64,000 nucleotides of DNA, taken from contig NZ_KZ319345.1 in assembly GCF_002744735.1 (NCBI RefSeq), positions 1-64,000 of the forward strand, given 5' to 3'. Positions 1 through 64,000 of this stretch are shown here, one piece after another. This DNA is from Marinobacter guineae (lineage in GTDB: Bacteria > Pseudomonadota > Gammaproteobacteria > Pseudomonadales > Oleiphilaceae). Every line of letters starts with the position of its first letter. The first letter of the stretch is position 1. Below the pieces are notes generated by a model, which searched no databases, was not told the DNA's origin, and saw only the letters and a program-made list of their open reading frames with translations. The position numbers and the translations under genes were made by a program.

Positions 1-1
1 C

Positions 2-97
2 ACACTGCAAAAGACAAGTCTGGCGTTAGACGAAGATGCACAAAGAGAGCTGATTTATATGGGTTTTTATTCTTTGAAAGGTATACAAAGCGATTGA
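2..97 (+). CDS. C-terminal end of an upstream gene (partial)
   Basis: The first 97 bases contain an open frame ending in TGA at 95-97. It encodes about 31 residues with natural composition, ending in YSLKGIQSD. The gene would begin outside the window. No family can be assigned from so short a tail. The stop codon overlaps the -35 box of the ardC promoter, as expected if one gene ends where the next promoter starts. The fragment could be a chance frame. Confidence 0.3.
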   Translation, partial: TLQKTSLALDEDAQRELIYMGFYSLKGIQSD

Positions 98-122
98 CAA
101 GCAGGGCAGGAAAACCGATAAT
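94..122 (+). promoter_or_regulatory. Sigma-70 type promoter of ardC
   Basis: A consensus -35 box TTGACA (94-99) is followed by a 17-base spacer and the -10 box GATAAT (117-122, five of six consensus bases). Transcription should begin near base 129, giving a leader of about 65 bases before the ardC start at 196. This is the best textbook promoter in the window and suggests strong expression in a host using sigma-70. Confidence 0.75.
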
Positions 123-195
123 AGTCACATGGTCAGCGGGGTGCTGGCCTCCGGGTTCGCCGCCGGTTATCGAGGCGAGTTAGGAGATTCCCACC

Positions 196-1062
196 ATGGC
201 AAAGCGCGACCTCTATCAAGAAATCACTTCAGAATTTTTGGCAGCCCTGAAAGAAGGTGTTAAGCCCTGGGTTTGTCCATGGACATCAAACGGATCTTTT
301 GCGATGCCGGTAAACGGTACGACTGGCAAGCCGTACAACGGTATGAACGTTCTTCTGTTAGCCATGCGCGCACGCGCTGAAGGCTACCGATCAAACCAGT
401 GGATGACCTTCCAGCAGGGCAAGCAGCAAGGCGCTTTTGTCCGTAAAGGTGAGAAGGGCACAACCTGTATTTTCTTTAAGCCGATGGAGAAAGAGAACAG
501 CGACACCGGCGAGAAAGAATCCTATGCCGTGATGAAGGCTTTCACGGTATTCAATCGCGAACAGTTTGAAGGCTTTGAAACACCTGAGGTTGAGCCGACC
601 TGGGCTCCCATCGAAGATGCAGAAGCGATCTGTGAGGCGTTTCCGATCGAGACTCGCCATGGTGGCGATCAGGCCTGCTATATCCCAAGCCTCGACATCA
701 TTAGAATGCCAACCCGTGAACAGTTCGCTAAGGGCGAGGATTACTATTGCACGCGCCTGCATGAAATGGTTCACGCGACTGGTCACAAAAGCCGCCTGAA
801 TCGGGAATTGGTCGGTAAGTTTGGCTCTGACGCGTACGCCTTTGAGGAGCTGGTCGCCGAGTTGGGTAGCTGGATGATGTGCAGCCGGATTGGTCTACAG
901 GGTGATTTGCAGCACAAGAGCTATCTGGCGCACTGGATCCGAATCCTGGACTTTGACAAGAAAGCCCTTTTCAAAGCGGCCACGTTGGCACAGAAGGCAC
1001 ACGATTTGTGTTTTGAGTACCTGGCAGCCCATGAAAGCGAAAGGGAGGACCAAGCCGCCTGA
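196..1062 (+). CDS. ardC: ArdC-type antirestriction protein (ssDNA-binding domain plus zincin)
   Basis: The N-terminal half matches the ArdC/TraC-primase N-terminal ssDNA-binding domain: the region after the start has the family's PWxxPW-like stretch (PWVCPW), a KPYNGMN motif and GQQ/KGEKG motifs near residues 70-90. The C-terminal half carries a metalloprotease-like HExxH motif (H189-E190-M-V-H193) followed by a conserved ELVAELG segment. ArdC proteins travel with conjugative plasmids and protect incoming DNA from restriction; they act in the recipient cytoplasm on single-stranded DNA. The ATG at 196 has an AGGAG ribosome-binding site at 182-186. The gene has its own sigma-70 promoter and a terminator, so it is a single-gene unit next to the candidate oriT, the usual place for leading-region genes. 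At 288 residues it is close to family length. Confidence 0.85.
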   Translation: MAKRDLYQEITSEFLAALKEGVKPWVCPWTSNGSFAMPVNGTTGKPYNGMNVLLLAMRARAEGYRSNQWMTFQQGKQQGAFVRKGEKGTTCIFFKPMEKENSDTGEKESYAVMKAFTVFNREQFEGFETPEVEPTWAPIEDAEAICEAFPIETRHGGDQACYIPSLDIIRMPTREQFAKGEDYYCTRLHEMVHATGHKSRLNRELVGKFGSDAYAFEELVAELGSWMMCSRIGLQGDLQHKSYLAHWIRILDFDKKALFKAATLAQKAHDLCFEYLAAHESEREDQAA

Positions 1063-1078
1063 GAGGGCAAACAATGAA

Positions 1079-1099
1079 GGGCCGCGAGGCCCTTTTTTT
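1079..1099 (+). terminator. Rho-independent terminator after ardC
   Basis: A GGGCC/GGCCC stem with a GCGA tetraloop (1079-1092) is followed directly by seven T residues (1093-1099). It lies 17 bases after the ardC stop codon. Confidence 0.85.
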
Positions 1100-1149
1100 G
1101 TGTCTGGATTTTGAGCTGGGCGTGGCCACCTGGACGGCGGCCACGCCGA

Positions 1150-1431
1150 TCAAAGCGTTTCCGTCGATTGCTCAGTGTTAGAGGATCCGAACGCGTTGTT
1201 CGACTCTTTCTCCACCGTCTTCTTTAACCTGGTTAATTCCTTCTCACCTTTGTCGACAGCTTCCTCAATGGCGTCTCTGATCAAAACAGAAAGATCAAAC
1301 GATAGTTCGTCGTCAATTTCCTGGATCTGATCGCGTAGCTTATCGGCTCGGAGTTTGAGCGAGCGTGGCACCTTGGCTGAGACGGTTACCGTATCCTCGC
1401 GTGACTTAATAAATACTGACTGCTTTGCCAT
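1150..1431 (-). CDS. Small hypothetical protein, possibly a ribbon-helix-helix DNA-binding protein
   Basis: This 93-residue protein begins with a beta-strand-like TVTVSAKVP stretch followed by two predicted helices (about residues 24-40 and 48-75). That order matches a ribbon-helix-helix fold but no exact family is recognised. The C-terminal 25 residues are polar and probably disordered. It is transcribed away from the palindromic region at 1432-1734, diverging from the small gene at 1735. The context, between an antirestriction gene and the coupling protein, suggests a relaxosome or copy/stability regulator. Function is unproven. Confidence 0.55.
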   Translation of the reverse strand: MAKQSVFIKSREDTVTVSAKVPRSLKLRADKLRDQIQEIDDELSFDLSVLIRDAIEEAVDKGEKELTRLKKTVEKESNNAFGSSNTEQSTETL

Positions 1432-1734
1432 TTCGAACTCTCCTGGTCTACCTGTGGTTTACCGTTGGTTTACTGATAAAGATCCCGGTGCCTAAAACAC
1501 CAGGATGGAGCAGGGGATTGGACCTCAGCGACGCGGTCGCCTTGGTTTCGTCACACCCTACGCAGCTGACGCTGCTTTACTCTATCCCTTGTGGCACAAG
1601 GGCTAGAGCGCATACGCCCTGTGGGCGATGCGGTATGCGCCTCCGAGTACGGGCCCTGATTTCAGTAGTGCTGGCGCGCATACGCTCTTTATACTAGTAT
1701 ATGAATAAATATAAAGCTATAAGGAGCCATAGCC
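1432..1734. other. Palindrome-rich intergenic region, candidate oriT
   Basis: This 303-base gap between divergent small genes is unusually rich in dyad symmetry. Seen directly: TCCTGGT/ACCAGGA arms (about 1440-1446 and 1499-1505), a GCAGC-TGAC-GCTGC hairpin (about 1563-1576), CCCTTGTG-G-CACAAGGG (1586-1602), and GCGCATAC...GTATGCGC (1608-1640) enclosing an inner GCCC/GGGC stem. The GCGCATACG word recurs at about 1675-1683. Relaxase genes of the MobF class usually lie beside their oriT, and the coupling protein and relaxase start 280 bases downstream. No nic site was identified by homology, so the oriT assignment is inference. Confidence 0.5.
1690..1709 (+). promoter_or_regulatory. Operator-like palindrome, site A of the transfer-region motif
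   Basis: The sequence TATACTAGTATATGAATAAA contains the perfect 12-bp palindrome TATACTAGTATA followed by TGAATAAA. It lies 25 bases upstream of the GTG start at 1735. The right half (TATATGAA) is shared with similar elements at 16638 and 28231. It could be an operator for a ribbon-helix-helix regulator, and it could include a -10 box. Confidence 0.5.
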
Positions 1735-2016
1735 GTGAGAGCTGTTTCAATTCGGGTGTCGGAAGAAACGATCGCATTCGTTAAACAGGAAACGAAAAAA
1801 CGAGGGATCGCCACTGAGGCGGAAATGTGGCGCATCTTGATTGAGCGGGGTGTCGCTGCCAGCGAGGGTACCCAGGCGCAGATCGACGCGCTTATAAAGA
1901 TTGGGGTCCAATCCCTATGTCTTACACAGAGGTTCGCGGGTGCTCAAAACGAAAGCTTGATTGCTGAGGCGCGAGAGGATGCTCGCTCAATGCTTGATCG
2001 GATGGGGATGATCTAG
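1735..2016 (+). CDS. Small relaxosome-like / ribbon-helix-helix protein
   Basis: This 93-residue protein opens with a beta-strand-like VSIRVSEE stretch and a helix-turn-helix pair (TEAEMWRILIERG), the usual layout of an Arc/MetJ-type ribbon-helix-helix domain. The GTG start at 1735 is chosen because AAGGAG lies at 1721-1726. The stop codon TAG abuts the ATG of the coupling-protein gene with no gap, so the two are translationally linked. Position directly before coupling protein and relaxase, and after the candidate oriT, suggests a relaxosome accessory protein with the role of TraY, TrwA or MobC. That role is inferred from context. Confidence 0.6.
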   Translation: MRAVSIRVSEETIAFVKQETKKRGIATEAEMWRILIERGVAASEGTQAQIDALIKIGVQSLCLTQRFAGAQNESLIAEAREDARSMLDRMGMI

Positions 2017-3852
2017 ATGAGTATTTTCAGGGGCTCCAACATCGGTAACTTCACGCGCGGTGGTCAGACAACCATCCATTACTTGCGCATGATCTGGCAG
2101 GTTGTCGTCCAATTCTCCAGGCTCTGTTTGATCTTATTTGTACTGGCGATTGCGACGACCTATTGGGTCAAAACGACGCCCCTTGAGCGCTCATTGGCAG
2201 TCGGTTACATCGAAGCCTATGTGAAATATGAAGGGCTGAAGATTGACGATGCGACCGTATCTGTTACCTACCCCGACGGTCGTAGCCGGACTATTCCGGC
2301 GGTGGGTTTCCTGCGGAACCAGGAAATTCATCGAGTGCTAGATCGAAGCACACATGCTCTGGCCTTTGGTGTGGTGTTTGGGTTTCTGGCATTGGCGGTT
2401 TTTGGTTTTGTGGCCTGGCGATTCCTCAATAGCACTGGTGAGGACTTTGCCAACGAGGAATTTGTTCGTGGCGGGAAGCTAGTCGATTCAAAGGAGCTGA
2501 CAAAAGCGATAAAGCGCACGACGAAAACAGGCGGAATGACCGTCGCGAATATACCGATCCCCAAGGATTCAGAGCCGGCTCACTTTTTGATTGTGGGTGC
2601 GCCAGGGACAGGCAAATCTGTCACCTATAAAGAAATGGCGGAGGTTATTCGGAAACGGGGTGAGCGTGCGATTTTCTACGACCCATCCGGCGAAATGGTC
2701 GAGAACTTCTATCGCGAAGGGCATGACGTGATCTTGAGTCCGTTTGACGCCAGGGGGCGTGCTTGGGACATCTGGACCGAGTGTAAAGAGGATTATGAGT
2801 TTGATCAGCTGGCGACCTCGTTCATTCCTGATCAGAAGTCTAACGATCCTTTCTGGGCTACCGCCGCGCGGATTGTTTTTGCAGCTATGGCTCGAAAGCT
2901 GGCAACCCATCCCCAGCGATCAAATAAGTTGCTAGTGGACAAAATCCTGAATGCCGATATGGAGGAAATTATCGGCTTTTTGAAAGGCACAGAAGGCGCG
3001 TCAATTCTGTCTGAAGGTGCTGAGAAAATGGCGTCATCCGTTCGAGCGGTTATGGCCACTTACATCAGACCGCTGAAGTACCTCCAGGATAATGGGCCGA
3101 CGTTTTCTATCAAGGAATGGGTGCGCAACGACGATGGTGATCAGTGGGTCTTTATCACTCGAAAAGACGACCAAAAGGACGTTGTTAAGCCGCTAATAAC
3201 CGCGTGGTTGGATACTGCATCATCTGCGATTTTGAGTATGGAACCATGCAGGGACCGGAGGATCTGGTTGCTGATCGATGAGCTGCCAAGCTTGAACAGG
3301 CTTCCCACGATTACGGACACACTGGCGCAGTCCAGGAAGTTCGGTGGATGCGGGGTATTGGGAGTCCAGAGCTACCCCCAATTGGTGTCGATCTATGGTC
3401 GCGACGAAGCCGACACACTGGCCGGCATGTGTTCGACCTGGGCTGTATTTCGGTTCAACGAAGAGCGATCGGCCAAGTGGGCCAGTCTTGGTTTAGGAAG
3501 CATCGAACAATTGGAGACTAATGAAGGCATTTCTTACGGCGTAAATGACATTCGTGATGGTGTTTCGTTGAATCGTCAGCGTCATGTTCGTCCCATTGTT
3601 CTGCCCACTGAGATCCAGTTTTTGCCAGATCTGGTGGGCTATTTAAAGCTTGGGCGTTCGTTCCCGGTGGCACAGTTCAAACTTAAGCGAAAGCCGCTGA
3701 AGAAAATTGCCGAGGGCTTCATCCACCGCGATTTGAAGGGTGATCTGCTTGAAGCGGTCGAAGCCGCTCCGGAGGCGAAGGATGGGAATTCAGAGGCGAC
3801 TGCACCTGTTGAGTCGAAGAAAAATGATTACGTCGACGGAGCGCTGTTCTGA
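2017..3852 (+). CDS. traD: Type IV coupling protein, TraD/VirD4 family
   Basis: The protein links the relaxosome to the mating channel at the inner membrane and uses ATP to feed DNA into it. Two N-terminal membrane segments are visible (about residues 27-50 and 113-135). The cytoplasmic ATPase domain has Walker A GAPGTGKS near residue 194 and Walker B IWLLIDELPS near 415, then the family's QSRKFGGCGVLGVQS stretch. The last 50 residues are Glu/Ala-rich and probably disordered. At 611 residues it is shorter than F TraD and closer to TrwB/SXT-type proteins. It starts immediately after the preceding stop codon, and its TGA overlaps the ATG of the relaxase gene (TGATG), so the three genes form an operon. 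Confidence 0.93.
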   Translation: MSIFRGSNIGNFTRGGQTTIHYLRMIWQVVVQFSRLCLILFVLAIATTYWVKTTPLERSLAVGYIEAYVKYEGLKIDDATVSVTYPDGRSRTIPAVGFLRNQEIHRVLDRSTHALAFGVVFGFLALAVFGFVAWRFLNSTGEDFANEEFVRGGKLVDSKELTKAIKRTTKTGGMTVANIPIPKDSEPAHFLIVGAPGTGKSVTYKEMAEVIRKRGERAIFYDPSGEMVENFYREGHDVILSPFDARGRAWDIWTECKEDYEFDQLATSFIPDQKSNDPFWATAARIVFAAMARKLATHPQRSNKLLVDKILNADMEEIIGFLKGTEGASILSEGAEKMASSVRAVMATYIRPLKYLQDNGPTFSIKEWVRNDDGDQWVFITRKDDQKDVVKPLITAWLDTASSAILSMEPCRDRRIWLLIDELPSLNRLPTITDTLAQSRKFGGCGVLGVQSYPQLVSIYGRDEADTLAGMCSTWAVFRFNEERSAKWASLGLGSIEQLETNEGISYGVNDIRDGVSLNRQRHVRPIVLPTEIQFLPDLVGYLKLGRSFPVAQFKLKRKPLKKIAEGFIHRDLKGDLLEAVEAAPEAKDGNSEATAPVESKKNDYVDGALF

Positions 3853-6641
3853 TGTTGTCGATTAAGGCGCTCGGGAGCGCGAAACAGGCTGGTTCCTATT
3901 ACAAGGATGCGGATTACTACGGCAAAAATGAAAACGGCGAGAAAGAGGTAATTCCCAGCGAATGGGTAGGTAAGGGTGCCGCCTTAATGGGCCTGGAAGG
4001 GCCGGTGGACATTAAGGTATTTCAGCAAGCATTGGAGGGCCGGTTGCCAACTGGAGACACGCTGGGGCGGTCGGACGGGAAAGGTGGCTTGGAACATAAA
4101 CCAGGTTGGGATTTTACGTTTTCAGCTCCTAAATCCGTTTCGATTATGGCGCTGATGGGAGGTGATGAGCGCCTGATGGCCGCTCATAAAGAAGCGGTCA
4201 AATCGGCTGTCGGTTACATAGAAGATAGGCTGGTTGGAGCCCGGAATACCTCAGAAGGGGTTTCGCAGTTTGTACGCACTGAAAACCTCGCTGCGGCGAC
4301 ATTTACGCACACGACCAGTAGGGCGCTGGATCCTCAATTGCATACGCATAGCGTGATACTGAACGCTACGCTGAGGAATGATGGTCAGTGGCGATCCATC
4401 GAAAGCAGGAAAATGTACGATCCAAATGTGGCTGCAGGACAGGTGTACCGATCTGAACTTGCCATGAAAGCCCAGGAGCTCGGTTACACAATTGAGCGCG
4501 GCAAGAACGGCACATTTGAGCTTCAAGAGGTGTCTCAGGAGCTTCGAGATCTTTATTCCAAGCGGCGAAAGGATATTGAGGCTGCCGCAAAGGAAAGGGG
4601 TCTGGAGGGTGCCAAAGCCATGGATAGGGCATCATTAATGACGCGCGATTCGAAGCAGTCGACGACAGAAGATGTATTGCAGGAACGGTGGCGGAGCGAG
4701 CTTCAAGAAGCTCGTTTGACGGTTCCTACCATCCCCGAGGCGCGGCCAAGTGCTGAAAGGGACAGTCCTGACCGCGCTAAAGACGACGCGATTTTTGCTT
4801 ATAAGAAATTGGCGGAACGTGAGGCCGTTTTCTCAGAAGGTGAACTGGTCAAGATGACCCTTGCGTGGGGCGTAGGCAACCACAGTATTAAGGACGTAGA
4901 ACAGGCAGTACGCAGCCTCAAGCAGGAAAAAGTCCTGCTTCACGCCACTGGGGTTTCGCGAGATGAGGCGTATCTCACCACCCCCCAAGCTCTAAAGAAA
5001 GAGCGGTATATCGTAGATCTGGTGAAGACTGGCCAAAATGAATTAAAGCCGATATCCGGCAAAGGAGCGGTCAAGGAATACGGACAATCTTTGGGTTTCA
5101 CCAGGGGTCAGATGGAGGGTGCAACAACCATCTTGAATGGGAAAGATAGGGTCGTTGGCGTTCAAGGTTATGCCGGTACTGGTAAGACCTACATGCTATC
5201 TGCGGTGCGCGAGGTCGCAGAGGGGAAGGGATACTCGGTCCGTGGTTTTGCCCCAACAGGATCTGCAAGCGATTCGCTAATGGAAGGCTCTGGGATTCGG
5301 AGTCAAACGCTTGCCAGCCACCTCTACGCATTGGCGCGGGAAGAGGAAGGGAAGGGCGGAAAGGGACTGGATCAGAAGAAGCTCTGGATTGTCGATGAAG
5401 GCTCTCTGGTAAACGCTAATCAAATGGCTGATCTGCTCACCTACGCTCGAAAGGAAGGTGCCCGAGTTGCGTTGGTTGGTGACCACGCGCAGATCGGTTC
5501 AGTTGAGTGGGGTAAACCGTTCGCGCAGCTCGTAAGAGGCGGCATGAAGACGGCTCAGATGACTGAAATCCAGCGGCAGAAGAACAATCCGATTCTTCTG
5601 CAAGCAGTGAAAGATGCGATGGTTGGTCAAGTTGCTAAAGCAATGAAGAACGTCGCGGGGCGGATTCACGAAGACCCGAATCGTGAAACTTTGGTGACAC
5701 GAGTGATTGATGACTATGCCGGTATGACCGCCAGGGACCGCTCAGACACACTTTTGATGGTTCCGGATAATGAAACGCGGGCTGTTGTGAATCAGGGCAT
5801 CCGAGAGAAGCTGCAACAATCTGGCGACCTGAAGAAAGATAAAGCCGAATTAAAGGCGTTGGTGAGTCTGGGGCTTACAAGGGTAGAAAAAGGAAGTTCA
5901 CGGGGCTACCAGAAAGGTGATTTGGTTCAGTTTGCGAGGGATTTTAAAACCATTGGGGTTGAACGAAATGAATTGGTCAAAGTCCTTCGTGTTGACGGCG
6001 AAAAGGTAAGATTTGCTAACAAGGACGGTCAGGAAGTTGAGTGGCGACCTGATAAAGTTGCTGGTCGTGCCAAGCATGGGGTCGAGGTTTATCGTGAAGA
6101 AGATAAGCGCCTGGCAGAGGGTGATCGCATAAGGTGGACCAAGACTGACAAGGACCGGGATCTTAAGAACGGTGCAAAGGGGGAAATTGAGCGGATCGAT
6201 GGGTCAACGGCCATAATAAAATTTCAGGATGGGCGTCGAATCTCGCTGGACCTGAAAGAGGATAAACATTGGGACCATGCTTATGCCTCAACAATTGTTT
6301 CTGCCCAGGGACAGACCTACAGATCCGCAATGGCATTGGCAGAAAGTTGGCGGCGCAACCTCGTTAATCAGAAATCATTCTATGTTGGATTGTCCAGGGC
6401 TAAAGAAGATGCTCGGATTTATACCGACGATAGAGCCAAGCTCACAAAAGGTATTGAAGAGCGTACCGGCGAGAAAACGAGTGCCTTGGAAGGTCGCAAC
6501 GTGAGCGTCGAGAAAATGTTTGCTGCTGATGGCCTGGTGAAAGAAACCAGGATGGAGAAGGTTACTCAAAAGGTTAAGGAAATCGTGGACAAGGCGTTGG
6601 GGCGCGAAAAAGGTGGACCGGCGAAAGACTTGTCCTTATAA
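3852..6641 (+). CDS. traI: MobF conjugative relaxase-helicase, TrwC/TraI type
   Basis: This protein nicks one strand at oriT, stays covalently bound to the 5' end, and unwinds the transferred strand. The N-terminal relaxase domain has paired tyrosines Y16-Y17 and Y22-Y23 and the metal-binding three-histidine motif H153-x10-H164-x-H166 (LHTH). A second domain is an SF1 helicase with Walker A GYAGTGKT near residue 440, a VDEGSL motif II near 515 and the C-terminal VSAQGQTY and YVGLSRAK motifs. At 929 residues it resembles R388 TrwC (966) rather than F TraI (1756). It overlaps the coupling-protein gene by one base. AAAAGGAG downstream (about 6643) serves the next gene. Confidence 0.94.
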   Translation: MLSIKALGSAKQAGSYYKDADYYGKNENGEKEVIPSEWVGKGAALMGLEGPVDIKVFQQALEGRLPTGDTLGRSDGKGGLEHKPGWDFTFSAPKSVSIMALMGGDERLMAAHKEAVKSAVGYIEDRLVGARNTSEGVSQFVRTENLAAATFTHTTSRALDPQLHTHSVILNATLRNDGQWRSIESRKMYDPNVAAGQVYRSELAMKAQELGYTIERGKNGTFELQEVSQELRDLYSKRRKDIEAAAKERGLEGAKAMDRASLMTRDSKQSTTEDVLQERWRSELQEARLTVPTIPEARPSAERDSPDRAKDDAIFAYKKLAEREAVFSEGELVKMTLAWGVGNHSIKDVEQAVRSLKQEKVLLHATGVSRDEAYLTTPQALKKERYIVDLVKTGQNELKPISGKGAVKEYGQSLGFTRGQMEGATTILNGKDRVVGVQGYAGTGKTYMLSAVREVAEGKGYSVRGFAPTGSASDSLMEGSGIRSQTLASHLYALAREEEGKGGKGLDQKKLWIVDEGSLVNANQMADLLTYARKEGARVALVGDHAQIGSVEWGKPFAQLVRGGMKTAQMTEIQRQKNNPILLQAVKDAMVGQVAKAMKNVAGRIHEDPNRETLVTRVIDDYAGMTARDRSDTLLMVPDNETRAVVNQGIREKLQQSGDLKKDKAELKALVSLGLTRVEKGSSRGYQKGDLVQFARDFKTIGVERNELVKVLRVDGEKVRFANKDGQEVEWRPDKVAGRAKHGVEVYREEDKRLAEGDRIRWTKTDKDRDLKNGAKGEIERIDGSTAIIKFQDGRRISLDLKEDKHWDHAYASTIVSAQGQTYRSAMALAESWRRNLVNQKSFYVGLSRAKEDARIYTDDRAKLTKGIEERTGEKTSALEGRNVSVEKMFAADGLVKETRMEKVTQKVKEIVDKALGREKGGPAKDLSL

Positions 6642-6655
6642 AAAAGGAGCTTGTC

Positions 6656-7117
6656 ATGCTTTACACATTAGGTTTTATGAAATGCGTTATCGCGCCCACC
6701 TTTGGTATGGCGCTGTGGGCTTGGTTCGTTTACGACGGAACTATCATGCCGGAGCTTTACATGGAAGATGCTGCCATATTGGGAGTTTTTCTTGCTGTTC
6801 CGGCGGCACTCGCATTTGCCGTCTTTTGTCATTATACGAGGGGTGTAATCAGGGCCGCAGGCGTAATAGCCGTAGCGATTTTGACCTTTTGGCTAACGCC
6901 AAGTGGTCTCGAAGCTCAAACCCCCGAGTGGGAAGTTATGGGGCGCCAGATTATTCTGCCCTTACCTTTTATGGTGGTCGGTACTCTTTTTATCGGGGTT
7001 TGCCTCTGGCCTGTGATTTATGCCCGAGAAATCTATGAGATTAAAGGCGATGTTCTAAGGGGAGTTGTTCAGGTTGCGCTCGAAGATTCTAACAAGAAGG
7101 ACCTCAGAAATAGGTGA
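6656..7117 (+). CDS. Small integral membrane protein of unknown function
   Basis: A 153-residue protein with four hydrophobic segments (about residues 10-27, 40-58, 65-82 and 102-122) and a charged C-terminal tail predicted to lie in the cytoplasm. An AAGGAG ribosome-binding site lies 8 bases before the ATG. It follows the relaxase gene by 14 bases and is probably cotranscribed with it. Position after traI recalls entry-exclusion or pilin-processing genes of other plasmids, but no motif supports either. I do not recognise the family. Confidence 0.7.
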   Translation: MLYTLGFMKCVIAPTFGMALWAWFVYDGTIMPELYMEDAAILGVFLAVPAALAFAVFCHYTRGVIRAAGVIAVAILTFWLTPSGLEAQTPEWEVMGRQIILPLPFMVVGTLFIGVCLWPVIYAREIYEIKGDVLRGVVQVALEDSNKKDLRNR

Positions 7118-7476
7118 TTGAAATGTTGAAAGGAATTGTAGGTTTCGGCTGCGGGCTTGCTTTGATTTTGAGCTCCCCCATCGTTTGGAGTGAGCAAAAC
7201 GTTTACGACATACAGACAATAAAAGAGGTGACTAGCGTTTCCAAGATAAACGCAGTCTGTCTGGAAGATCTAACGAAGGGCAATCTGGATTCGGTTAGCA
7301 TTGAACAACAAGGCCTGTGTTCCTGTGTAAGCTTCCAGCTTGTTCAGACGTTATCGTTCAAAGAATACCGTCAGATTGAGAGAAATATTTTTAGTGGTAA
7401 TAAACACTGGACCGACACCGAAGCGATCAGCCGCGTCAGGCCTCGCCTACGCGAAGCCTGTAACTGGACAGGTTAG
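7114..7476 (+). CDS. Small exported cysteine-containing protein, unknown function
   Basis: This protein of up to 120 residues begins with a clear signal peptide (hydrophobic core VGFGCGLALILSSPIV, cleavage near VWS/EQ). The mature part has four cysteines (including a CSC pair) and is probably periplasmic and disulfide-bonded. The GTG at 7114 overlaps the previous stop codon. An ATG three codons downstream (7123) gives a more typical signal-peptide start and may be the real one. It is the last gene of the plus-strand relaxase operon and converges on the S49 protease gene, whose stop codon is adjacent. An entry-exclusion or envelope role is possible, but function is unknown. Confidence 0.6.
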   Translation: MIEMLKGIVGFGCGLALILSSPIVWSEQNVYDIQTIKEVTSVSKINAVCLEDLTKGNLDSVSIEQQGLCSCVSFQLVQTLSFKEYRQIERNIFSGNKHWTDTEAISRVRPRLREACNWTG

Positions 7477-8460
7477 CTAGAGGCGCGGACCATTGATATT
7501 GCTCAGTTCGCTACTGATCCGAGAGACGATTGAGTCGGCGATAGATTCGGAAACACTCGGAAGCCTACCGAATAGCCCTGGTTTCAAGCTGTAATCGAGG
7601 GCATGTTCTGAGCCAAACTCTTCTTTCAACACTCGATGGTAAGTGGATATTCCGTCAACTAAACCAAGAGATAATGCTTCGGTTCCTGTCCAGTAGTCTC
7701 CGCTGAAAAGATCATCAGCCTCTGACAGCTTATCTTTTCTGGATGATCGCACAACGGCAATGAACTGCTGGTGTATTTCATCGAGCACCGATTGAACTTT
7801 AAGAAGGTCCTCAGGTTTTGCATCCGTGAAAGGGTCAAGCCTCCTTTTGTTGTCGCCAGCTACGATAGTTCTAGCTGTTACACCAGCCTTCTCCGCAAGA
7901 TTTTTAAGGCCAAAGGATTGCTGGAAGACGCCGATCGAACCAGTGAGCGTAGCCGGATTCACTAGTATCTTATCGGCAGCAACTGCGACCATATAAGCCC
8001 CGCTCGTGAGCATGTCGTCACCTAACACCACCAAGCGCTTGCCAGTTTCCTCTTTAAGTTGCATTAGGTACTGGTGAAGCTTGTGTGACTGAACGGGCGT
8101 GCCACCCGGCGAGTTGATCACTAGAAGAACACCCTTAGAATCTTCGTCGTGGAAGGCTTGGTAAAGGTTGTTTTCTAATTCACTAAGTGCTGTAGGTTTT
8201 CCTGCCTCTATAGGGCCATTAATTCTTACTAGGGAAACATAGGATTCGCCTTTTGGGATCGTTATGCCTCCAAGAATTCCTCGCGAGTAAAGAATGTTAA
8301 TTGTGAAAATAGTGACAATGACCAGAATGAATCCAATCGTCCTGAAATTCGCATTGCGTCGAGCTTTCCGGGTCTCTGACATTATGGCGTCGGCAAAGGC
8401 CGTCTGCTGACGAGTAAATGCTTCGATAAGCGTTTGTTCGGTGTTTTTTTCCTGGTCCAT
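7477..8460 (-). CDS. Membrane-bound S49 (SppA-like) serine protease
   Basis: The protein has a cytoplasmic N-terminal 40 residues, one membrane anchor (about 41-58) and a periplasmic ClpP-fold S49 domain. The nucleophile is S153 in DDMLTSGAYM and the general-base lysine is K205 in AGDNKRRLDP; NSPGG at about 116-120 forms the oxyanion loop. The dyad matches SppA/SohB-type signal-peptide peptidases, which cut residual signal peptides or misfolded envelope proteins. It is the last gene of the minus-strand mating-apparatus operon, 4 bases after the lytic transglycosylase. Several mobile elements carry such proteases with F-type systems. A role in pilin or secreted-protein turnover is inferred. 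Confidence 0.82.
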   Translation of the reverse strand: MDQEKNTEQTLIEAFTRQQTAFADAIMSETRKARRNANFRTIGFILVIVTIFTINILYSRGILGGITIPKGESYVSLVRINGPIEAGKPTALSELENNLYQAFHDEDSKGVLLVINSPGGTPVQSHKLHQYLMQLKEETGKRLVVLGDDMLTSGAYMVAVAADKILVNPATLTGSIGVFQQSFGLKNLAEKAGVTARTIVAGDNKRRLDPFTDAKPEDLLKVQSVLDEIHQQFIAVVRSSRKDKLSEADDLFSGDYWTGTEALSLGLVDGISTYHRVLKEEFGSEHALDYSLKPGLFGRLPSVSESIADSIVSRISSELSNINGPRL

Positions 8461-8464
8461 AGCA

Positions 8465-8935
8465 TCACTCTCCTACATGGTTTAGGGCATCACGGACCTT
8501 CGACACATAGTGCCGGCGGGCGCGCTGTACTTTTGGTTTGGTTGAGAATCCTGCGTTATAGGCTCCCACAGCGGCCCAAAGGTCGCCTTTTGTGGTAACG
8601 AGGTTTTCGGCAAGGATCCAGGCGCCTACATGGATATTGGTGCAAGGATCGCGAACCAGAACAGGAGCTGTTATTCGGTAGGGCTGCAACCGCTCTAAAT
8701 GCTGGGAGTTGATCTGCATTAACCCATAATCTCTGGAACCATCGCTGTTGTTGCCGTTTATCGCATCGGTTTTGTTATTACTTTCAACAAGAGCAATTGC
8801 TTTCAATAACTTTGCCGGGACCTGGTAGCGACCTGCGGCCTCAGAAAAACATTGATTTATGTCCGCCAATACCGAAGTACTAACGACCAGCATTGCTGCG
8901 AGACCTACGATTCGGGGTCTTCTCTTCCTCGCCAT
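8465..8935 (-). CDS. VirB1-like lytic transglycosylase (conjugal slt domain)
   Basis: This periplasmic enzyme cleaves peptidoglycan locally so that the mating channel can cross the cell wall. A signal peptide (residues 1-24, GLAAMLVVST core) precedes a lysozyme-like domain with catalytic E51 (ALVESNN) and the downstream GLMQIN and AVGAYNAG motifs. I chose the ATG at 8935 because AAGGAG lies about 10 bases upstream; a longer frame to 9130 has no signal peptide at its start and overlaps TraG much more. With this start the gene still overlaps the end of traG by 56 bases, consistent with translational coupling. At 156 residues it is typical for the family. Confidence 0.87.
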   Translation of the reverse strand: MARKRRPRIVGLAAMLVVSTSVLADINQCFSEAAGRYQVPAKLLKAIALVESNNKTDAINGNNSDGSRDYGLMQINSQHLERLQPYRITAPVLVRDPCTNIHVGAWILAENLVTTKGDLWAAVGAYNAGFSTKPKVQRARRHYVSKVRDALNHVGE

Positions 8936-11900
8936 CGTTAAGTAGCTCCTTGCCTTCATGTTCAGAAAGTGTTGTGTAGCGGGCATCCGCATCCTCTCCA
9001 GCCGCCGAGTAAAGTTTTTGGAAGCCGTCTTGGAAGTGCAGCGCAGCGGCTGTCGCGGCGTCCCTTTCTGGTGTGAGAGAGCCGGGTTGTGTTTCGTAGC
9101 TCTCCATGACGTTCCAAGTAGATTCCGCAAGCTTCTCCAAGGCCTGGCGATTCATATTTGCGTCTTCGTGATCAGCGTATGTAATGCCAGCGTTCACCAT
9201 CGCTGAGGCATGGACAGGAGAAAGATCTTGCAACGGTGTTTGAAGCCCGGCCTGGAAAGCGCCGCCCACACTCACGTTTTCTGAGAGGTTTGAGCTGTTC
9301 ACTGCATCGATCACGCTAGTAAGCTGATGCAGGAACATTGCTTTGTTGCCTTGTTCGCCATCGCCGGCAAACTTCTGGAATTGGTCGGCAAGGCGGGCTG
9401 TATCAGCAGGATCCTTGCTAAGAGCCCAATGCGCCGCGTTGGGGAGCTCGACCCTCTCACCGGTTTCAATTCTGGTGGTGTCAGTTTCGGTGTAACTCCT
9501 ATCTTTGCGAATGTGGTTGTCAGAGGCGGCGTTGTTACCGGACAGAGCGCTGCTGTGAACGATGTTCCCCTCATTGTCGAGAGCAAGTGTTACCCGAGCC
9601 CCATCATCAACCGCGTCGATTTGACGCTGTGTGAACCAGCCGTTTTCGTCATGTGCGCTCTGCATTTCTTCTTTGGACATAGAAAACGAGCCAGCCGAAG
9701 CCAGGCGATCGCGAAGAACAAGTTCTTGCATCGACATTCCGGTTCCATCGGACATTAATTCCATTGTGGTGAGGTTTGAAGCGACGGCAGACTGATGGAG
9801 TCTTCCAGTGTCCAAGAGGTATTCATACATACCTCCTGGTCTCATCATTCCCTGTTCATAAGTTGCTTGGCCATCTGCTGATCGCTTCATAGTTTCGATT
9901 GCTTGAGATACAGCAAGCTGCTGTGGCGTAACTTCATCCAATGCCAGCGCAGTTCCGTGATCAGAAGCAGCGCGCACGGAACCTACTGCCTCATAAATCT
10001 GGGATGGAGACTGGCCCGTTTCTGCCATGTAACTCATCATTCCGCGAAGCTCTGACTGATTCATGTTTGCTGAAAATTCTGAGAACTTAACCATCTCGCC
10101 GGGATGCCAGTTAGTAGCGCTCAACTTGCCCCACAGGTCAGCATTAGTGGCTGTCGCATAAGCCTCAAAAATTTGTCCTCTCGATAGATCAGGGTGCTGC
10201 TCTGCGATACGGTCAAGCATGGTGCCTACACGCTGAGTGTTACCTGTGTTGATTGAAACTGACTGTGCAGTATTAATGGCTTCCTGCTCATTCACAGACA
10301 TACCAAAGGTCGCGGCAGACTGATTGCGGCCGGAGGCAGCCCCGTGCCTCACCTGGCTTTCTACATTCGAGGTGTTTAGCCCCTGCTTGAATAGAGCTTC
10401 AGGGGAGCTATCTCCACCGTTGGATTGGACGGCGCCAGCAACGCCACCCACAACCCCACCGGCTCCATATGCGCCCAATGCTTTACCTGAGGTGATCGGA
10501 TTGGTGTGGCTAAGATCTGCCATGCCAGACATCGTTTCGAGGCCTCGGTAGTGGCTTTCTGCTTGATTGTGCTCAGAAACAGAGGCGATATTGTTCCACC
10601 CGGTCTCGGCCATGAGGTTTGCGGATCCGCGAGCACTCGCAAGCGAATTCAAATGGTTCATGCTTTCTACAGGGGACTGAGCTTTGTTCGCTGCGTCAGA
10701 GCCTGCGCCGTCAGCATGCCCCGACCAATTTCCAGCCAGAGACGTCAGGCCATAGGGCGACATCTTGAAGAGCATGGCGGCGATGAAAGCCGAAATGGTG
10801 ATACCCATGCCGCGGGCTTTTCCAAAAAGAGAAAGCGCCTGGGTTGCACTTTCGGGGGCAAGGAACATTGCGGATAGCCCCATGTTGTGACGCTGAATTT
10901 CGTCAACGGCATCGTAGGCCTGGTCGACCGCAATTTGTGCCAAGATCACATCCATGACCCCCCACAGCATTATCCAGCCGAGAAGAGCCACGATAAGCTT
11001 CAGGGCCATGGGGAATAGTGGCGTCACAATGAAAAGTGCCAGAATCGGGATCAGTCCCAACACTATGGCGGTAACTGAAGCCCTAATCTTTGGCATCCAC
11101 TCGTTCGCGCTAACAGCAATTCCAAGTCCGTTGTTGACCATGGACCGGTTGGTTAAGGCGCGGATCCCCGCATCTGGGTTTTCATCAAGCATAACGCTGG
11201 CGATTGCATTACTAATGACCACGTTTCTAAGCAATTGCGCAGGTGGGGCGGCTGCGGCTCCAAACACGTTAAGATTCATGTTTTGAATCTTTGTTTCGCA
11301 CGCTGTTTTTTGTGCGGGTACGGTTATATCAAAGCCGGTTTTCGTACAAACGGAATTCAGGTGCTCATCGTATGTTGGCGCGGCGTTTAGAGCCGGCGCC
11401 AGGACATTGTCATAAGCGTCTGAACAACTCATCACTGTGCCGGCCTTGCCTGCGCCAGAGGAATACATGGTCGTAAACATCGCAGGCGATTTCATATCGG
11501 CTAACTGGTTCAGCAAGTCGTCCGTGCCGCTTTTAATCTCGGCAAGATCCACTGCGTAGCTGGGAAGGACAAGAGCAAGCTTTGAGCAGTCTTTGAAATA
11601 CTGTCGGATAGACTTCTGGAGGTAATAATCGGAGGAAAAGGTTTTATCCGACGTTGCGTTGAGCAGGAGCTCGAAGCCAACACCCATTCCCTCTGTCCCG
11701 TAGGGATGAGCGGCCGAGGCATCCACAATCTCTTGAACTGCCCGCTCCGCTTTGTTGGTCATACCAGCGACCAAAACAATCAAATCAGGAACGTCTGGCA
11801 CAGCTTCATAGGCATTTCGGACCGGGTCATACACGTGCACAGTGCCGGTTGGAGTGATCAATGCTTTAAAGACAGCCACGCCAATTAAGGTCGTCATTAA

Positions 11901-12170
11901 CCAGGACAGGCTGAGGCCAGTGGCCGACTGTTGGAAATTAATGATGCCTTTACCGACTGTGAACAAACCACCGAGTAACAGGCCGAGTACCACGGCCACG
12001 GCGAATAATGTGGTGTACTGATTATTCGCAAATACCAGTGAAATGCGTTTAAAGGCGTTTACCGTTTCCGTGAAGCCGTCATAGGTATAGAAATCCATAT
12101 CTAGGGCAAACGCTGTGCTTGGTAGCGCTGCCACGAGGATCAGAGCGATTATCGGAAGTGTGCGCTTCAT
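8880..12170 (-). CDS. traG: TraG mating-pair stabilization / pilus assembly protein
   Basis: F-type TraG is an inner-membrane protein needed for pilus assembly (N-terminal part) and for mating-pair stabilization and entry exclusion (C-terminal periplasmic part). Here a signal-like N-terminus (1-22) is followed by membrane segments near 55-75, 88-105, 355-420 and 450-475. The C-terminal 600 residues are soluble, rich in Gln, Asn, Ser and Ala, with predicted helices. At 1096 residues it is longer than F TraG (938). Its ATG at 12168-12170 overlaps the traH stop codon by 4 bases. The hypervariable C-terminal half probably determines specificity with a recipient partner. Confidence 0.9.
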   Translation of the reverse strand: MKRTLPIIALILVAALPSTAFALDMDFYTYDGFTETVNAFKRISLVFANNQYTTLFAVAVVLGLLLGGLFTVGKGIINFQQSATGLSLSWLMTTLIGVAVFKALITPTGTVHVYDPVRNAYEAVPDVPDLIVLVAGMTNKAERAVQEIVDASAAHPYGTEGMGVGFELLLNATSDKTFSSDYYLQKSIRQYFKDCSKLALVLPSYAVDLAEIKSGTDDLLNQLADMKSPAMFTTMYSSGAGKAGTVMSCSDAYDNVLAPALNAAPTYDEHLNSVCTKTGFDITVPAQKTACETKIQNMNLNVFGAAAAPPAQLLRNVVISNAIASVMLDENPDAGIRALTNRSMVNNGLGIAVSANEWMPKIRASVTAIVLGLIPILALFIVTPLFPMALKLIVALLGWIMLWGVMDVILAQIAVDQAYDAVDEIQRHNMGLSAMFLAPESATQALSLFGKARGMGITISAFIAAMLFKMSPYGLTSLAGNWSGHADGAGSDAANKAQSPVESMNHLNSLASARGSANLMAETGWNNIASVSEHNQAESHYRGLETMSGMADLSHTNPITSGKALGAYGAGGVVGGVAGAVQSNGGDSSPEALFKQGLNTSNVESQVRHGAASGRNQSAATFGMSVNEQEAINTAQSVSINTGNTQRVGTMLDRIAEQHPDLSRGQIFEAYATATNADLWGKLSATNWHPGEMVKFSEFSANMNQSELRGMMSYMAETGQSPSQIYEAVGSVRAASDHGTALALDEVTPQQLAVSQAIETMKRSADGQATYEQGMMRPGGMYEYLLDTGRLHQSAVASNLTTMELMSDGTGMSMQELVLRDRLASAGSFSMSKEEMQSAHDENGWFTQRQIDAVDDGARVTLALDNEGNIVHSSALSGNNAASDNHIRKDRSYTETDTTRIETGERVELPNAAHWALSKDPADTARLADQFQKFAGDGEQGNKAMFLHQLTSVIDAVNSSNLSENVSVGGAFQAGLQTPLQDLSPVHASAMVNAGITYADHEDANMNRQALEKLAESTWNVMESYETQPGSLTPERDAATAAALHFQDGFQKLYSAAGEDADARYTTLSEHEGKELLNDGEEEKTPNRRSRSNAGR

Positions 12171-13546
12171 TGAGTGATGTCCTCTGCATTGCGCCGAAGA
12201 ACTTCTTCTTGTCGCTTAGCCTGGGCAGCGGTAAATGCGATGTGTGCCATCTGCTCTTGGGTCTTTTTGAGATAGCTGGTTCGCGCGGCCATTCGGAATT
12301 GGTAAGCGTCTTTTTTTATTCCGGTTAGATGGTCGGCAACCTCGGCGTAAACTGTTCTGTCGCATTGTGGGCCGGCGGCGCCTGTGCTGTTCATAACCGC
12401 GTCGATTTCGCGGATCATGTTGTCGATGGTGTTGTAGAGATCATCGACCATATAAAACGCATAGGCATAGGCGACGACTTCTTCCGTGAGAGCGATCGCC
12501 ATTGCTTTGTCTCCTAGTGCAATGGAATCGACAATAATTGGCAGGATTGGGATCGGAGAAGAGGTCAGGAACGCCTCATCTGCTGCACTCAAAGCGGTTT
12601 TGTTCTCGATTTTGGTGGCGATCGCATTCATCTGATTGCTCACTAGCGCCAGAAGACCGCCTGGAGTCGCTGAATCCGTTTGGCAAACAGGTCCAGCCGC
12701 ACCGTTGACTTTCTTTTCGGCATTGCCGACAACGAAATCATCGATGCTGGATTCGTCGTTATTGGGGCATGAGCTAATCGGTTCGATGACGGGGGCTTTT
12801 ACGGCTGCCGTTGCGTTGATCATCACATCACCCACGAATCCGCGCATGGTATCGACGTACTGGAAACCGAATTCGTCAGCGGCATTCTGTAGTAGGGAGC
12901 CAGTCTTGAAGATGTTATTGAATTGGGTCGGACAATCGGCAGTAAGCTGCTTGACGTCGACGGATGGCTCCTGGTTGGCTGCTACTTGATTTTCAGTCGT
13001 TTCATACCAGCTTGTAACTGACCCAAGTGCGGTGGCCGCCTTGCTATCCAGGGCTTTGAGACGGTTGCTGGCTGCGGTCCCGATAAAATCGCCAACGGGC
13101 TCGCCAAGCTTTTTGGCAAATTGGCAATCGTTGATCTGAATACCGTTCAAGTCGTTGATTATTTTTTCGAAACTTTTCATCGTCTCAGAGAGTTCTTTGC
13201 TCATCACTTTCATTGCTGTGTCGAAAGCGACGGCAGGAGCTGCCTGAATCATGTTCTGAAGCTTATCGACCAGGTAATCCGGGTCGAGCATCGACATCCC
13301 GCCAAGAAAAAGATCAACACCACCACACCCTGCAGATACCCTGGGGGGAGAAATAGTGAGAAGCGGGTCGTTGGACACGTTGAAGCGGGCTGAATAGGAG
13401 CCTGCAGAGTAGAAACCGCGCTGCTGGTTCTTGTAGCTTGATGCGCCACTGGACGTGGATGAAGCAAACCAGTCATCCGTCCAGTTTGCGGAGGCCACTG
13501 GCGCGGAAAGCGAAAGGATTAGGGTTGGGAGGATAAGCCTTTTCAT
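12167..13546 (-). CDS. traH: TraH pilus assembly protein
   Basis: TraH is a periplasmic F-pilus assembly protein that works with TraF, TraU, TraW and TrbC. This 459-residue sequence has a signal peptide (1-20, ending ASANW) and the family signature VSAGCGGVDLFLGGMS near residues 70-86, followed by a helical central region and a C-terminal helix rich in Lys, Gln and Glu. Length matches F TraH (458). Overlaps of 4 bases with traG and one base with traF show a compact operon. Confidence 0.93.
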   Translation of the reverse strand: MKRLILPTLILSLSAPVASANWTDDWFASSTSSGASSYKNQQRGFYSAGSYSARFNVSNDPLLTISPPRVSAGCGGVDLFLGGMSMLDPDYLVDKLQNMIQAAPAVAFDTAMKVMSKELSETMKSFEKIINDLNGIQINDCQFAKKLGEPVGDFIGTAASNRLKALDSKAATALGSVTSWYETTENQVAANQEPSVDVKQLTADCPTQFNNIFKTGSLLQNAADEFGFQYVDTMRGFVGDVMINATAAVKAPVIEPISSCPNNDESSIDDFVVGNAEKKVNGAAGPVCQTDSATPGGLLALVSNQMNAIATKIENKTALSAADEAFLTSSPIPILPIIVDSIALGDKAMAIALTEEVVAYAYAFYMVDDLYNTIDNMIREIDAVMNSTGAAGPQCDRTVYAEVADHLTGIKKDAYQFRMAARTSYLKKTQEQMAHIAFTAAQAKRQEEVLRRNAEDITQ

Positions 13547-14376
13547 CAGAACGATTCTCCCTTTGGCGCGCCCGGATCAAAGAATCCACCCTGACGATAT
13601 TCGGGGGTGAGGAATTGCTCTGGGGATGTCTCGCCTCTCAAATAGCGGATGGCGCGATATGCGTTTGAGGTGATTTTGGTGGCTGATTCCACCCCAACTG
13701 CAATTGGCATCCAGCGTTCGCTATTACGCTCGATGAGAATAACCATCGGGGTCACTTGGACATCGAATCGCGCTTGAGCAGATGGGTTTTTGTTTATATT
13801 TACTTCAGTAGTTTCAAGCCCGGTGCGATCTGACACTAACTTGAGAATGTTTCTTTGAGGCGAGCAGTACGGGCACTCTTCAGTCGAGAAAAGTGCTAGG
13901 GCATATTTGCCCCTGAAGTTTTCTAGGTATTGAGCCTGGTTATTGGCGCGCTGCTGAAGTTCCGCTTTTCGGCCTGGGGAAGTAATCGGGTATTGTGATG
14001 CACCGCTGAGAGTTGGATTTTGCAGCATGACCATGTTGGACACGGCCGTAAATCCGGCAGCCTTGCGGCGCACGACATCCTGAATTCGATAATAAGCAAG
14101 TACACTCTCCGGAGTTCTAAGCCAAACAGCTTCCTTCAGGTAGTTTTCGAGCATGGCTTTTAAGTCATCCGGGTGCATATCCATCATCTCCGCTGCCGGT
14201 GGCGGTGGAGGAAGTGGTTGCCTCTCCTTCTTATCGGGATCTTCTTCGCTAGAAGGCTTAACCGGTTCTTCATACCAGTGATACCCCTTGATCTGAGTAT
14301 CCTGGTTCGGCTGCTGGATGGCGTTTGCCTGTGAGGCAGCAAGAGCGAGCAAGAGCAGTGTCAGTACAAATTTCAT
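13546..14376 (-). CDS. traF: TraF thioredoxin-fold pilus assembly protein
   Basis: TraF is a periplasmic thioredoxin-fold protein of F-type transfer systems. From the start chosen here (ATG at 14376, AAGGAG about 8 bases upstream) there is a signal peptide ending ASQANA, a proline-rich linker (PPPPPAA) and a C-terminal thioredoxin domain. Unlike F TraF, which lacks the redox pair, this copy has CPYC (STEECPYCSP), so it may be an active disulfide enzyme, as in many non-F relatives. The cis-Pro loop appears as VTPMV. A frame extending to 14481 lacks a signal peptide at its N-terminus and is less likely. Confidence 0.9.
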   Translation of the reverse strand: MKFVLTLLLLALAASQANAIQQPNQDTQIKGYHWYEEPVKPSSEEDPDKKERQPLPPPPPAAEMMDMHPDDLKAMLENYLKEAVWLRTPESVLAYYRIQDVVRRKAAGFTAVSNMVMLQNPTLSGASQYPITSPGRKAELQQRANNQAQYLENFRGKYALALFSTEECPYCSPQRNILKLVSDRTGLETTEVNINKNPSAQARFDVQVTPMVILIERNSERWMPIAVGVESATKITSNAYRAIRYLRGETSPEQFLTPEYRQGGFFDPGAPKGESF

Positions 14377-14387
14377 GGGTTGGCTCC

Positions 14388-14855
14388 TTAAAAGATCGCT
14401 TTGAGGCGCTTGGTTTTGGAGACGTCCACAAAACCCCAATACCGTGAGTCGAAAGAATCGGGATGCGATCCATAGGCCCAAGCTTTGCCGGCAGGTACTA
14501 CTCCCGAATAGGAAAATAGGGGTAAAGGATCGCCTTTGAGCGTTTCAGTCTTGGCGCGCCCCAGAGACTCTCCATCGCAAAAAAACTCAAGATCCTTTTG
14601 GGTTATTGTTTGACCCTCCCAGCACATGAGCCTTTTGCTGATTAACACAGGTTCATGGCCCGCCAATTCATGAGAAAGCTCGAATGTCGCATAGTCGCCT
14701 GGCCCGGCAATGGCGTCGGTTTCCCAAAAAATTCTGTGATCGACAGACTCAGAGACCGTGATATTGAGGTGGTCTGAAACGAAGGAGATTGCAAAGGCAA
14801 GAGGCGCCCCTACAAGCAAAGTGAGAAGGACATTTTTCACTTTATTATTGAGCAT
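14388..14855 (-). CDS. S26 family signal peptidase of the transfer system (TraF/TrhF type)
   Basis: This 155-residue membrane-anchored protease has one N-terminal membrane helix (about 9-26). The Ser/Lys dyad is S37 (ESVDHRIFW) and K74 (ISKRLMCW), and the C-terminal SxDSRYWGFV box is diagnostic of signal peptidase I relatives. In RP4 TraF and R27/SXT TrhF, such enzymes process or cyclise the pilin. Because a TraA-type propilin with a long leader is encoded in this operon, maturing that pilin is the likely job. The ATG at 14855 has a GGAG box 8-9 bases upstream. The gene overlaps trbC by 11 bases and ends 11 bases before the traF start. Confidence 0.86.
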   Translation of the reverse strand: MLNNKVKNVLLTLLVGAPLAFAISFVSDHLNITVSESVDHRIFWETDAIAGPGDYATFELSHELAGHEPVLISKRLMCWEGQTITQKDLEFFCDGESLGRAKTETLKGDPLPLFSYSGVVPAGKAWAYGSHPDSFDSRYWGFVDVSKTKRLKAIF

Positions 14856-15612
14856 TTGGGTTCTCCAGCTTGGCAAGAATGGATTCGGCCGGTGCGCCGC
14901 CGGTCATCGTGGTTAAGCGTTTCAGGAGACTTTGTAGGCTTGAATCCCCGTAAACCACGGGCAGTCGCATTCCGGGGGTTGCAGCGCCTTTCTCGCAATA
15001 ACTTTGAAAATCAAAGTTCTGCTCAACGACCAGGGCGGGGACTTTGGTGATGTTGTGATTCCTGAATTGGATGGGATCGATGACGACATCAAGCCCTCGC
15101 ATTGCGCACTTTGGCCCCTCACACGTCGGGTTCTTGCGAAGAACCTTGGCCATGAATTCCATGGTGGGCTGTGTTTTCTTGAGACCACCGATCATGCCGC
15201 GCATCACCATCACACCACCGACCTTTTCGAGATCCCTGGCGTAATTCCGCAAGGTGATTTCCGGAATGGAGCTTGAGACGAATAGCAGGGCGCGGGAGCC
15301 AGTTGCTTTAGGGTCTGGGTTTTCAGGATCGCCAGCATCGAGGCCAGCATCGGCCCGAAGCAGACTGAGAAATTCATTCTTTCGGGCTTGCCATTGGTCG
15401 CTGTTCACCTCCTGCATGACTTCGGAGACGCGGGCCTTCATCGCCGGTGAATCCATCACCCGTTCTTTGGCCTGTTTCGCGATCGCCAGGTATTCCTCCG
15501 GCACGTTGATCTGATCGGGAAGTGTGGGAATGGCATCCGATTCCGCAGAGGCTAATGGGCTCATTAGACAGAGGGTTAGGGCAAACCCCAGGTTACTTTT
15601 AATAAGAAACAC
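14845..15612 (-). CDS. trbC: TrbC, F-type pilus assembly protein
   Basis: TrbC is a periplasmic pilus-assembly factor of F-type systems. The GTG at 15612 is preferred because AGGAGG precedes it by about 10 bases and the resulting N-terminus is a good signal peptide (LTLCLMSPLASA). The mature protein has a helical N-terminal region and the TrbC thioredoxin-like domain near residues 110-240 (LLFVSSSIPE, VKGGxMVMRG-like and ITKVPALVV motifs). At about 255 residues it is similar to the F homologue plus a longer N-terminus. It overlaps the end of traU by 14 bases. Confidence 0.9.
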   Translation of the reverse strand: MFLIKSNLGFALTLCLMSPLASAESDAIPTLPDQINVPEEYLAIAKQAKERVMDSPAMKARVSEVMQEVNSDQWQARKNEFLSLLRADAGLDAGDPENPDPKATGSRALLFVSSSIPEITLRNYARDLEKVGGVMVMRGMIGGLKKTQPTMEFMAKVLRKNPTCEGPKCAMRGLDVVIDPIQFRNHNITKVPALVVEQNFDFQSYCEKGAATPGMRLPVVYGDSSLQSLLKRLTTMTGGAPAESILAKLENPNAQ

Positions 15613-16585
15613 AGCAGTTGAGCCTCCTAAACACCATCCATGAAAAATTGTCACCGCCTGCGGGGGGGTGCTTGAAATGGCTCCACAACAAACCGGTTTG
15701 ACCGATCGGCCGGCAGCTATCGTCCCGAACAGGCTTCATCAGTTGCAGCTTGTATTTGTCCTTGGACCAAATGGGAACTGGCGCGGTATAGCAGCCATCT
15801 GAGGAGGATTCTTTTAGTAGTCCCATCCGAGCCATGAAGTAGATTCCGCGGGCTGCGATCCCGGCATTCGCCGTCACGTAATCCGTGCCGGTTATTGACC
15901 CGGCCAGGGGATAGGCTCCTGACCACGATCCCATACACCAGAAGAGGGAATTAACGGGCCTTCCAACCAAGGCGCCAGAGGAATCCGCAGCGCACGCCAG
16001 TTGAGCGACCGGGTTGGCGAACAGCAACGACTCGGGGTGAATCATCAGCGAGAGAATTTCGTTGTTCCAGGTAGGGATGAGTTCAGTCATCATCGCTACG
16101 TCGAATTCTCGCTCTGCTATGCAGGGGATGTCATAGAACAGCCCCAAGATGCTAAATGCGGGAAAGAAGTAGTAATGCATCTGCTGGAAGGTTTTGGACT
16201 GACCATCTTCCTGCATGTGCGATCCGCCCAGTTTCCCGCCGGTGTTCATCAACTTGAATCCGAGAGGCATCATGCAGTAGGGATCTGAAACGGTATCAAT
16301 GAGCCGTGCGGGCTCCCACATAGAAATACCAATGCCGTATCGATTGATCGCTCCTGAATTACAGCTGCAGAGCACGGAAGGGGAGTCAGCACCAGGATCG
16401 GGCATTCCTGAATCGCCTTTACCGATGCTCAGCCCGCCAATGCGAATCGGGAAGATGCACTGCCAAGAGACGTCCGTAACAGGATTCAGGACGCCAGAGG
16501 GGCATTTGGACGCGAGGGCTGATTGAGGGGCCGTGTAAGCCCCTATCAGTGTTAAAAGAAGCAAGATTGCTCGAATACTCATCAT
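15599..16585 (-). CDS. traU: TraU pilus assembly / DNA transfer protein
   Basis: TraU is an essential periplasmic, disulfide-rich component of F-type transfer systems. The 328-residue protein has a signal peptide (about 1-25, ending ALASKCP) and the family motifs VSWQCIFPIRIGG, NSGAINRYGIGISMWEP and SLFWCMGSWSGAYPL. At least eleven cysteines are visible, consistent with a need for the DsbC-like isomerase at 26833. It is preceded by a 72-base gap holding an operator-like palindrome, so traU and the genes below it may have a separate promoter from the upstream tra genes. Confidence 0.94.
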   Translation of the reverse strand: MMSIRAILLLLTLIGAYTAPQSALASKCPSGVLNPVTDVSWQCIFPIRIGGLSIGKGDSGMPDPGADSPSVLCSCNSGAINRYGIGISMWEPARLIDTVSDPYCMMPLGFKLMNTGGKLGGSHMQEDGQSKTFQQMHYYFFPAFSILGLFYDIPCIAEREFDVAMMTELIPTWNNEILSLMIHPESLLFANPVAQLACAADSSGALVGRPVNSLFWCMGSWSGAYPLAGSITGTDYVTANAGIAARGIYFMARMGLLKESSSDGCYTAPVPIWSKDKYKLQLMKPVRDDSCRPIGQTGLLWSHFKHPPAGGDNFSWMVFRRLNCCVSY

Positions 16586-16637
16586 GGCTAGAAACGTCCG
16601 GGAATTTCCCTAAGTTTAGCCTAACAATATATGTGAG

Positions 16638-16657
16638 TATATAGCACTATATGAAAA
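16638..16657 (-). promoter_or_regulatory. Operator-like palindrome, site B (upstream of traU)
   Basis: On the plus strand the site reads TATATAGCACTATATGAAAA. TATATAG and CTATATG form an inverted repeat around a 2-bp centre, followed by AAAA. It differs at one base from site C at 28231 over 20 bases. It lies between the traW stop and the traU start, 53 bases from the traU ATG, the only sizeable gap inside the operon. It is probably an internal promoter/operator for traU and downstream genes. Confidence 0.6.
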
Positions 16658-17236
16658 TTAGAGATTGATTGAGTGTTCTTCGATTCGGAGGGTGCTGCCC
16701 TCTTGTGTCACGATCGATGGAACAAACTGCAGTGAGAGTCGGTCGCGAACAGGAGGGGTAAGAATGAAAACAGGGCGCTGCAAAGCCATGGCGATAGCCC
16801 GGTAATCACCTGAGGTGATCATGACCATATCCGTGGATTTCAGGTGATCCTGTGCCCAGGCAAGGTCATCTTTTGAGATAAACATAAGCCGCTGGGGAAG
16901 ACGAACATGCTCCAGGGGATTAAATTGGAATCCCTTTGGATAGATGATTTGCCCATTTTGGTCCTTAACATCGAATTCGGCCGTGTAATAAGGAATGTGG
17001 TACCGAATGCGGTCTTCCCGCGCGCGAGGCAGAGACACGGCTTGCGCGGCAGCATTGCGCGCAACACCGTCACTCATCACTGTTTCCCAATCAACTTGAG
17101 CCACCTTGCTCTGGATCTCAGTCAGTGCATCCGGTTCAACAATCTCATAGGTGCGCCCAAGAACGTGGGATTCGGCGGCAATCAGGGATCCGGCAAGACA
17201 GCTACTGATTACTGTTATAAAAATCCGTAACACCAT
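16658..17236 (-). CDS. traW: TraW pilus assembly protein
   Basis: TraW is a periplasmic protein required for F-pilus assembly, working with TrbC. The ATG at 17236 is chosen because AGGGAAG lies about 8 bases upstream; the frame could extend to a TTG at 17254. The signal peptide is residues 1-21 (ISSCLAGSLIAAES), followed by family motifs LGRTYEIVEPDAL and YPKGFQFNPLEHV and the terminal LQFVPSIV. At 192 residues it is slightly shorter than F TraW (210). It overlaps the end of the upstream traN-like gene by 35 bases. Confidence 0.92.
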   Translation of the reverse strand: MVLRIFITVISSCLAGSLIAAESHVLGRTYEIVEPDALTEIQSKVAQVDWETVMSDGVARNAAAQAVSLPRAREDRIRYHIPYYTAEFDVKDQNGQIIYPKGFQFNPLEHVRLPQRLMFISKDDLAWAQDHLKSTDMVMITSGDYRAIAMALQRPVFILTPPVRDRLSLQFVPSIVTQEGSTLRIEEHSINL

Positions 17237-18674
17237 TAGAAATCTTCCCTTCAATTTGAGTCATGGTGTCTGGTACCAGGTCACCGTAATATTCGCTGAA
17301 ATCGATCTTAGAAAAGTCGATTGATTGGAACTCCTCGGGTGTCAGCCCGCGACAGTTCGGAGCTTCCGGGGTACCGAAGCCGGCCACAGAGTTGAGCTGC
17401 GCTCGGCCTTGTTGATGGATGATGCGACCCATTTTCGAATTGAAACAGCAATACGATTTTGCTTTTTGGACGCACCCAACAAATTCCCATTCTTCCCGGC
17501 AGTATTCTCCAATCTCGTAGCAAAACCCTGAGCCATTAAGAACACCCGTTTCCGTAGATGTTTGATCGCAGGACTGTGTGAAGTAGTCGATTACAGCGCC
17601 GACCATGGCCGTTGGATCTACGACTACGCCATAGTTTGCCATGACATCCCCAGCCACCGTGGCCGCCGCATTCGCCGCCACCATCGTAGGTGCGCCGGCG
17701 GCCAACGCAGCTTCATACTCCGATTTACCCTGCGTAATTGAGTCGTAGACTGAAGTAATCATCTGGGTCGGGGAACCAGAGTCGCCGGTGTCATCCGCAA
17801 GCACTTTGCCTGTGTTTTTGCAGCAATTCTGAAACGCGGTAGATACTCCTGCTTTATCACACCTCATTGCTCTACCTGCAAAAATCATCATCTGTCCCAG
17901 GCAGGTTCCATCGGCTGCGGTCGTGCCATCGTCCTGATACATTCCAGTATCGATGTCGTCGACCACCGGCACTTGGGTTGCCAGATCAACACAGGCATTG
18001 GGGCTGCACTGTTGTTGTCCGGCGGCGTTTTCCATGCAGGAATAGCTGTTACCTAAAGGGCAGGCGTGCTGGGTTTCTAGGGCGCAGGTTTCAGATGTGG
18101 TAGAGAAAGAAACTTGTCCGCCTGCTTGTGAGGGGAGGCCCCCAGTGTAATTGTCAGTGATCTGGATTGTGCCGACTAAACCGTTTGCACAGCTTGGGGC
18201 GGTCACTAGGTTCACAAGCGTTGTGCCCAGGAAGTTGGTACCGGATAGGCTCGGGGCGTCCCAAGTTGTGGAACCAGTAGCACTGATCGGATTGTTGTTT
18301 GTGCAAATGCTGTCGAAATCGAGCGTTGGGATCTGTGCGACCAAGCCAGTGGGGCCTGATGTTACGGCACCAGTCTTGAGATCGAATCCGACCGTGAAGG
18401 ACCCGAATTGCCGAGCGACTTTTACATCAAAATTCAAAGCAACCGGGTTCGTGCAGACCATTTGTTGACTTGAGCTACAGTCAACGGCGGAAATTGGACA
18501 TAGCGCTCCCCCGCTTGGCGATTCAAAACATGAAGCCGTCTCACCTGGTTGGCCAAGATCACCATTCATATTGAGATCTTGGCCACAGGACCAGTTGGCC
18601 GCATAAACTGAGCCGAGAGGGAGAAAGAGGCTTAAAAGTCCAATTAAAGCGGGTTGGCTGTGCCTGAACTGCAT
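17202..18674 (-). CDS. traN: TraN-like mating-pair stabilization protein, C-terminal half
   Basis: TraN is an outer-membrane, cysteine-rich protein that contacts the recipient. This 490-residue protein has its own signal peptide (1-25) and the characteristic TraN C-terminal block: YCCFNSKMGRIIHQQGR, then GTPEAPNCRGLTPEEFQ and the DFSKIDFSEYY end. It contains more than 20 cysteines. The N-terminal block usual for TraN is instead on the adjacent upstream gene, whose frame overlaps this one by 31 bases. The pair therefore looks like a TraN split into two secreted polypeptides. A frameshift is unlikely because this half starts with a good signal peptide. Confidence 0.85.
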   Translation of the reverse strand: MQFRHSQPALIGLLSLFLPLGSVYAANWSCGQDLNMNGDLGQPGETASCFESPSGGALCPISAVDCSSSQQMVCTNPVALNFDVKVARQFGSFTVGFDLKTGAVTSGPTGLVAQIPTLDFDSICTNNNPISATGSTTWDAPSLSGTNFLGTTLVNLVTAPSCANGLVGTIQITDNYTGGLPSQAGGQVSFSTTSETCALETQHACPLGNSYSCMENAAGQQQCSPNACVDLATQVPVVDDIDTGMYQDDGTTAADGTCLGQMMIFAGRAMRCDKAGVSTAFQNCCKNTGKVLADDTGDSGSPTQMITSVYDSITQGKSEYEAALAAGAPTMVAANAAATVAGDVMANYGVVVDPTAMVGAVIDYFTQSCDQTSTETGVLNGSGFCYEIGEYCREEWEFVGCVQKAKSYCCFNSKMGRIIHQQGRAQLNSVAGFGTPEAPNCRGLTPEEFQSIDFSKIDFSEYYGDLVPDTMTQIEGKISNGVTDFYNSNQ

Positions 18675-20578
18675 ATCGTATCCCTTGATGCTTGGCGAAC
18701 GGCCTGCAATGTTGCTGCGGCTTCTGCGAATTCATTAAGACATCCACACGACTGAACGACTGTCTCTCCGGGTCCAGCCGGACAAACGCCAGCGGAACAC
18801 TCGTGGAAGAAGTAATCGAAGGTATTGGGGTCTGTGCGGTTCTCCTGCACGACGCCGTTCTGAACCGCGTCAGTTGCTAAGCGCGGCTTTCTGGTCTTGC
18901 ATGCCTGTGTGCAGGCAGGCACTGAAACCTCCTCCAGAACAGAAAGGCTTTCTGTCGGCGTCAGAACACTACCGTTAGACTGCTTCAAATAGTCTTGATA
19001 GCCAGTGTTCGTGGTGCTGGCTTGAACGTTGTCAGCCCGTTCGAGGGCGTCATCGAAATCGTATGTACCGGTGACCTGACAGCGATATTTGCGCGTTTTT
19101 TGCCACCAGGGGCGTGTAGGTGTAAACGAGCAGGTTGAACCATTGATCACTTGGGTGGACGGCAACGGAGTAAGACCGGTATTGACGAAATTCTGATATG
19201 TCCAAACCCCGTCCACTTGTTCTTCCATGAGTGTGCATTCAGGGTCACTTTGGTATGCACTACAGCTGTTTGAAATGGTGTCAGGTTTGAGTTTACAGTC
19301 GGTATCGACCTTTATTTTTGCGAGCGCGTAGCCTTCGCCATTCCCCGTAACTTCCACTCTAATTTTGAAGTCGACGGGTCCACCCGTCAGATAACTCTTA
19401 AAGTCGACATTTGGCGAGCGGACCCAGTTGGTTGAGAGCTCGCAAGCGCCCGGTGGTCGTCCGGTACCTGTCCAGTTTCCGTAGGGGCCATTCCAAAGCA
19501 GGTCGGCATCGGCGTAGATCTGCATCCAGTCATCGAATTTTGCGTAGTTGATTTTTGCTTCCAAAATCCGGCTTGGGTCCAAGACATTGAATTGAACCTG
19601 GCGCTCATACATTTTGCAGCTACCCGCCCAATAGTTGTCGCCAACTTGCCCTAATGAAAGCTGAAGGCAATCTGGGCCGCATGGAAAAATGTTTCCAGAA
19701 CCGCCGGCATATTCAATGATGTCGTTCAGTGTGACTTCTTCCACTGGCACGTTCCGGGTTATTTGGCAGCTTTTGATTTGGACAGGGTCCGCTGTAGCGG
19801 CCGGAGATGTCGTAATCAAATTAAATTCCGGATCAGCGGCAGAGGCGGAGAAAGCATCGCTGGCGAGGTTACCCGGCGTGCTGTTGTAGGCTTTCAGCAT
19901 TGGCGAGCCCGCAGCGCAGTCACCGGCCTTCTGTGCGTAAAACTTAATCATCGGTCCGGTCACACCCACTTCGGAAACCGTGAGATAGTCCATTTGCGAT
20001 GTCAGCGCACCGGTTGCGCCTCCCCCCAAATCATTAAGGACTTTGTCCAAGTTGCTCATAACTAGGCCAGTCCCGCATGAGTTATTCACGCAATAGCACC
20101 CGCCCAGCTTGTTTAGGGGAATCGGGGTCATGCCGATTTCGCCTGAGCCGTTCACCACCCAAGACAGTCCCGAGCAGTTGTCCCAGGTCCCTGCGTTACA
20201 CGAAACAGCTCCGTTTGCACATACACCGGACACCGGAACCCCTGGTGTAAATACCCGATCAATCGTGCCGTCCAGGTCGCTATCTTGAGAGACCGTCAAG
20301 GTGCCAATGTCACCGCTGGCCGAGGGTGCAACGAATATTTCCAAAAACTTCTGAGAGCCGCTGCAGCCCAAATTGGCATCGAAGCTCTGGTCATCGAACG
20401 TCTTCATGGCGTCGGCAGACATCAGAGGTGTAGTGAAGTTCTGTTGGATGGCTTCGGCGCTTCCGTAGCTGCTTCTAGCATTGCCCACAGTGGTCTCGGC
20501 CTCAGTGACGGATGCCGGATCTGCCGATACAAATCCCGGTAAAAGTCCTATGAGGACGAGCAGAATCCAGCGATCCAT
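18644..20578 (-). CDS. traN: TraN-like secreted cysteine-rich protein, N-terminal half
   Basis: A 644-residue exported protein with a signal peptide (1-19, PGFVSA/DP) and about 30 cysteines. Its last 100 residues (CTQACKTRKP, then GETVVQSCGCLNEFAEA) resemble the middle of long TraN proteins from SXT/R27-like elements. The C-terminal TraN signature is missing and is encoded by the next gene. The two products together total 1134 residues, similar to long single-chain TraN proteins. It starts one base from the end of traC and overlaps its partner, so stoichiometric production is likely. The assignment to TraN rests on the downstream partner, position and cysteine pattern. Confidence 0.75.
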   Translation of the reverse strand: MDRWILLVLIGLLPGFVSADPASVTEAETTVGNARSSYGSAEAIQQNFTTPLMSADAMKTFDDQSFDANLGCSGSQKFLEIFVAPSASGDIGTLTVSQDSDLDGTIDRVFTPGVPVSGVCANGAVSCNAGTWDNCSGLSWVVNGSGEIGMTPIPLNKLGGCYCVNNSCGTGLVMSNLDKVLNDLGGGATGALTSQMDYLTVSEVGVTGPMIKFYAQKAGDCAAGSPMLKAYNSTPGNLASDAFSASAADPEFNLITTSPAATADPVQIKSCQITRNVPVEEVTLNDIIEYAGGSGNIFPCGPDCLQLSLGQVGDNYWAGSCKMYERQVQFNVLDPSRILEAKINYAKFDDWMQIYADADLLWNGPYGNWTGTGRPPGACELSTNWVRSPNVDFKSYLTGGPVDFKIRVEVTGNGEGYALAKIKVDTDCKLKPDTISNSCSAYQSDPECTLMEEQVDGVWTYQNFVNTGLTPLPSTQVINGSTCSFTPTRPWWQKTRKYRCQVTGTYDFDDALERADNVQASTTNTGYQDYLKQSNGSVLTPTESLSVLEEVSVPACTQACKTRKPRLATDAVQNGVVQENRTDPNTFDYFFHECSAGVCPAGPGETVVQSCGCLNEFAEAAATLQAVRQASRDTICSSGTANPL

Positions 20579-23079
20579 TAAAGTGGCACTCCGGATAGTT
20601 TGGACACCGCCTGAGCTGGCGTCATACCCTGAGCAATCAGTGCGTTATATTTGGCAACCTCCTTGCCGTCGGACGTTGCGATCCAGTGATTCCAGGGATC
20701 CACAGACAGCCTGCCGATACCCCGGCCAAACGGCGTATCAAAGAAGATCTCAGAGTATTTGGGTTTGTTGGCTTTTACGGAGGTCAGGAGATCGACAGCC
20801 AGGCCCTCGTAGTCGAGAACCCCTTCATCTACAGCCTTCGCGTAGTCCTCGCATTCAAGGTAAAACTTGAATGCAGCGTTATTCTTGATGACCTGTCCGA
20901 CAGGGCCGAATTTCCGGAGATCCAGCGGACTCTGCGTAACAATGCCAAAGGCCCCGGAGTACTTGCGGGCGCGGCGATAGCCCTCTTCAATCAGGTTGCC
21001 GAGTCGGTTGTTCTCCTCCCCCCGGGAATCTGAAAAGTATCGCCAGGCCTCTTCGAACAGCACGAAGCGTTGTTCGGAGCGATCGGAAAGGTAAAGATCC
21101 TGGGTGACCGAGTTCATCACCTGCATAATCACCACGTTGAACAGCTCGGCTTGACCTGAAAGCTTTTCAAGCTCCAGGACTACGAAACCATCGTTCGAAA
21201 TATCGAATCCGCCGGCGCCATTGAAAAAACGCCCGTACACGCCTTTCGTCGTGAAATCGTGCAGGTTGAAGGAGAGTTCGTGAGCCTTGGAGACCGCACT
21301 AGGCAGCGGTTCGCCCTGGTCAGAGGCGAGTTTTGGATAAGACTTCAAGTAGTGTTGAACAGCATCGATTCCGTTGACGATGTCGCCGCGGTCTGCAGTC
21401 CAACGAACGGCTTCCTTGATCAACGTCCATTCCGTTTCGTGCAGCGCTTGGCGAGAAGCGGAATATGCCATTTCAGCGAGGATGTTGGCGGTGGTCATGA
21501 GGTCCGCGTTTCGGTCATCCTCATCCTTGGAGTTGGTGTTGAACGGATTGATCGTGATCCGCTCTTTGCCGAAATCCATAAACCGGCCGCCGACCATATC
21601 GCATTGCTTCTGAAGGCTGTAACCAATGTCGGTTACTCGAACCAATGAGCCTGCAGCGTAATAGTTTTTGCAGAGATCGTTGAGCGTGTAGGACTTGCCC
21701 GCACCCGAACCGGCGGCAATGAGGAAGTTATGGTTGGGTGCTCGCTTGTCGAACACGTCCATGCCGACCAGCTGCCCTTTGCGCCCGACGTAGAGTAGGG
21801 CGGGGTCGCTGGATCCTCGAAAATCGCCTTGAATGGGCATGAAACGAGCCACGGCGCTCAGTGGCGCGTAGAAATGTCGGTCTAGCAAGCCGATGTTTTT
21901 ATCGATGTCATAGAGACCGAACGGCAATGAGGCAATCAGCATCGGTTTCTCAAGCACCGATTCTTCCTGCATCACGAAATCTTTGGATTCCCAGAGTCGA
22001 CGGGCGCGCGACACCGAATCAATGCATTCAGCTTCGGTATCTCCGAGGATGACCAAGGATGGAATGATTGTCATAAACCGTTCCGATTCGAGCTTGTCCA
22101 GAGCCCAGCTAAACTCCTCAGTTCTTTTCTGAATGGCCTTTGCAAAAGAGCCTGTGCCTTTTTGCGCCATGGTGGCGCTGGCCTTTTGGTGCAGAGAGGT
22201 TTTTATGTCTTCGAAAACAATGTTCAGGCTGAAAATAAAAGGCGTGGTTATCTGATCGGGATCATCCGGTGCGCCCATTACGCCACCGGTCAGGGTGTTG
22301 GTGGTGAAGGTATCGATGGATTTTGCGTTAACCTTTGGCGTAATCACTCGACCAAAGCGCTTGCCCAAGCGAAAGGGTTTTTCGCCACCTGAGAACTCAA
22401 TTTTGGTTTCAGCATTGATGATCTGCTTTCGCAGCGGAAGGCGGGAATCAACATTGCCGTTCGGATCGGCGTCGGCATCGTTGAAAAACTGCCGTGCCCA
22501 GGCAACTAGATGATTTGCCCCCATCCGCGCTGGCGCAAGATGGGCGGCTTGCAAGGTTTCTTCAGCGATCGACAGCACTTCACTTGATAGAGGTTTCACA
22601 GTCTTGATGCAGACAAACGCTCGCCAATTTCGAACGGGAATGCCGTGATAGCACCGCATTCCCTTTGTGCCGGCTTTTAGGAAGCTGGTGTATTGCTCGA
22701 TGGATTTCTGGAGCAGAGGTGTTCGGCGCTGTTTGTTGCGCGAATAGGCCTGAAGGATGCCGTTCACATTGTGATCAGGCGCCAGCATGATTTGGATCTG
22801 GGTTCTTTTCGGGTAGGTGACCGATAAAAACGTTTCTAATTGTTTAAGGTCACGCCCGCCCAAAAAGGTGAGAGGGCAGATCTCGAAAAGGTAGCCGTAG
22901 CGGTTATCCAGGGTCTGGAAGGCGCCCAGCTCTTCATCGAAACTTACCCATGGTAAAAAGTCAGAAAATTTGTTTCGGCGAAGCTCTTGCTCAAGGTCCC
23001 TGTGCGTGATGCCGCCATTGTCGCCAACGATCAACGACCAGATTCTTGAGAGGGGGCCTACTTTCTCTTCAGCGGTCAT
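20578..23079 (-). CDS. traC: TraC, VirB4-type secretion ATPase
   Basis: TraC is the inner-membrane-associated ATPase that energises pilus assembly. This 833-residue protein has an N-terminal TraC-F-type domain (residues 1-400, including SFLPW-like and YGYLFEICPL stretches) and a C-terminal RecA-like ATPase with Walker A GSGAGKS near 457 and Walker B RFVLFEEAWRYF near 690, followed by TQSPLDL. Length is close to F TraC (875). It overlaps traV by 4 bases and touches the traN-like gene. Confidence 0.95.
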   Translation of the reverse strand: MTAEEKVGPLSRIWSLIVGDNGGITHRDLEQELRRNKFSDFLPWVSFDEELGAFQTLDNRYGYLFEICPLTFLGGRDLKQLETFLSVTYPKRTQIQIMLAPDHNVNGILQAYSRNKQRRTPLLQKSIEQYTSFLKAGTKGMRCYHGIPVRNWRAFVCIKTVKPLSSEVLSIAEETLQAAHLAPARMGANHLVAWARQFFNDADADPNGNVDSRLPLRKQIINAETKIEFSGGEKPFRLGKRFGRVITPKVNAKSIDTFTTNTLTGGVMGAPDDPDQITTPFIFSLNIVFEDIKTSLHQKASATMAQKGTGSFAKAIQKRTEEFSWALDKLESERFMTIIPSLVILGDTEAECIDSVSRARRLWESKDFVMQEESVLEKPMLIASLPFGLYDIDKNIGLLDRHFYAPLSAVARFMPIQGDFRGSSDPALLYVGRKGQLVGMDVFDKRAPNHNFLIAAGSGAGKSYTLNDLCKNYYAAGSLVRVTDIGYSLQKQCDMVGGRFMDFGKERITINPFNTNSKDEDDRNADLMTTANILAEMAYSASRQALHETEWTLIKEAVRWTADRGDIVNGIDAVQHYLKSYPKLASDQGEPLPSAVSKAHELSFNLHDFTTKGVYGRFFNGAGGFDISNDGFVVLELEKLSGQAELFNVVIMQVMNSVTQDLYLSDRSEQRFVLFEEAWRYFSDSRGEENNRLGNLIEEGYRRARKYSGAFGIVTQSPLDLRKFGPVGQVIKNNAAFKFYLECEDYAKAVDEGVLDYEGLAVDLLTSVKANKPKYSEIFFDTPFGRGIGRLSVDPWNHWIATSDGKEVAKYNALIAQGMTPAQAVSKLSGVPL

Positions 23080-23666
23080 TGGTTGCTCCCTTGCACCTGG
23101 TCAATCAGAGAGTCAGTAAGCTCCGGCTTCTTATAAAGGTATTGGCCCATAACGAAACGCGGTTCCTCGACAATGCTGTAGACGAATCGGGGCATGTATA
23201 GCCGGTTGCGTTTCAGTTCACTGGAGTAGGGAAGAATCATGGTGCGGACTGATCGCGGAGGTTTGATCATAGGCGTCCGAGGCGCCTGAATCATGGTTCC
23301 AAGCTGATCATAAACCTGGTCGCGGTAGCCGCTGTATGCTGACTGAGGGGGCGCAAAAGAAGGATCTTCTGTGTGAGAGGGCGTCGGCGCGTCATAGGAT
23401 GTCGACACAGCGATTGGTTGCTCCTTTACACGCTGGGATCCAGCCAACTTGTTTTTTCGCTCCGCTCTGGCTTGCCGCGCTTGCTCGGACGCCCTGGTCA
23501 TGTGCGGATACTTTTCTACCCCCGTCACCGCCTCCTCATAAGCATCTTCGACAGAGATACATTTTCCAAAGTTGTCCTGTAGGTTGCAGGAGAACTCGTT
23601 TTCATAAGGCACCAGAGAACAGCCGCCCAAGAGGCTAACCGCTAACAGCAGAGTAAATTTTTTCAT
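23076..23666 (-). CDS. traV: TraV outer-membrane lipoprotein of the core complex
   Basis: TraV is the VirB7-like lipoprotein that forms the outer ring with TraK and TraB. The signal sequence ends in the lipobox LLGG-C (lipidated Cys16). The family motif of two cysteines (FSCNLQDNFGKCISVEDAY) follows, then a proline-rich linker and a C-terminal basic region. At 196 residues it is near F TraV (171). It overlaps traC by 4 bases and traB by one. Confidence 0.92.
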   Translation of the reverse strand: MKKFTLLLAVSLLGGCSLVPYENEFSCNLQDNFGKCISVEDAYEEAVTGVEKYPHMTRASEQARQARAERKNKLAGSQRVKEQPIAVSTSYDAPTPSHTEDPSFAPPQSAYSGYRDQVYDQLGTMIQAPRTPMIKPPRSVRTMILPYSSELKRNRLYMPRFVYSIVEEPRFVMGQYLYKKPELTDSLIDQVQGSNQ

Positions 23667-24841
23667 TAGCCTTTCTCCATAATGCTGAGATCCGTTCCTT
23701 TCTGGATGACCACGGTCAGCCTTTTGGCTGCGCCGACCTCAATGATGGGAACGGTTTGTTTTGCGAGATCCAAAAACAGTTTTTGGACGGCTTCAGAGCC
23801 AGACTTGAGAGCTTGACCGCCGGCGGATTGAACGATTGAGTCTGTGTCGACGATTTGTGTTGTTCCAAGCGCCGAAGTCGAGGTTGTAGCAGCCGCACCC
23901 GCAATGCCGTTTCCTGCTCCCTCGAAGAGGCCTGCGACGATCATCCGCATTACATGAGCGCCCATCTTTGAAACAACTGGACCGGTAAGCCCGCGCACGC
24001 CGTCACTGTCAGCGACGAACCCCTGAACTGGCTGATCAATGACCGCTGTTCCATCCAGGCTCATGCAGGAAAGACTGACCAACTGAAGGTTTACACGCTC
24101 CTGAGCGAGATTTGCCGTCGCATTGGCGATGACAAAGCAGCCTTTCAGGTTGGCTTTGACACTGTTTGGAAGCACCGCCGGCGCCTGAACCCGAAGCATT
24201 ACAGGCTCAGGGTTTGCGTCACCTAGTTCCGAAGTAAGGGCACGAATACCAGTCAGCAGAATTGCAGGCATGTGGCTGGGTGGCATGTAGATCGAATTCT
24301 TTTTTTTTGAAACTGTCTCCGGTTGAAAGTCGGCACCAGGGGCACGGCCAATACCGCCGACAATTCTCGCTTCAACCGGAATATCGTTGAGGGAGGATTC
24401 GGACGCGCTATAACTGGGAACATAGGTTGGAGGCTCCGGATAAGATACTTCGCCTCCGGCTTCCGGGGCTTCGAAGTCGGAAAGGGGATTCACCATTTCC
24501 TCTTTTCCGGTTTCTTCACCCTGACCCTGCCGCTTCAAATCGTTCTGAGAGGTCTCAAGCGCCGCAAGCAGAGAGTCATATTGGCGTTGTCGACGCTCCA
24601 TTTCGGCAAGTGTCTCGCCGACGTGCTTCAAATCCTTGTCTACTTTTGCACGGATGTCGTCTTCCAGGAGATCGGCACCTAGAGATAGGTCTGTCGTTTC
24701 AACCTCTTTGACTGGCTCTTTTTCGTCTTGACCGGAGGCATAGTAAACGAACAGCAAGAGAGCGAGGAAACCAGCGGCAATGCTATATTTCCGGTACTTG
24801 AGTCTGTCTTCGGCTCCGAGGCCATTCCACCAAGTCTTCAT
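23666..24841 (-). CDS. traB: TraB, VirB10-like core-complex scaffold
   Basis: TraB spans the inner membrane and periplasm and reaches the outer-membrane ring. The protein has a short cytoplasmic N-terminus, one membrane helix (about residues 23-40), a coiled-coil rich in Glu/Arg/Gln (about 60-105), a proline-rich linker and a C-terminal beta-barrel domain (about 170-391) with the typical KGCFVIANATANL and LQLVSLSCM stretches. At 391 residues it is slightly shorter than F TraB (475). Single-base overlaps join it to traK and traV. Confidence 0.93.
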   Translation of the reverse strand: MKTWWNGLGAEDRLKYRKYSIAAGFLALLLFVYYASGQDEKEPVKEVETTDLSLGADLLEDDIRAKVDKDLKHVGETLAEMERRQRQYDSLLAALETSQNDLKRQGQGEETGKEEMVNPLSDFEAPEAGGEVSYPEPPTYVPSYSASESSLNDIPVEARIVGGIGRAPGADFQPETVSKKKNSIYMPPSHMPAILLTGIRALTSELGDANPEPVMLRVQAPAVLPNSVKANLKGCFVIANATANLAQERVNLQLVSLSCMSLDGTAVIDQPVQGFVADSDGVRGLTGPVVSKMGAHVMRMIVAGLFEGAGNGIAGAAATTSTSALGTTQIVDTDSIVQSAGGQALKSGSEAVQKLFLDLAKQTVPIIEVGAAKRLTVVIQKGTDLSIMEKG

Positions 24842-25593
24842 CAGAAGCCCTCCTTAGAGACCACAAACAAACGGCCTACTTGGCCAGGTTCCAAGCTCAG
24901 CGGATCCATGGTTACCGCAAAGATCGATTCGCCAATGGCCGAGCTCAGGAAATCCGTCTCGCTGAAGGTGGTCGTGGTGCTGGTTCTGACCAAAAACTCT
25001 TTTAAGGAAAGCCCCAACCCATCCACTCGAATAGTCCGGCGCAACGCAAGTTGTGTGTTTGGCTTGCCGGCGGTCATGCGGGACACCCATTCACTGTTCG
25101 TGTTTGTGCTGACCGAAAAGCTGTCCGGGATGTCGTCCTCAAGGGCCGCCATAGTCAGATAGACTGCGCGCTCTTCATCGGGAAGGGGAGAGAGCAGTTC
25201 CTGGTTGCCTTTGATGCGGTTTTTCGCGCCTGTAGAAAGGCGGATTGTTTGCCCGGGAATGTCCTTTGGAGACACCATTAAGGTGTAAATCTCGCCGGCG
25301 CAAACCAGATAGAACTCGGATCGCGCTGAAACATATTCCTGGTGCAGCCCATCATCCTGAATCAGAAATTTGATGAAGCTATTATTCCCGTTGTTCTCAA
25401 CCACGATCCCTTTCTCTTGAGAGAAAAAAGCATCGTTAATTGCACCGTCGACACAGGTAACTCTGTTGATGTCTCGATTGGACATTTCCACTGGTGTGAC
25501 AACATCAGGCTTCACTACCTGGGTGTGAGCAAGCGCCGGCAAGCTTACTAACATCACGGCCAGTGCCGCGTTGAAAAATTGTTTATTAAGCAT
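24841..25593 (-). CDS. traK: TraK, VirB9/secretin-like outer-membrane ring protein
   Basis: TraK is a periplasmic and outer-membrane component that binds TraV and TraB. A signal peptide (1-24, LPALAHTQ) precedes a beta-rich mature protein of about 226 residues with NRDINRVTCVDG and the C-terminal SLEPGQVGRLFVV block typical of the family. Length matches F TraK (242). It overlaps traE by 8 bases. Confidence 0.92.
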   Translation of the reverse strand: MLNKQFFNAALAVMLVSLPALAHTQVVKPDVVTPVEMSNRDINRVTCVDGAINDAFFSQEKGIVVENNGNNSFIKFLIQDDGLHQEYVSARSEFYLVCAGEIYTLMVSPKDIPGQTIRLSTGAKNRIKGNQELLSPLPDEERAVYLTMAALEDDIPDSFSVSTNTNSEWVSRMTAGKPNTQLALRRTIRVDGLGLSLKEFLVRTSTTTTFSETDFLSSAIGESIFAVTMDPLSLEPGQVGRLFVVSKEGF

Positions 25594-26167
25594 CGTTCGA
25601 TACCTCCTTGATGCCGGTAAGCCAAAATCTTCCTTGCTCGAATGAATAAGAGATCTGGTAGGTGACGTTTTCCGTGCTGGTCACCGAGTCACCAACAATC
25701 CGCTTTTTCACGCCAGCAACGTGAATGGTGTCGTCGCCTACTTTTTTAATGTCTCGATTACCGCGCCATTGAACGACATAGGAGACTGTCGGGTAGCGCT
25801 CAATACCATCTGCCAGTCGGGTAAATAGATCGCGATAACGGGAGTATTCGTCGGGGTGAATGAGTGGCAACAACTCATTCAGCTGCCTTCTGGCAGTGGC
25901 GGCTGAAAGGTCGCCCGCCATATGAACGATGTAACGACTCATCGAGCGCAAGTAATCATCAGATGCCGTGGATCCTGATATAACGAAGTCGCCTTGCCCA
26001 CCAATGGGGATAAGGTGAACGCGTTGTTCATCTAGCTTCGATGAAATTGTGGCTGTCTGAAGACCAGCAAAAATCACCACCGCCACAAACCCAAATTTGA
26101 GCAGCCGGTTTTCGGCAAAGACATTGCTCGAATCCTGGACAAACAGATTGGAGAAGAGACTTTTCAT
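25586..26167 (-). CDS. traE: TraE, VirB8-like inner-membrane pilus assembly protein
   Basis: TraE is a bitopic inner-membrane protein with a periplasmic VirB8-like domain. A hydrophobic segment (about residues 24-42) follows a short cytoplasmic stretch, then the NTF2-like domain with family motifs RLLKFGFVAVV at the start and VTYQISYSFEQGRFWLTGI at the end. At 193 residues it matches F TraE (188). Three bases separate it from traL. Confidence 0.92.
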   Translation of the reverse strand: MKSLFSNLFVQDSSNVFAENRLLKFGFVAVVIFAGLQTATISSKLDEQRVHLIPIGGQGDFVISGSTASDDYLRSMSRYIVHMAGDLSAATARRQLNELLPLIHPDEYSRYRDLFTRLADGIERYPTVSYVVQWRGNRDIKKVGDDTIHVAGVKKRIVGDSVTSTENVTYQISYSFEQGRFWLTGIKEVSNDA

Positions 26168-26170
26168 GGG

Positions 26171-26440
26171 TCACTCGTGAAATTTGGTGGCAGTGGGAAC
26201 GGGATAGCCTTTGAGTTCAAAGAACCCGTTGGCATAGGCCAGATGGCTGAACCAGCCTCGGGCGCGTTTTCGTTTCATAGGAATAAGGAGGGCCGGACCA
26301 ATGAACAGCGTTATCCAGGCGAGGCCACCAAAGATGGCGGCGCCAAGATAAAAAATCACGATGATCGCCATTTCATGCGCGTCAAACCAAAGGACTTGAA
26401 GCGGCTGATGAAGGTAAATCGGTAGTCGTGATTCGTTCAT
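26171..26440 (-). CDS. traL: TraL, VirB3-like inner-membrane protein
   Basis: This 89-residue protein has the TraL layout: a short N-terminus with the family stretch LPIYLHQPLQVLWF, two closely spaced hydrophobic helices (about 24-55) and a basic RKRARGWFSHLAY loop. TraL is needed for pilus tip assembly. Length matches F TraL (91). It lies 24 bases after the pilin gene, the same order as in F (A-L-E-K-B). Confidence 0.92.
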   Translation of the reverse strand: MNESRLPIYLHQPLQVLWFDAHEMAIIVIFYLGAAIFGGLAWITLFIGPALLIPMKRKRARGWFSHLAYANGFFELKGYPVPTATKFHE

Positions 26441-26464
26441 GGTCGGCCTCCGGTCATTGCTCGC

Positions 26465-26830
26465 TTAGATGATCATGCCAAGCGAAGTTGTGATGCTGTC
26501 AGCCTTGATCATGGCGGTACCGCCCAGAACGCCACCGGCAGCAAGCATCCAGTTCTTGGTGATCTGGACTGCTGAAAGAACAATCGCAGCCAGGCCGCCG
26601 ACGAACCCGACAGGGCCTTTCAGCATGTCGTTTACAGCCACGTCGTACAGGTCAAATGCGAAGGTACCGGCAGCTGGAGCTGTGATTGCGCTGGCAGTCA
26701 TCGAACCCAGCACGAGCATGGGTACGGCAGCTACCGGGGCAGCGGAGCGGAATGAGCCAAAACGGGCTTTGGCAATGGCGCTCAGGCGAGACAGTTCTGC
26801 GTGAGCAGTTTGAGAAGCAGACACTTTCAT
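26465..26830 (-). CDS. traA: TraA propilin
   Basis: This is the major pilin subunit precursor. The 121 residues include a long leader ending at a signal-peptidase-like site SMTASA/IT near residue 48, giving a mature pilin of about 73 residues. The mature part has two hydrophobic helices (VGFVGGLAAIVLSAVQ and NWMLAAGGVLGG) joined by a short basic loop, the F-pilin topology. AAGGAG precedes the ATG, implying strong translation. The leader is basic (RLSAIAKARFGSFR), as in F TraA. The pilin should be matured by host leader peptidase or the S26 enzyme at 14388. Confidence 0.93.
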   Translation of the reverse strand: MKVSASQTAHAELSRLSAIAKARFGSFRSAAPVAAVPMLVLGSMTASAITAPAAGTFAFDLYDVAVNDMLKGPVGFVGGLAAIVLSAVQITKNWMLAAGGVLGGTAMIKADSITTSLGMII

Positions 26831-26832
26831 TT

Positions 26833-27549
26833 TTAACTCTCCTTGGTTTTGTTGGCGAGGTAATTGGCGATTACCTCTTTCCTAAAGCCCGTCACAGGGC
26901 TCCCATCGAGGATCAGTGTCGGTGTTCCTTGAACTCGCCACTGACTCGATACGTTGGCGTGAACCTGAAGCTGCTCAGCACCGGTGTCACAGGTCGCTGT
27001 AGGCTTGATTCGACGCAAATAGATGTCATCAAAGGCAGCGGCTTTGTCTTCCGAACACAGGATGTGTTGGGCTTTGGCCGGTGCGGTTTGAGGATGAATC
27101 GCTGTCATGAAGAAAATCACGCGCTTAACTGGTACTGCCGAATCGCGTATGAATTCGTCGTAGCGAAGGCAATAGGGGCAATCCGGGTCTGTGAACTCGA
27201 TAATGGGAACGCCGTTCTCGGGGCCAAGAACGAGCGCCTGGTCATAAGGGAGGTCTTCAAGCCGGAGGCGGTTTGCTCGCGCAATGGCTTCTGCAGTTAG
27301 CGATTGACCTTCAAGGTCATAAATCTCCCCGAACACCAGAGCATTATTTTCCGCCGAGAAGTAAATCACCTGGGCTCCGCTCAACGTCACCTCGTAAAGG
27401 CCATCGATAGGGCCAGGCCTGACATCGTGGATCTTAGAATTGGTGAACTTTGCAGCCAGGGTGTTCTTAACCTCTTCGATGGTCGTTGCATGGGCTGTGA
27501 TTGAGAGCGCAATCAGAAGGATTGCCGAGATCATTCGAGAGCATTTCAT
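26833..27549 (-). CDS. dsbC: DsbC-family periplasmic disulfide isomerase
   Basis: This 239-residue exported protein has an N-terminal dimerisation-like domain (about 25-95) and a thioredoxin domain with active site CPYC (FTDPDCPYCLRY) and cis-Pro loop GTPTL. DsbC enzymes shuffle wrong disulfides. Substrates here would be the cysteine-rich TraU, TraN-like and TraV proteins. The ATG at 27549 forms an ATGA overlap with the stop of the preceding gene, and the first 18 residues are a good signal peptide (LLIALSITAHA). A longer frame to 27672 would overlap the upstream gene extensively and is rejected. F carries the functionally related TrbB. Confidence 0.9.
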   Translation of the reverse strand: MKCSRMISAILLIALSITAHATTIEEVKNTLAAKFTNSKIHDVRPGPIDGLYEVTLSGAQVIYFSAENNALVFGEIYDLEGQSLTAEAIARANRLRLEDLPYDQALVLGPENGVPIIEFTDPDCPYCLRYDEFIRDSAVPVKRVIFFMTAIHPQTAPAKAQHILCSEDKAAAFDDIYLRRIKPTATCDTGAEQLQVHANVSSQWRVQGTPTLILDGSPVTGFRKEVIANYLANKTKES

Positions 27550-27779
27550 TTGGAAGACGTCCGTGATTGAGGTTTGGTCAGCTCCTGCAAGAGCCGAGGA
27601 TCGATATGAACACCGCGCGCGATTTTTTCTAACTTGGGCTTGGGGAGGCGAGCATGGTCCAGAATGACCCAAGTGCCTTCATCGAAAACCACTTCGCTTT
27701 TGGGCTTGCTGGCCAGAGCGGGGGTGGTAATCCCGCTCAGGAGTGCGGCCGCTAGTAATATAGAGTTAGTCGTTTTCAT
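27546..27779 (-). CDS. Small exported protein, first gene of the mating-apparatus operon
   Basis: A 77-residue protein with a signal peptide (SILLAAALLSGITTPALA) and a short mature part of about 54 residues that is basic and lacks cysteines. It is the first gene after the tra promoter region and overlaps the dsbC-like gene by 4 bases (ATGA). The family is not recognised. Similar small exported proteins often head F-type operons in environmental elements, but no role can be stated. Confidence 0.65.
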   Translation of the reverse strand: MKTTNSILLAAALLSGITTPALASKPKSEVVFDEGTWVILDHARLPKPKLEKIARGVHIDPRLLQELTKPQSRTSSK

Positions 27780-27844
27780 ATAATCTGTGCAACCTACAGG
27801 CGGTGACTTACACAGATGGAGTATATGATAGGTTTATACGCTCG

Positions 27845-27864
27845 TATATAGTTTTATATGATTT
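27845..27864 (-). promoter_or_regulatory. Operator-like palindrome, site D (tra operon promoter region)
   Basis: The plus strand reads TATATAGTTTTATATGATTT. The arms TATATAG and TTATATG surround a 2-bp centre, the same layout as sites B and C. It lies 66 bases upstream of the first tra operon gene (ATG at 27779) and overlaps the 3' end of the RHH-like gene at 27854. A further half-site TATATGA is at 27822-27828. The 27780-27853 gap is the only plausible promoter for the roughly 20-kb minus-strand operon. Confidence 0.55.
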
Positions 27865-28165
27865 TTTTCGACTTCTTCGCGAGGTACTTCACCAGGGAGG
27901 TGTAAATGACGCGGTTTTGCGGCTGACTGTCTTCTTCGGCTCGGGTTTTCACTTCCATGACGATAGGGTTCGGCAACCAAATGCTGATATAGACGCCGTC
28001 GCGGGGAGAGGCAAGGTATTCAGGGTCGTTTGATGCGAGAAACCAACTCACGGCATCGCGGTAGAGTTGCTTTAAAAAAATCCCTTCTTGAGCAGCATAG
28101 GATTTCAACGCAGATCGAGTGTCTTCACCCAACTTTAGTTGCTTGAGAGTCTCATGCGTGTCCAA
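27854..28165 (-). CDS. Tandem ribbon-helix-helix-like regulator (TraY-like), copy 1
   Basis: This 103-residue protein appears to hold two consecutive strand-helix-helix units, one at residues 8-48 and one at 57-98, separated by the motif YLASPRDG. It is a clear paralogue of the protein at 28307: both share YLASPR(D/E)G, a W-L pair, EV...AE-D, P-NRV-YT-LV. F TraY also has two ribbon-helix-helix domains on one chain and acts as relaxosome factor and activator of the tra promoter. That analogy, and the position immediately upstream of the tra operon, suggest a transfer regulator that binds the nearby TATATAG-type palindromes. This is inference. Confidence 0.68.
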   Translation of the reverse strand: MDTHETLKQLKLGEDTRSALKSYAAQEGIFLKQLYRDAVSWFLASNDPEYLASPRDGVYISIWLPNPIVMEVKTRAEEDSQPQNRVIYTSLVKYLAKKSKKII

Positions 28166-28230
28166 TGGTGTCGCTTCCTGGTGAGTTGATGGGCACCGTC
28201 CATGGCGTGCCGCGACGGATCAACAGGAAT

Positions 28231-28250
28231 TATATAGCATTATATGAAAA
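28231..28250 (-). promoter_or_regulatory. Operator-like palindrome, site C
   Basis: The plus strand reads TATATAGCATTATATGAAAA, identical to site B (16638) at 19 of 20 positions. It lies 65 bases upstream of the RHH-like gene starting at 28165, in the 141-base gap between the two paralogous regulators. The spacing to the start codon is close to that of sites B and D (53 and 66 bases), which supports a shared regulator and promoter architecture. Confidence 0.62.
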
Positions 28251-28306
28251 TGTCTAAAATAAAATGTTACTTTGCGAGACTATCGAGGAAATTGACATTT
28301 TGGGAG

Positions 28307-28618
28307 CTATTCGAAAAAGCGAACCAGGGCAGTGTATTCGACCCGGTTTACAGGCACGTCGTCTTGCTCTGCCGCCGATTGTACTTCGGCAAGTATAGAG
28401 TCCCGTAGCCAAAAGGATCTGGATTTGCCCTCGCGCGGGGAGGCAAGGTACTGGATCTTCTTGATTTTTCTGTCCGCGATTAGTTTCTCCATTGCTTCAT
28501 CGAACACTTCTTGCATTAAAACGTCATCTTGCACGGCCTTCATTTTGATTGCTCTGTGAAGGTCATCTGGCATTTTTACTTGTTGAAGGGTTCTCTCAGC
28601 TTTTTTCGCGGTCGTCAT
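28307..28618 (-). CDS. Tandem ribbon-helix-helix-like regulator (TraY-like), copy 2
   Basis: A 103-residue paralogue of the protein at 27854. The first unit (about residues 10-50, QVKMPDDLHRAIKMKAVQDD) resembles a ribbon-helix-helix domain. The second (about 64-103) follows YLASPREGKSRSFWL. The two paralogues differ most in the first unit, so they may bind different half-sites or form heteromers. The gene has its own 178-base upstream gap (28619-28796), A+T-rich, containing the half-site TATATGA at 28744-28750 and nothing else I can name. Function is inferred as for its neighbour. Confidence 0.66.
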   Translation of the reverse strand: MTTAKKAERTLQQVKMPDDLHRAIKMKAVQDDVLMQEVFDEAMEKLIADRKIKKIQYLASPREGKSRSFWLRDSILAEVQSAAEQDDVPVNRVEYTALVRFFE

Positions 28619-28743
28619 CTACTGCCTCACTGTTTGCACACCGGCGTGGCAATCATGGCGGCGTCCGGTGCTGCAACTGGTTAGAGAATTCAATCCAATC
28701 AATTACGATTGAATTTATAGTTGTGTACGAAACCAATTAATTT

Positions 28744-28753
28744 TATATGAATT
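28744..28753 (-). promoter_or_regulatory. Half-site of the transfer-region motif
   Basis: TATATGAATT in an A+T-rich stretch about 125 bases upstream of the RHH-like gene at 28618 matches only the right half of sites A to D. The left arm is absent. It may be a weak operator or a chance match. Confidence 0.25.
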
Positions 28754-28796
28754 AATCCGTTTGCGATATACAACCCAGCGCCAAAGGGCATGCAGG

Positions 28797-31700
28797 CTAG
28801 ATGGTCTCAGGTAATGCAGTAAGTAGCGGGGATGGCTGGCTCTGATGTGCGAGAGGCAGCGTTATTTTAAAGGTGGCCCCATGGTCAGTGGGTTCCAGAA
28901 CGATAAGCCCACCCATTTTATCGATTAGCGTCTTGCAAATAGATAGGCCGAGGCCGAGGCCGCTTGATTTGTTGGAGTGGATGAAGGGCTCAAAGATTTG
29001 TGAGCCAAGATGTGCAGGGACACCTGGGCCATTGTCGGAAACTGAGAGGGTTACAAATCGTCCTTCTTCATCAATTGCTCCCTGGATATCGATGCGGGGG
29101 TCAGCCACTGGTTTCTCCAAAATGGCGTAAAGGGCATTATCGATCAGATTCCCGAGAACATGCATAAGCGCGGAGTCAGACGCCACAACCTCTACTTCGA
29201 CGTCCCTCACAGAGAGCGTCACCTGGCTCATACGATCTGCGTTCAGTTTTGCTGCCCGCGCAATTACCTCCACCAATGATATCGGTCTCAGCTCTAAAGA
29301 TGGCGTTGCGGTAGGGGCAAGGAAATCTCTAAGCTCGCGCACCATTAGCTGAATGCGTTGAAGCCCCTCTGTGGCGTCGGCCAAAGCTTCAACCCGCACG
29401 GCATCGTCACTGTGGCTAGCGGCTACACGCGCAGCAGACAGGGCGTAATTCAGAGGGTTCCCAATTTCATGGATGAGTGCGCCGGCAAAGTGGTTGAGTG
29501 TTCTCCAGCGCTCTGAGTGGATTAGTTGAGCCTCACTGGCTTTGAGTTCGCAGATTGCCTTTTCGAGTTCGCTGTTTTTGCTTTCCAGCAGCCTTTCGAG
29601 GCGAGTACGTTGCACCAAATTGAAAACGCGCGTGGTGAGTTCTGGGCCAGAAAACGGCTTTGATAAAAAGTCATCAACGCCAAGCTTTAGAGCCTGCTCT
29701 TTAACATTGCTCTTTGTGTTCGCTGTGAGAAGTATTACGGGGATTGATCGCAGCTCTTTGCTTGCTTTCAACTCTGTAAGTATGTGGATGCCATCTTTGT
29801 CTGGCAGCATGTGGTCGAGAAGCACAGCCGAGGGTTGGCATTCACGTATGGTTTCAACCGCGGATCCCCCGTCGGCAACACGAATAATGTCGTAGCTGCT
29901 TTGGAAGAGGTCTACTAGGACTGCAGCGATATCGTCCTCATCATCAACGATCACGAGTTTCGGGCGGGCGATGACGCCTCTATCCGAACTTTTCATGAGG
30001 TCGGCAAGCGATTTACGGAGAGCGATTGCATCAAACGGCTTTCCTAGAAATGCATCGGATCCCGCATCGATCGCCGCCTGTTTTGTTAGTGGATCGTTTT
30101 TAGCGGTCAGCATAATGATCGGGACTGTTTGGCCATTCGGCTGGCGCCTGCACCAGGCGACAAACTCTGCACCACTCATTCCAGGAAGCATCTGATCACT
30201 GATCACGCAGCTTGGCCTGGTCTGCTCAAACAGCTTCTGGCCCTCGTAGGCGTCAACGGCGATCTGTACCTCGAATTCCGACGCCAACACTGTTCTGATA
30301 TAGGCGGCCATATCTGGCTCATCATCGACAACGAGACACAATGGCTTATTGCCGGCGCTCACGGCAGATCGTTGTTCGAAGCTGTTGAGACAGTCAACTT
30401 CTGCACTTCGGAAGAGGTCAACTCTTTCATCCTCTGTCGAGAAGGTTTCATCGATCACCTGGTTTGTAATAGGGAAGGAGACAGTAAACGTCGCTCCAAA
30501 ATTGGGTTTGCTGGAAACATCGATGCTTCCGCCATGGGCTGAGACGATCTCTCTAACGAGGGCCAATCCTATGCCTGTTCCGTGGTACCGGCGGGTCTGC
30601 GATCCGTCGGCTTGACGGTATCTCTCAAAAATTACTTTGTGGTCTTTCGGGTCAATGCCAATGCCATTATCTTTCACGGTAAGCACCGCCTTGCTCCCTT
30701 GCCTGACCAGGGACACGCTGACTTCTCCGTTTTTTGCTGGCGAAAACTTGTAGGCGTTCTGTATGAGGTTAAAGCAGACACGCTCCAGCTGCATTTCACT
30801 GCCCATCACGGGAATGACCTCATCACCAATGTTTACTTGGAGTTTCCGCCCACTTTGAGAGTGGAATAGAGCCGAGAGTTGGTCCGCCGTGGATTTAACG
30901 ACGCGATCAAAGGCTATTGGTGAGAGTTTCGCGTGCTTTTTTCCGGACTCAAAGCTCATCACTTCAAGAACATCATTCACCAGCTTAATCAATCGGGAGC
31001 CATTTCTGACGATTCGCTCGATAACCTCGCGGGAATGCTCGGACAGTTGGTTGCCCTCGTTTTCCAGCAGGTGTTTAGCAGGACCAACGATGACTGTAAG
31101 GGGCGTGCGGAGCTCGTGGGAGACGTTAGCAAGGAATTCTGTTTTCAGGCGATCCATTTCCTTTAGCTCGGAATTCTTCCGCTGAATTTCCTGCTCTTGG
31201 CAAAACGTATAAAAACGCTCTCGCTCTGAAAAGTAAGCAGCAATGTTGGCAACTACACCGGTGAGAAATATGAAGTAAGAGTTATTAATCACGATGCGCC
31301 AAGCACCGTCAGGGATTCCGGAGGCTGCGCTTACAGCCAAATAGCTTGCAAGGGTTAAACAGGTGTAGAACAGCGCTTCTTTGAATGAGAGCCCCAACAT
31401 AAATCCGATGCCGAGCAACACAAGATTGATGCCGGCATAGTAGGTCGAAGTCGCTCCATCAGTCTGATAGATAATGATCACTACCGTTAAAATAACCGAT
31501 GAAGTGAAGGCTGTTGTGACCAGGAATAGATAGGGCTTCACGGATGGCAAGGTGGTAATGCAGTACATCGCCATAAGAAAAGCGACTTCTGCGACACGCA
31601 GGAACGCAAACTGCACAAACTGCTCAGGGTAAACAACGTAATCCAGAGGGATGCCGAGAGTTACGATCACAATCGAGATCAGGCAGCCAATTCGATTGAG

Positions 31701-31817
31701 GTAAGCTCGATCAGCCAGGTTTTTCTGTTTATAAGCGGGGCGATAATGCTCTAAGTGGGATACATCACCGAAAGCAGGGCTGAACTGCGTGAGGCTACGC
31801 GTGAGCGACTTGAGCAT
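28797..31817 (-). CDS. Six-TM hybrid sensor kinase with two kinase cores and two receivers
   Basis: The order of domains is: six membrane helices (about residues 43-196), HisKA with H234 in NVSHELRTPL, HATPase (about 340-450), receiver 1 with D541 (ISDQMLPG), receiver 2 with D668 (LLDHMLPD), a coiled coil (740-770), and a second HisKA-like/HATPase unit with H783 (LIHEIGNPLN) reaching the C-terminus. The membrane part has no large periplasmic domain, resembling CqsS/LqsS-type sensors of hydrophobic signals, by layout only. I chose ATG 31817 (1006 residues) because it overlaps the hydrolase gene by just 23 bases; an upstream ATG at 31907 would add 30 residues. Output is probably phosphotransfer to the regulators at 33224 and 34192. 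Confidence 0.88.
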   Translation of the reverse strand: MLKSLTRSLTQFSPAFGDVSHLEHYRPAYKQKNLADRAYLNRIGCLISIVIVTLGIPLDYVVYPEQFVQFAFLRVAEVAFLMAMYCITTLPSVKPYLFLVTTAFTSSVILTVVIIIYQTDGATSTYYAGINLVLLGIGFMLGLSFKEALFYTCLTLASYLAVSAASGIPDGAWRIVINNSYFIFLTGVVANIAAYFSERERFYTFCQEQEIQRKNSELKEMDRLKTEFLANVSHELRTPLTVIVGPAKHLLENEGNQLSEHSREVIERIVRNGSRLIKLVNDVLEVMSFESGKKHAKLSPIAFDRVVKSTADQLSALFHSQSGRKLQVNIGDEVIPVMGSEMQLERVCFNLIQNAYKFSPAKNGEVSVSLVRQGSKAVLTVKDNGIGIDPKDHKVIFERYRQADGSQTRRYHGTGIGLALVREIVSAHGGSIDVSSKPNFGATFTVSFPITNQVIDETFSTEDERVDLFRSAEVDCLNSFEQRSAVSAGNKPLCLVVDDEPDMAAYIRTVLASEFEVQIAVDAYEGQKLFEQTRPSCVISDQMLPGMSGAEFVAWCRRQPNGQTVPIIMLTAKNDPLTKQAAIDAGSDAFLGKPFDAIALRKSLADLMKSSDRGVIARPKLVIVDDEDDIAAVLVDLFQSSYDIIRVADGGSAVETIRECQPSAVLLDHMLPDKDGIHILTELKASKELRSIPVILLTANTKSNVKEQALKLGVDDFLSKPFSGPELTTRVFNLVQRTRLERLLESKNSELEKAICELKASEAQLIHSERWRTLNHFAGALIHEIGNPLNYALSAARVAASHSDDAVRVEALADATEGLQRIQLMVRELRDFLAPTATPSLELRPISLVEVIARAAKLNADRMSQVTLSVRDVEVEVVASDSALMHVLGNLIDNALYAILEKPVADPRIDIQGAIDEEGRFVTLSVSDNGPGVPAHLGSQIFEPFIHSNKSSGLGLGLSICKTLIDKMGGLIVLEPTDHGATFKITLPLAHQSQPSPLLTALPETI

Positions 31818-32697
31818 TACTTTGGCCCACCCTGGCCATAAAGGATTCAATAGCGGACTGGTATTGAGGCCAGTTTTCAAACATCGGCATGTGCCCACTC
31901 CCATCAATGAGCGCCAGACTACTGTTGGGGAATAGATCTGAAAGCTCTTTAGTTCGTTCTAGGGACACATACGGGTCGCGGTTGCCACACATTACCAACA
32001 CTGGACATTGAATGCTCGGAATGATGTGGCTGAGGTCCATGTTGGCCAAGTCTCTAAAATAGATGCCCATGGATACGCCGCTGATTTTCTGAAGAGCGGG
32101 GAAATAGTAGGGCAAGTAGGCTTGAAAGTCGGGTCGATTGATGACGCTTTTGGGCTCTGCCAGTACATCACCAATGAACAGTTTGTGAACGCCCAAAGTT
32201 AGGGAGCTGACCCGCAACGCTGGTGAAATCAAAGCTCGGCCTAAACCGCCCAGCTTGTTTGCCATCCATTGAAAAGCAGCGTAGATGCCGCCTTCTTCCT
32301 TTCCGGTTACTGCTCCACCTATTGATACGAGACCTCGAACTCGATCGGGCACCACGGCTGCGGCCGCTATCGCAGCATGTGCGCCTGTTGAGTGTCCTAC
32401 CAGGATAAACGATGTCGTGGATCCAAGTAGCTGGTTAATTTGTTCAAGTACCGAACTGGCAAGACTATCAGCAGACAGTTTTGATGAAGGGCCAAGTGAG
32501 GCCGATGGATAGTGACCAGGCAAACCAATGACGAAGATTGGGCGGTCGCCGAATACAGATAGGTGGGAAGGCCACCAAAAATAAATAGAACAAAGAAGAC
32601 CATGAATTAATACAACGGGCGTGCCTGGCGCGTTCTCATTGAATGCAAGGCATCTGAAACCATTGATCGCTATTTCCCTTGGGGGCAGAGGCGCCAT
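31795..32697 (-). CDS. Alpha/beta hydrolase
   Basis: This is a single-domain alpha/beta hydrolase of about 300 residues. Ser nucleophile in GHSTG, acid Asp in MCGNRDPYV and His in GSGHMPMF form the triad; LIHG provides the oxyanion hole. A cap-like insertion lies between the third and fourth parts. The ATG at 32697 is selected because AAGGAAG lies 9 bases upstream; a GTG at 32763 is a weaker alternative. The gene is directly upstream of, and overlaps, the sensor-kinase gene. It could make or destroy the lipid-like signal the kinase senses, an inference from location only. It is divergent from the regulator genes at 32838. Confidence 0.85.
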   Translation of the reverse strand: MAPLPPREIAINGFRCLAFNENAPGTPVVLIHGLLCSIYFWWPSHLSVFGDRPIFVIGLPGHYPSASLGPSSKLSADSLASSVLEQINQLLGSTTSFILVGHSTGAHAAIAAAAVVPDRVRGLVSIGGAVTGKEEGGIYAAFQWMANKLGGLGRALISPALRVSSLTLGVHKLFIGDVLAEPKSVINRPDFQAYLPYYFPALQKISGVSMGIYFRDLANMDLSHIIPSIQCPVLVMCGNRDPYVSLERTKELSDLFPNSSLALIDGSGHMPMFENWPQYQSAIESFMARVGQSNAQVAHA

Positions 32698-32837
32698 ATC
32701 CAAATCTTCCTTTGAAATCCTTTGCGTGTAAAATACTAGATAGCGATTGGTATTTCCGGGCACGGAGCCACAATTCGGGACAACATATCGCTGAAATGGG
32801 CACTAGTCAGCAGATTTAACTTTGCTGATGCAGAAAA

Positions 32838-33227
32838 ATGGAAGCCCTAAACCGTCCAACACCACAAGGACTGTGCGTGATTCACTGTATTTCAGGGCAA
32901 CCTGATGTGATCGGTCGTCACTTCCCTGGCGACGACGTCATTTTTCACTCCTATGGCCAACCGCTACCGTCATTTCCGGTCGGCGCGATCCTTATACTGC
33001 ATGAGCCGCCTTTAGCCTGGCTCAAGAACCCTGCTCAGATCCAAACTTCGACACACCGAATACTGCTCGCGGAAAACCCGTCTGCCGGTGCGATCAAGCT
33101 CGCGGTTAATCAGATCGGTGTGGTTCGAATTTCTGATTTGGCCAGCCTCTCAAAAGCCATTAAAGAGTTATTCCGAGACTCCGCGCTTATGGCGGCTCAA
33201 CGTATGGTGGAGGGGCCTGCCGTATGA
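32838..33227 (+). CDS. Small protein, possible degenerate receiver domain
   Basis: A 129-residue protein with alternating strands and helices reminiscent of a CheY-like fold (GAILILHEPP, RILLAEN, VVRISDLASLSKAIKELF). The position where a receiver has its phospho-Asp (LxLLDxxMP) reads LILHEPP, so phosphorylation is unlikely. The ribosome-binding site is weak. Its stop overlaps the start of the response regulator by 4 bases, so it is coexpressed with it. I do not recognise a named family. Confidence 0.5.
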   Translation: MEALNRPTPQGLCVIHCISGQPDVIGRHFPGDDVIFHSYGQPLPSFPVGAILILHEPPLAWLKNPAQIQTSTHRILLAENPSAGAIKLAVNQIGVVRISDLASLSKAIKELFRDSALMAAQRMVEGPAV

Positions 33228-34204
33228 GCACCCCTCAGATTAGAGTGGCCTTTGTTGATGACGAACCAAGAACTTTGCGAGCTTTCCAATGGGAGTTTGG
33301 TGAGCACTTTCACATTAAGACCTTTCTTGAAGGGAGTGAGTTGCTGACCGCGCTGGACGCCGGTGAACAGTTTGACGTATTGATCAGTGATCAACGCATG
33401 CCTGGGATGACTGGCGACGAGGTTTTAAAAGAGGTTAGCAAGCGCTATCCGCCAATACGCAGGCTGGTTATGACGGCCTATGCGGATGTGGGCCCACTTC
33501 AAATTTGTGTGAATGAGGCGGGTATTGACGGATACCTTGAAAAGCCTTGGGATCCGGCCGAGGTCCGAGATTTTATAGTAAAGGCATACGGTAGACTTCT
33601 GCAGGCGCGAAGCCGAGAGCTGCGGCGTATTGCGGCGGGGAACGATCGCTGGTCATCTATTCAAAAGTCCAGGATCTCAGGCGTTGCACAAATGTGCGAG
33701 GCCTTGGGTTTCAATTCCACGGTACAAACTTCTTTTTATCAGGCCTTGGAGCTTTCTGCCTTCTTCAGGCCATTCGATTGGTCTGATTTGCTGCTGATAG
33801 ATTCGTCATCTGAACAGGAGCTGATCCTCGACTTTCTTTCATCCATCGAATCTTTGATGTTGCTCGGGTCAGAGTTTAACGATCCATGCCGACGCGCGCT
33901 TTTTTACTGGTGGATGCTACTCAAAGCATGCCCAGAAGGGCAGGGAAGTAGTTTTTTCAAACAGTGCCACGCGAACGGGACGATATCTCTGTCTTTTGAT
34001 GCTGGCGCCCCTTTTGGGGACAGCATTTTTGATCCGTGTGGTGACCGGGATCCTAAAACCATACGGCGAAACGCTCTTCTTCTTTTGGTTATCCAGGAGC
34101 TCCAACCGCTGGGTGGCAGCCTACTCCTGGTGCCAGACAACGCAAGGTTCAAAGGGGATCTCCTGATGGGGCCCGAATCAGGGAGGGCGACATGGGCTAT
34201 GTAA
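33224..34204 (+). CDS. Response regulator with a novel C-terminal domain
   Basis: Residues 6-120 form a canonical receiver: acidic pocket VDDEP (12-14), phospho-Asp D56 (LISDQRMPG), MTAYAD (83-88) and K107 (EKPWDP). Residues 120-326 form a domain that I do not recognise, with mixed helix and strand, and no HTH, GGDEF, EAL or HD motif visible. The C-terminal stretch (RRNALLLLVIQELQPLGG) resembles a helix followed by a strand and could be a degenerate kinase-like fold. It lies between the pseudo-receiver and LuxR-type genes and overlaps the latter by 13 bases. It is likely a target of the hybrid kinase at 28797. Confidence 0.82.
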   Translation: MSTPQIRVAFVDDEPRTLRAFQWEFGEHFHIKTFLEGSELLTALDAGEQFDVLISDQRMPGMTGDEVLKEVSKRYPPIRRLVMTAYADVGPLQICVNEAGIDGYLEKPWDPAEVRDFIVKAYGRLLQARSRELRRIAAGNDRWSSIQKSRISGVAQMCEALGFNSTVQTSFYQALELSAFFRPFDWSDLLLIDSSSEQELILDFLSSIESLMLLGSEFNDPCRRALFYWWMLLKACPEGQGSSFFKQCHANGTISLSFDAGAPFGDSIFDPCGDRDPKTIRRNALLLLVIQELQPLGGSLLLVPDNARFKGDLLMGPESGRATWAM

Positions 34205-34794
34205 GCGTCACTATCGTCTATCCCTTTCGCATACTTGCAGATGCGTTTAGCTCCAGCATCAACAAGCTACCGGACTTTTACGTTTCGAACCAAGTTGAAT
34301 CGCTGGTGGAACTCTGGGAAAGCGTGGAAGAGACCGATTTAGTCCTGGTTGATGCCGATCTTCTCAAACAATCTTGTTTCAGAGACATTCGGAAAATCAT
34401 GGCTAGCTTTCCCGGCGTACACATAATTGTGATTGGCATAGTGTCGGCGCCTGAAGTGCTGATAATGAAAGGTTGTGCTGGTTACATTGACCTTCATCGA
34501 GGATTTGACGAGGCTCTCCACCTGATTACCAGAGTTGGCAGAGGTGCGACCGGGGGTATTTTGTCGAGCTCCAAGTCGTCCAGTGAAAGCACCTTGGATA
34601 CCCTTTCACAGCGGGAAAGCCAAACCCTAAAACTGATTTGGGATGGCATGACGAATAAGGAAATATGTGACTTTTTGGGAGTGAAACAGCAAACCGTTAG
34701 TTCCTATGTGAATCGCCTCTGTGAAAAGCTCGGTGTGGAGTCACGTAACGGGATTTTTCTACTGAGCCACCGGCTGAGAGATAAAACGCTGTAG
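34192..34794 (+). CDS. LuxR/NarL-type transcriptional regulator
   Basis: The C-terminal 60 residues are a LuxR-type HTH (LSQRESQTLKLIWDGMTNKEICDFLGV, recognition helix QTVSSYVNRLCEKLGV). The N-terminal 130 residues resemble a divergent receiver with LVLVDADLL at the phospho-site position. It overlaps the response-regulator gene by 13 bases. It is probably the DNA-binding output of this signalling locus. Target promoters are not visible from the sequence. Confidence 0.85.
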   Translation: MGYVSVTIVYPFRILADAFSSSINKLPDFYVSNQVESLVELWESVEETDLVLVDADLLKQSCFRDIRKIMASFPGVHIIVIGIVSAPEVLIMKGCAGYIDLHRGFDEALHLITRVGRGATGGILSSSKSSSESTLDTLSQRESQTLKLIWDGMTNKEICDFLGVKQQTVSSYVNRLCEKLGVESRNGIFLLSHRLRDKTL

Positions 34795-34802
34795 GTTTTT
34801 TA

Positions 34803-34823
34803 AGGCAGGATTTGCCTGTTTCT
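34803..34823 (+). terminator. Weak terminator after the LuxR-type gene
   Basis: An AGGCA/TGCCT stem (34803-34817) with a five-base loop is followed by a T-rich run (GTTTCTT). It lies 8 bases after the stop codon. Confidence 0.4.
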
Positions 34824-34891
34824 TACTACAGACACTTTACAATCCGTAACATAGACTTCTCCAGTATATACGGACATATATTGAAGGAAGC

Positions 34892-35281
34892 ATGAAGATG
34901 ATTGCACTGACGAAAGGACGCGCAGTATCAACCTCGCTGTTTGTCTGTCTTCGGGACGCGAAGACGGGCGGGTTCACCACCAATTTTTATCAAGCGGTCT
35001 CGGTGGATCCCTCGGTATCGTTTAGCACGCCTAACCGAAGTAACGACGTTCTGAATTCGATCGCACTGAATATTCTGGCAATTGCCTTTCCTGGAGAAGA
35101 GATAGAGCTCCCAGTTGGACGCTGCTCAACAATTGCTGTGAGCCTCCATCAGTTGTTCGCTGATCAAGTGCTTTCAACCATGCCAGAGGAGGGCGGAAAT
35201 CTGCCCTGCGAGGTTGTCAAAGATTGGGCTCGCGAAATCAGTTTAAACACGGTGATGGAGCCAACAAAACTAAGCGCTTAG
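34892..35281 (+). CDS. Hypothetical protein, plasmid-associated
   Basis: A 129-residue protein without recognised domain. Predicted mixed structure, no signal peptide or membrane helix. The ribosome-binding site GGAAG lies just before the ATG, and an A+T-rich direct stretch with TATATA (34865-34870) and CATATAT occurs 15-25 bases upstream. That stretch resembles, loosely and with different spacing, the operator-like palindromes of the transfer region. It is followed directly by iteron-like repeats. Confidence 0.55.
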   Translation: MKMIALTKGRAVSTSLFVCLRDAKTGGFTTNFYQAVSVDPSVSFSTPNRSNDVLNSIALNILAIAFPGEEIELPVGRCSTIAVSLHQLFADQVLSTMPEEGGNLPCEVVKDWAREISLNTVMEPTKLSA

Positions 35282-35289
35282 GGCCGTCA

Positions 35290-35373
35290 TTGGGTTGCTC
35301 TTCACCGTTTTTGGGTTGCTGCGGGCCGTCATCTGGTTGTGACAAACCTTCTTTGGGTTGTTTCTCTGAGACA
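35290..35373 (+). repeat. Four iteron-like repeats with exact 21-bp spacing
   Basis: The word TTGGGTTGY starts at 35290, 35311 and 35353, and a degenerate form TCTGGTTGT at 35332, so four units have an exact 21-bp period (two helical turns). The flanking words GGGCCGTCA also recur (35281-35289 and 35323-35331). Such spacing is typical of Rep-binding iterons or of operators bound cooperatively on one DNA face. The replication initiator gene begins about 600 bases downstream and a HigA-like gene 64 bases downstream. No A+T-rich DUE or DnaA box was confirmed. Confidence 0.6.
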
Positions 35374-35383
35374 TTCTTGCGCG

Positions 35384-35403
35384 GTGTATCGCGTATGGTA
35401 CAC
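35384..35403 (+). promoter_or_regulatory. Inverted repeat upstream of higA-like gene
   Basis: GTGTA (35384-35388) and TACAC (35399-35403) flank a 10-base centre, 33 bases upstream of the HigA-like start. XRE-type antitoxins usually autorepress through palindromes placed here. Confidence 0.4.
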
Positions 35404-35436
35404 TTCAGAAAGGTTGTCATCGGAGGAACCGCAATA

Positions 35437-35760
35437 ATGAACAGCGCCGCCCCGATCCACCCCGGTATTCATCTGGGACACGAAGTTGAGCGCCATGAAT
35501 TGAGCAAGCGCCAGACCGCCGAATCGCTCCAAATTGGAAGGATGACTCTTTACCGTCTGATTAAGGGTGAAGCCGATATAACCGTTGATTTGGCGTTGCG
35601 CCTGGAAGCGGGTTTCGGGGTTCCAGCGGTGAAATGGCTAGAGATGCAGGCAGATTATGATCGATGGCGAAACGAAAAGACGGGTTCGGATGTTTCCCGA
35701 ATCCCTCGGTTGGTAGAGCCCGAATCCAAGCCTCAGCAGGAATTAAATATGATTTTCTAA
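35437..35760 (+). CDS. higA: HigA/VapI-type XRE-family regulator (orphan antitoxin)
   Basis: Residues 5-90 match the HigA family: IHPGIHLGHEVE at the N-terminus, then an XRE helix-turn-helix (KRQTAESLQIGRMTLYRLIKG) and LALRLEAGFGVPAVKWLEMQ. HigA proteins repress their own operon and neutralise the mRNA interferase HigB. No higB lies upstream, so the gene is an orphan. It may serve as a regulator of replication or stability, since it stands between iteron-like repeats and the rep gene. ATG at 35437 has GGAGG about 10 bases upstream. A frame extending upstream through the repeats to 35224 is not considered coding. It ends at a strong terminator. Confidence 0.82.
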   Translation: MNSAAPIHPGIHLGHEVERHELSKRQTAESLQIGRMTLYRLIKGEADITVDLALRLEAGFGVPAVKWLEMQADYDRWRNEKTGSDVSRIPRLVEPESKPQQELNMIF

Positions 35761-35771
35761 TAGGCAAAAGA

Positions 35772-35800
35772 AAAGGCCCGATCTGGTAAATCGGGCCTTT
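35772..35800 (+). terminator. Strong terminator after higA-like gene
   Basis: An 11-bp stem AAAGGCCCGAT/ATCGGGCCTTT (35772-35782 and 35790-35800) with a seven-base loop, ending in TTT with A-rich sequence on the other side. It may act in both directions. It isolates the rep gene. Confidence 0.85.
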
Positions 35801-35984
35801 CAAGAAAAATGGGCACCAAGCTGCAACTTGAGTGCCTGATGTGCGAGCTCCGCGCTAAACGAAGGACCACACGAACAGCCTTCATATTAGCGCGTCATAG
35901 CTCCCTTTTGCAAGAAATAAGGGTAGAGAATGACGACAGCACCTCTCTACACGCTCTGTTTGCCCATGGAAAGGGAAATGCAGC

Positions 35985-37235
35985 GTGGCGACATCACCTA
36001 ATAAAAGGCCTGAGAACGAGGCGTTTTCGAAGCCAGGCTCCTCTTTATTTCGTGTCTTCAACGAGGCGCCGTACCTTTGTCGATGCTCCGACAATAAAAC
36101 GGCAGCTTACGTTAAGCCGCGGGCTAATGCGGTTAATTGGCCGTACATGCAGGTCAATCGCAAGAACGTCGTGTCCTGGCTGGTTTTCGATCTAGACCAT
36201 GATAATCCGATGATTTGGGAGGACGCAGCATTGCCGCCCCCGAATCTGATCGTGCGAAACCCAAAAACCAGCAGTGCCCACCTCTACTACGCGATCACTC
36301 CGGTTCTTTCCGGCCCAGGAGCTCGACAGAAGCCGGTTGATTTCATGAAAGCGGTGTATCGCTCCTTGGCACAGAAGTTACGGGCGGATCTCGCATACAG
36401 CGGTCCTGTGGCAAAGACGCCAGGCCACCCTTGGTGGGAGACTACTGAGCTTCATAATTTCGAATATTCGCTTGGCGAGCTGCAGCCAGCGAGCGAGCTT
36501 GAATATGAGCCGCCCTGGCGAGGTGTTCCAGACCTGGAAACCGTCAGCCATTCTCGACATTGCACGTTGTTCGAACAGGTTCGATTTTATGCCTACGCGA
36601 TCGTGCGGCAGGAACGCGAACAGGGCTCTGAAAGCTCTTTTATAAAGAGGGTAGAGCAGTACGCACGGAGCAAAAATCGGTTTTCCGGGCGTCACTACAA
36701 ATCGAGCAAGCTTCGCCAGAGCCAGGTTCGTGCGACGGTAAAGTCAATTACTCGCTGGACCTGGTCAAAGTATTACGGCGCCGCCGATTGCGCTCGTGGC
36801 ACCATGCTGTTAGACCGCGCAATGCCGCTTCCAGAAAAGCAGCGTTTAGCAGCCAGGTACACGCACAAAGAGCGCGTCAAGAAAACCGAGGAGAAGATTC
36901 GCACAGCCGTCACCAATCTCGAAGCTCAGGGAGTTGCACTGACACAGAAGGCAGTTGCAGAAGCTTCAGGACTTTCCCGCCAAACCGTTGCAAAACACAA
37001 ACACCTACTCACGCCCACCGGCCGCAATGTTGTCGATTTTCTCTCGGAAAAGCAGCGGCTCAACGCCAACAAATCTAATGTTAAAAATGCTGTCTATCAG
37101 ATAACTGCTCGGCTTTCGGTTCCTTTGCTTTTTGATCGTGGTTGTTACCTAGTGCCGTCGCGGATTCTTACAATCGAACCTGCTTTAGTAAGTGTGTCTG
37201 AAGGGGACAACGGTATGGGCTTGGACACCAGTTAG
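35985..37235 (+). CDS. rep: Plasmid replication initiator, Replicase/PriCT type
   Basis: The 416-residue protein matches the Replicase family (ColE2-like Rep) in its N-terminal half (SWLVFDLDHDNPMIWED and APNLIVRNPKTSSAHLYYAI-like motifs) followed by a PriCT-1-type primase-C-terminal domain near residues 195-235 (RFYAYAIVRQEREQ). The C-terminal part holds a helix-turn-helix-like segment (TQKAVAEASGLSRQTVAKHK) that would bind the origin. Such proteins initiate theta replication and synthesise a primer. The GTG at 35985 has AAGGGAAA about 10-15 bases upstream. The 184-base gap before it (35801-35984) holds an A+T-poor leader where an antisense copy-control RNA could lie, but none is identified. 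The gene marks this region as a replicon. Confidence 0.86.
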   Translation: MATSPNKRPENEAFSKPGSSLFRVFNEAPYLCRCSDNKTAAYVKPRANAVNWPYMQVNRKNVVSWLVFDLDHDNPMIWEDAALPPPNLIVRNPKTSSAHLYYAITPVLSGPGARQKPVDFMKAVYRSLAQKLRADLAYSGPVAKTPGHPWWETTELHNFEYSLGELQPASELEYEPPWRGVPDLETVSHSRHCTLFEQVRFYAYAIVRQEREQGSESSFIKRVEQYARSKNRFSGRHYKSSKLRQSQVRATVKSITRWTWSKYYGAADCARGTMLLDRAMPLPEKQRLAARYTHKERVKKTEEKIRTAVTNLEAQGVALTQKAVAEASGLSRQTVAKHKHLLTPTGRNVVDFLSEKQRLNANKSNVKNAVYQITARLSVPLLFDRGCYLVPSRILTIEPALVSVSEGDNGMGLDTS

Positions 37236-37415
37236 GTTGTGTTCACGTGGACGGGGCATGTCCAACACCGTTTTACCATTGTGTTAGAAAGTGGGGTAGA
37301 AGGGTGTTGTTGCCTGACTTGGTTTCGATTCGGCGCTGCTATGAGAACTGGAACCTGCCTGGTGTGTGTTACAGGCTGAGGAGCGCGGTCTATCCTTCAA
37401 ACAATAAATGGCTTC

Positions 37416-37444
37416 TTGCTCTGTACGGTAATTATCCGTACAAT
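37416..37444 (+). promoter_or_regulatory. Promoter and overlapping operator of the GNAT toxin-antitoxin operon
   Basis: A -35-like TTGCTC (37416-37421) and -10 TACAAT (37439-37444) are 17 bases apart. The spacer carries the inverted repeat TGTACGG-N7-CCGTACA (37422-37442), so a repressor bound there would block RNA polymerase. The start codon of the DUF1778 antitoxin is 111 bases downstream. The rest of the 319-base gap 37236-37554 holds no recognised gene. Confidence 0.6.
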
Positions 37445-37554
37445 TCATGTGTGTCTTTCAAAGGCACGGGAGAAAGAGAGAAATATTGTCTAACACAACA
37501 ACGGGAGATGCTGAGGAAAACTCTTTTACAGAGTAATTCCCAGCAGATGGAAAA

Positions 37555-37872
37555 ATGCAGCATAAAGTCGCAAGGCTGGACCTACGATTGGATCCAGACA
37601 TCAAGAACCTTGCGGCGCGGGCTTCTGCTTTAGTGGGCTCGAAAACTTTGAGCGATTTTGTAGTGCAAGCAATTCGCGAAAAAGCCAGTCGAGCAATCGA
37701 GGAAGCAGAAGTTGTGCGGTTGAACAGCGAGGCCTTTGCTGCCTTTAAGGCGACATGCGAGTCACCAGAGACAGCAAATGAAGCGTTGTCAGCAGCCATG
37801 CGCCGCCGACATAAACGGAAACAGGAAAGTGCTTTTTATAGAAGAACTGAACAAGAAACTTCACGACCGTAA
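37555..37872 (+). CDS. DUF1778-type antitoxin
   Basis: This 105-residue protein has the DUF1778 layout: an N-terminal ribbon-helix-helix (VARLDLRLDPDIKNLAARASALVG with TLSDFVVQAIREKA) for DNA binding and a C-terminal helical tail that wraps the partner toxin. DUF1778 proteins pair with GNAT toxins (TacAT/AtaRT family) and repress their own promoter. The downstream GNAT gene overlaps it. The likely operator is the palindrome at 37422-37442. Confidence 0.88.
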   Translation: MQHKVARLDLRLDPDIKNLAARASALVGSKTLSDFVVQAIREKASRAIEEAEVVRLNSEAFAAFKATCESPETANEALSAAMRRRHKRKQESAFYRRTEQETSRP

Positions 37873-38509
37873 AGCGTTTGATTGCGGGCTTGCTGACGTC
37901 AATGAATTCCTGAAAAAGCGGGCGAGTCGGCAAGCCCAGCAATCCATCAATCGAACCTGGGTGGCACTCGATGATGAAATGGTGGATCGCCATCCAGCGC
38001 CAATAGTTGGGTTTTACACTCTAACCAGTTGTACGGTGGCTCATACAGACATCCAGGGGAACTACCCCCACTATCCATTACCCGCTTTTAAGTTAGCCTG
38101 GTTCGGTGTTCATAATGAATATCAGGGCACGCCAATGCGCGTTGGTGAAGAACTGCTAGTGGAGGCACTGCTTCAGTCCTGGGAGCTTTTTACCCACACT
38201 CAGCTAGGTGTTGCCGTAGTCGTTGACCCGTTAACCCAGAAAAGTGAAGACTTTTTCCGGAAATATGATTTTCAGGAAATTGGGCGCTCGTTCCATGGTC
38301 AAGAAACTCTCTATTTGCCGATGAGAAAAATCCGGCAGATGATTGAAGCGGATCTGCTCCTGGGGGCTGAGGAAAAATTCGGCTCCAGAACGAAAGCTGA
38401 GCGTTGGTTTGATACACCTGATTCACTGTTCGGTGGCCTGTCGCCCCGAAAGATGATTGATGTCGTCGGTGGCGTCGGCATTCTGGAAGATGCGATCTAT
38501 GAGAGCTGA
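37829..38509 (+). CDS. GNAT-type toxin fused to a DUF2384 (MbcA/ParS)-like domain
   Basis: Residues 1-170 match the GNAT toxins of DUF1778/GNAT systems (HDRKAFDCGLADVNEFLKKRA near the start, then IVGFYTL and the acetyl-CoA loop AVVVDPLTQKSEDFFRKYDF). These enzymes acetylate aminoacyl-tRNA and stop translation. Unlike the usual 160-180 residue proteins, this one continues for about 60 residues with a segment resembling the DUF2384 antitoxin domain (ERWFDTPDSLFGGLSPRKM then IDVVGGVGILEDAIY). GTG at 37829 was chosen by similarity to the family's N-terminus (LFIEELNKK); alternatives lie at 37778 and 37736. It overlaps the antitoxin gene by 44 bases. Confidence 0.82.
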   Translation: MLFIEELNKKLHDRKAFDCGLADVNEFLKKRASRQAQQSINRTWVALDDEMVDRHPAPIVGFYTLTSCTVAHTDIQGNYPHYPLPAFKLAWFGVHNEYQGTPMRVGEELLVEALLQSWELFTHTQLGVAVVVDPLTQKSEDFFRKYDFQEIGRSFHGQETLYLPMRKIRQMIEADLLLGAEEKFGSRTKAERWFDTPDSLFGGLSPRKMIDVVGGVGILEDAIYES

Positions 38510-38536
38510 AGGCGGCGCCTCAGCTCTGATTCTTAT

Positions 38537-38842
38537 TTACAGATCAGTTTCAGCTTCCAGAGCTGTTTTTACGCTATCGGGGGAAATGACATGCTCAGCG
38601 TCTGGATCAAGTTTCGAAACCAGGTTGTGTACCAGTTCCCCCCCCCTCTTGGCCACGTGATCTCCTGTGTCACAGACGACATGGCCCGTGTACCAGCCAG
38701 CGATAGCAGTTGCCAGAGCCATTGAGCCAGTACCTTTCGTGCAGGCCGCCGTCGTATTGAAAAAGGTCGTAACGAGTCGGAAGTTGTTCGATTGGGCCTT
38801 GGTACTTTCTCGATTCCCGACAAAGTTCTTTAAAACAGTAAG
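38537..38842 (-). pseudogene. Possible gene remnant, unknown protein
   Basis: An open frame without an obvious start runs from 38842 to 38537 and ends in a stop. Its product (about 100 residues; includes TKGTGSMALATAIAGWYTG and a DAEHVISPDSVKTALEAE tail) has natural composition, whereas other frames here do not. An ATG at 38722 would give a 61-residue protein. A run of nine C (plus strand 38638-38646) lies in the middle. It is probably the 3' remnant of a larger gene next to the recombinase fragment. Family not recognised. It occupies part of the 740-base stretch 38510-39249 that holds no intact gene. Confidence 0.35.
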
Positions 38843-38893
38843 TTAGATCTGCTGAACCCATGCCTGGTTCAGTCTGCCTGCAACTGTCCGGTT

Positions 38894-39055
38894 TTAAACA
38901 AAAGCGAACATTCGTAATACCTCAGATCCTTTGCCTTTTCTGCCCCAGTGGAGCGCTTGGGTTCCAGCCCGTCCATCGTGAATAATGTGACTGTAAAATT
39001 CAGTCGTTCCAATATCGCTGTGGCCGAGGATTTTCTGAACCGTTCGGACATCACC
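38894..39055 (-). pseudogene. C-terminal remnant of a tyrosine recombinase/integrase
   Basis: In a minus-strand frame with no start codon, DVRTVQKILGHSDIGTTEF continues with YSHIIHDG. This is the classic C-terminal motif of tyrosine recombinases, including the LGHSD box (the conserved His) and the catalytic Tyr in TTEFYSH. A stop codon lies directly upstream (39056-39058), and the N-terminal 250 or so residues including the first catalytic Arg are absent. The frame ends with a stop at 38894. This is a dead integrase at the border between the toxin-antitoxin locus and the TIGR04255 operon, and indicates past site-specific insertion. Confidence 0.72.
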
Positions 39056-39249
39056 TCACCTTGCTCAGAGCCAGCGTGAAAAGTACGAAAACCTCATATT
39101 TATCAATTTCTTAAGCATTACAAGAAGAGCTCTTGCGTGAAATAGTCGCGTTCCATGAGGGTTAATCGGTCAGGAAGGTAGTTTTATTTGGGCTTGCGGG
39201 CGTATAATGTGTCTACAAAAATGTCTATATCAGAATTGAGAGACGCACA

Positions 39250-40143
39250 ATGTCTGGCAGTTTTCAGAAAGCGCCCTTGGTTTATGTCACGGCTAACGTT
39301 CGATTAGTCGAAATTCCGGAGCTTGATGAAGCGGATGAGCGGAAGCTTCACCATGCCATGATTCGAGCGGGATTAACCGAGCGTCGAGAGAGTGTATCTC
39401 ACGGTTTTGACCTCAATCAGCTGCATCAAGCTATGAACAATCCCGGCCAACCAGGTTTTAAAGGTGCCAAAGAAGAAGTCCGTTGGGGTTTTTTTGGTCC
39501 TGATAGTAATGAGAGCTTGATTGTCGACCGGGATAACCTCGAATATCGCGTCACAGAATACGGCAAGTATGAGAATTTCATTAGGCGATTTTCTGAAATT
39601 CTTGAAGGCCTCAAATCGATCGAAATTCTTGGTTATCTTGATACCAATGAAATTACTCTCACTTACTGCGATGCAATTATTCCAGTATACGGTCGAGAGC
39701 TGAAAGAATACTTCAGCAACAAAGCATCAGTACTCCCTTTGGATTTTGTCAGCGACCATCAGCAAAGCGATTTGTTTCAAACCGGCCAGCTGCAAGTCAC
39801 TCGGGTTATTGCGCCTAATGAGAAGATTGCTGTGCATTTGGAACAACTTCCTTTTAATAGTAACGGAAAGCCGGCGAAATGGCTGACGGGCCCAGTTAGC
39901 GAGCCAGATCAAAGATTCAGCATGAAACTTCAGCTTCGCGATGAATGGTTAAAGGATAGACCGTCTGGATCTTATTTTGGCTTGTTGACTACCCAAGCAA
40001 GCAAAATCGTTAAAACGAAAATCAATGCGCTGAATGTTGAGGAGGTGTTTACGAGCTCTCATCAGGTAACCAAAGAGACTTTTAACGAAATCATCAATAG
40101 GTCAGTATGTGATGAAGACTGGCTATATACGGAAGCCTACTAA
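39250..40143 (+). CDS. TIGR04255-family protein
   Basis: The 297-residue sequence has the layout of the sporadically distributed TIGR04255 family: an N-terminal Y-x-KAPLVYVTANVRL-type strand, a conserved tryptophan-containing GFFGPD/RDN region, EYGKYENFIRRF in the middle, and DFVSDHQQ and LRDEWLKD blocks. The biochemical role of this family is unknown. It is often found on mobile elements or in defense-rich loci. A TATAAT sequence at 39203-39208 may be the promoter. Its stop is one base before the start of the next gene (TAATG), so the three genes to 41675 form an operon. Confidence 0.75.
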   Translation: MSGSFQKAPLVYVTANVRLVEIPELDEADERKLHHAMIRAGLTERRESVSHGFDLNQLHQAMNNPGQPGFKGAKEEVRWGFFGPDSNESLIVDRDNLEYRVTEYGKYENFIRRFSEILEGLKSIEILGYLDTNEITLTYCDAIIPVYGRELKEYFSNKASVLPLDFVSDHQQSDLFQTGQLQVTRVIAPNEKIAVHLEQLPFNSNGKPAKWLTGPVSEPDQRFSMKLQLRDEWLKDRPSGSYFGLLTTQASKIVKTKINALNVEEVFTSSHQVTKETFNEIINRSVCDEDWLYTEAY

Positions 40144-40772
40144 TGGACGGATACGTTGCACAGTATGATGAATACAGAGCATTGTCAGAAGCGTTAATCC
40201 CCTCTACGAGTGTGGTTAGTTTCGAAAATGGAGGTGCCGGTAGCAGATTATTCGATGAGGATTTCCTCAGTATTTCCGATTTAAAGGATCTCACGCTACC
40301 GCTCGGTGACGCCTACGAGCGACCAACGAATATGTCGGCTTATGACGGATTTTCGGGGTCGGAAGATATCAGTGCTCAAGCTGTCTCTGTAGAAGACATG
40401 GTAAAGCACGCTCAATCCATTTTGGGGGTTAATGCTCACCAGGTTGCAAAACTTGTTGGTGTTTCCCGTGCAGCCTTGTACAAGCATTTGAAAGATACAT
40501 CCCCGCGCGAGCTTGACCGCTACAAACAGCTTTACGAAGTTAGTCGCGCCGTCGAGGCACGAGTCCCTGGCGGCATCAAAAAGGGCCTTAAAAACGTTGT
40601 AGTCGGCGGCGCCACGTTGTTGGACCACTTAAAGCGCAGCCTATCAGATCCAGACGGAATTGCGCAGATGGCCCAAGAAGTGAATCATAAGCTGCAGTCA
40701 GTAGAATTCGCCCCGGCCCCTTCGAAGAAAGAGGCTCGTAGCCGAGTACACGCGATTTCTCGACAAGGGTAA
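40143..40772 (+). CDS. HTH-containing protein of the TIGR04255 operon
   Basis: A 209-residue protein. Residues 85-125 include a helix-turn-helix (HQVAKLVGVSRAALYKHLKD) of the XRE/Fis-like type. The N-terminal 80 residues are acidic and of low complexity with no known domain. The C-terminal 70 residues are helical and basic. Overlap by one base with the TIGR04255 gene suggests the products act together. It may autoregulate the operon; a role as an antitoxin or targeting subunit is only a guess. Confidence 0.7.
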   Translation: MDGYVAQYDEYRALSEALIPSTSVVSFENGGAGSRLFDEDFLSISDLKDLTLPLGDAYERPTNMSAYDGFSGSEDISAQAVSVEDMVKHAQSILGVNAHQVAKLVGVSRAALYKHLKDTSPRELDRYKQLYEVSRAVEARVPGGIKKGLKNVVVGGATLLDHLKRSLSDPDGIAQMAQEVNHKLQSVEFAPAPSKKEARSRVHAISRQG

Positions 40773-40787
40773 GTAGCAGGATCGACT

Positions 40788-41675
40788 TTGCCAACAAATC
40801 AACCAACACATCAGCCGATAGCAGCGCTACCCGTGCAGGAGTTGCGCCAAGGGATGATTGTTGATGCGGAGCAACTGCATCCTGAGGTCCTGGCTGAAAT
40901 TAAAGATTCTCGCGCCATTGCCCGATATCGCACAAAACAGGTGAGCACGAAGCTTATAGTGCTCTCACAGGACTGTGATATAGCCAACCCGAATGAAAGC
41001 ATTGTCGAGCTAGTACCGGCTAAGGTTCTTAACGAAAACCAAGAGCGAAAAGGGAGAGAACGTAAGTTTGACAAGCCGTCCAATTACGGAAAATTGATCG
41101 TTCGTTTCGGTGGAGAATATCTTGAATTGGATGCGGGAATGATCTCCGCTGTTGAAAAAGCCACTTTATCCGCGCCTCTGAACTTTTTAGGCGAACTGGA
41201 TGACCGTGAGCAGCGAATCTTAATTGATTGGCGTGTTGGCCGTTATAACCGAAAGCCGTTTCCGGATGCTTTTAACCGTCTTTTCAAGAAGTTTTTTGAA
41301 GAACAAGGTCTTTGGGACTTTCTCGAGCAGAGATGTGATGAGGTTTCAGATGTTTGGGTCTACGTTAGCCCAGAAGGCGAAGAGCAAGCTGCCCAATATG
41401 ACGTGAGCGTAACAGTAGAAATTGATCAAAAATGTCCGGCTCATGTGCATAATGAGGTCCACGAAAAGCTCTATTCAGCATTGAAGACTCTGCATGAAGT
41501 GACGGGGCAGGATCCCGGAATCGCCACTTTGAATTTTGGGCAGATCAGTGGAGATTGGATCTTTGGATTACCAAGATGCACTGTTGAAATAACCGCAATG
41601 TCAGAGGACATATCACTGTTTGATATTCAATTCTTGCGCACTTATAACACAGCGTTCGCGTGTTATCCTGATTAA
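40788..41675 (+). CDS. Hypothetical protein with VLSQDCDI motif, TIGR04255 operon
   Basis: A 295-residue soluble protein whose N-terminal half contains IVLSQDCDIANPNE, a motif I have seen in several uncharacterised mobile-element families (SQTCDI/SQDCDI), where the Cys and Asp could be catalytic or metal-binding. The remainder is mixed alpha/beta without recognised domain. The start is a TTG at 40788 with AGCAGGA 7 bases upstream; the next in-frame methionine would remove 23 residues. It follows the HTH gene by 15 bases and is the last gene before the broken GAF/PAS gene on the other strand. Confidence 0.65.
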   Translation: MPTNQPTHQPIAALPVQELRQGMIVDAEQLHPEVLAEIKDSRAIARYRTKQVSTKLIVLSQDCDIANPNESIVELVPAKVLNENQERKGRERKFDKPSNYGKLIVRFGGEYLELDAGMISAVEKATLSAPLNFLGELDDREQRILIDWRVGRYNRKPFPDAFNRLFKKFFEEQGLWDFLEQRCDEVSDVWVYVSPEGEEQAAQYDVSVTVEIDQKCPAHVHNEVHEKLYSALKTLHEVTGQDPGIATLNFGQISGDWIFGLPRCTVEITAMSEDISLFDIQFLRTYNTAFACYPD

Positions 41676-41697
41676 CGTTACCGCCTTTCTTTCTCGC

Positions 41698-42336
41698 TTA
41701 TTGAAGTTGCCCCGATAAACCGAACACCACCTTATAAAATGTGGACTTACCCCGGTCTACCCGACCTTCCATGTCCGTCATGATGACGCCGTTTGTGGTC
41801 TGGCTGGCCACACGGGATAACCGTGCCAACTCCTCGCTCTGGCGCACCTGATTAACCTTTTTGAGCTCCGATTCGACAACGTCAGCTAGATCCCGAAGAG
41901 CCCGCCGCTGGTCGTTGTCTAGCTGGCGAGGTCGTGTATCGATAATGCACAGTGTGCCAATGCCATATCCATCTATCCTCAGGGGCGCACCTGCGTAGAA
42001 CCGGATATGTGGATCGCCTTTTACAAGGGGATTGTCCGAAAAGCGAGCATCCCTGGTCGCATTGGTAATCTCGAATATTTCGGAACCGAGGATGGCATGC
42101 CCACAAAAAGAAATACCCCTATCGGTTTCACAGGCCCCCAGACCTTCCCTTGACTTGAACCACTGCCGTTCCGAATCGACCAGTGAAACCAGAGCAATGG
42201 GAACATCAAAGAGCTGCTTGGCAAGCCGGGTCAGGCGGTCAAACCGTTCCTCAGAGGGGGTGTCGAGCAGGTGGGTGCTGTGAAGCGCCTGAAGGCGTTG
42301 CTCTTCATCAGGCGGAATCGGTGGGCTCTACATCAT
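41698..42336 (-). pseudogene. GAF-PAS signalling protein, truncated and with an amber codon at position 3
   Basis: The frame starts with ATG at 42336, overlapping the HD-GYP stop codon by 4 bases, but codon 3 is TAG. From codon 4 it is open and encodes a typical GAF domain (EEQRLQALHSTHLLDTPSEE, then FDVPIALVSLVD, WFKSREGLG, SFCGHAI) followed by the beginning of a PAS domain (SQTTNGVIMTDMEGRVD). After that the sequence diverges (RGKSTFYKVVFG) and stops, exactly where a TGGACTTACCCCGGT sequence occurs. It is therefore probably the 5' part of a larger sensor or cyclase that lost its 3' end, with a later nonsense mutation. No alternative start codon with a good ribosome-binding site is evident. 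Confidence 0.75.
41742..41756 (+). repeat. Partial IS-end-like sequence at the GAF/PAS truncation point
   Basis: TGGACTTACCCCGGT matches the first 15 bases of the 32-bp repeat seen at 53026 and 58161 with one mismatch. It coincides with the position where PAS homology is lost in the adjacent pseudogene, so it is likely a scar of an insertion. Confidence 0.4.
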
Positions 42337-43400
42337 CCCGCCTCTGGTTCAACAAATTTTTCCTTTATAGCAACAATACAAGGCAGTTTTCTTAAAAAGA
42401 CCTCTACCAGAGTGGGATCAAAATGCTTCCCGCTATTTTCTTTAATCAACTCAACCGCAGCCTCTACTGTCCAGGCTTTTTTATAAGGTCTCTCTGAAGT
42501 CAATGCGTCAAACACATCTGCCAGTGCCGCAATGCGTCCGGCCTGCGGAATGGCTTCACCAGCAAGGCCTTGAGGGTAGCCACTACCATCCCATTTTTCA
42601 TGATGAGTCAGGGCAATGTCCCGTGCCATTCTGATCAAGTCGCTATCCTCGTCCTCTAATAACTGCGCTCCGATTGAGGCGTGGGTTTTCATGACTTCCC
42701 ATTCATGGCCCTCCAGCTTTCCGGGTTTGAGCAATATGGCATCGGGTATACCAATCTTCCCGATATCGTGCATAGGGCTGGCATTCAGAATCAAATCACA
42801 GTCAGCGTCACTCCAGCCGATTTCTTTGGCCAGCAAGGCACACATATGGCTCATGCGTAAAATATGACACCCGGTCTCTTCATCACGATACTCTGCGGCC
42901 ATTCCCAGACGCTGAACCACCTGCAGCCGGGTATGATGAAGCTCCCTGGTACGCTCTCGTACCATCTGCTCAAAAACATCTTTTTGATTATAGAGGACTC
43001 GGTGAGCCAGTTGAGCGTCAAGCAGATTTCGTACCCGCATCAGTAACTCATTGCGATCAAAAGGTTTGCTGATGAAGTCTCTTGCCCCGGCGTCGAGAGC
43101 CCGTAACAAATAGTCCTGGGTGCGTTGAGCGGTCAGGATCACAATCGGGGGCAGCAACGGATCGCCCAAACCCTTCAACTGATCCATGACTTGATAACCA
43201 TCGATGTGTGGCATATTGATGTCCAGAAGTATCAAGTCTGGCTGATGCTCCCGGTAGGCGTTGAGGACCTCCCGTGGGTCCTGAACCAAAATCAGGTTTT
43301 CGTAACCCTGGCCTCGTAACATGCGATCCAAAAGCTTCAGATTGACCGCTTCATCGTCGACGACAAGAATGCAGGCGTGTGGGTTTGCCGCGTCGTTCAT
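42333..43400 (-). CDS. Response regulator with HD-GYP c-di-GMP phosphodiesterase domain
   Basis: Residues 10-130 form a receiver (VVDDE acidic pocket, phospho-Asp in LILLDINMPHIDG, Lys in ISKPFD). Residues 160-340 form an HD-GYP domain with the HD pair in ASPMHDIGKIGIPDAIL and the HHEKWDGSGYP signature, so it should hydrolyse c-di-GMP. This is an RpfG-like architecture. The start overlaps the stop of the hybrid kinase gene by 4 bases, so the kinase is its likely phosphodonor. It is followed by the broken GAF/PAS gene in the same operon. Confidence 0.92.
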   Translation of the reverse strand: MNDAANPHACILVVDDEAVNLKLLDRMLRGQGYENLILVQDPREVLNAYREHQPDLILLDINMPHIDGYQVMDQLKGLGDPLLPPIVILTAQRTQDYLLRALDAGARDFISKPFDRNELLMRVRNLLDAQLAHRVLYNQKDVFEQMVRERTRELHHTRLQVVQRLGMAAEYRDEETGCHILRMSHMCALLAKEIGWSDADCDLILNASPMHDIGKIGIPDAILLKPGKLEGHEWEVMKTHASIGAQLLEDEDSDLIRMARDIALTHHEKWDGSGYPQGLAGEAIPQAGRIAALADVFDALTSERPYKKAWTVEAAVELIKENSGKHFDPTLVEVFLRKLPCIVAIKEKFVEPEAG

Positions 43401-46400
43401 GTTTCACCCTTTGTTGATTCCAGCAATGGGCTAATCGTGTCAAGAAATTCTTTGATATTAAGGGGCTTTGTCAGGTAATCGGAAAAACTTGCAGCCTGGC
43501 CACGTCGTATGTCGCGCGGCATTGCGTTGGCGGTAATAGCAACAACCGGCGTGGTGCGGAGGTTGTCATCGGCCCTGAGGGCCTCCAGCACCTGATATCC
43601 ATCCATACCGGGCAGATTGATATCCAGTAATATCAGGTCTGGATTCCTTGTTTGTGCAAGCTCCAGCCCAAGCCCCCCAGTATGAGCAGTCAGTAGGCGC
43701 AGGTGAGAAACCCGCGAAAGTACCTGGCTGACGAGTTTCAGGTTTGCGGGGTTGTCCTCCACATATAAGATAGTCCGTATCTGTTGCTCGTCAGTTTGGG
43801 TATTCCATTCCCCGACTCCCGATGAATCAATGAGTTCTCCGGCTGAGCCATCAGTGTCGCCTTCCAATGGCAAATCGAGCCAGAAAGTACTGCCAACGCC
43901 AGGCTCACTATTCACGCCTACAGAACCACCCATCATTTCCATAATACGCTGGGTTATGGTAAGGCCAATGCCGGTCCCCTCGATCTCGCTGGCATCGGCG
44001 CCAAGGCGGTTAAAGGGCTGAAATAATTCCAACAACTTCGCTTCGGATATTCCCGGGCCGGTGTCGGTAACTCGAAGCTGTAAGCGATCATCTCTACCCG
44101 GAACGGTCTCTAGCCAGACCTTGCCCCCGCTCTTATTGTATTTGATGGCATTGGAGAGGAGGTTAAGCAGCACTTGCTTAAGGCGTGTGCGGTCAGCGCG
44201 TACACTGAAGGGGCGAACAGCTTCGATATCAATTTTGATTTGTCGCTTTTGAGATAATGAGCTTACGAGAGACTGACATTCCTCGATCACCGGAAGCAGT
44301 TCGACAGGTTCCAGGGATAGGTCAATATTACCGGACTCAATTTTGGCCAGATCAAGTACTTCATTGATCAGAGTGAGCAAATGCTCCCCGGCCTTCAAAA
44401 TTTCTTTCACACTGTCCTGGTGTTCCTCAGGCAGCTCGCTGTCGTACTCCATTAATTGGCCAAAGCCCAGAATAGCGTTCATGGGAGTGCGCAATTCATG
44501 GCTCATACTGGAGAGAAAATCCGACTTGGCCCGATTCGCTCTGTCGGCCTCCTCTCTTGCTGAAATCAATTCGGACTCGGTGCGTTTACGGTCCGTAATA
44601 TCACGCATCAAGCCCACAAAAAAACGGGATTGGCCCACGAAAATCTCACTGACGGCGACCTCCATGGGAAACTCGTCTCCGTCGTGCCGTTTGCCCCTGA
44701 CCTCAACCTGACGGTTCAGTATCTTAGTCTCTGATGTATCGAGATAATGCCGGATGTATGAATCGTGCTCAGAACGCATGGGCTCGGGCATCAGAAGTGA
44801 AACATTTTTGTCCTTCAGGTCTTGCTGGGAGTAGCCGAAAATTCGAGAGGCAGCGGGACTCGCCAGTTGGATGCTGCCTTCGGTGTCTATAACCAGCACC
44901 CCGTCAAGGACAGAGTTAACCACATGCTTGAACACTTCGAGGGTTTGCTCTGAGGCCTTGCGCTGATCGATATCGCTGTGAATCCCAATCAACCGAACTG
45001 GCTCGCCTCTTTCGCTACTCTGTACGACCGTAGCCCGGCAGAGCACCCATTTATACTGGCCGTTTTTGCAGCGCAGCCGGAGTTCAACGCTGTACTCCTC
45101 ACTCCGCCCCTCCATGTAATCGGACAGCTGCTTCCGAACGTCTTCAAGGTCGTCGGGATGCACCATCCTGATCCAGGTGTCGATGGTTGGCGTCAATTCA
45201 CCGTGTTCAAAGCCCAGCATTGGCTCGTAGTTACCCGTTAATGCCATCCTCCCACTGGGTACATGCCAGTCCCAGACACCATCGCCGGCTCCTTCTACTG
45301 CAAACGCGAAGCGCTGTTCCGTCTCGCGCAGCTGGTTTTCTGCCTCGACACGCTCGGTAATATCCTGCACCGTGCCAGCCAGACGAACCAACTTTCCCTT
45401 GCCGTCAAATTCTGCCCGGGCCAACTCGTGCACATGCCGGATCTGTCCATCAGGCCTGATAATACGGTGAATCACATCGTGGTGTCCGGTCTGTTCGGCC
45501 CGTCGTTCGCTTTCGTGTACTTTGGCGCGATCATCCGGATGGACAGCGGCATGAAAAGCTTCGACACTGGGCTCAATTTCACCGGGCTCGTAGCCAAAAA
45601 TCCGATAGATTTCGTCAGACCAGCTTAAGCCGCCAGTGTCAATTTCAGCACTCCAGTTTCCCAATGAGGCAAGAGCCTGAGCCTCTTCCAGGGCTTTCTG
45701 CCGGCGGAAAACCTCAATTTCCGCACACTTTCGGTCGCTGATATCCTGAACAACACCCAGCATCCTCAATGGCGAGCCTTCAGGGTCACGAACTACCGCC
45801 CCTCGCTCGGCCAGCCAGCGAACGGTACCGTCAGGCCAGACCACCCGATGCTCGATCTGGTAGGGGGTATCGTCCTCAATACAAGCATTTACGGCATCGG
45901 TCACGGTTTGACGGTCATCCGGATGAATTGCCCCAAGAAAGTTCTCGTAGGACGTTTCCAGATCACCCTCCGGGTAACCGAACAAAGGCGCAATACGCTC
46001 CGTCCAGAACAGGTCACCGGTTACGATGTTCCATTCCCAGGTACCGATATTGGCGAACAACTGCCCGCGACGGAGTCGCTCCTTTGCAACCTGCTCATTC
46101 TCCTCACTCCTGGCCCGCTCCAGCGCGCTGCCAATAATCCCGGCCAGCAGGCTGAATAATTCTGTCGCTGCGTTGTTCCAGTCACGAGCAGAGTCAACCT
46201 GATCAAAACCCAGGAAACCCAGTGGCTGGTGTGTGCCTCGCTTGATAGGAAACCCACACAGTGCCCGAATGTTCAGAGACTCAAACAGTTCCCTCTCTGC
46301 TCCCGCCTCCGGGGGCAGGGCAGCTACATCGTTTACAAGAACAGGTTCTTCTTTCAATATCTGCTCCCACCACCAGGGAGCCAAGGTCAGGGGAAGGTTC

Positions 46401-48169
46401 TGCAATTCTTCCTTCTGCGGAGCGATGCCGGCAGCACACCATTCGTGGCTGTTGGTCATGCTCTGTCCGTCATCCGAGAGCAGGAACACATAAGCCCGGT
46501 CCGTACCCAGATGTTCCCCTGCCTGTCCAAGCACTTTCTCGATGACGGTATCCAGCTCCGAGGAATTTGCAGACAACAAGTTGGCCGAAGCATGCCCTAT
46601 GACCTCCCGTGCCGCATTTTCCTCGATCTGCGCTTCCTCCCGGGCTTTAACCTCCGTGATATCGGTACGGATCGAAACGTATTGGTAGGGGCTTCCTGAA
46701 CTGTCGAGGAAAGGTGTTATCGTTGTCGACACCCAGTACAGCGATCCGTCTTTGCGTCGGTTACAGATCTCGCCCTGCCAGACGTCGCCACTCGATATGG
46801 TTCGCCAGATGTCGCTATAAAAGGTTGGGGGGTGCATGCCGGATTTGACAATGCGGTGGTTCTGCCCGATCAGCTCATCCCGATTGTAACCGCTGATCTC
46901 ACAGAAGCGGTCGTTAACCTCGATAATCTCGCCTTTGGTATTGGTAACGCTCACCAGAGCATGATAATCCAGCGTCAGGTGTTCACGTTCGCGTTCGTAA
47001 AGGGTCGTACGCAGGCGGCGCTGAACTTCGTCGTTCTGACGCGATCTACGCGCTCTCGCAGTGACCGCAGAGACCAGATACTCCGCTCGTGCGGGTTTGA
47101 CAAGAAAATCATCGCCGCCAAGATTAAGCGCACGCAACTGCTCTCCCATGTCGGTTTCAGCAGAGAGAAACAGTATGGGAAGGCTCAGGTGATCCTCTTG
47201 CTCCCGTATCACGGCGGATAATTCCGGCCCGCTGACATCAGGCATATAGACGTCAAGGACAACCACATCCGGATTGAAGGTATTCAGAACATCGAGGGTG
47301 TCACGGGGGTTGGATAAGACGTGTACGTTCAAGCCTGCAGCGCGGAGAATCGATGCTTCAGCTTCCAGTAACACCGGGTCATCATCTACCAGTAAGATCC
47401 GGTAAGGGTCCCTCGGCATGCGACCAGTCAGATCATCGAGCAATTCAATAAGTGCAACTGGTGCGATCGGTTTGAGTAGATACCGGCTGGCACCCGCACG
47501 AAGCGCCCCGAGCCGGGCATCAAGATCATCTCGCACGGAAACGAACACGACCGGCGGAAAGTTTTCCTGTTCTGTTTTCAATTCCCTCAGGAGCGTGACA
47601 CCAGCATTGTCACCTTCTGGAAAAATCATGTCGAGAACCACAGCATCGGGCAGTGGATTTTGATTGCAGGCGGCCCGAAAATCATTCAGGGCAGTAAACA
47701 CTTCTACCCGGTAGCCTTCTTCGCTGAGAATTTGACGCAGTTGTCCAGCCTGTTCGACATCGTCCTCGACGAGATACACCAGAGGGGCTCCATGAGCGCG
47801 TGGTCTGGCGTCAGGGGGCAAAAGAGTGTCCCCTTCACTATCGAGACGGCTGCGCACCAGTTCTTCGATACGCACCAACCCCATGTCGATAGCCTGCCAG
47901 ATCACTTTGTCTGGTGGCCCCGCAGCATTGATGATAGCTCTGAGTTTGTCATCGACCTCCCTGGCAATTATCGAAAGTGACTGCAGCCCGAAGGTGCCAG
48001 CACTGCCCGTCAGACTGTGCAACTGAAGGTGGAGGGTTTCCGCTTTGGCAGGTTGCCAGTCGGGTCCACTGAGCTCCTGATATTGAGAGCGTAGTTTTGA
48101 AATCCGATCAGGGAGTGTGGCCGAAAACTGACGCTGTAATGCCCGGAGACTATCCTTCATAGGAGCCAT
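43397..48169 (-). CDS. Large hybrid histidine kinase: Hpt-REC-REC-PAS-GAF-PAS(x4)-HisKA-HATPase-REC
   Basis: From ATG 48169 the protein has about 1590 residues. An N-terminal Hpt domain (H51 in HSLTGSAGTFG) comes first, then two receivers (DMIFPEGD, DVYMPDVSG), a PAS domain (SGYNRDELIGQNH), a GAF domain, four further PAS domains (HPDD motifs at several positions), HisKA (SSMSHELRTPMNA), HATPase (GTGIGLTITQRIMEMMGG) and a terminal receiver (LLDINLPGMDGY). Hpt and receivers at the N-terminus with another receiver at the C-terminus suggest an internal phosphorelay. No membrane helix is visible, so it is cytoplasmic. The frame extends to 48277, but the ATG at 48169 or 48160 gives a better N-terminus. 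It overlaps the HD-GYP gene by 4 bases. Confidence 0.9.
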   Translation of the reverse strand: MAPMKDSLRALQRQFSATLPDRISKLRSQYQELSGPDWQPAKAETLHLQLHSLTGSAGTFGLQSLSIIAREVDDKLRAIINAAGPPDKVIWQAIDMGLVRIEELVRSRLDSEGDTLLPPDARPRAHGAPLVYLVEDDVEQAGQLRQILSEEGYRVEVFTALNDFRAACNQNPLPDAVVLDMIFPEGDNAGVTLLRELKTEQENFPPVVFVSVRDDLDARLGALRAGASRYLLKPIAPVALIELLDDLTGRMPRDPYRILLVDDDPVLLEAEASILRAAGLNVHVLSNPRDTLDVLNTFNPDVVVLDVYMPDVSGPELSAVIREQEDHLSLPILFLSAETDMGEQLRALNLGGDDFLVKPARAEYLVSAVTARARRSRQNDEVQRRLRTTLYEREREHLTLDYHALVSVTNTKGEIIEVNDRFCEISGYNRDELIGQNHRIVKSGMHPPTFYSDIWRTISSGDVWQGEICNRRKDGSLYWVSTTITPFLDSSGSPYQYVSIRTDITEVKAREEAQIEENAAREVIGHASANLLSANSSELDTVIEKVLGQAGEHLGTDRAYVFLLSDDGQSMTNSHEWCAAGIAPQKEELQNLPLTLAPWWWEQILKEEPVLVNDVAALPPEAGAERELFESLNIRALCGFPIKRGTHQPLGFLGFDQVDSARDWNNAATELFSLLAGIIGSALERARSEENEQVAKERLRRGQLFANIGTWEWNIVTGDLFWTERIAPLFGYPEGDLETSYENFLGAIHPDDRQTVTDAVNACIEDDTPYQIEHRVVWPDGTVRWLAERGAVVRDPEGSPLRMLGVVQDISDRKCAEIEVFRRQKALEEAQALASLGNWSAEIDTGGLSWSDEIYRIFGYEPGEIEPSVEAFHAAVHPDDRAKVHESERRAEQTGHHDVIHRIIRPDGQIRHVHELARAEFDGKGKLVRLAGTVQDITERVEAENQLRETEQRFAFAVEGAGDGVWDWHVPSGRMALTGNYEPMLGFEHGELTPTIDTWIRMVHPDDLEDVRKQLSDYMEGRSEEYSVELRLRCKNGQYKWVLCRATVVQSSERGEPVRLIGIHSDIDQRKASEQTLEVFKHVVNSVLDGVLVIDTEGSIQLASPAASRIFGYSQQDLKDKNVSLLMPEPMRSEHDSYIRHYLDTSETKILNRQVEVRGKRHDGDEFPMEVAVSEIFVGQSRFFVGLMRDITDRKRTESELISAREEADRANRAKSDFLSSMSHELRTPMNAILGFGQLMEYDSELPEEHQDSVKEILKAGEHLLTLINEVLDLAKIESGNIDLSLEPVELLPVIEECQSLVSSLSQKRQIKIDIEAVRPFSVRADRTRLKQVLLNLLSNAIKYNKSGGKVWLETVPGRDDRLQLRVTDTGPGISEAKLLELFQPFNRLGADASEIEGTGIGLTITQRIMEMMGGSVGVNSEPGVGSTFWLDLPLEGDTDGSAGELIDSSGVGEWNTQTDEQQIRTILYVEDNPANLKLVSQVLSRVSHLRLLTAHTGGLGLELAQTRNPDLILLDINLPGMDGYQVLEALRADDNLRTTPVVAITANAMPRDIRRGQAASFSDYLTKPLNIKEFLDTISPLLESTKGET

Positions 48170-48322
48170 TCTTGATTGCCCGACGTTATCGCATTTTGTG
48201 CTTACATTATTACAATCGCCATGTATGATTATTAAACATGTTGTACAAGTCAACGGAACTTTCCTGGCCAGCTTCATTTTGGAGGCTGCGGGTTTTTAAA
48301 AAAAGAATTGAGGACACGTTTT

Positions 48323-49921
48323 GTGCGAGTGAACCAACCTGTTACCAACCGAAGCGTCCCGGTTAGCAAGGATGCCAATATTCTTTCCACAACCAACCCC
48401 AAAGGTCAGATCACTCACATTAACGACGAATTCGTTGACATCAGTGGGTTTACCAGGGATGAACTGGTTGGTCAGCCCCACAACATTATCCGACATCCTG
48501 ATATGCCGCGAGCAGCTTACGAGCAAATGTGGGGGAACTTGAAATCGGGTAAAACCTGGTTGGGCGCGGTGAAAAACCGCTGTAAAAATGGCGATCACTA
48601 CTGGGTTCAGGCGTATGCGATACCAGTAACCGGAAAGAACGGTGAGATTCTTGAACTTCAGTCCATTCGGTCGCAGCTGCCGTCCGATGCTCAGTCACGG
48701 GCAGAAAAGCTCTACGCCAAGCTGAGACAAACCCAACCGACCAAAGGGCCCGTAGAAACACCAGCTCTCAAGCGATCGGCATCCCTGCCCGTAAAACTGA
48801 TCGTGACTTTGGCGATTATTTTCGGCGTGGCTGGCTCCATCCAGTTTTTAACACCGTCGTGGTACGCGGCACTGGCTGCATGGATAGGGGCGTTTGCTGT
48901 TAGCGCCGTTGCGATCATCGGCCTTACCGCCCCTCTGAGACGCTGTGTTCAAAGAGCCCGGGGCGTTATTGATAACACCGTTGCGGAGCATATTTTTACA
49001 GGTCGCCTCGACGATGTCGGCAGCCTGGAACTTGTGATAACGCAGCAGGCTGCAGAACTCGATGCCATTGTCAAACGCATGGACGACGTGATTGGTAAGC
49101 TCGACAGCCGCGCGGAGCATACCATTAACCGAAGCCAAGAAGCCCACTCGGTAGTCCAGGAACAATCTACCGCTACGGCGACGATTGCCTCGGCGAGCGA
49201 AGAAATGTCCGCCACCTCTCAGGAAGTGGCAAGCAATGCGTCCAGCATGCTGGATCAGGTCCAGATGGCCAAAGAGGGCGTTATCAACGGCCAGGGCCTG
49301 ACCCAGGGGACTCGTCAAAGTATGGATGCCCTCTCAAAGGAACTCGTCGAAGCATCTAGGTCTGTCGGTCAACTCACTGAAGCCAGCCGGGGTGTTGGCC
49401 AGGCGCTAAGTGTGATTCGTGACATTACCGATCAGACCAACCTGCTTGCGCTCAATGCCTCCATCGAAGCCGCCAGAGCCGGAGATGCCGGTCGCGGTTT
49501 TGCGGTCGTCGCCGACGAGGTGAGAAGCCTTGCTCTTCGTACCAAGACGACGACCGAACAGATTAATGAAACGCTCGGTAAATTCCACGAGACAGTCTCA
49601 GCGGCAACACAATCCATGGAGAGCTGCGGCGCTCATGCCCAGAAAACAACCGAAAATGCGATTAGCTCAGAAAGTACGTTATCAGAACTCGTGAGCTACA
49701 TAGATCGCATCAATGAAGCTTGTGATAGCACGGCCGCTGCAGCAGAGGAACAGCATACGGCCTCTGGTGAGATATCGGCACAAATCGTGACCATCAACGA
49801 TCTGGGTGATTCTGCTATGTCGGTGGTGAAAGAAGCCGAGGAGTCCATGCAGGAGTTGAAAAAGCAGATCGGGGAAGTGGGAGGATTGGTTTACCGGTTA
49901 CGTCAGCGAAATAATGGATAA
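48323..49921 (+). CDS. PAS-containing methyl-accepting chemotaxis protein (Aer-like)
   Basis: The order is PAS (about residues 20-125, [22 protein letters not shown]), a hydrophobic hairpin of two membrane helices (about 157-200), a HAMP-like linker and the signalling domain with the [16 protein letters not shown] and [31 protein letters not shown] hairpin region. This is the layout of Aer-type receptors, which sense redox or energy state and talk to CheA/CheW. No periplasmic ligand domain is present. The GTG at 48323 is chosen because AGGA lies 8 bases upstream; a TTG at 48308 has none. It is divergent from the hybrid kinase gene. Confidence 0.92.
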
Positions 49922-49981
49922 TTGCGCAGCCAGCGCTAAAGATTTCCCACTAAACAGGCACGCAACGGGTTAGTAGTAGCA

Positions 49982-51235
49982 ATGAATCTGGAGAACGCGA
50001 GGTGGATGATCAGTAGTAGTCCCGATGGAGCCATTCTGATCAATCGGTCTCAAACGATCGTCGCCGCAAATCAGAAAGCAGCAGACCTGTTTGCCACCCG
50101 AATTGAAAGCCTGGAAGGAGCCCCACTGGGCACATTGATACCGGAGGATTCCGTACCAGGCCATCACGAATATGTTGCCAATTTTTTTGACCACCCCAAA
50201 CCTCGCTCCATGGGAACCGGCGCTCGGTTTACTGGACGTCTCTCGGACGGCTCAGTACTGCCGGTTGATATCATGCTGAACCAAATTAAAATTGGATCAA
50301 CTCTCTATGCCATGGCCGTGATCCGGGACGACTCTGAAAGAGCTACGATTGAGTCGGTGAAGAAGCAACTTGAAGCAGCCAACATGCGACTAATGAAGGC
50401 TCAGGAAGCCGGGGGATTGGCCTGGTGGGAAATGAATCTGAACACAAATCAGATGGTCTGGTCAGACACAATGCCCCGTATTGTGGGTATTAACGATGAT
50501 GCGAGCCCGTCTCTGAATGCGCTTTCACAGTCATGCCTCCCGGAAGATAGGAGTCTTTTCGATGCCATTCACCAGAATCCGAGTTCCAGCGCTGGCAGAA
50601 CAACAACCTTCAGAGTTCGTGATAGCCATGGGGCGATTCGCTGGATGGAAGAGACCATCCATGCAGAGGCTGAAGACGTTGTGCTGGGGGTCATTCGGGA
50701 CGTAAGTGACCAAAAAGCTCTGGAGGAGAAGTTGCGGTCTGAGTCCGTCACCGATGACCTGACGAGACTCTTCAATCGGAAAAAGTTTAATCAAGACTTG
50801 AAGCGATATTATGCCGAATTCGTCCGCTCCAAGAGAAACGCTTCGGTCATTATGTACGATTTCGATCACTTTAAGAACGTAAACGATTTGTACGGACACG
50901 CTATGGGAGATCAAGTGCTTTCGCGAGCAGCGCAACTGGTCACACAGCAATTACGGCCCTCTGATCATGCCTATCGCCTCGGAGGTGAAGAGTTTGCCAT
51001 TCTGCTAAGTGGCTCCAGTACCGAGGACGCCCGCATTCTGGCAGACAGAGTACGCCGAACGATTGAAACGGCGCGCTTTGCGCTTGGTGACGCGAAGGTA
51101 AGCGTTACGGTTAGTTTCGGGATAGCTAAATTCCGGAGTTCAGACCAACACTACGAGGATGCATTAAATCGTGCGGACAATGCTCTTTACCAGAGCAAGG
51201 CAAATGTTCGTAACACCATTAGCATTCTTGAGTGA
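49982..51235 (+). CDS. PAS-PAS-GGDEF diguanylate cyclase
   Basis: Two PAS domains (about residues 8-120 and 135-240) precede a GGDEF domain with an intact active site GGEEF (LGGEEFAILL) and an inhibitory I-site RxxD five residues upstream (RPSD). It should make c-di-GMP and be feedback-inhibited. No membrane helix is seen. The ribosome-binding site before the ATG at 49982 is weak. It lies 60 bases after the chemoreceptor gene and 28 bases before the DUF3135 gene, probably in one operon with them. Confidence 0.92.
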   Translation: MNLENARWMISSSPDGAILINRSQTIVAANQKAADLFATRIESLEGAPLGTLIPEDSVPGHHEYVANFFDHPKPRSMGTGARFTGRLSDGSVLPVDIMLNQIKIGSTLYAMAVIRDDSERATIESVKKQLEAANMRLMKAQEAGGLAWWEMNLNTNQMVWSDTMPRIVGINDDASPSLNALSQSCLPEDRSLFDAIHQNPSSSAGRTTTFRVRDSHGAIRWMEETIHAEAEDVVLGVIRDVSDQKALEEKLRSESVTDDLTRLFNRKKFNQDLKRYYAEFVRSKRNASVIMYDFDHFKNVNDLYGHAMGDQVLSRAAQLVTQQLRPSDHAYRLGGEEFAILLSGSSTEDARILADRVRRTIETARFALGDAKVSVTVSFGIAKFRSSDQHYEDALNRADNALYQSKANVRNTISILE

Positions 51236-51263
51236 ATAGAAGACATCGCCAATAGGAGGGCTC

Positions 51264-51593
51264 ATGAGCATCCCGACTTTCGATACTTTACTGGCGCTTT
51301 TGGATCAGGATCCCGTCGCATTCGAAAGGCTCAGGGAAAAACTGATTGAGGAGGAAATCCGGGATACACCTCCAGAGACCCAGCGTCGCTTGCGCGGCCT
51401 TCAATTTCAGATCGAAGCTATCAAACAAACATCGAAGAATCCGCTGGATTGTTGCGTAAAAATTCAGCGAGCTATGGATAAAAAATTGGAGGAATTTCGC
51501 AGTATTGTAAGGGATAACCACCGCTCTGGGGAGCAGCTGCCGAATCCAGACAACAACGTCATCTTTATGCAAAAAAAAGATGAGCCGCAATGA
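51264..51593 (+). CDS. DUF3135 protein
   Basis: This 109-residue protein matches the DUF3135 pattern: FDTLLALLDQDPVAFERLRE at the N-terminus, RLRGLQFQIEAI in the middle, and NPLDCCVKIQRAM. It is mostly helical and cytoplasmic. Function is unknown; DUF3135 proteins occur in gammaproteobacteria. A good AGGAGG ribosome-binding site precedes the ATG. The 139-base gap to the next gene shows no recognised feature. Confidence 0.82.
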   Translation: MSIPTFDTLLALLDQDPVAFERLREKLIEEEIRDTPPETQRRLRGLQFQIEAIKQTSKNPLDCCVKIQRAMDKKLEEFRSIVRDNHRSGEQLPNPDNNVIFMQKKDEPQ

Positions 51594-51732
51594 GTGGAAA
51601 CAGCCAGCCTGTGGTCTTTTACCGTTTGATCCTCGGGCCGGGGATTGTGCGAGATACGCTGGAAGCTGATTGCCCTTTTCTGATCCCGATACCCTACCGT
51701 GACAGGGAAAACGTACTGCGATTCCCCACCGA

Positions 51733-52941
51733 ATGATCAAACGCGTCCCCATCTCCGCACTCAAGGTCGGCATGTACATAACCGACCTGAACAACGACTG
51801 GATTCCCCACAACACCCAGCGCAAGCGCGGTGTGATCAAAAAAGAGGAAACCATCGAGAAAATTCGCCGCATGGGGGTGGAATTCGTCTATATCGATGCC
51901 TCGAAGGGGCTCGACACCCAGGACTCGGAAACGGCCGCCGAAGTGGATCGCCGGAACGAGTCAGCGCTTCAAAAGGCAGGTGAGCTGACGCCGGGCCTGC
52001 GACCCTATGTCCCGCTTGCCGAAGAAATGGTCATCGCCCAGCAGGTCCACAGCCAGGCTCAGGGACTGGTCGGCGAATTCATGAACCACGCCAAGGTTGG
52101 CGGTGCCATCGATGTGGTCCCCATCCATCAGCTGGCAGACGAACTTCAGAATTCTGTCCTCCGTAATGCCAACGCCCTGAGCTGCCTTGGACGAATACGG
52201 GAGAAAGACAATTATTTGCTGGAACACTCGGTGAACCTGAGTGTGCTTATGTCCCTGTTCGGGAATTATCGCGGTCTGTCTTCCGATGCTCTGCACCAGA
52301 CCATCGTCGGCGCTCTGCTCCACGACCTGGGCAAGATCCTTACACCCGATGAGATACTGCACAAACCCGGTCGCCTGACTGCCGAAGAATTCGAGGTAAT
52401 GAAACTTCACGCCCGCCACTCACGGGACATCCTTGCCACCACCGAGGGCATTGGTGAGCTCACCGTCATCACGGCGGCCCAGCACCACGAGCGCCTGGAC
52501 GGAACCGGCTATCCGGAAGGCCTGAAGGGAGACGAGGTCTCGGAATACGGTCGCATGGTCGCAATCAGCGATGTCTACGACGCCATCACGGCAGACCGGG
52601 TCTACCACAAGGGAATGACGCCAACCCAGGGCCTGAAGAAGCTTCTGGAATGGAGTGGCAGTCATCTGGATCCGGTACTGGTCAAACAGTTTATCCGCTG
52701 CCTGGGCCTTTATCCGGTGGGCTCTATGGTTCTTCTGGAAAGTGGGCGTCTTGGGGTTGTGGTCGAGGCCAATGAGAGTGATCAAAGACTGCCGACTGTA
52801 AGGGTGATGTACCACACCAAATTCCGCATGCCGATTACGGTGGATACCATCGATCTCGCCAAGCCAAGCAATCAGGATCGAATCCTGAGATCGGTGGCCC
52901 CGGATGACTACAAAATCGATGTCCGGAAATTCTTGGCTTGA
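51733..52941 (+). CDS. DUF3391/HD-GYP c-di-GMP phosphodiesterase
   Basis: The N-terminal 130 residues match DUF3391 (IKRVPISALKVGMYITDLN), which usually precedes HD-GYP domains. The catalytic domain has the HD pair in GALLHDLGKILTPDEILHK and AAQHHERLDGTGYPEGL, so it should degrade c-di-GMP. A C-terminal 90-residue beta-rich extension (VGSMVLLESGRLGVVVEAN) is typical of this subfamily. No membrane segment is visible. With the cyclase two genes upstream it forms an opposing pair. The downstream region is interrupted by an IS-like remnant. Confidence 0.93.
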   Translation: MIKRVPISALKVGMYITDLNNDWIPHNTQRKRGVIKKEETIEKIRRMGVEFVYIDASKGLDTQDSETAAEVDRRNESALQKAGELTPGLRPYVPLAEEMVIAQQVHSQAQGLVGEFMNHAKVGGAIDVVPIHQLADELQNSVLRNANALSCLGRIREKDNYLLEHSVNLSVLMSLFGNYRGLSSDALHQTIVGALLHDLGKILTPDEILHKPGRLTAEEFEVMKLHARHSRDILATTEGIGELTVITAAQHHERLDGTGYPEGLKGDEVSEYGRMVAISDVYDAITADRVYHKGMTPTQGLKKLLEWSGSHLDPVLVKQFIRCLGLYPVGSMVLLESGRLGVVVEANESDQRLPTVRVMYHTKFRMPITVDTIDLAKPSNQDRILRSVAPDDYKIDVRKFLA

Positions 52942-52947
52942 TTGGTG

Positions 52948-53056
52948 GTTTGCCTCACCCATAATTATGGCATGCTGACGCAGGAGTGGGCTGAGGGAAA
53001 GTTCATCCCATTGCTTACGATCCATTGGACTTGCCCCGGTGCAGTAGACACTCCTG
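52948..53056 (-). mobile_element. IS-end remnant, copy 1
   Basis: A 32-bp sequence (53025-53056, beginning TTGGACTTGCCCCGG on the plus strand) is identical to 58160-58191. On the minus strand it is directly followed by an ATG and a short frame (MDRKQWDELSLSPLLRQHA, about 26 residues) that ends in non-homologous sequence. This looks like the terminus and the first codons of a transposase gene. The second half of the repeat (CATCCCAT to ACGAT-CAT) is also present near copy 2 but in a different order. The IS family cannot be named from this. The 205-base gap 52942-53146 holds nothing else recognisable. Confidence 0.55.
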
Positions 53057-53146
53057 AGCTCAGCACCTCCACCTAGAAGAAGTTCAGTGGCGGGGCAGTG
53101 CTGCCAGCGTCGGGTTCTTGTCGGTTGAAACCAATAAACCTTGAGG

Positions 53147-53506
53147 CTATAGCAACGAGTAAATTCTTCTGGCGAATTTCCATGAGAAAATCTGTATTTT
53201 CCCAGCATTAATGTTGGCTGAAGAGATACACGCCAGATAGCCTTTGTCGAATAAGGGGAAAACAGTGACTGAGCCGGATTTTGACCTTATATAGATTTCC
53301 TCAATGTCGTCACAATTCAGTTGAAATAGGATTTTTTCACACACGACTTTCAGTTCAAGGAACAGTGCTGCGAATAAATCCTGATCGTGGGTAGGGCCGT
53401 GTTTCGCAATAACCAGACCATCCGGCGATATAATCATACTGGATTTTATGTCCTTTAAAGCCAGACAAAATTCTTCAAGTTCCTTTTCAATTTCAGCGGT
53501 CGACAA
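53147..53506 (-). CDS. Roadblock/LC7-like protein 1
   Basis: This 119-residue protein has the Roadblock/LC7 strand-helix-strand fold: SSMIISPDGLVIAKHG near residue 22, then a helix and GSVTVFPLFDKGYLACIS. Roadblock proteins bind small Ras-like GTPases (MglB, CvnB) and act as activators or scaffolds. It is the last gene of the seven-gene GTPase operon and lies next to the IS-like repeat. The sequence is more divergent than the other two Roadblock proteins in the operon. Confidence 0.78.
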   Translation of the reverse strand: MSTAEIEKELEEFCLALKDIKSSMIISPDGLVIAKHGPTHDQDLFAALFLELKVVCEKILFQLNCDDIEEIYIRSKSGSVTVFPLFDKGYLACISSANINAGKIQIFSWKFARRIYSLL

Positions 53507-53540
53507 TTTTCATACCTTCCTGTGATTGGCTGTTACCCTC

Positions 53541-54401
53541 TTACTCTTCGCGAAGCGAGTACATGCAGTCGGGACAGTAGAGCGTTCCCAACCGCAACTG
53601 ATAGCGAACGGTTTCACCCTGCGCGATTTCGCTCCCACAGCTATCACAGATGGAACCAATGTCCAGGGTTATTTCGCCAAAACCTGAAACAGGGATTTCC
53701 ATGTCGCCGATTTTTCGATTCCAGGGTTTATCCTTGACAATGTCCGGCCGGAAGCTGTTTTCCAACGCTACCCAGCGCGCCACCAAGTGATCGGGTAGAC
53801 CATGGCGTTTCAGGCAGTCCACCATCAACGCTTCCCGATAGTCGAACAGGTCATTGGAGATCACCATCCAGTGATGGGCGTTTCGCGGTCGGTCGCCGAA
53901 GTACACCTTCTCCCCGGTGAATTTTTTCCGGAGAAACAGGTATTGTTTTTCTTGTGCCCGCTGACGGGTCACGTCATGAAAAAAGGGCGAGAGTCTCTCG
54001 TCGGAAAACGCGGCGGTGTAAAAATCGTCGAGGATGGCTGACAGCACCCGCCCGTTTTCCAGTGCTTCCCACATTTCCGGGTCTGGTGATAAAACGGTGT
54101 TGTTCTGGTGCGTATCAGCCCGTTTGTTGCCACGATCGCGTGTGTTTTTCGGCGCAATAGAGAGACTGTCGATTGGTTTGCAGCAGCATGGCAGGAAAAG
54201 TCCCTGATTGATCTGGTCGTCACTCAGCCCTTTTTGAGATTCCGGAGGGAGCGTTCCTTCCTCTGCAATATGTAAACAGGCGTGGCATGAGCCCTTGCGG
54301 CAGGAAAAAGGAAAATCCACGCCTTGCCGAAGCATTGCGTCAAGGATTGTCTCGCCAGAGTCGCAGTGGTAGCTATTTCCCAGATATTTGATTTTAAACA
54401 T
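53541..54401 (-). CDS. Ferredoxin - truncated globin - zinc-ribbon fusion protein
   Basis: Residues 1-80 form a plant-type 2Fe-2S ferredoxin with C34-x4-C39-x2-C42 and a fourth ligand at C72-C74. Residues 108-230 resemble a truncated haemoglobin: LDDFYTAAFSDERLSPFF (B/C helices) and a His pair H176-H177 in NAHHWMVIS, the likely proximal haem ligand. Residues 250-282 are a zinc ribbon with C252-x2-C255 and C276-x2-C279. A ferredoxin joined to a globin suggests a haem-based redox or gas sensor, or an NO-detoxifying enzyme needing an external reductase. Its place among Roadblock and GTPase genes suggests a sensor. This fusion is unusual to me. Function is inferred. Confidence 0.82.
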   Translation of the reverse strand: MFKIKYLGNSYHCDSGETILDAMLRQGVDFPFSCRKGSCHACLHIAEEGTLPPESQKGLSDDQINQGLFLPCCCKPIDSLSIAPKNTRDRGNKRADTHQNNTVLSPDPEMWEALENGRVLSAILDDFYTAAFSDERLSPFFHDVTRQRAQEKQYLFLRKKFTGEKVYFGDRPRNAHHWMVISNDLFDYREALMVDCLKRHGLPDHLVARWVALENSFRPDIVKDKPWNRKIGDMEIPVSGFGEITLDIGSICDSCGSEIAQGETVRYQLRLGTLYCPDCMYSLREE

Positions 54402-54417
54402 AATAGTTAATCATGGA

Positions 54418-54825
54418 TCAGTAATCGTTACCGATCACCTGGTCAATTTTGGCGGCGGATTTCCGTGCCTCGAGAAAAATTCGGCCGAGATTGACTGTTG
54501 GTTTGGCAGCAACGGCCAGCACTTTATCGCCGCCGGCTTTTACTAGAAGCATCAATCCTTTCGAGCCCTCAATGAGTAGTTGCTTCATCTCGCCACGGGC
54601 GACTTCGTCGGCGGCCCTCTCTGCCAGTGCCAGTAGCGAGGCCGACATCGCTGCAAAGCGGTCCTGATCGGTATCCTTTCCAAGTACGGCGGCAATAATG
54701 TAACCATCGGTGGTCATGGTTGCCGAAGCCTCAATGTCGTTTGAGGAAGCGTTGAGTTCCCTTAAAATTGATCTCGCGGCGCTCGCTTTCGGGTGACTTT
54801 GTCCGGGGTGAGTCAAAGTATTCAT
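54418..54825 (-). CDS. Roadblock/LC7 protein 2
   Basis: A 135-residue MglB/CvnB-type Roadblock protein. The core has SATMTTDGYIIAAVLG and an active-like helix (DQDRFAAMSASLLALAERAAD), then QLLIEGSKGLMLLVKAGGD and VLAVAAKPTVNLGRIF. This is the most canonical Roadblock domain of the operon and the likeliest GTPase-activating or scaffold partner of the small GTPase at 56682. It starts 16 bases upstream of the ferredoxin-globin gene and is probably translated with it. Confidence 0.87.
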   Translation of the reverse strand: MNTLTHPGQSHPKASAARSILRELNASSNDIEASATMTTDGYIIAAVLGKDTDQDRFAAMSASLLALAERAADEVARGEMKQLLIEGSKGLMLLVKAGGDKVLAVAAKPTVNLGRIFLEARKSAAKIDQVIGNDY

Positions 54826-54895
54826 TCGTACTCCCTCTGGGCCATTAAGTTGACGGCATTACTGGGTCGGGGATTAACCCGACCCAGTAGATAGG

Positions 54896-55303
54896 TTACA
54901 GGCTGGCCTCAACTTGTGGGAGGGCCGCACGTGCCTTGGTGAGCACCATACCCAGGTTGGCAGATTTCCGGCAGACAAAAGTTATCACGTGGTCCTGATA
55001 GCTCTTTGTGCGCATGAAAATGTGGATAAGGTTTTCGCTGTTTACAATGATTTCCTGGAAATAATGAAAATCATCCAGCGGCAGACCACGGGCCTTCTTG
55101 AACATGTTCTCGATGCTGACAACGTTGGGTCCCTGGAATAGATCGGCTGTGGCCGCAGCCAGCATTTCCAACACTTCGTCCGGGTGAGAATCTACAGTTT
55201 TAATGCCGAGAAGCATCCCGCTGGTAAGGTCTACGTAACCTCCGGCAAGGCACTCGGGAATGGTGGTAATAGCCTTCTGTAAGGCGTTATCAATGTCGGA
55301 CAT
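54896..55303 (-). CDS. Roadblock/LC7-like protein 3
   Basis: A 135-residue protein with Roadblock-like features: GGYVDLTSGMLLGIKTV as the first strand-turn-strand, a central helix with a short acidic stretch, EIIVNSENLIHIFMR and HVITFVCRKSANLGMVLTKAR. The N-terminal helix (IDNALQKAITTIPEC) is typical of the family. It may heterodimerise with protein 2. Separated by 70 bases from the gene below and 41 from the ABC-phosphatase gene above, all on the minus strand. Confidence 0.78.
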   Translation of the reverse strand: MSDIDNALQKAITTIPECLAGGYVDLTSGMLLGIKTVDSHPDEVLEMLAAATADLFQGPNVVSIENMFKKARGLPLDDFHYFQEIIVNSENLIHIFMRTKSYQDHVITFVCRKSANLGMVLTKARAALPQVEASL

Positions 55304-55344
55304 CGATCGCGTTCCTCTTTATTGTGTTTTTTTTGCAGACGCTC

Positions 55345-56685
55345 TCACGAGGCCTGCGTGGTTGTCGCCCGCTCACTCAGAAACAGGGCAAACTTCTCCA
55401 GAAACTCCACCTGGGCTTCGGATTGCACCCAGCGGGGCTCTATGCGTCGTACTTTTTCCAGCGAGTCCAGAGCGGACATGCCGTCCCAGATCAGGCAACA
55501 GGCCAGTATCGTCCCTGTTCGTCCTAGGCCGGCTCTGCAGTGGACGGCAACCACGCCCCCGTCATTGCAGAGTGCCTGGATTGTTTTGCAAAGTTCTACG
55601 GTCTGCGTGATCGACGGGGCCCCCATGTCTTTGAACGGAGACCAGATGTTTTCGATGCCATGGGCATTCAATGCATCGGTGTCAGGTTCGGTCTCTGTCA
55701 GTGTAACCAGCGTGGTGATTCCAACACGTTTCAGAGCGACGAGGTCATACTCAAGGTCCTGAACGATGCCGGGCCTGGGAGTTCCGGCGAGCTGTCCCTT
55801 TCTGAGCCAGAGGAAACCCCGTGGACCGAAGCTGTCACTCACATACGATCGCGCTGCCTCCGGCAGTGGCGCGGGTGGGGGCGTTCCCGGCGACAGGGTT
55901 TCGGGGTCGGCATCCGGTGCAGCAACGGCGCAGGAGCCACTTCTGACAAAACTCTTACCGGCCTGACTGGTCGGTTGCCTGAGAAATTCGCTGGTTTTTG
56001 CCGTTTCCTGAACAGAGCCTCCTGCGATCAAAACCGTTCGTCCGCCCAGGCGTGCGGCATGGGAAAGGTTGTGCAGCGCGATAAGAATCGAGCGATGCTG
56101 ACTTTCCGCTGCAACGTACCGGAGAAGGCATTCTGCTTCGCGGTCATCCAGTCCGGTCGTTGGTTCGTCGAGCAGGATCAGTCTGGCCCCGGTTGCCGCA
56201 AGCCGCATAGCTGCGAGGTGTCGCTGCTGGGCTAGGCTCAGATGAATGACCGGTTCATTGATTTGCCCAATAAGGTCCTCAAGACCCGCTCTTTCCAACA
56301 GTCGCTTTGCCAGTTTGCGCTGTTGCAAAGGTGACAGGGAGCGTCGTTCCGGAAGATCCTGAACGATGTTGTCCAGAATGCTTGCCATCACCATTCGAGC
56401 GTTTTGCGCCGCGAGAACAGGCCGCTCTCCGGTGTCTACAAGGGGAGCACCAACGTAGTTTGCCTGACCCCAGGTGCGCAGGTTAGGGTTGGGATCGTTA
56501 AAACCTGCAAGCGTTCGGAGTAACGTTGACTTCCCGGTGCCGCTTGGACCCAGTAGTACTGTGATTCCACGATCCGGCACCTCGAGGTCGATGCTGGCCA
56601 GGACCGTTTTCTCCCGGAAAGCCACACCGAAGCCGGTTAGCGAAAGTACTGCGTTATCATCAGCAAACGGGTCGTCGGAATTCAC
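55345..56685 (-). CDS. ABC-type ATPase fused to a dual-specificity protein phosphatase
   Basis: Residues 15-235 form an ABC ATPase: Walker A GPSGTGKST (46-54), a divergent signature HLSLAQQRHL (148-157) and Walker B LILLDEPTTGLD (169-180). No membrane domain is attached or encoded nearby. A low-complexity linker (250-280) leads to a dual-specificity phosphatase domain (about 290-435) with the catalytic motif HCRAGLGRT (C383) and a general-acid candidate D353. The combination of an ABC ATPase with a cysteine phosphatase in one chain is rare. It overlaps the GTPase gene by 4 bases (ATGA), so the two proteins should be made together. It may dephosphorylate a Ser/Thr/Tyr-phosphorylated partner in an ATP-gated manner; this is inferred. 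Confidence 0.85.
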   Translation of the reverse strand: MNSDDPFADDNAVLSLTGFGVAFREKTVLASIDLEVPDRGITVLLGPSGTGKSTLLRTLAGFNDPNPNLRTWGQANYVGAPLVDTGERPVLAAQNARMVMASILDNIVQDLPERRSLSPLQQRKLAKRLLERAGLEDLIGQINEPVIHLSLAQQRHLAAMRLAATGARLILLDEPTTGLDDREAECLLRYVAAESQHRSILIALHNLSHAARLGGRTVLIAGGSVQETAKTSEFLRQPTSQAGKSFVRSGSCAVAAPDADPETLSPGTPPPAPLPEAARSYVSDSFGPRGFLWLRKGQLAGTPRPGIVQDLEYDLVALKRVGITTLVTLTETEPDTDALNAHGIENIWSPFKDMGAPSITQTVELCKTIQALCNDGGVVAVHCRAGLGRTGTILACCLIWDGMSALDSLEKVRRIEPRWVQSEAQVEFLEKFALFLSERATTTQAS

Positions 56686-57215
56686 CGCTTGACTCCCGGG
56701 TCCAGCATAGCTAGAAGCGCCTGCAGCAAGATTGTGATGTCGCTCCGTTCGCGCGCGTCTACCTCGAAGACCGGCGCCCTGATGCCGAGTTCATCGAGCT
56801 TCGTATAAAAGGAGTAAAGGCCGGGGCGATTTTTTACATCCATGCGGGTCACACCCAGAACCATTGAGCTTTTCTTGATAAAGGGCTGGAAAGCCTTGAC
56901 GTAGAATTCGAGGTCCGCCAGTGGATCTTCGGTGGTATTGTCGAGTAACAGAACCAGACCCAGCCCTCCGATTGTCACAATGTCCCACATGAAACTGAAG
57001 CGCTCTTGCCCCGGCGTACCATACAAATGGATCTTCTGGCCGTTCCCTACATCAAGGGTGCCGTAATCCATGGCCACCGTAGTGGTTGCTTTGCGCTTTG
57101 ATACCTCGTCGCTGGCCTTGCTTTCGGTGCTGACGACGTCAATATCACTGATGGCCTGGATTGCCGTGGTTTTTCCTGCGCCGACAGGGCCGGCAAAAAT
57201 GATTTTATGTTCCAC
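56682..57215 (-). CDS. Ras-like small GTPase (MglA/CvnD-type)
   Basis: The 177-residue G domain is complete: G1 GPVGAGKTT, G2 region KATTTVAMD, G3 YGTPGQERF (the Gln equivalent to Ras Q61 is present), G4 TRMD in place of NKxD, and G5-like EVDARER. It belongs to the bacterial GTPases that pair with Roadblock proteins (conservon CvnD, MglA relatives). It is flanked by a winged-helix-like gene 9 bases upstream and the ABC-phosphatase gene with ATGA overlap. It is cytoplasmic, without lipidation or membrane motif. It is expected to be the switch of the operon. Confidence 0.92.
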   Translation of the reverse strand: MEHKIIFAGPVGAGKTTAIQAISDIDVVSTESKASDEVSKRKATTTVAMDYGTLDVGNGQKIHLYGTPGQERFSFMWDIVTIGGLGLVLLLDNTTEDPLADLEFYVKAFQPFIKKSSMVLGVTRMDVKNRPGLYSFYTKLDELGIRAPVFEVDARERSDITILLQALLAMLDPGVKR

Positions 57216-57224
57216 AAATCAGTC

Positions 57225-57863
57225 CTAGCGTCCGGCGAGTTTGGAGAGCAACGAGGTCAGCAGCGTCTGGTTTCGATGAGGGTCGAGGCGTGGTTCTTCG
57301 GCTTTTCGATTAATCGCGCGAGCAAAGCCTGCTGCACGGGCGGCACTGTAAATCTGACACATTTCCCCCATGGGCACTTTTAATAAGCGCGCTGCGAAGT
57401 AAACAGATGTTGGGTGTTTATAAAATAGCGCCAGGATTCTGAATGTGTTGGGTGAAAGGGGCAGTCTCGTGAGGTTCGGCCAGTAATCCAACTGAACGAC
57501 ATCGTTCCAGTGATACCCTTCCATCAGTCTGCCTTCAGAGGTGTAATAGACGGTTCGCCACATCAGTTCGTCGATGTTCCTGCCAATCGCTTTCTTATAG
57601 TCGTTGCTCTCTTCTTCGGACAGGACACGTAGACGGCACTTCGCGGCAGGCAATTGAAGGAGTTCGGGTAAATCCGGCCCTTCAAAAAAATATTCTCCCC
57701 GGCTAGCAAGAAGGATCAGGTCTCCATGAGTTTCCGAAGAAAGGAGAATATTCTGTTTATTTGCGACTGCTCGTCGCAGGCTCGTGATCAGGTAATGATT
57801 GGGATCAAAAAAAACTGCGGTGCCGGCGATGGTCGTATTGTTGGAGAGTGTTCTGGTGTCCAT
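57225..57863 (-). CDS. Hypothetical protein of the GTPase operon, winged-helix-like C-terminus
   Basis: A 212-residue protein, first gene of the operon. The N-terminal 90 residues have strand-rich features including the stretch LLSSETHGDLILLASRGEYF, which could be a small-molecule or protein-binding domain. Residues 135-190 (SPNTFRILALFYKHPTSVYF, AARLLKVPMGEM) resemble a winged helix. It could be the DNA- or protein-binding effector of the GTPase, analogous to the DUF742 partner in conservons, but the family is not recognised. The gap upstream (57864-58392, 529 bases) is A+T-rich with a copy of the IS-end-like repeat and no recognisable gene. Confidence 0.65.
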   Translation of the reverse strand: MDTRTLSNNTTIAGTAVFFDPNHYLITSLRRAVANKQNILLSSETHGDLILLASRGEYFFEGPDLPELLQLPAAKCRLRVLSEEESNDYKKAIGRNIDELMWRTVYYTSEGRLMEGYHWNDVVQLDYWPNLTRLPLSPNTFRILALFYKHPTSVYFAARLLKVPMGEMCQIYSAARAAGFARAINRKAEEPRLDPHRNQTLLTSLLSKLAGR

Positions 57864-58159
57864 TAAATCTCACAGGAAAACATAAGTTTTTTCAGTCGAT
57901 GACTAGTTCAAGTATCCAGTTTGCCTGATGGACAGTTACGACTGTGTCTCGCCCTGTTTGCGGAGTATGTGTCGTCGAGGGACGGTGATCATGCTTCTGA
58001 ATCCTTGTATATTATCTTTGGTTATATACATGACTAAGAGAATAGTAGATGTAGGGGGCGTGTTAAACAAGGGGAAAATGTGTGATTCCTGTACATATAG
58101 GGCTTGCTTGTGTAAAAGCTGCGTAACGGGATGTTGTTCGTCGGTGCAGTATTGTTGTT

Positions 58160-58240
58160 TTGGACTTGCCCCGGTGCAGTAGACACTCCTGGCCTATGAG
58201 CGAGGCGCGAAGGTGCCCATCCCATCACTTACGATTCATG
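58160..58240 (+). mobile_element. IS-end remnant, copy 2
   Basis: The 32-bp sequence 58160-58191 is identical to copy 1 at 53025-53056 and in the same orientation. It is followed by CATCCCAT (58218-58225) and ACTTACGATTCATG, which resemble the ATG-proximal part of copy 1 but on the opposite side of the 32-bp word. Together with copy 1 it brackets the GTPase operon in direct orientation. Upstream, 57864-58159, is A+T-rich without a recognisable gene. Confidence 0.55.
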
Positions 58241-58392
58241 CCCACACTGCCCCATCACTAGGTTTGTTAGCATTCGTGCGTTTGTATTTCTTTCGTTGGA
58301 ATTCTGTAACACTTCACATCAGGCGGAGGCCTGCCAAGCCACTCTGATCTAAGCTTGCAGGAATACGCATTCCACGCCAGAAGCACCGAAAA

Positions 58393-58956
58393 TTGAAAAA
58401 GACTCTCCTCGCAGTACGCTCCTTTGCTTGTCTTGCGGTGCTGGCGCTTTTGCTGACCGGTTGCGCCTTTTCCGGTGGCGGCAGGAGCATGGATGACCCA
58501 ACCAATTCACTTGTTTTCGGATTTATTGATATGGACGACGCGCCAACGGATGTCAGTTACGCGAAGCTGCAGCAAGCTGCTCCCAAAACTGAATCCGGTT
58601 TCTGGACCATGTCTGCCGAGGACGGCATTCTTTACAATCAGTACCTGCCTTCCGGTAGTTTTCAAATGTCGCGATTTGGTGGCCACTCGTTTTGGTGGGG
58701 CGAACATGTCTATGATTTCCCCACTTACGGGCGTAACGAGACTGCGATCCAAATCGAGCAGCCCGGCATTTACTTTGTGGGAGCCTATGCCTACCGGGAT
58801 GCAGAAAGTGGCTTTTTTGAGTTCGGAAAATTCTCGATTGAATTGTTGGACGACCCCACAGAAAAAGCGCTTCTGCTAAAGATACAGGAAATGGACTGGG
58901 TGCGCGCAACCCAATGGCAGGAGCGAATACGTGATCGTCTGCAGGAGCTCAACTGA
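58393..58956 (+). CDS. Lipoprotein of unknown function
   Basis: The 187-residue protein has a classic type II signal peptide with lipobox LLTGC near residue 24. The mature part is beta-rich (SLVFGFIDMDDAPTDVSYAKL), with a GHSFWWGEHVYDF stretch and an acidic C-terminal helix. No named family is recognised. The TTG at 58393 lacks a good ribosome-binding site but gives the signal peptide. The stop overlaps the start of the next gene by one base (TGATG), so they are cotranscribed. Confidence 0.68.
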   Translation: MKKTLLAVRSFACLAVLALLLTGCAFSGGGRSMDDPTNSLVFGFIDMDDAPTDVSYAKLQQAAPKTESGFWTMSAEDGILYNQYLPSGSFQMSRFGGHSFWWGEHVYDFPTYGRNETAIQIEQPGIYFVGAYAYRDAESGFFEFGKFSIELLDDPTEKALLLKIQEMDWVRATQWQERIRDRLQELN

Positions 58957-59593
58957 TGCCCGACAATCGTCGATTCGAGGCGCGTTTCGCTCTGCTGAAT
59001 GTATTAATCGCTGTTTTGACCGGATGCGTTGTACCCTCGTCGTCGATCCAGCAAGTCACAAGCCTCGCCCAATTGAACGGCAACACCATCCTCGTGATCG
59101 GAGAAGTTCAGCTAGTGCCCGCTCTTGCATCGGATGAGCAGCTCTTGGACGACAATTATGAGGAATTTCGCAATACGGCCATCCTCATTGTCGATGAGGA
59201 CTTACGCCAGCCAGAAGACGATCTGACACTCGGCGGATTGCGCCGGAGCATCAGGACCCCTTGGGCGAAACATTCTTCGTGGCTTACGAAAACAGGCCGT
59301 TCGTTAACACCAAATCTTGGCTAGTAATGGATGCCAGAATTCGAATGGTCGCCCCGGACGCCGTTATCCGGCCTGCAAATGCGCCGTTGCATGGCGTATT
59401 CGGCGTCAATGTGCAGCCAGAGGAGCGGGCCGTATATATCGGCACCATACGCTATCACCGCGACGCGTTCTTCAGTACGGTAAAGGTCGAAGTGATGGAT
59501 CAGTTTGCCCAGGCTCAAGAAGCCTTTCAGCACAAGTTTGGCGGTCGATTGAGTTTGCGAAAAGAACTCGCGGTTCTCTTGCACCCCGAGTGA
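58956..59593 (+). pseudogene. Frameshifted second lipoprotein gene
   Basis: The first frame (58956-59324) has a lipobox LIAVLTGC and a beta-rich domain that runs to about residue 95 (LRQPEDDLTLGGL). It then loses homology-like character. From about base 59240 a second frame with the +2 phase (as in DPLGETFFVAYENRPFVNTK and on to 59593) continues with natural composition to LAVLLHPE. The two parts look like one lipoprotein of about 210 residues interrupted by a frameshift between about 59200 and 59260. A sequencing error cannot be excluded, because no homopolymer longer than CCCC occurs there. Confidence 0.6.
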
Positions 59594-59705
59594 GTCTCTA
59601 CCCTCCAGTCTCAGGCATCGAATGCTTCGTTGGTCCCGAGACTTTCCAGGCATACCGTTGCCGACCATAGCTAGGCAGCGAACGTGAAGCGTTGCATGCA
59701 TCTGT

Positions 59706-60167
59706 ATGAGAGAACTAATTGAGTTCGTCGTTAAAGTGTTTTCGGTCTATCTGATCTTTCGCACTCTAGGAACCTATATTCCCCATGCGTTGACGCCCGA
59801 GGTCTTTAACGCGTCGAATTCGTTGCACTTCGGTTACTTCGCGGCGAGTCTGAGCGTGCCCATCGTCGTCGGAATCGTTTTGTGGGTTAAAGCGCCACAC
59901 ATTTCCGAAACCGCTTTTCCCATCAAACGCTCGGGGACTCCAGCGGGTGAGTGCGCAATGATGGCCACCGGTTTGATGTTGCTAGGCGTGGATGTGGCGG
60001 TGCGCTCAGTCAGCGTTGTGCTTAACCAGCTCGGCTCTGGTACGCCGATAAACTATGGCTGGGTTTGCATCCTGTTTCTGTCCGTCGCGGTCGTTTTAGG
60101 CCACAAGGTTATCGTAGAGGGATTACGCAAGGTTTGCACCGAGAGCAACGGTACAAGACTCACGTGA
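59706..60167 (+). CDS. Small membrane protein of unknown function
   Basis: A 153-residue protein with four hydrophobic segments (about residues 7-25, 46-64, 83-100 and 118-136). No recognised motif. It follows the broken lipoprotein by 112 bases and converges on the PilZ gene. The 130-base gap 60168-60297 shows only short dyads (TGGTGACCACCA), no clear terminator. Confidence 0.55.
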   Translation: MRELIEFVVKVFSVYLIFRTLGTYIPHALTPEVFNASNSLHFGYFAASLSVPIVVGIVLWVKAPHISETAFPIKRSGTPAGECAMMATGLMLLGVDVAVRSVSVVLNQLGSGTPINYGWVCILFLSVAVVLGHKVIVEGLRKVCTESNGTRLT

Positions 60168-60297
60168 GTATCCCGCAGTACCCTCCAACTCCCAGGCCTC
60201 ATCTGATACGGAGGATCCTAAACTCGCTCTAGAGTACTGGTGACCACCACGATACTGCGGGCGGGCCTCCCCGGCTCCTCGAAGGGGGCTGACCAGC

Positions 60298-60708
60298 TCA
60301 CGTTGAGTTATGGGTGTCGGCAAGCAGCTCGGAGATATACCGGTCGAGGTCATCAAAACCATTGCCTTCAAACCCCGTGAACTGAATGCCGATCTGAAAT
60401 TCATCCCGGGCGATGCGGCGAACATACACCATCGTACCGTGTGCAACGATAGAAACCGGCTGTGCGGCACCATCCGGCACGGCAAACCGCATCGTCACGG
60501 TATTGCAGTTGCCCGTAGCAGGCGCCTTTTTATCCGGCATGAGTTGTTCAGCGCTCTGCTGGTTACAAGAGATCATCGCGCCGGTGCGTGAGAGGTTGGA
60601 GAGGGAACAGGTCAGGTCGCAGCCGCGCGGCATCTCAATGACCGTGTCCGCGCGAACTTCCACCCGTTGCTGGTTGCGCAGATTTCGTTTGGCGGCCACT
60701 GATTTCAT
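60298..60708 (-). CDS. PilZ-domain protein
   Basis: This 136-residue protein has the PilZ pattern: an RxxxR-like basic N-terminus (RNQQRVEVR), then CSLSNLSRTGAMISC as the DxSxxG-like second motif, and a beta-barrel ending in FQIGIQFTGF. It is a probable c-di-GMP effector. ATG 60708 is used; a TTG at 60759, overlapping the stop of the EAL gene by 2 bases, would add 17 residues and could be the coupled start. It is in the same operon as the GAF-EAL gene, so the phosphodiesterase and an effector are coexpressed. Confidence 0.78.
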   Translation of the reverse strand: MKSVAAKRNLRNQQRVEVRADTVIEMPRGCDLTCSLSNLSRTGAMISCNQQSAEQLMPDKKAPATGNCNTVTMRFAVPDGAAQPVSIVAHGTMVYVRRIARDEFQIGIQFTGFEGNGFDDLDRYISELLADTHNST

Positions 60709-60755
60709 GTTTAACACTCTTACGTCCTTGATAGCATTTAAGGCGTCGTTCCGTA

Positions 60756-61955
60756 TCAAGCCAACTCTGCAGGTTTGCCGATGTAGTAGCCCTGTACCTT
60801 GTCCACTCCCAGCTCCTTAAGCACATCAAACTCTTCTTGTGTTTCGACGCCCTCGGCAACGACTTGCGCCCTTACGCGCTGAGCGTAGGAAACAAGCGCC
60901 GCTGCCAGCGCCTGTTTCTTCCGATCGCAGTGTATGTTCCGGATCAGATTAAGATCCAGCTTGATAATATCCGCGTCCAGTTCCAGAACATGCTGCAACG
61001 ATGCGTATCCGGACCCCGCATCGTCGATGGCAAGTCGGGCCCCCATTTTACGAATGGACTGAACGGAATCTCGAAATTCCGGATAGTCCAGTATCTGAGA
61101 GTGCTCGGTAACCTCCAGTACGATCCTGTGAGCATCCTTGCGATTCAGAAGATTGCCGACCGCACCCGATAAAATGGCGGCGGGAGAGGCATTGATACTC
61201 AAAAAACAGGACTCAGGAATCTTGGGCAATTGCGTGAGCGCCAGGTCAATCGCCAACGTCTCCAAAAAATCACCCAAACCCACCTGTTCGGCCTCGCTGA
61301 ACCAAATGTCGGGTGAGCGATAGGGCTCGGTGTTGAATCGGGCCAGCGCCTCATACCCACAAATCGCAGCGCCCGTGATCGACCAGATCGGCTGAAAATG
61401 CATGGTTAACTCCTGGCTTGAGCTCAGGCCCTCGATTCGCGACCGTATCTGGTTGTCATGCCGTTGCCGATGTCGATGAAACTCGATCCGATCTGCAATG
61501 ACGTCGGCCACAAACGCCAATAATGAAGGGTCTCGGGTCTCTAACGACGGATCGCTGGAATGCTTCAGGCAACACAGTGTGCCGTAAATTTCGCCATCGG
61601 AAAGATAAATGGGCACGCCCAGATACGCACCAATGGACAGCTCGTTCGTGACGTCCATCGCACGTGTTATTGCATTCGATCGGGCATCGGGAATGATTGA
61701 GGGGAGCTCGCCGTCTGCAATCTTTCGGCAGTAGGTTTGGCTCTGAGGGTGGGAAAAACAGAAGCCTTCGGACGACAAGTCTGCGTTGTTATCCGACTCC
61801 ACGAACACCATGGTTCGGGTGCCATGCTCAAACTTTCCAATGAATGCCATGTCCATTGAAAAACTACGTCTCAACATGCCTAAGAGCTTGGCTATTGAAA
61901 CGCCGAACGCTTCGTCGAAATAATCGGGCCCTGATCGTACCGTGCCAACCGCCAT
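60756..61955 (-). CDS. GAF-EAL c-di-GMP phosphodiesterase
   Basis: The N-terminal 165 residues form a GAF domain (SMDMAFIGKFEHG, YLGVPIYLSDGEIYGTLCCL). The C-terminal 230 residues form an EAL domain with YEALAR, LEVTEHS, IDDAGSGYASL (DDFG motif with A for F) and VAEGVET all present, so activity is likely. ATG 61955 is used because AAGGGAG precedes it by 9 bases; a longer frame to 62060 lacks a ribosome-binding site. No membrane segment is seen. Confidence 0.92.
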   Translation of the reverse strand: MAVGTVRSGPDYFDEAFGVSIAKLLGMLRRSFSMDMAFIGKFEHGTRTMVFVESDNNADLSSEGFCFSHPQSQTYCRKIADGELPSIIPDARSNAITRAMDVTNELSIGAYLGVPIYLSDGEIYGTLCCLKHSSDPSLETRDPSLLAFVADVIADRIEFHRHRQRHDNQIRSRIEGLSSSQELTMHFQPIWSITGAAICGYEALARFNTEPYRSPDIWFSEAEQVGLGDFLETLAIDLALTQLPKIPESCFLSINASPAAILSGAVGNLLNRKDAHRIVLEVTEHSQILDYPEFRDSVQSIRKMGARLAIDDAGSGYASLQHVLELDADIIKLDLNLIRNIHCDRKKQALAAALVSYAQRVRAQVVAEGVETQEEFDVLKELGVDKVQGYYIGKPAELA

Positions 61956-62097
61956 CGTAAGAACTCCCTTTGTACCTGTCTTAAAGCTATTGCTCATCTG
62001 CGGCCGTAACCCAGTCGATTGCCGGTTTCTGGCGTTTGATGGCCCCTGGCCCCCATCCATCCGGTGTTCTGGGCTGTGCTTTGATTGAACGGGAAAG

Positions 62098-63474
62098 CTA
62101 TCTAGACTTTATACGTTCCTTTTTGGCATACATCGCTTCGTCCGCTCGCTGCAAAAGCTCGTCCGCCTCCAGACCCTCGTCAGGAAACAACGCAACGCCA
62201 ATGCTCGCTTTCACCGATAAACAGAGAGTCCCATTGTTCAAGCGGAAAGGATCTTTCAGCGATTCCAACAGTTTGACAACAACCGCATCGGCGTCCTTCC
62301 CACTCTCAAGCCCCGGCAGGAGGACGGTGAATTCGTCACCGCCGTAACGGGCGAGGGTATCCCCCTCGCGCAAACACCCCTTCAAGCGCACGGCGACACT
62401 CTTTAACAACTGATCGCCCATGTTGTGCCCGAACGTGTCATTGACGGCCTTGAAGTCATTCAGATCAATAAACAGCGAGGCCAGTTTCTGCTCCGTTCGG
62501 CTGGCTTGGCTGATGGCCAGCGCCAGTCGATCCAGGAACAGGGTCCGGTTCGGCAAACCCGTTAACGCATCGTGCGATGCCTGAAACTCCACCAGCGCCT
62601 GTTTTTTCTTTCGTTCAGTGATGTCTCTTGCCACCGCTAAAAGCTCTGCGTGTATTGACAGGTGCCCCTCGTTGTCCGGGAGCCAAAGCTCCTGATCCCG
62701 CGTAGGGACCACCGTGAGCTCAAAAAACGGGCTCGACGCCTGGTCCCGTTTGCGAAGCCTTATTTCGAGGGTTGCGGGATCCCCAAGCGAATGCTTATCC
62801 AGGAGTGACGACACTTTGGCCACATCGCCCTCGTCAATCAATAAGCTGAACGGCTTGCCTAACAATTCCTGCTGTTCGAAGCCGAGGAGGGGTTCTACCC
62901 GACGATTAACAAAGTTGATACGGCCACGATCATCGAGCGAAAAAACGATGTCCGGAAGCTGGTTGAGCATTTTCGGAAAAAAGTGGGCCGTGGGGTTCCG
63001 CGACTGCTCGGCTTTGTTCCCGGTGCTCTCCCTTGTTCGGACACGTACCCCCTCACGAACGACCCGGATAAGTTCGTCGACGTCGTAGGGCTTGCGCAAA
63101 TAATCGAACGCGCCATATTGTAGGGCGCGCCGAAGGGTCCGGAAGTCGGCGATGCCGCTGATCATCACGACGGGGATATCCATTTTGTTGGCGTTGAGCC
63201 ACGAGAGAACATCAAGCCCTCCCATTCCGGGCATGCAAATGTTCAATAGAATCAGGTCGTAATGATTTAACCCGACCTGCCTGCACAGGGCATCTCCGTT
63301 GCTAACGCCGTCCACGTCGAAACCTTGTTCACGCAATATTGAGCAAAGGCTTGCAAGCAATCGGGGTTCATCGTCGCCCACCAGCAACCGTCCCGGTTTC
63401 TCACCAGCCTGGGTCGTGTGTGCGGCGGGTTGTGTCACCTTTGACCGGGGCGGATTGTCACTGCGTTGAGGCAC
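62098..63474 (-). CDS. REC-PAS-GGDEF protein with a mutated receiver phospho-site
   Basis: From GTG 63474 (AGGGGG about 6 bases upstream) the order is receiver (about residues 28-150), PAS (about 175-300) and GGDEF (about 310-455). The receiver has the acidic pair GDDEP and the Lys KPYD, but its phospho-acceptor is Asn (LILLNICMPGM) instead of Asp, so it is probably unphosphorylatable. The GGDEF active site (RYGGDEFTVLL) and the I-site REGD five residues upstream are intact. It should synthesise c-di-GMP under PAS or protein-protein control. A longer frame to 63582 exists but its start is poor. Confidence 0.88.
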   Translation of the reverse strand: MPQRSDNPPRSKVTQPAAHTTQAGEKPGRLLVGDDEPRLLASLCSILREQGFDVDGVSNGDALCRQVGLNHYDLILLNICMPGMGGLDVLSWLNANKMDIPVVMISGIADFRTLRRALQYGAFDYLRKPYDVDELIRVVREGVRVRTRESTGNKAEQSRNPTAHFFPKMLNQLPDIVFSLDDRGRINFVNRRVEPLLGFEQQELLGKPFSLLIDEGDVAKVSSLLDKHSLGDPATLEIRLRKRDQASSPFFELTVVPTRDQELWLPDNEGHLSIHAELLAVARDITERKKKQALVEFQASHDALTGLPNRTLFLDRLALAISQASRTEQKLASLFIDLNDFKAVNDTFGHNMGDQLLKSVAVRLKGCLREGDTLARYGGDEFTVLLPGLESGKDADAVVVKLLESLKDPFRLNNGTLCLSVKASIGVALFPDEGLEADELLQRADEAMYAKKERIKSR

Positions 63475-63729
63475 GGCTGACCCCCTATCCTTCGGCAAAC
63501 CACGGTACCTGACTGATTTTGGGGTCGTGATCTCGTCGAGAACCAGCGATGCCAGCCAGATGCATCTTGCCTTCACACTCAAGTGCTAAGTATAGAACTC
63601 ATAGAACACACGTGCCGAATACATTTTCAAAAAACACCATGGGTTTCCTGGGTGACACCGACGCCGGTTCAGACTCAGTGGCCGTGAGCTCGACAGGAAA
63701 AGGACTGGTTTGGCGGACGTGTTCCTGTT

Positions 63730-64000
63730 TCAACGACGGTTCGAGAACTCGTCAGCCCAGGCCAGAGCCTCGTCAAGTGGTAGGGGGACACTGAAATAGT
63801 ACCCCTGGCCAAAATCGCACTTCAGTTTGCGCAACGCCTGGGCCAGGGCTTTCGTCTCAACACCTTCGGCCACGACGCGACGATTAAAACGCTTCGATAA
63901 GCTGACGATGGATTCAACAATAGCCCGGTCACTGGGATTACCCAGCATCCCCATCACAAACGATTTATCAATTTTTATCTCATCGACGGGCAGGTCCCGA
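63730..64000 (-). CDS. EAL-domain protein, 3' end only (5' part beyond the window)
   Basis: The minus-strand frame that enters at the window edge encodes RDLPVDEIKIDKSFVMGML, NPSDRAIVESIV and VVAEGVETKALA, the C-terminal half of an EAL domain (Lys in KIDKSF and Glu in AEGVE). It ends with GQGYYFSVPLPLDEALAW, the usual EAL terminus. The rest of the gene, including the EAL motif, is outside the window. The 255-base gap between this stop and the GTG at 63474 of the preceding gene holds no recognised feature. Confidence 0.85.
   Translation of the reverse strand, partial: RDLPVDEIKIDKSFVMGMLGNPSDRAIVESIVSLSKRFNRRVVAEGVETKALAQALRKLKCDFGQGYYFSVPLPLDEALAWADEFSNRR

Follow-up and report, generated by a model that had tools for sequence, protein, structure and literature searches.

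Gene content of the plasmid and position of the palindromic sites

The 64-kb window analysed here is the start of contig C7 (101,296 bp), which represents 2.3% of a 4.46 Mb Marinobacter genome. It carries genes for a TrwB-type coupling protein and a MobF relaxase, F-type tra genes such as TraU and TraC, and a parA-parB operon, which identifies C7 as a MobF/MPF_F conjugative plasmid or the greater part of one; no overlap was seen between the two contig ends. The relaxosome genes lie on the forward strand and comprise P0003 (1735-2016), a 93-aa accessory protein with a GTG start that occupies the TrwA position and is a single ribbon-helix-helix (RHH) protein by inspection, the TrwB-type coupling protein (2017-3852) and the MobF/TrwC-type relaxase (3852-6641). 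Between this operon and a leftward gene, positions 1432-1687 form a conserved non-coding stretch containing a repeated GCGCATACGC and an inverted copy of it, the probable oriT.

The genes of the tra region considered here are on the reverse strand. They include traU (15599-16585, identified by a match to the domain PF06834), a dsbC-like gene, the first of the tra genes (26833-27672), and a 77-aa tra leader gene with a signal-peptide-like N-terminus (27546-27779), whose position is occupied by a gene in the relatives as well. Upstream of the leader gene, on the same strand, are RHH-1 (P0001, 27854-28165; 103 aa, TTG start), a predicted tandem RHH protein, and its paralogue RHH-2 (P0002, 28307-28618; 103 aa), 38% identical to it. 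Upstream of RHH-2, positions 28797-52941 carry a large signalling cargo of hybrid histidine kinases, response regulators, a GGDEF protein and an HD-domain protein. Outside the window, the parA-parB operon contains a gene for a KorA-like protein of 201 aa (C7 88852-89457). About eight copies of a dyad of the type AGTTTCCGGCCGGAAACT / TGTTTCCGGGCGGAAACA extend from C7 91865 to 101207 (91.8 kb to the contig end), near parA-parB, and are candidate ParB-binding or replication sites.

A preliminary description had proposed that a shared palindrome precedes several transfer units. Reading of the sequence located all four of its sites, which lie on the forward strand. The first (1688-1704, TTTATACTAGTATATGA), the weakest of the set, ends 30 bp before the GTG codon of the relaxosome RHH gene at 1735, and not 25 bases as originally given. 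The second (16638-16654, TATATAGCACTATATGA; 20-base form TATATAGCACTATATGAAAA) is upstream of traU, with its target genes on the reverse strand; it separates traU from the gene at 16658-17254 (reverse strand), and the two form one fused ORF in enterobacterial relatives. The third (27845-27861, TATATAGTTTTATATGA) covers the stop codon of RHH-1 and is followed by the leader gene, dsbC and then the tra genes. The fourth (28231-28247, TATATAGCATTATATGA; 20-base form TATATAGCATTATATGAAAA) is inside the RHH-1 promoter and is indeed identical to the traU site at 19 of 20 bases. A genome-wide search added a fifth site at C7 91653, between parA, which runs leftward, and a small rightward gene. The S of the initial pattern TATATAG-NN-STATATGA is not conserved, since the sites at 27845 and 28231 have T; TATATA-N4-TATATGA, together with a partly conserved AAAAT, describes the sites better. 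The TATATGA end and its A-rich extension are on the same strand at 1688, 16638, 27845, 28231 and C7 91653, although the likely targets include genes of either orientation.

Rarity and conservation of the sites

Within the window, a search allowing up to three mismatches returned seven matches at five places for 0.73 expected, a number that none of 100 dinucleotide shuffles reached. In the whole 4.46 Mb genome, up to two mismatches gave five places only, all on C7: the four earlier ones and 91653, and not the many unrelated positions that would have spoken against a regulatory motif. As a reversed-pattern control across the genome likewise gave five matches at two mismatches, significance rests on the matches with no or one mismatch, all four of which are on C7. 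A 22-column weight matrix, trained on the five sites that it scores, gave them 22-36 bits, the next match reaching 12.3 bits and the maximum in 20 Markov sequences 12.2 bits; an additional match at C7 99461-99492 was not clearly above chance. Among 124 Marinobacter genomes, the fixed sub-pattern WATATANNNNTATATGAAA had 17 exact matches, 15 of them on six plasmids bearing RHH-1.

This distribution bears on whether the sites could be targets of a chromosomal host regulator of plasmid transfer. Host proteins such as ArcA and H-NS do control F-like transfer promoters (PMC7303359), but such a regulon should include chromosomal genes, and the genome has no match with zero to two mismatches outside C7, while the 118 Marinobacter genomes without the plasmid have just two exact matches to WATATANNNNTATATGAAA. 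We consider this explanation very unlikely.

RHH-1 is present in 6 of 100 genomes of the genus, the present one included, and the five other copies are 92-99% identical. Close copies of RHH-1 are found in Marinobacter flavimaris, M. maroccanus and metagenome bins. The traU, RHH-1, leader and par sites recur in the five other plasmids, each departing from the pattern at one base at most; the exceptions are one plasmid with no reported leader site and one with no reported par site. The traU site does not differ among the six plasmids, and the relaxosome site is kept in every one, with 16 of 17 bases identical in the most diverged. Comparison with this plasmid (G007) revealed 92% identity over site bases (78/85) for 75% over the flanks (605/803; Fisher p = 1.8e-4), a conservative figure given that gap placement costs one site a base.

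At the RHH-1 promoter, the conserved block begins approximately at the -35 element, and the DNA just upstream is often unrelated among the six plasmids. Between RHH-2 and the RHH-1 promoter, 42 bp (window 28266-28308) have given way in the relative G089 to about 12 kb of other DNA, with the promoter and palindrome left intact. RHH-2 does not adjoin RHH-1 in three further relatives, and thus in four of the six plasmids. Judging from these sequences, the position directly upstream of the RHH-1 -35 element appears to be an insertion hotspot. Searching plasmids at the nucleotide level with the 27.5-28.9 kb region gave no match.

A coincidental resemblance between AT-rich promoter elements, with TATATA-like -10 boxes mimicking palindromes, would fit the base composition of the motif and its overlap with the -10 element of RHH-1. 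The shuffle control, the gap in weight-matrix scores, the restriction to the plasmid, the conservation above the flanks and the counterpart sites in relatives described below all argue against it and make it highly improbable. The sites are instead, on sequence grounds, very probably operators of a plasmid-encoded regulator. That one regulator would control both relaxosome and pilus genes, as initially suggested, is well supported by sites that are plasmid-restricted, placed at promoters and conserved across species, and the idea extends to the parA region.

RHH-1 homologues and palindromes in enterobacterial and Aeromonas plasmids

Searches with tblastn detected distant RHH-1 homologues (about 25-29% identity) in plasmids of Yersinia, Enterobacter, Salmonella, Citrobacter and E. 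coli, and phmmer found them in seven of seven relatives (E 1e-10 to 1e-4). Where annotated, the enterobacterial homologue is labelled hypothetical protein only; in the two Aeromonas plasmids it is absent from the annotation (CP061478, about 87960-88310; NZ_AP023400, 78646-78990). RHH-1 directly precedes the leader gene, dsbC and the tra genes in the Marinobacter plasmid as in the enterobacterial and Aeromonas ones, and the enterobacterial order (small gene, RHH-1, leader gene, dsbC, tra genes) is the one found here. A class-level search with the RHH-1 profile returned only two weak matches. An RHH match in Skermanella was not retained as a family member: its plasmid has VirB-type genes and is outside the MobF/MPF_F plasmid family of C7.

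A de novo dyad census of five enterobacterial plasmids revealed two recurrent palindromes in each, TTTTGYGCATGCRCAAAA and TGATAYAAATTTGTATCA. The latter, present in 10-14 copies per plasmid, is centred 25-58 bp before the traU, tra leader and relaxosome genes in all five, for an expectation of 0.025-0.037 sites per 200 bp, the five plasmids being related and hence not independent draws. In four of them (the fifth was unscored) it also stands 42-50 bp upstream of the parA-divergent gene; further copies precede RHH-1 in the Enterobacter plasmid and lie at other operons. Aligned on the same dyad centre, the Marinobacter TCATATAGT|GCTATATAC and enterobacterial TGATACAAA|TTTGTATCA sites share ATA/TAT at positions +/-5 to 7. 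Each of the two Aeromonas plasmids has only one such dyad, GGATATCAATGTTTATCC (GGATAT-N6-TTATCC), between the RHH-1 homologue and the leader gene.

The other enterobacterial palindrome (TTTTGCGCATGCGCAAAA; TTTTGYGCATGCRCAAAA), with about 16-21 copies of TTTTGYGCATGCRCAAAA per plasmid in the five plasmids, resembles the KorB/ParB-type sites described for NAH7 and is, by this analogy, probably the KorB/ParB site of these plasmids. In the Salmonella (L080, 19623/19685), Citrobacter (L090, 31825/31887) and E. coli (L092, 18477/18539) plasmids, the tra leader gene is preceded by two palindromes separated by exactly 62 bp, or about six helical turns, a spacing that could allow cooperative binding or looping.

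In alignments, the first strand has Gln at its centre in both Marinobacter proteins, where RHH-1 of the enterobacterial and Aeromonas plasmids has Arg. With three lineages only, we propose this residue as a possible specificity determinant.

Candidate regulators and sign of control

Alignment places two strand-helix-helix units in RHH-1, which is thus predicted to hold two RHH units in one chain. A structural model (mean pLDDT 69.7, moderate confidence) has helices at residues 14-26, 31-44, 67-78 and 82-98, and its best alignments were to a permuted single-chain Arc (Z 5.3) and to F TraY (Z 4.5-5.1), the next row having a Z of 3.0; Foldseek gave no significant match with the model. The RHH-1 family profile matched nine PDB sequences, all weakly (E 0.027-1.7), which we take, partly by name, to be RHH/CopG/omega-type DNA-binding proteins. 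Nothing relevant was found when P0001 was compared with single PDB chains, and no TraY model was recovered for P0001 or P0002 from Pfam and NCBIfam even at E values up to 1-5. The single-sequence model of P0002 (pLDDT 47) was too poor for use.

With a site in its own promoter, a model resembling Arc and F TraY, and homologues in every relative tested, RHH-1 is favoured among the regulators of C7, and we consider it probably the protein that binds the sites. For the TraY-like tandem RHH binder initially proposed, RHH-1 is the best candidate; RHH-2, named with it, is less likely. By blastp, these two were the only DNA-binding regulators of C7 with relatives in all three of the plasmids read first. 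RHH-2 and the relaxosome RHH protein (1735-2016) do share their plasmids with the sites, and RHH-2, as a close paralogue, shares the predicted strand residue of RHH-1. However, RHH-2 lacks a full site, its promoter has a different conserved element (28736-28756, ATTAATTCATATAAAATTAAT on the gene strand; 8.5 bits in the weight matrix, within noise), and its position varies between plasmids. No relative of the relaxosome protein, for its part, was detected in the enterobacterial plasmids, and the site that precedes its gene is the weakest of the five. Binding by either of these RHH proteins is therefore improbable.

A further candidate is the KorA-like protein of the parA-parB operon, which could bind the operators in the manner of IncP KorA or NAH7 ParR. 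One site adjoins parA, the head of its operon, the protein has a weak KORA domain match (17.5 bits), and the KorA homologue ParR of NAH7 binds oriT (PMC12421886). The KorA-like protein and P0003 also occur in exactly the same six Marinobacter genomes as RHH-1, so that co-occurrence within the genus fails to discriminate among the three. The domain score is nevertheless below the curated cut-off of 26.7, and four of the five sites are at transfer genes. Moreover, the KORA model found nothing in six RHH-1-bearing relative plasmids, four of which have counterpart palindromes (the E. coli plasmid being outside this set), and phmmer gave no relative below E 0.49. The KorA-like protein remains a rival for the Marinobacter sites, albeit an unlikely one. 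Across the seven relatives examined with phmmer, neither it nor P0003 was present in all, and ParB was weakly detectable. ParB, although weakly conserved there too, is not our first choice because a second palindrome, of the KorB/ParB type, is present in the enterobacterial plasmids, and a cluster of TTTCCGG-type dyads lies near par on C7 itself. No relative was found of the Marinobacter parA-divergent gene, which was set aside as a regulator.

The clearest promoter of the set is that of RHH-1, a sigma-70-like TAGACA-N16-TATAAT (28229-28256, reverse strand) with 11 of 12 consensus bases, found in all six plasmids; the palindrome fills its spacer and overlaps the -10 element. A simple sigma-70 scan gave no convincing promoter at 16638, 27845 and 1688 (traU, leader and relaxosome), so that repression is not readable there and activation is possible. 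In the relatives, the palindromes often contain TATGAT, a possible -10 element, and in three plasmids TTGATT-N16-TATAAT or TTGCCT-N16-TATAAT stands just before the palindrome of the tra leader gene. The overlap with -10 elements suggests repression, and from these sequences RHH-1 would, with good probability, act as a repressor.

For the binder, the sign of control and the physiology, we infer the following scheme. The palindromes would be operators of a plasmid-wide regulon, and RHH-1, encoded at the head of the tra operon, would fold as a single chain like an RHH dimer, as in F TraY. It would bind the 17-18 bp dyad TCATATA-N4-TATATA in or near the promoters of RHH-1 itself, of traU, of the tra leader and relaxosome operons, and of the pair formed by parA and its divergent gene. 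Because the site overlaps the -10 region or the transcription start at the clearest promoters, binding would most likely repress: RHH-1 would regulate itself, and the transfer genes would be expressed together at a low level, with the block perhaps lifted after transfer or upon titration of RHH-1. We assign a probability of about 0.58 to this reading of a plasmid-wide operator regulon bound by RHH-1, most likely autorepressing.

Elements of this scheme are found in known systems. F TraY is known for its roles at oriT and PY, IncP KorA has palindromic binding sites in several plasmid promoters, and R388 TrwA is an RHH accessory protein that autoregulates the relaxosome operon. Like F TraY, a monomer with the whole RHH-dimer fold (PMC12117103), RHH-1 is predicted to have a tandem RHH in one chain, its gene heads an F-type tra operon and its model aligns to F TraY; unlike F TraY, it has no sequence match to the TraY family, and sites are found at no fewer than five operons, par among them, F-like plasmids having one main tra promoter (PMC7303359). 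MobC of IncU plasmids is described as an RHH accessory protein that autoregulates its relaxosome operon (PMC4175270); in contrast to TrwA and MobC, which act locally near oriT, one motif here spans pilus, relaxosome and partition loci. Omega of pSM19035 is likewise an RHH protein with sites overlapping plasmid maintenance promoters (PMC9499535), but it uses arrays of 7-bp repeats, whereas here there is one 17-18 bp dyad per promoter, mainly at transfer genes. Plasmid-wide palindromes before partition and transfer genes are shared with IncP KorA/KorB and NAH7 ParB/ParR (PMC12421886), from which the operator sequence is unrelated. Five operator-like sites at five operons, one of them at the candidate regulator, recall plasmid-wide repressor regulons of the KorA/omega type.

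Plasmid-wide palindromic regulons (KorA/KorB, omega; PMC12421886, PMC9499535) and, from F, a TraY-like tandem RHH protein are thus already known. In the open-access literature searched, we found neither the present regulon nor the enterobacterial palindrome described.

More tentatively, a tandem-RHH TraY-like protein might be the ancestral master regulator of this MobF/MPF_F plasmid family, joining transfer, partition and its own expression. The operator would have been respelled (TCATATA half-site in Marinobacter, TGATAY in Enterobacterales) with its positions kept, possibly via the Gln/Arg change. If RHH-1 indeed binds these operators, one small RHH protein would coordinate pilus, relaxosome and partition genes, providing a control logic for conjugative plasmids of marine bacteria, Enterobacterales and Aeromonas, and the lineages would represent a natural experiment in the co-evolution of operator and regulator.
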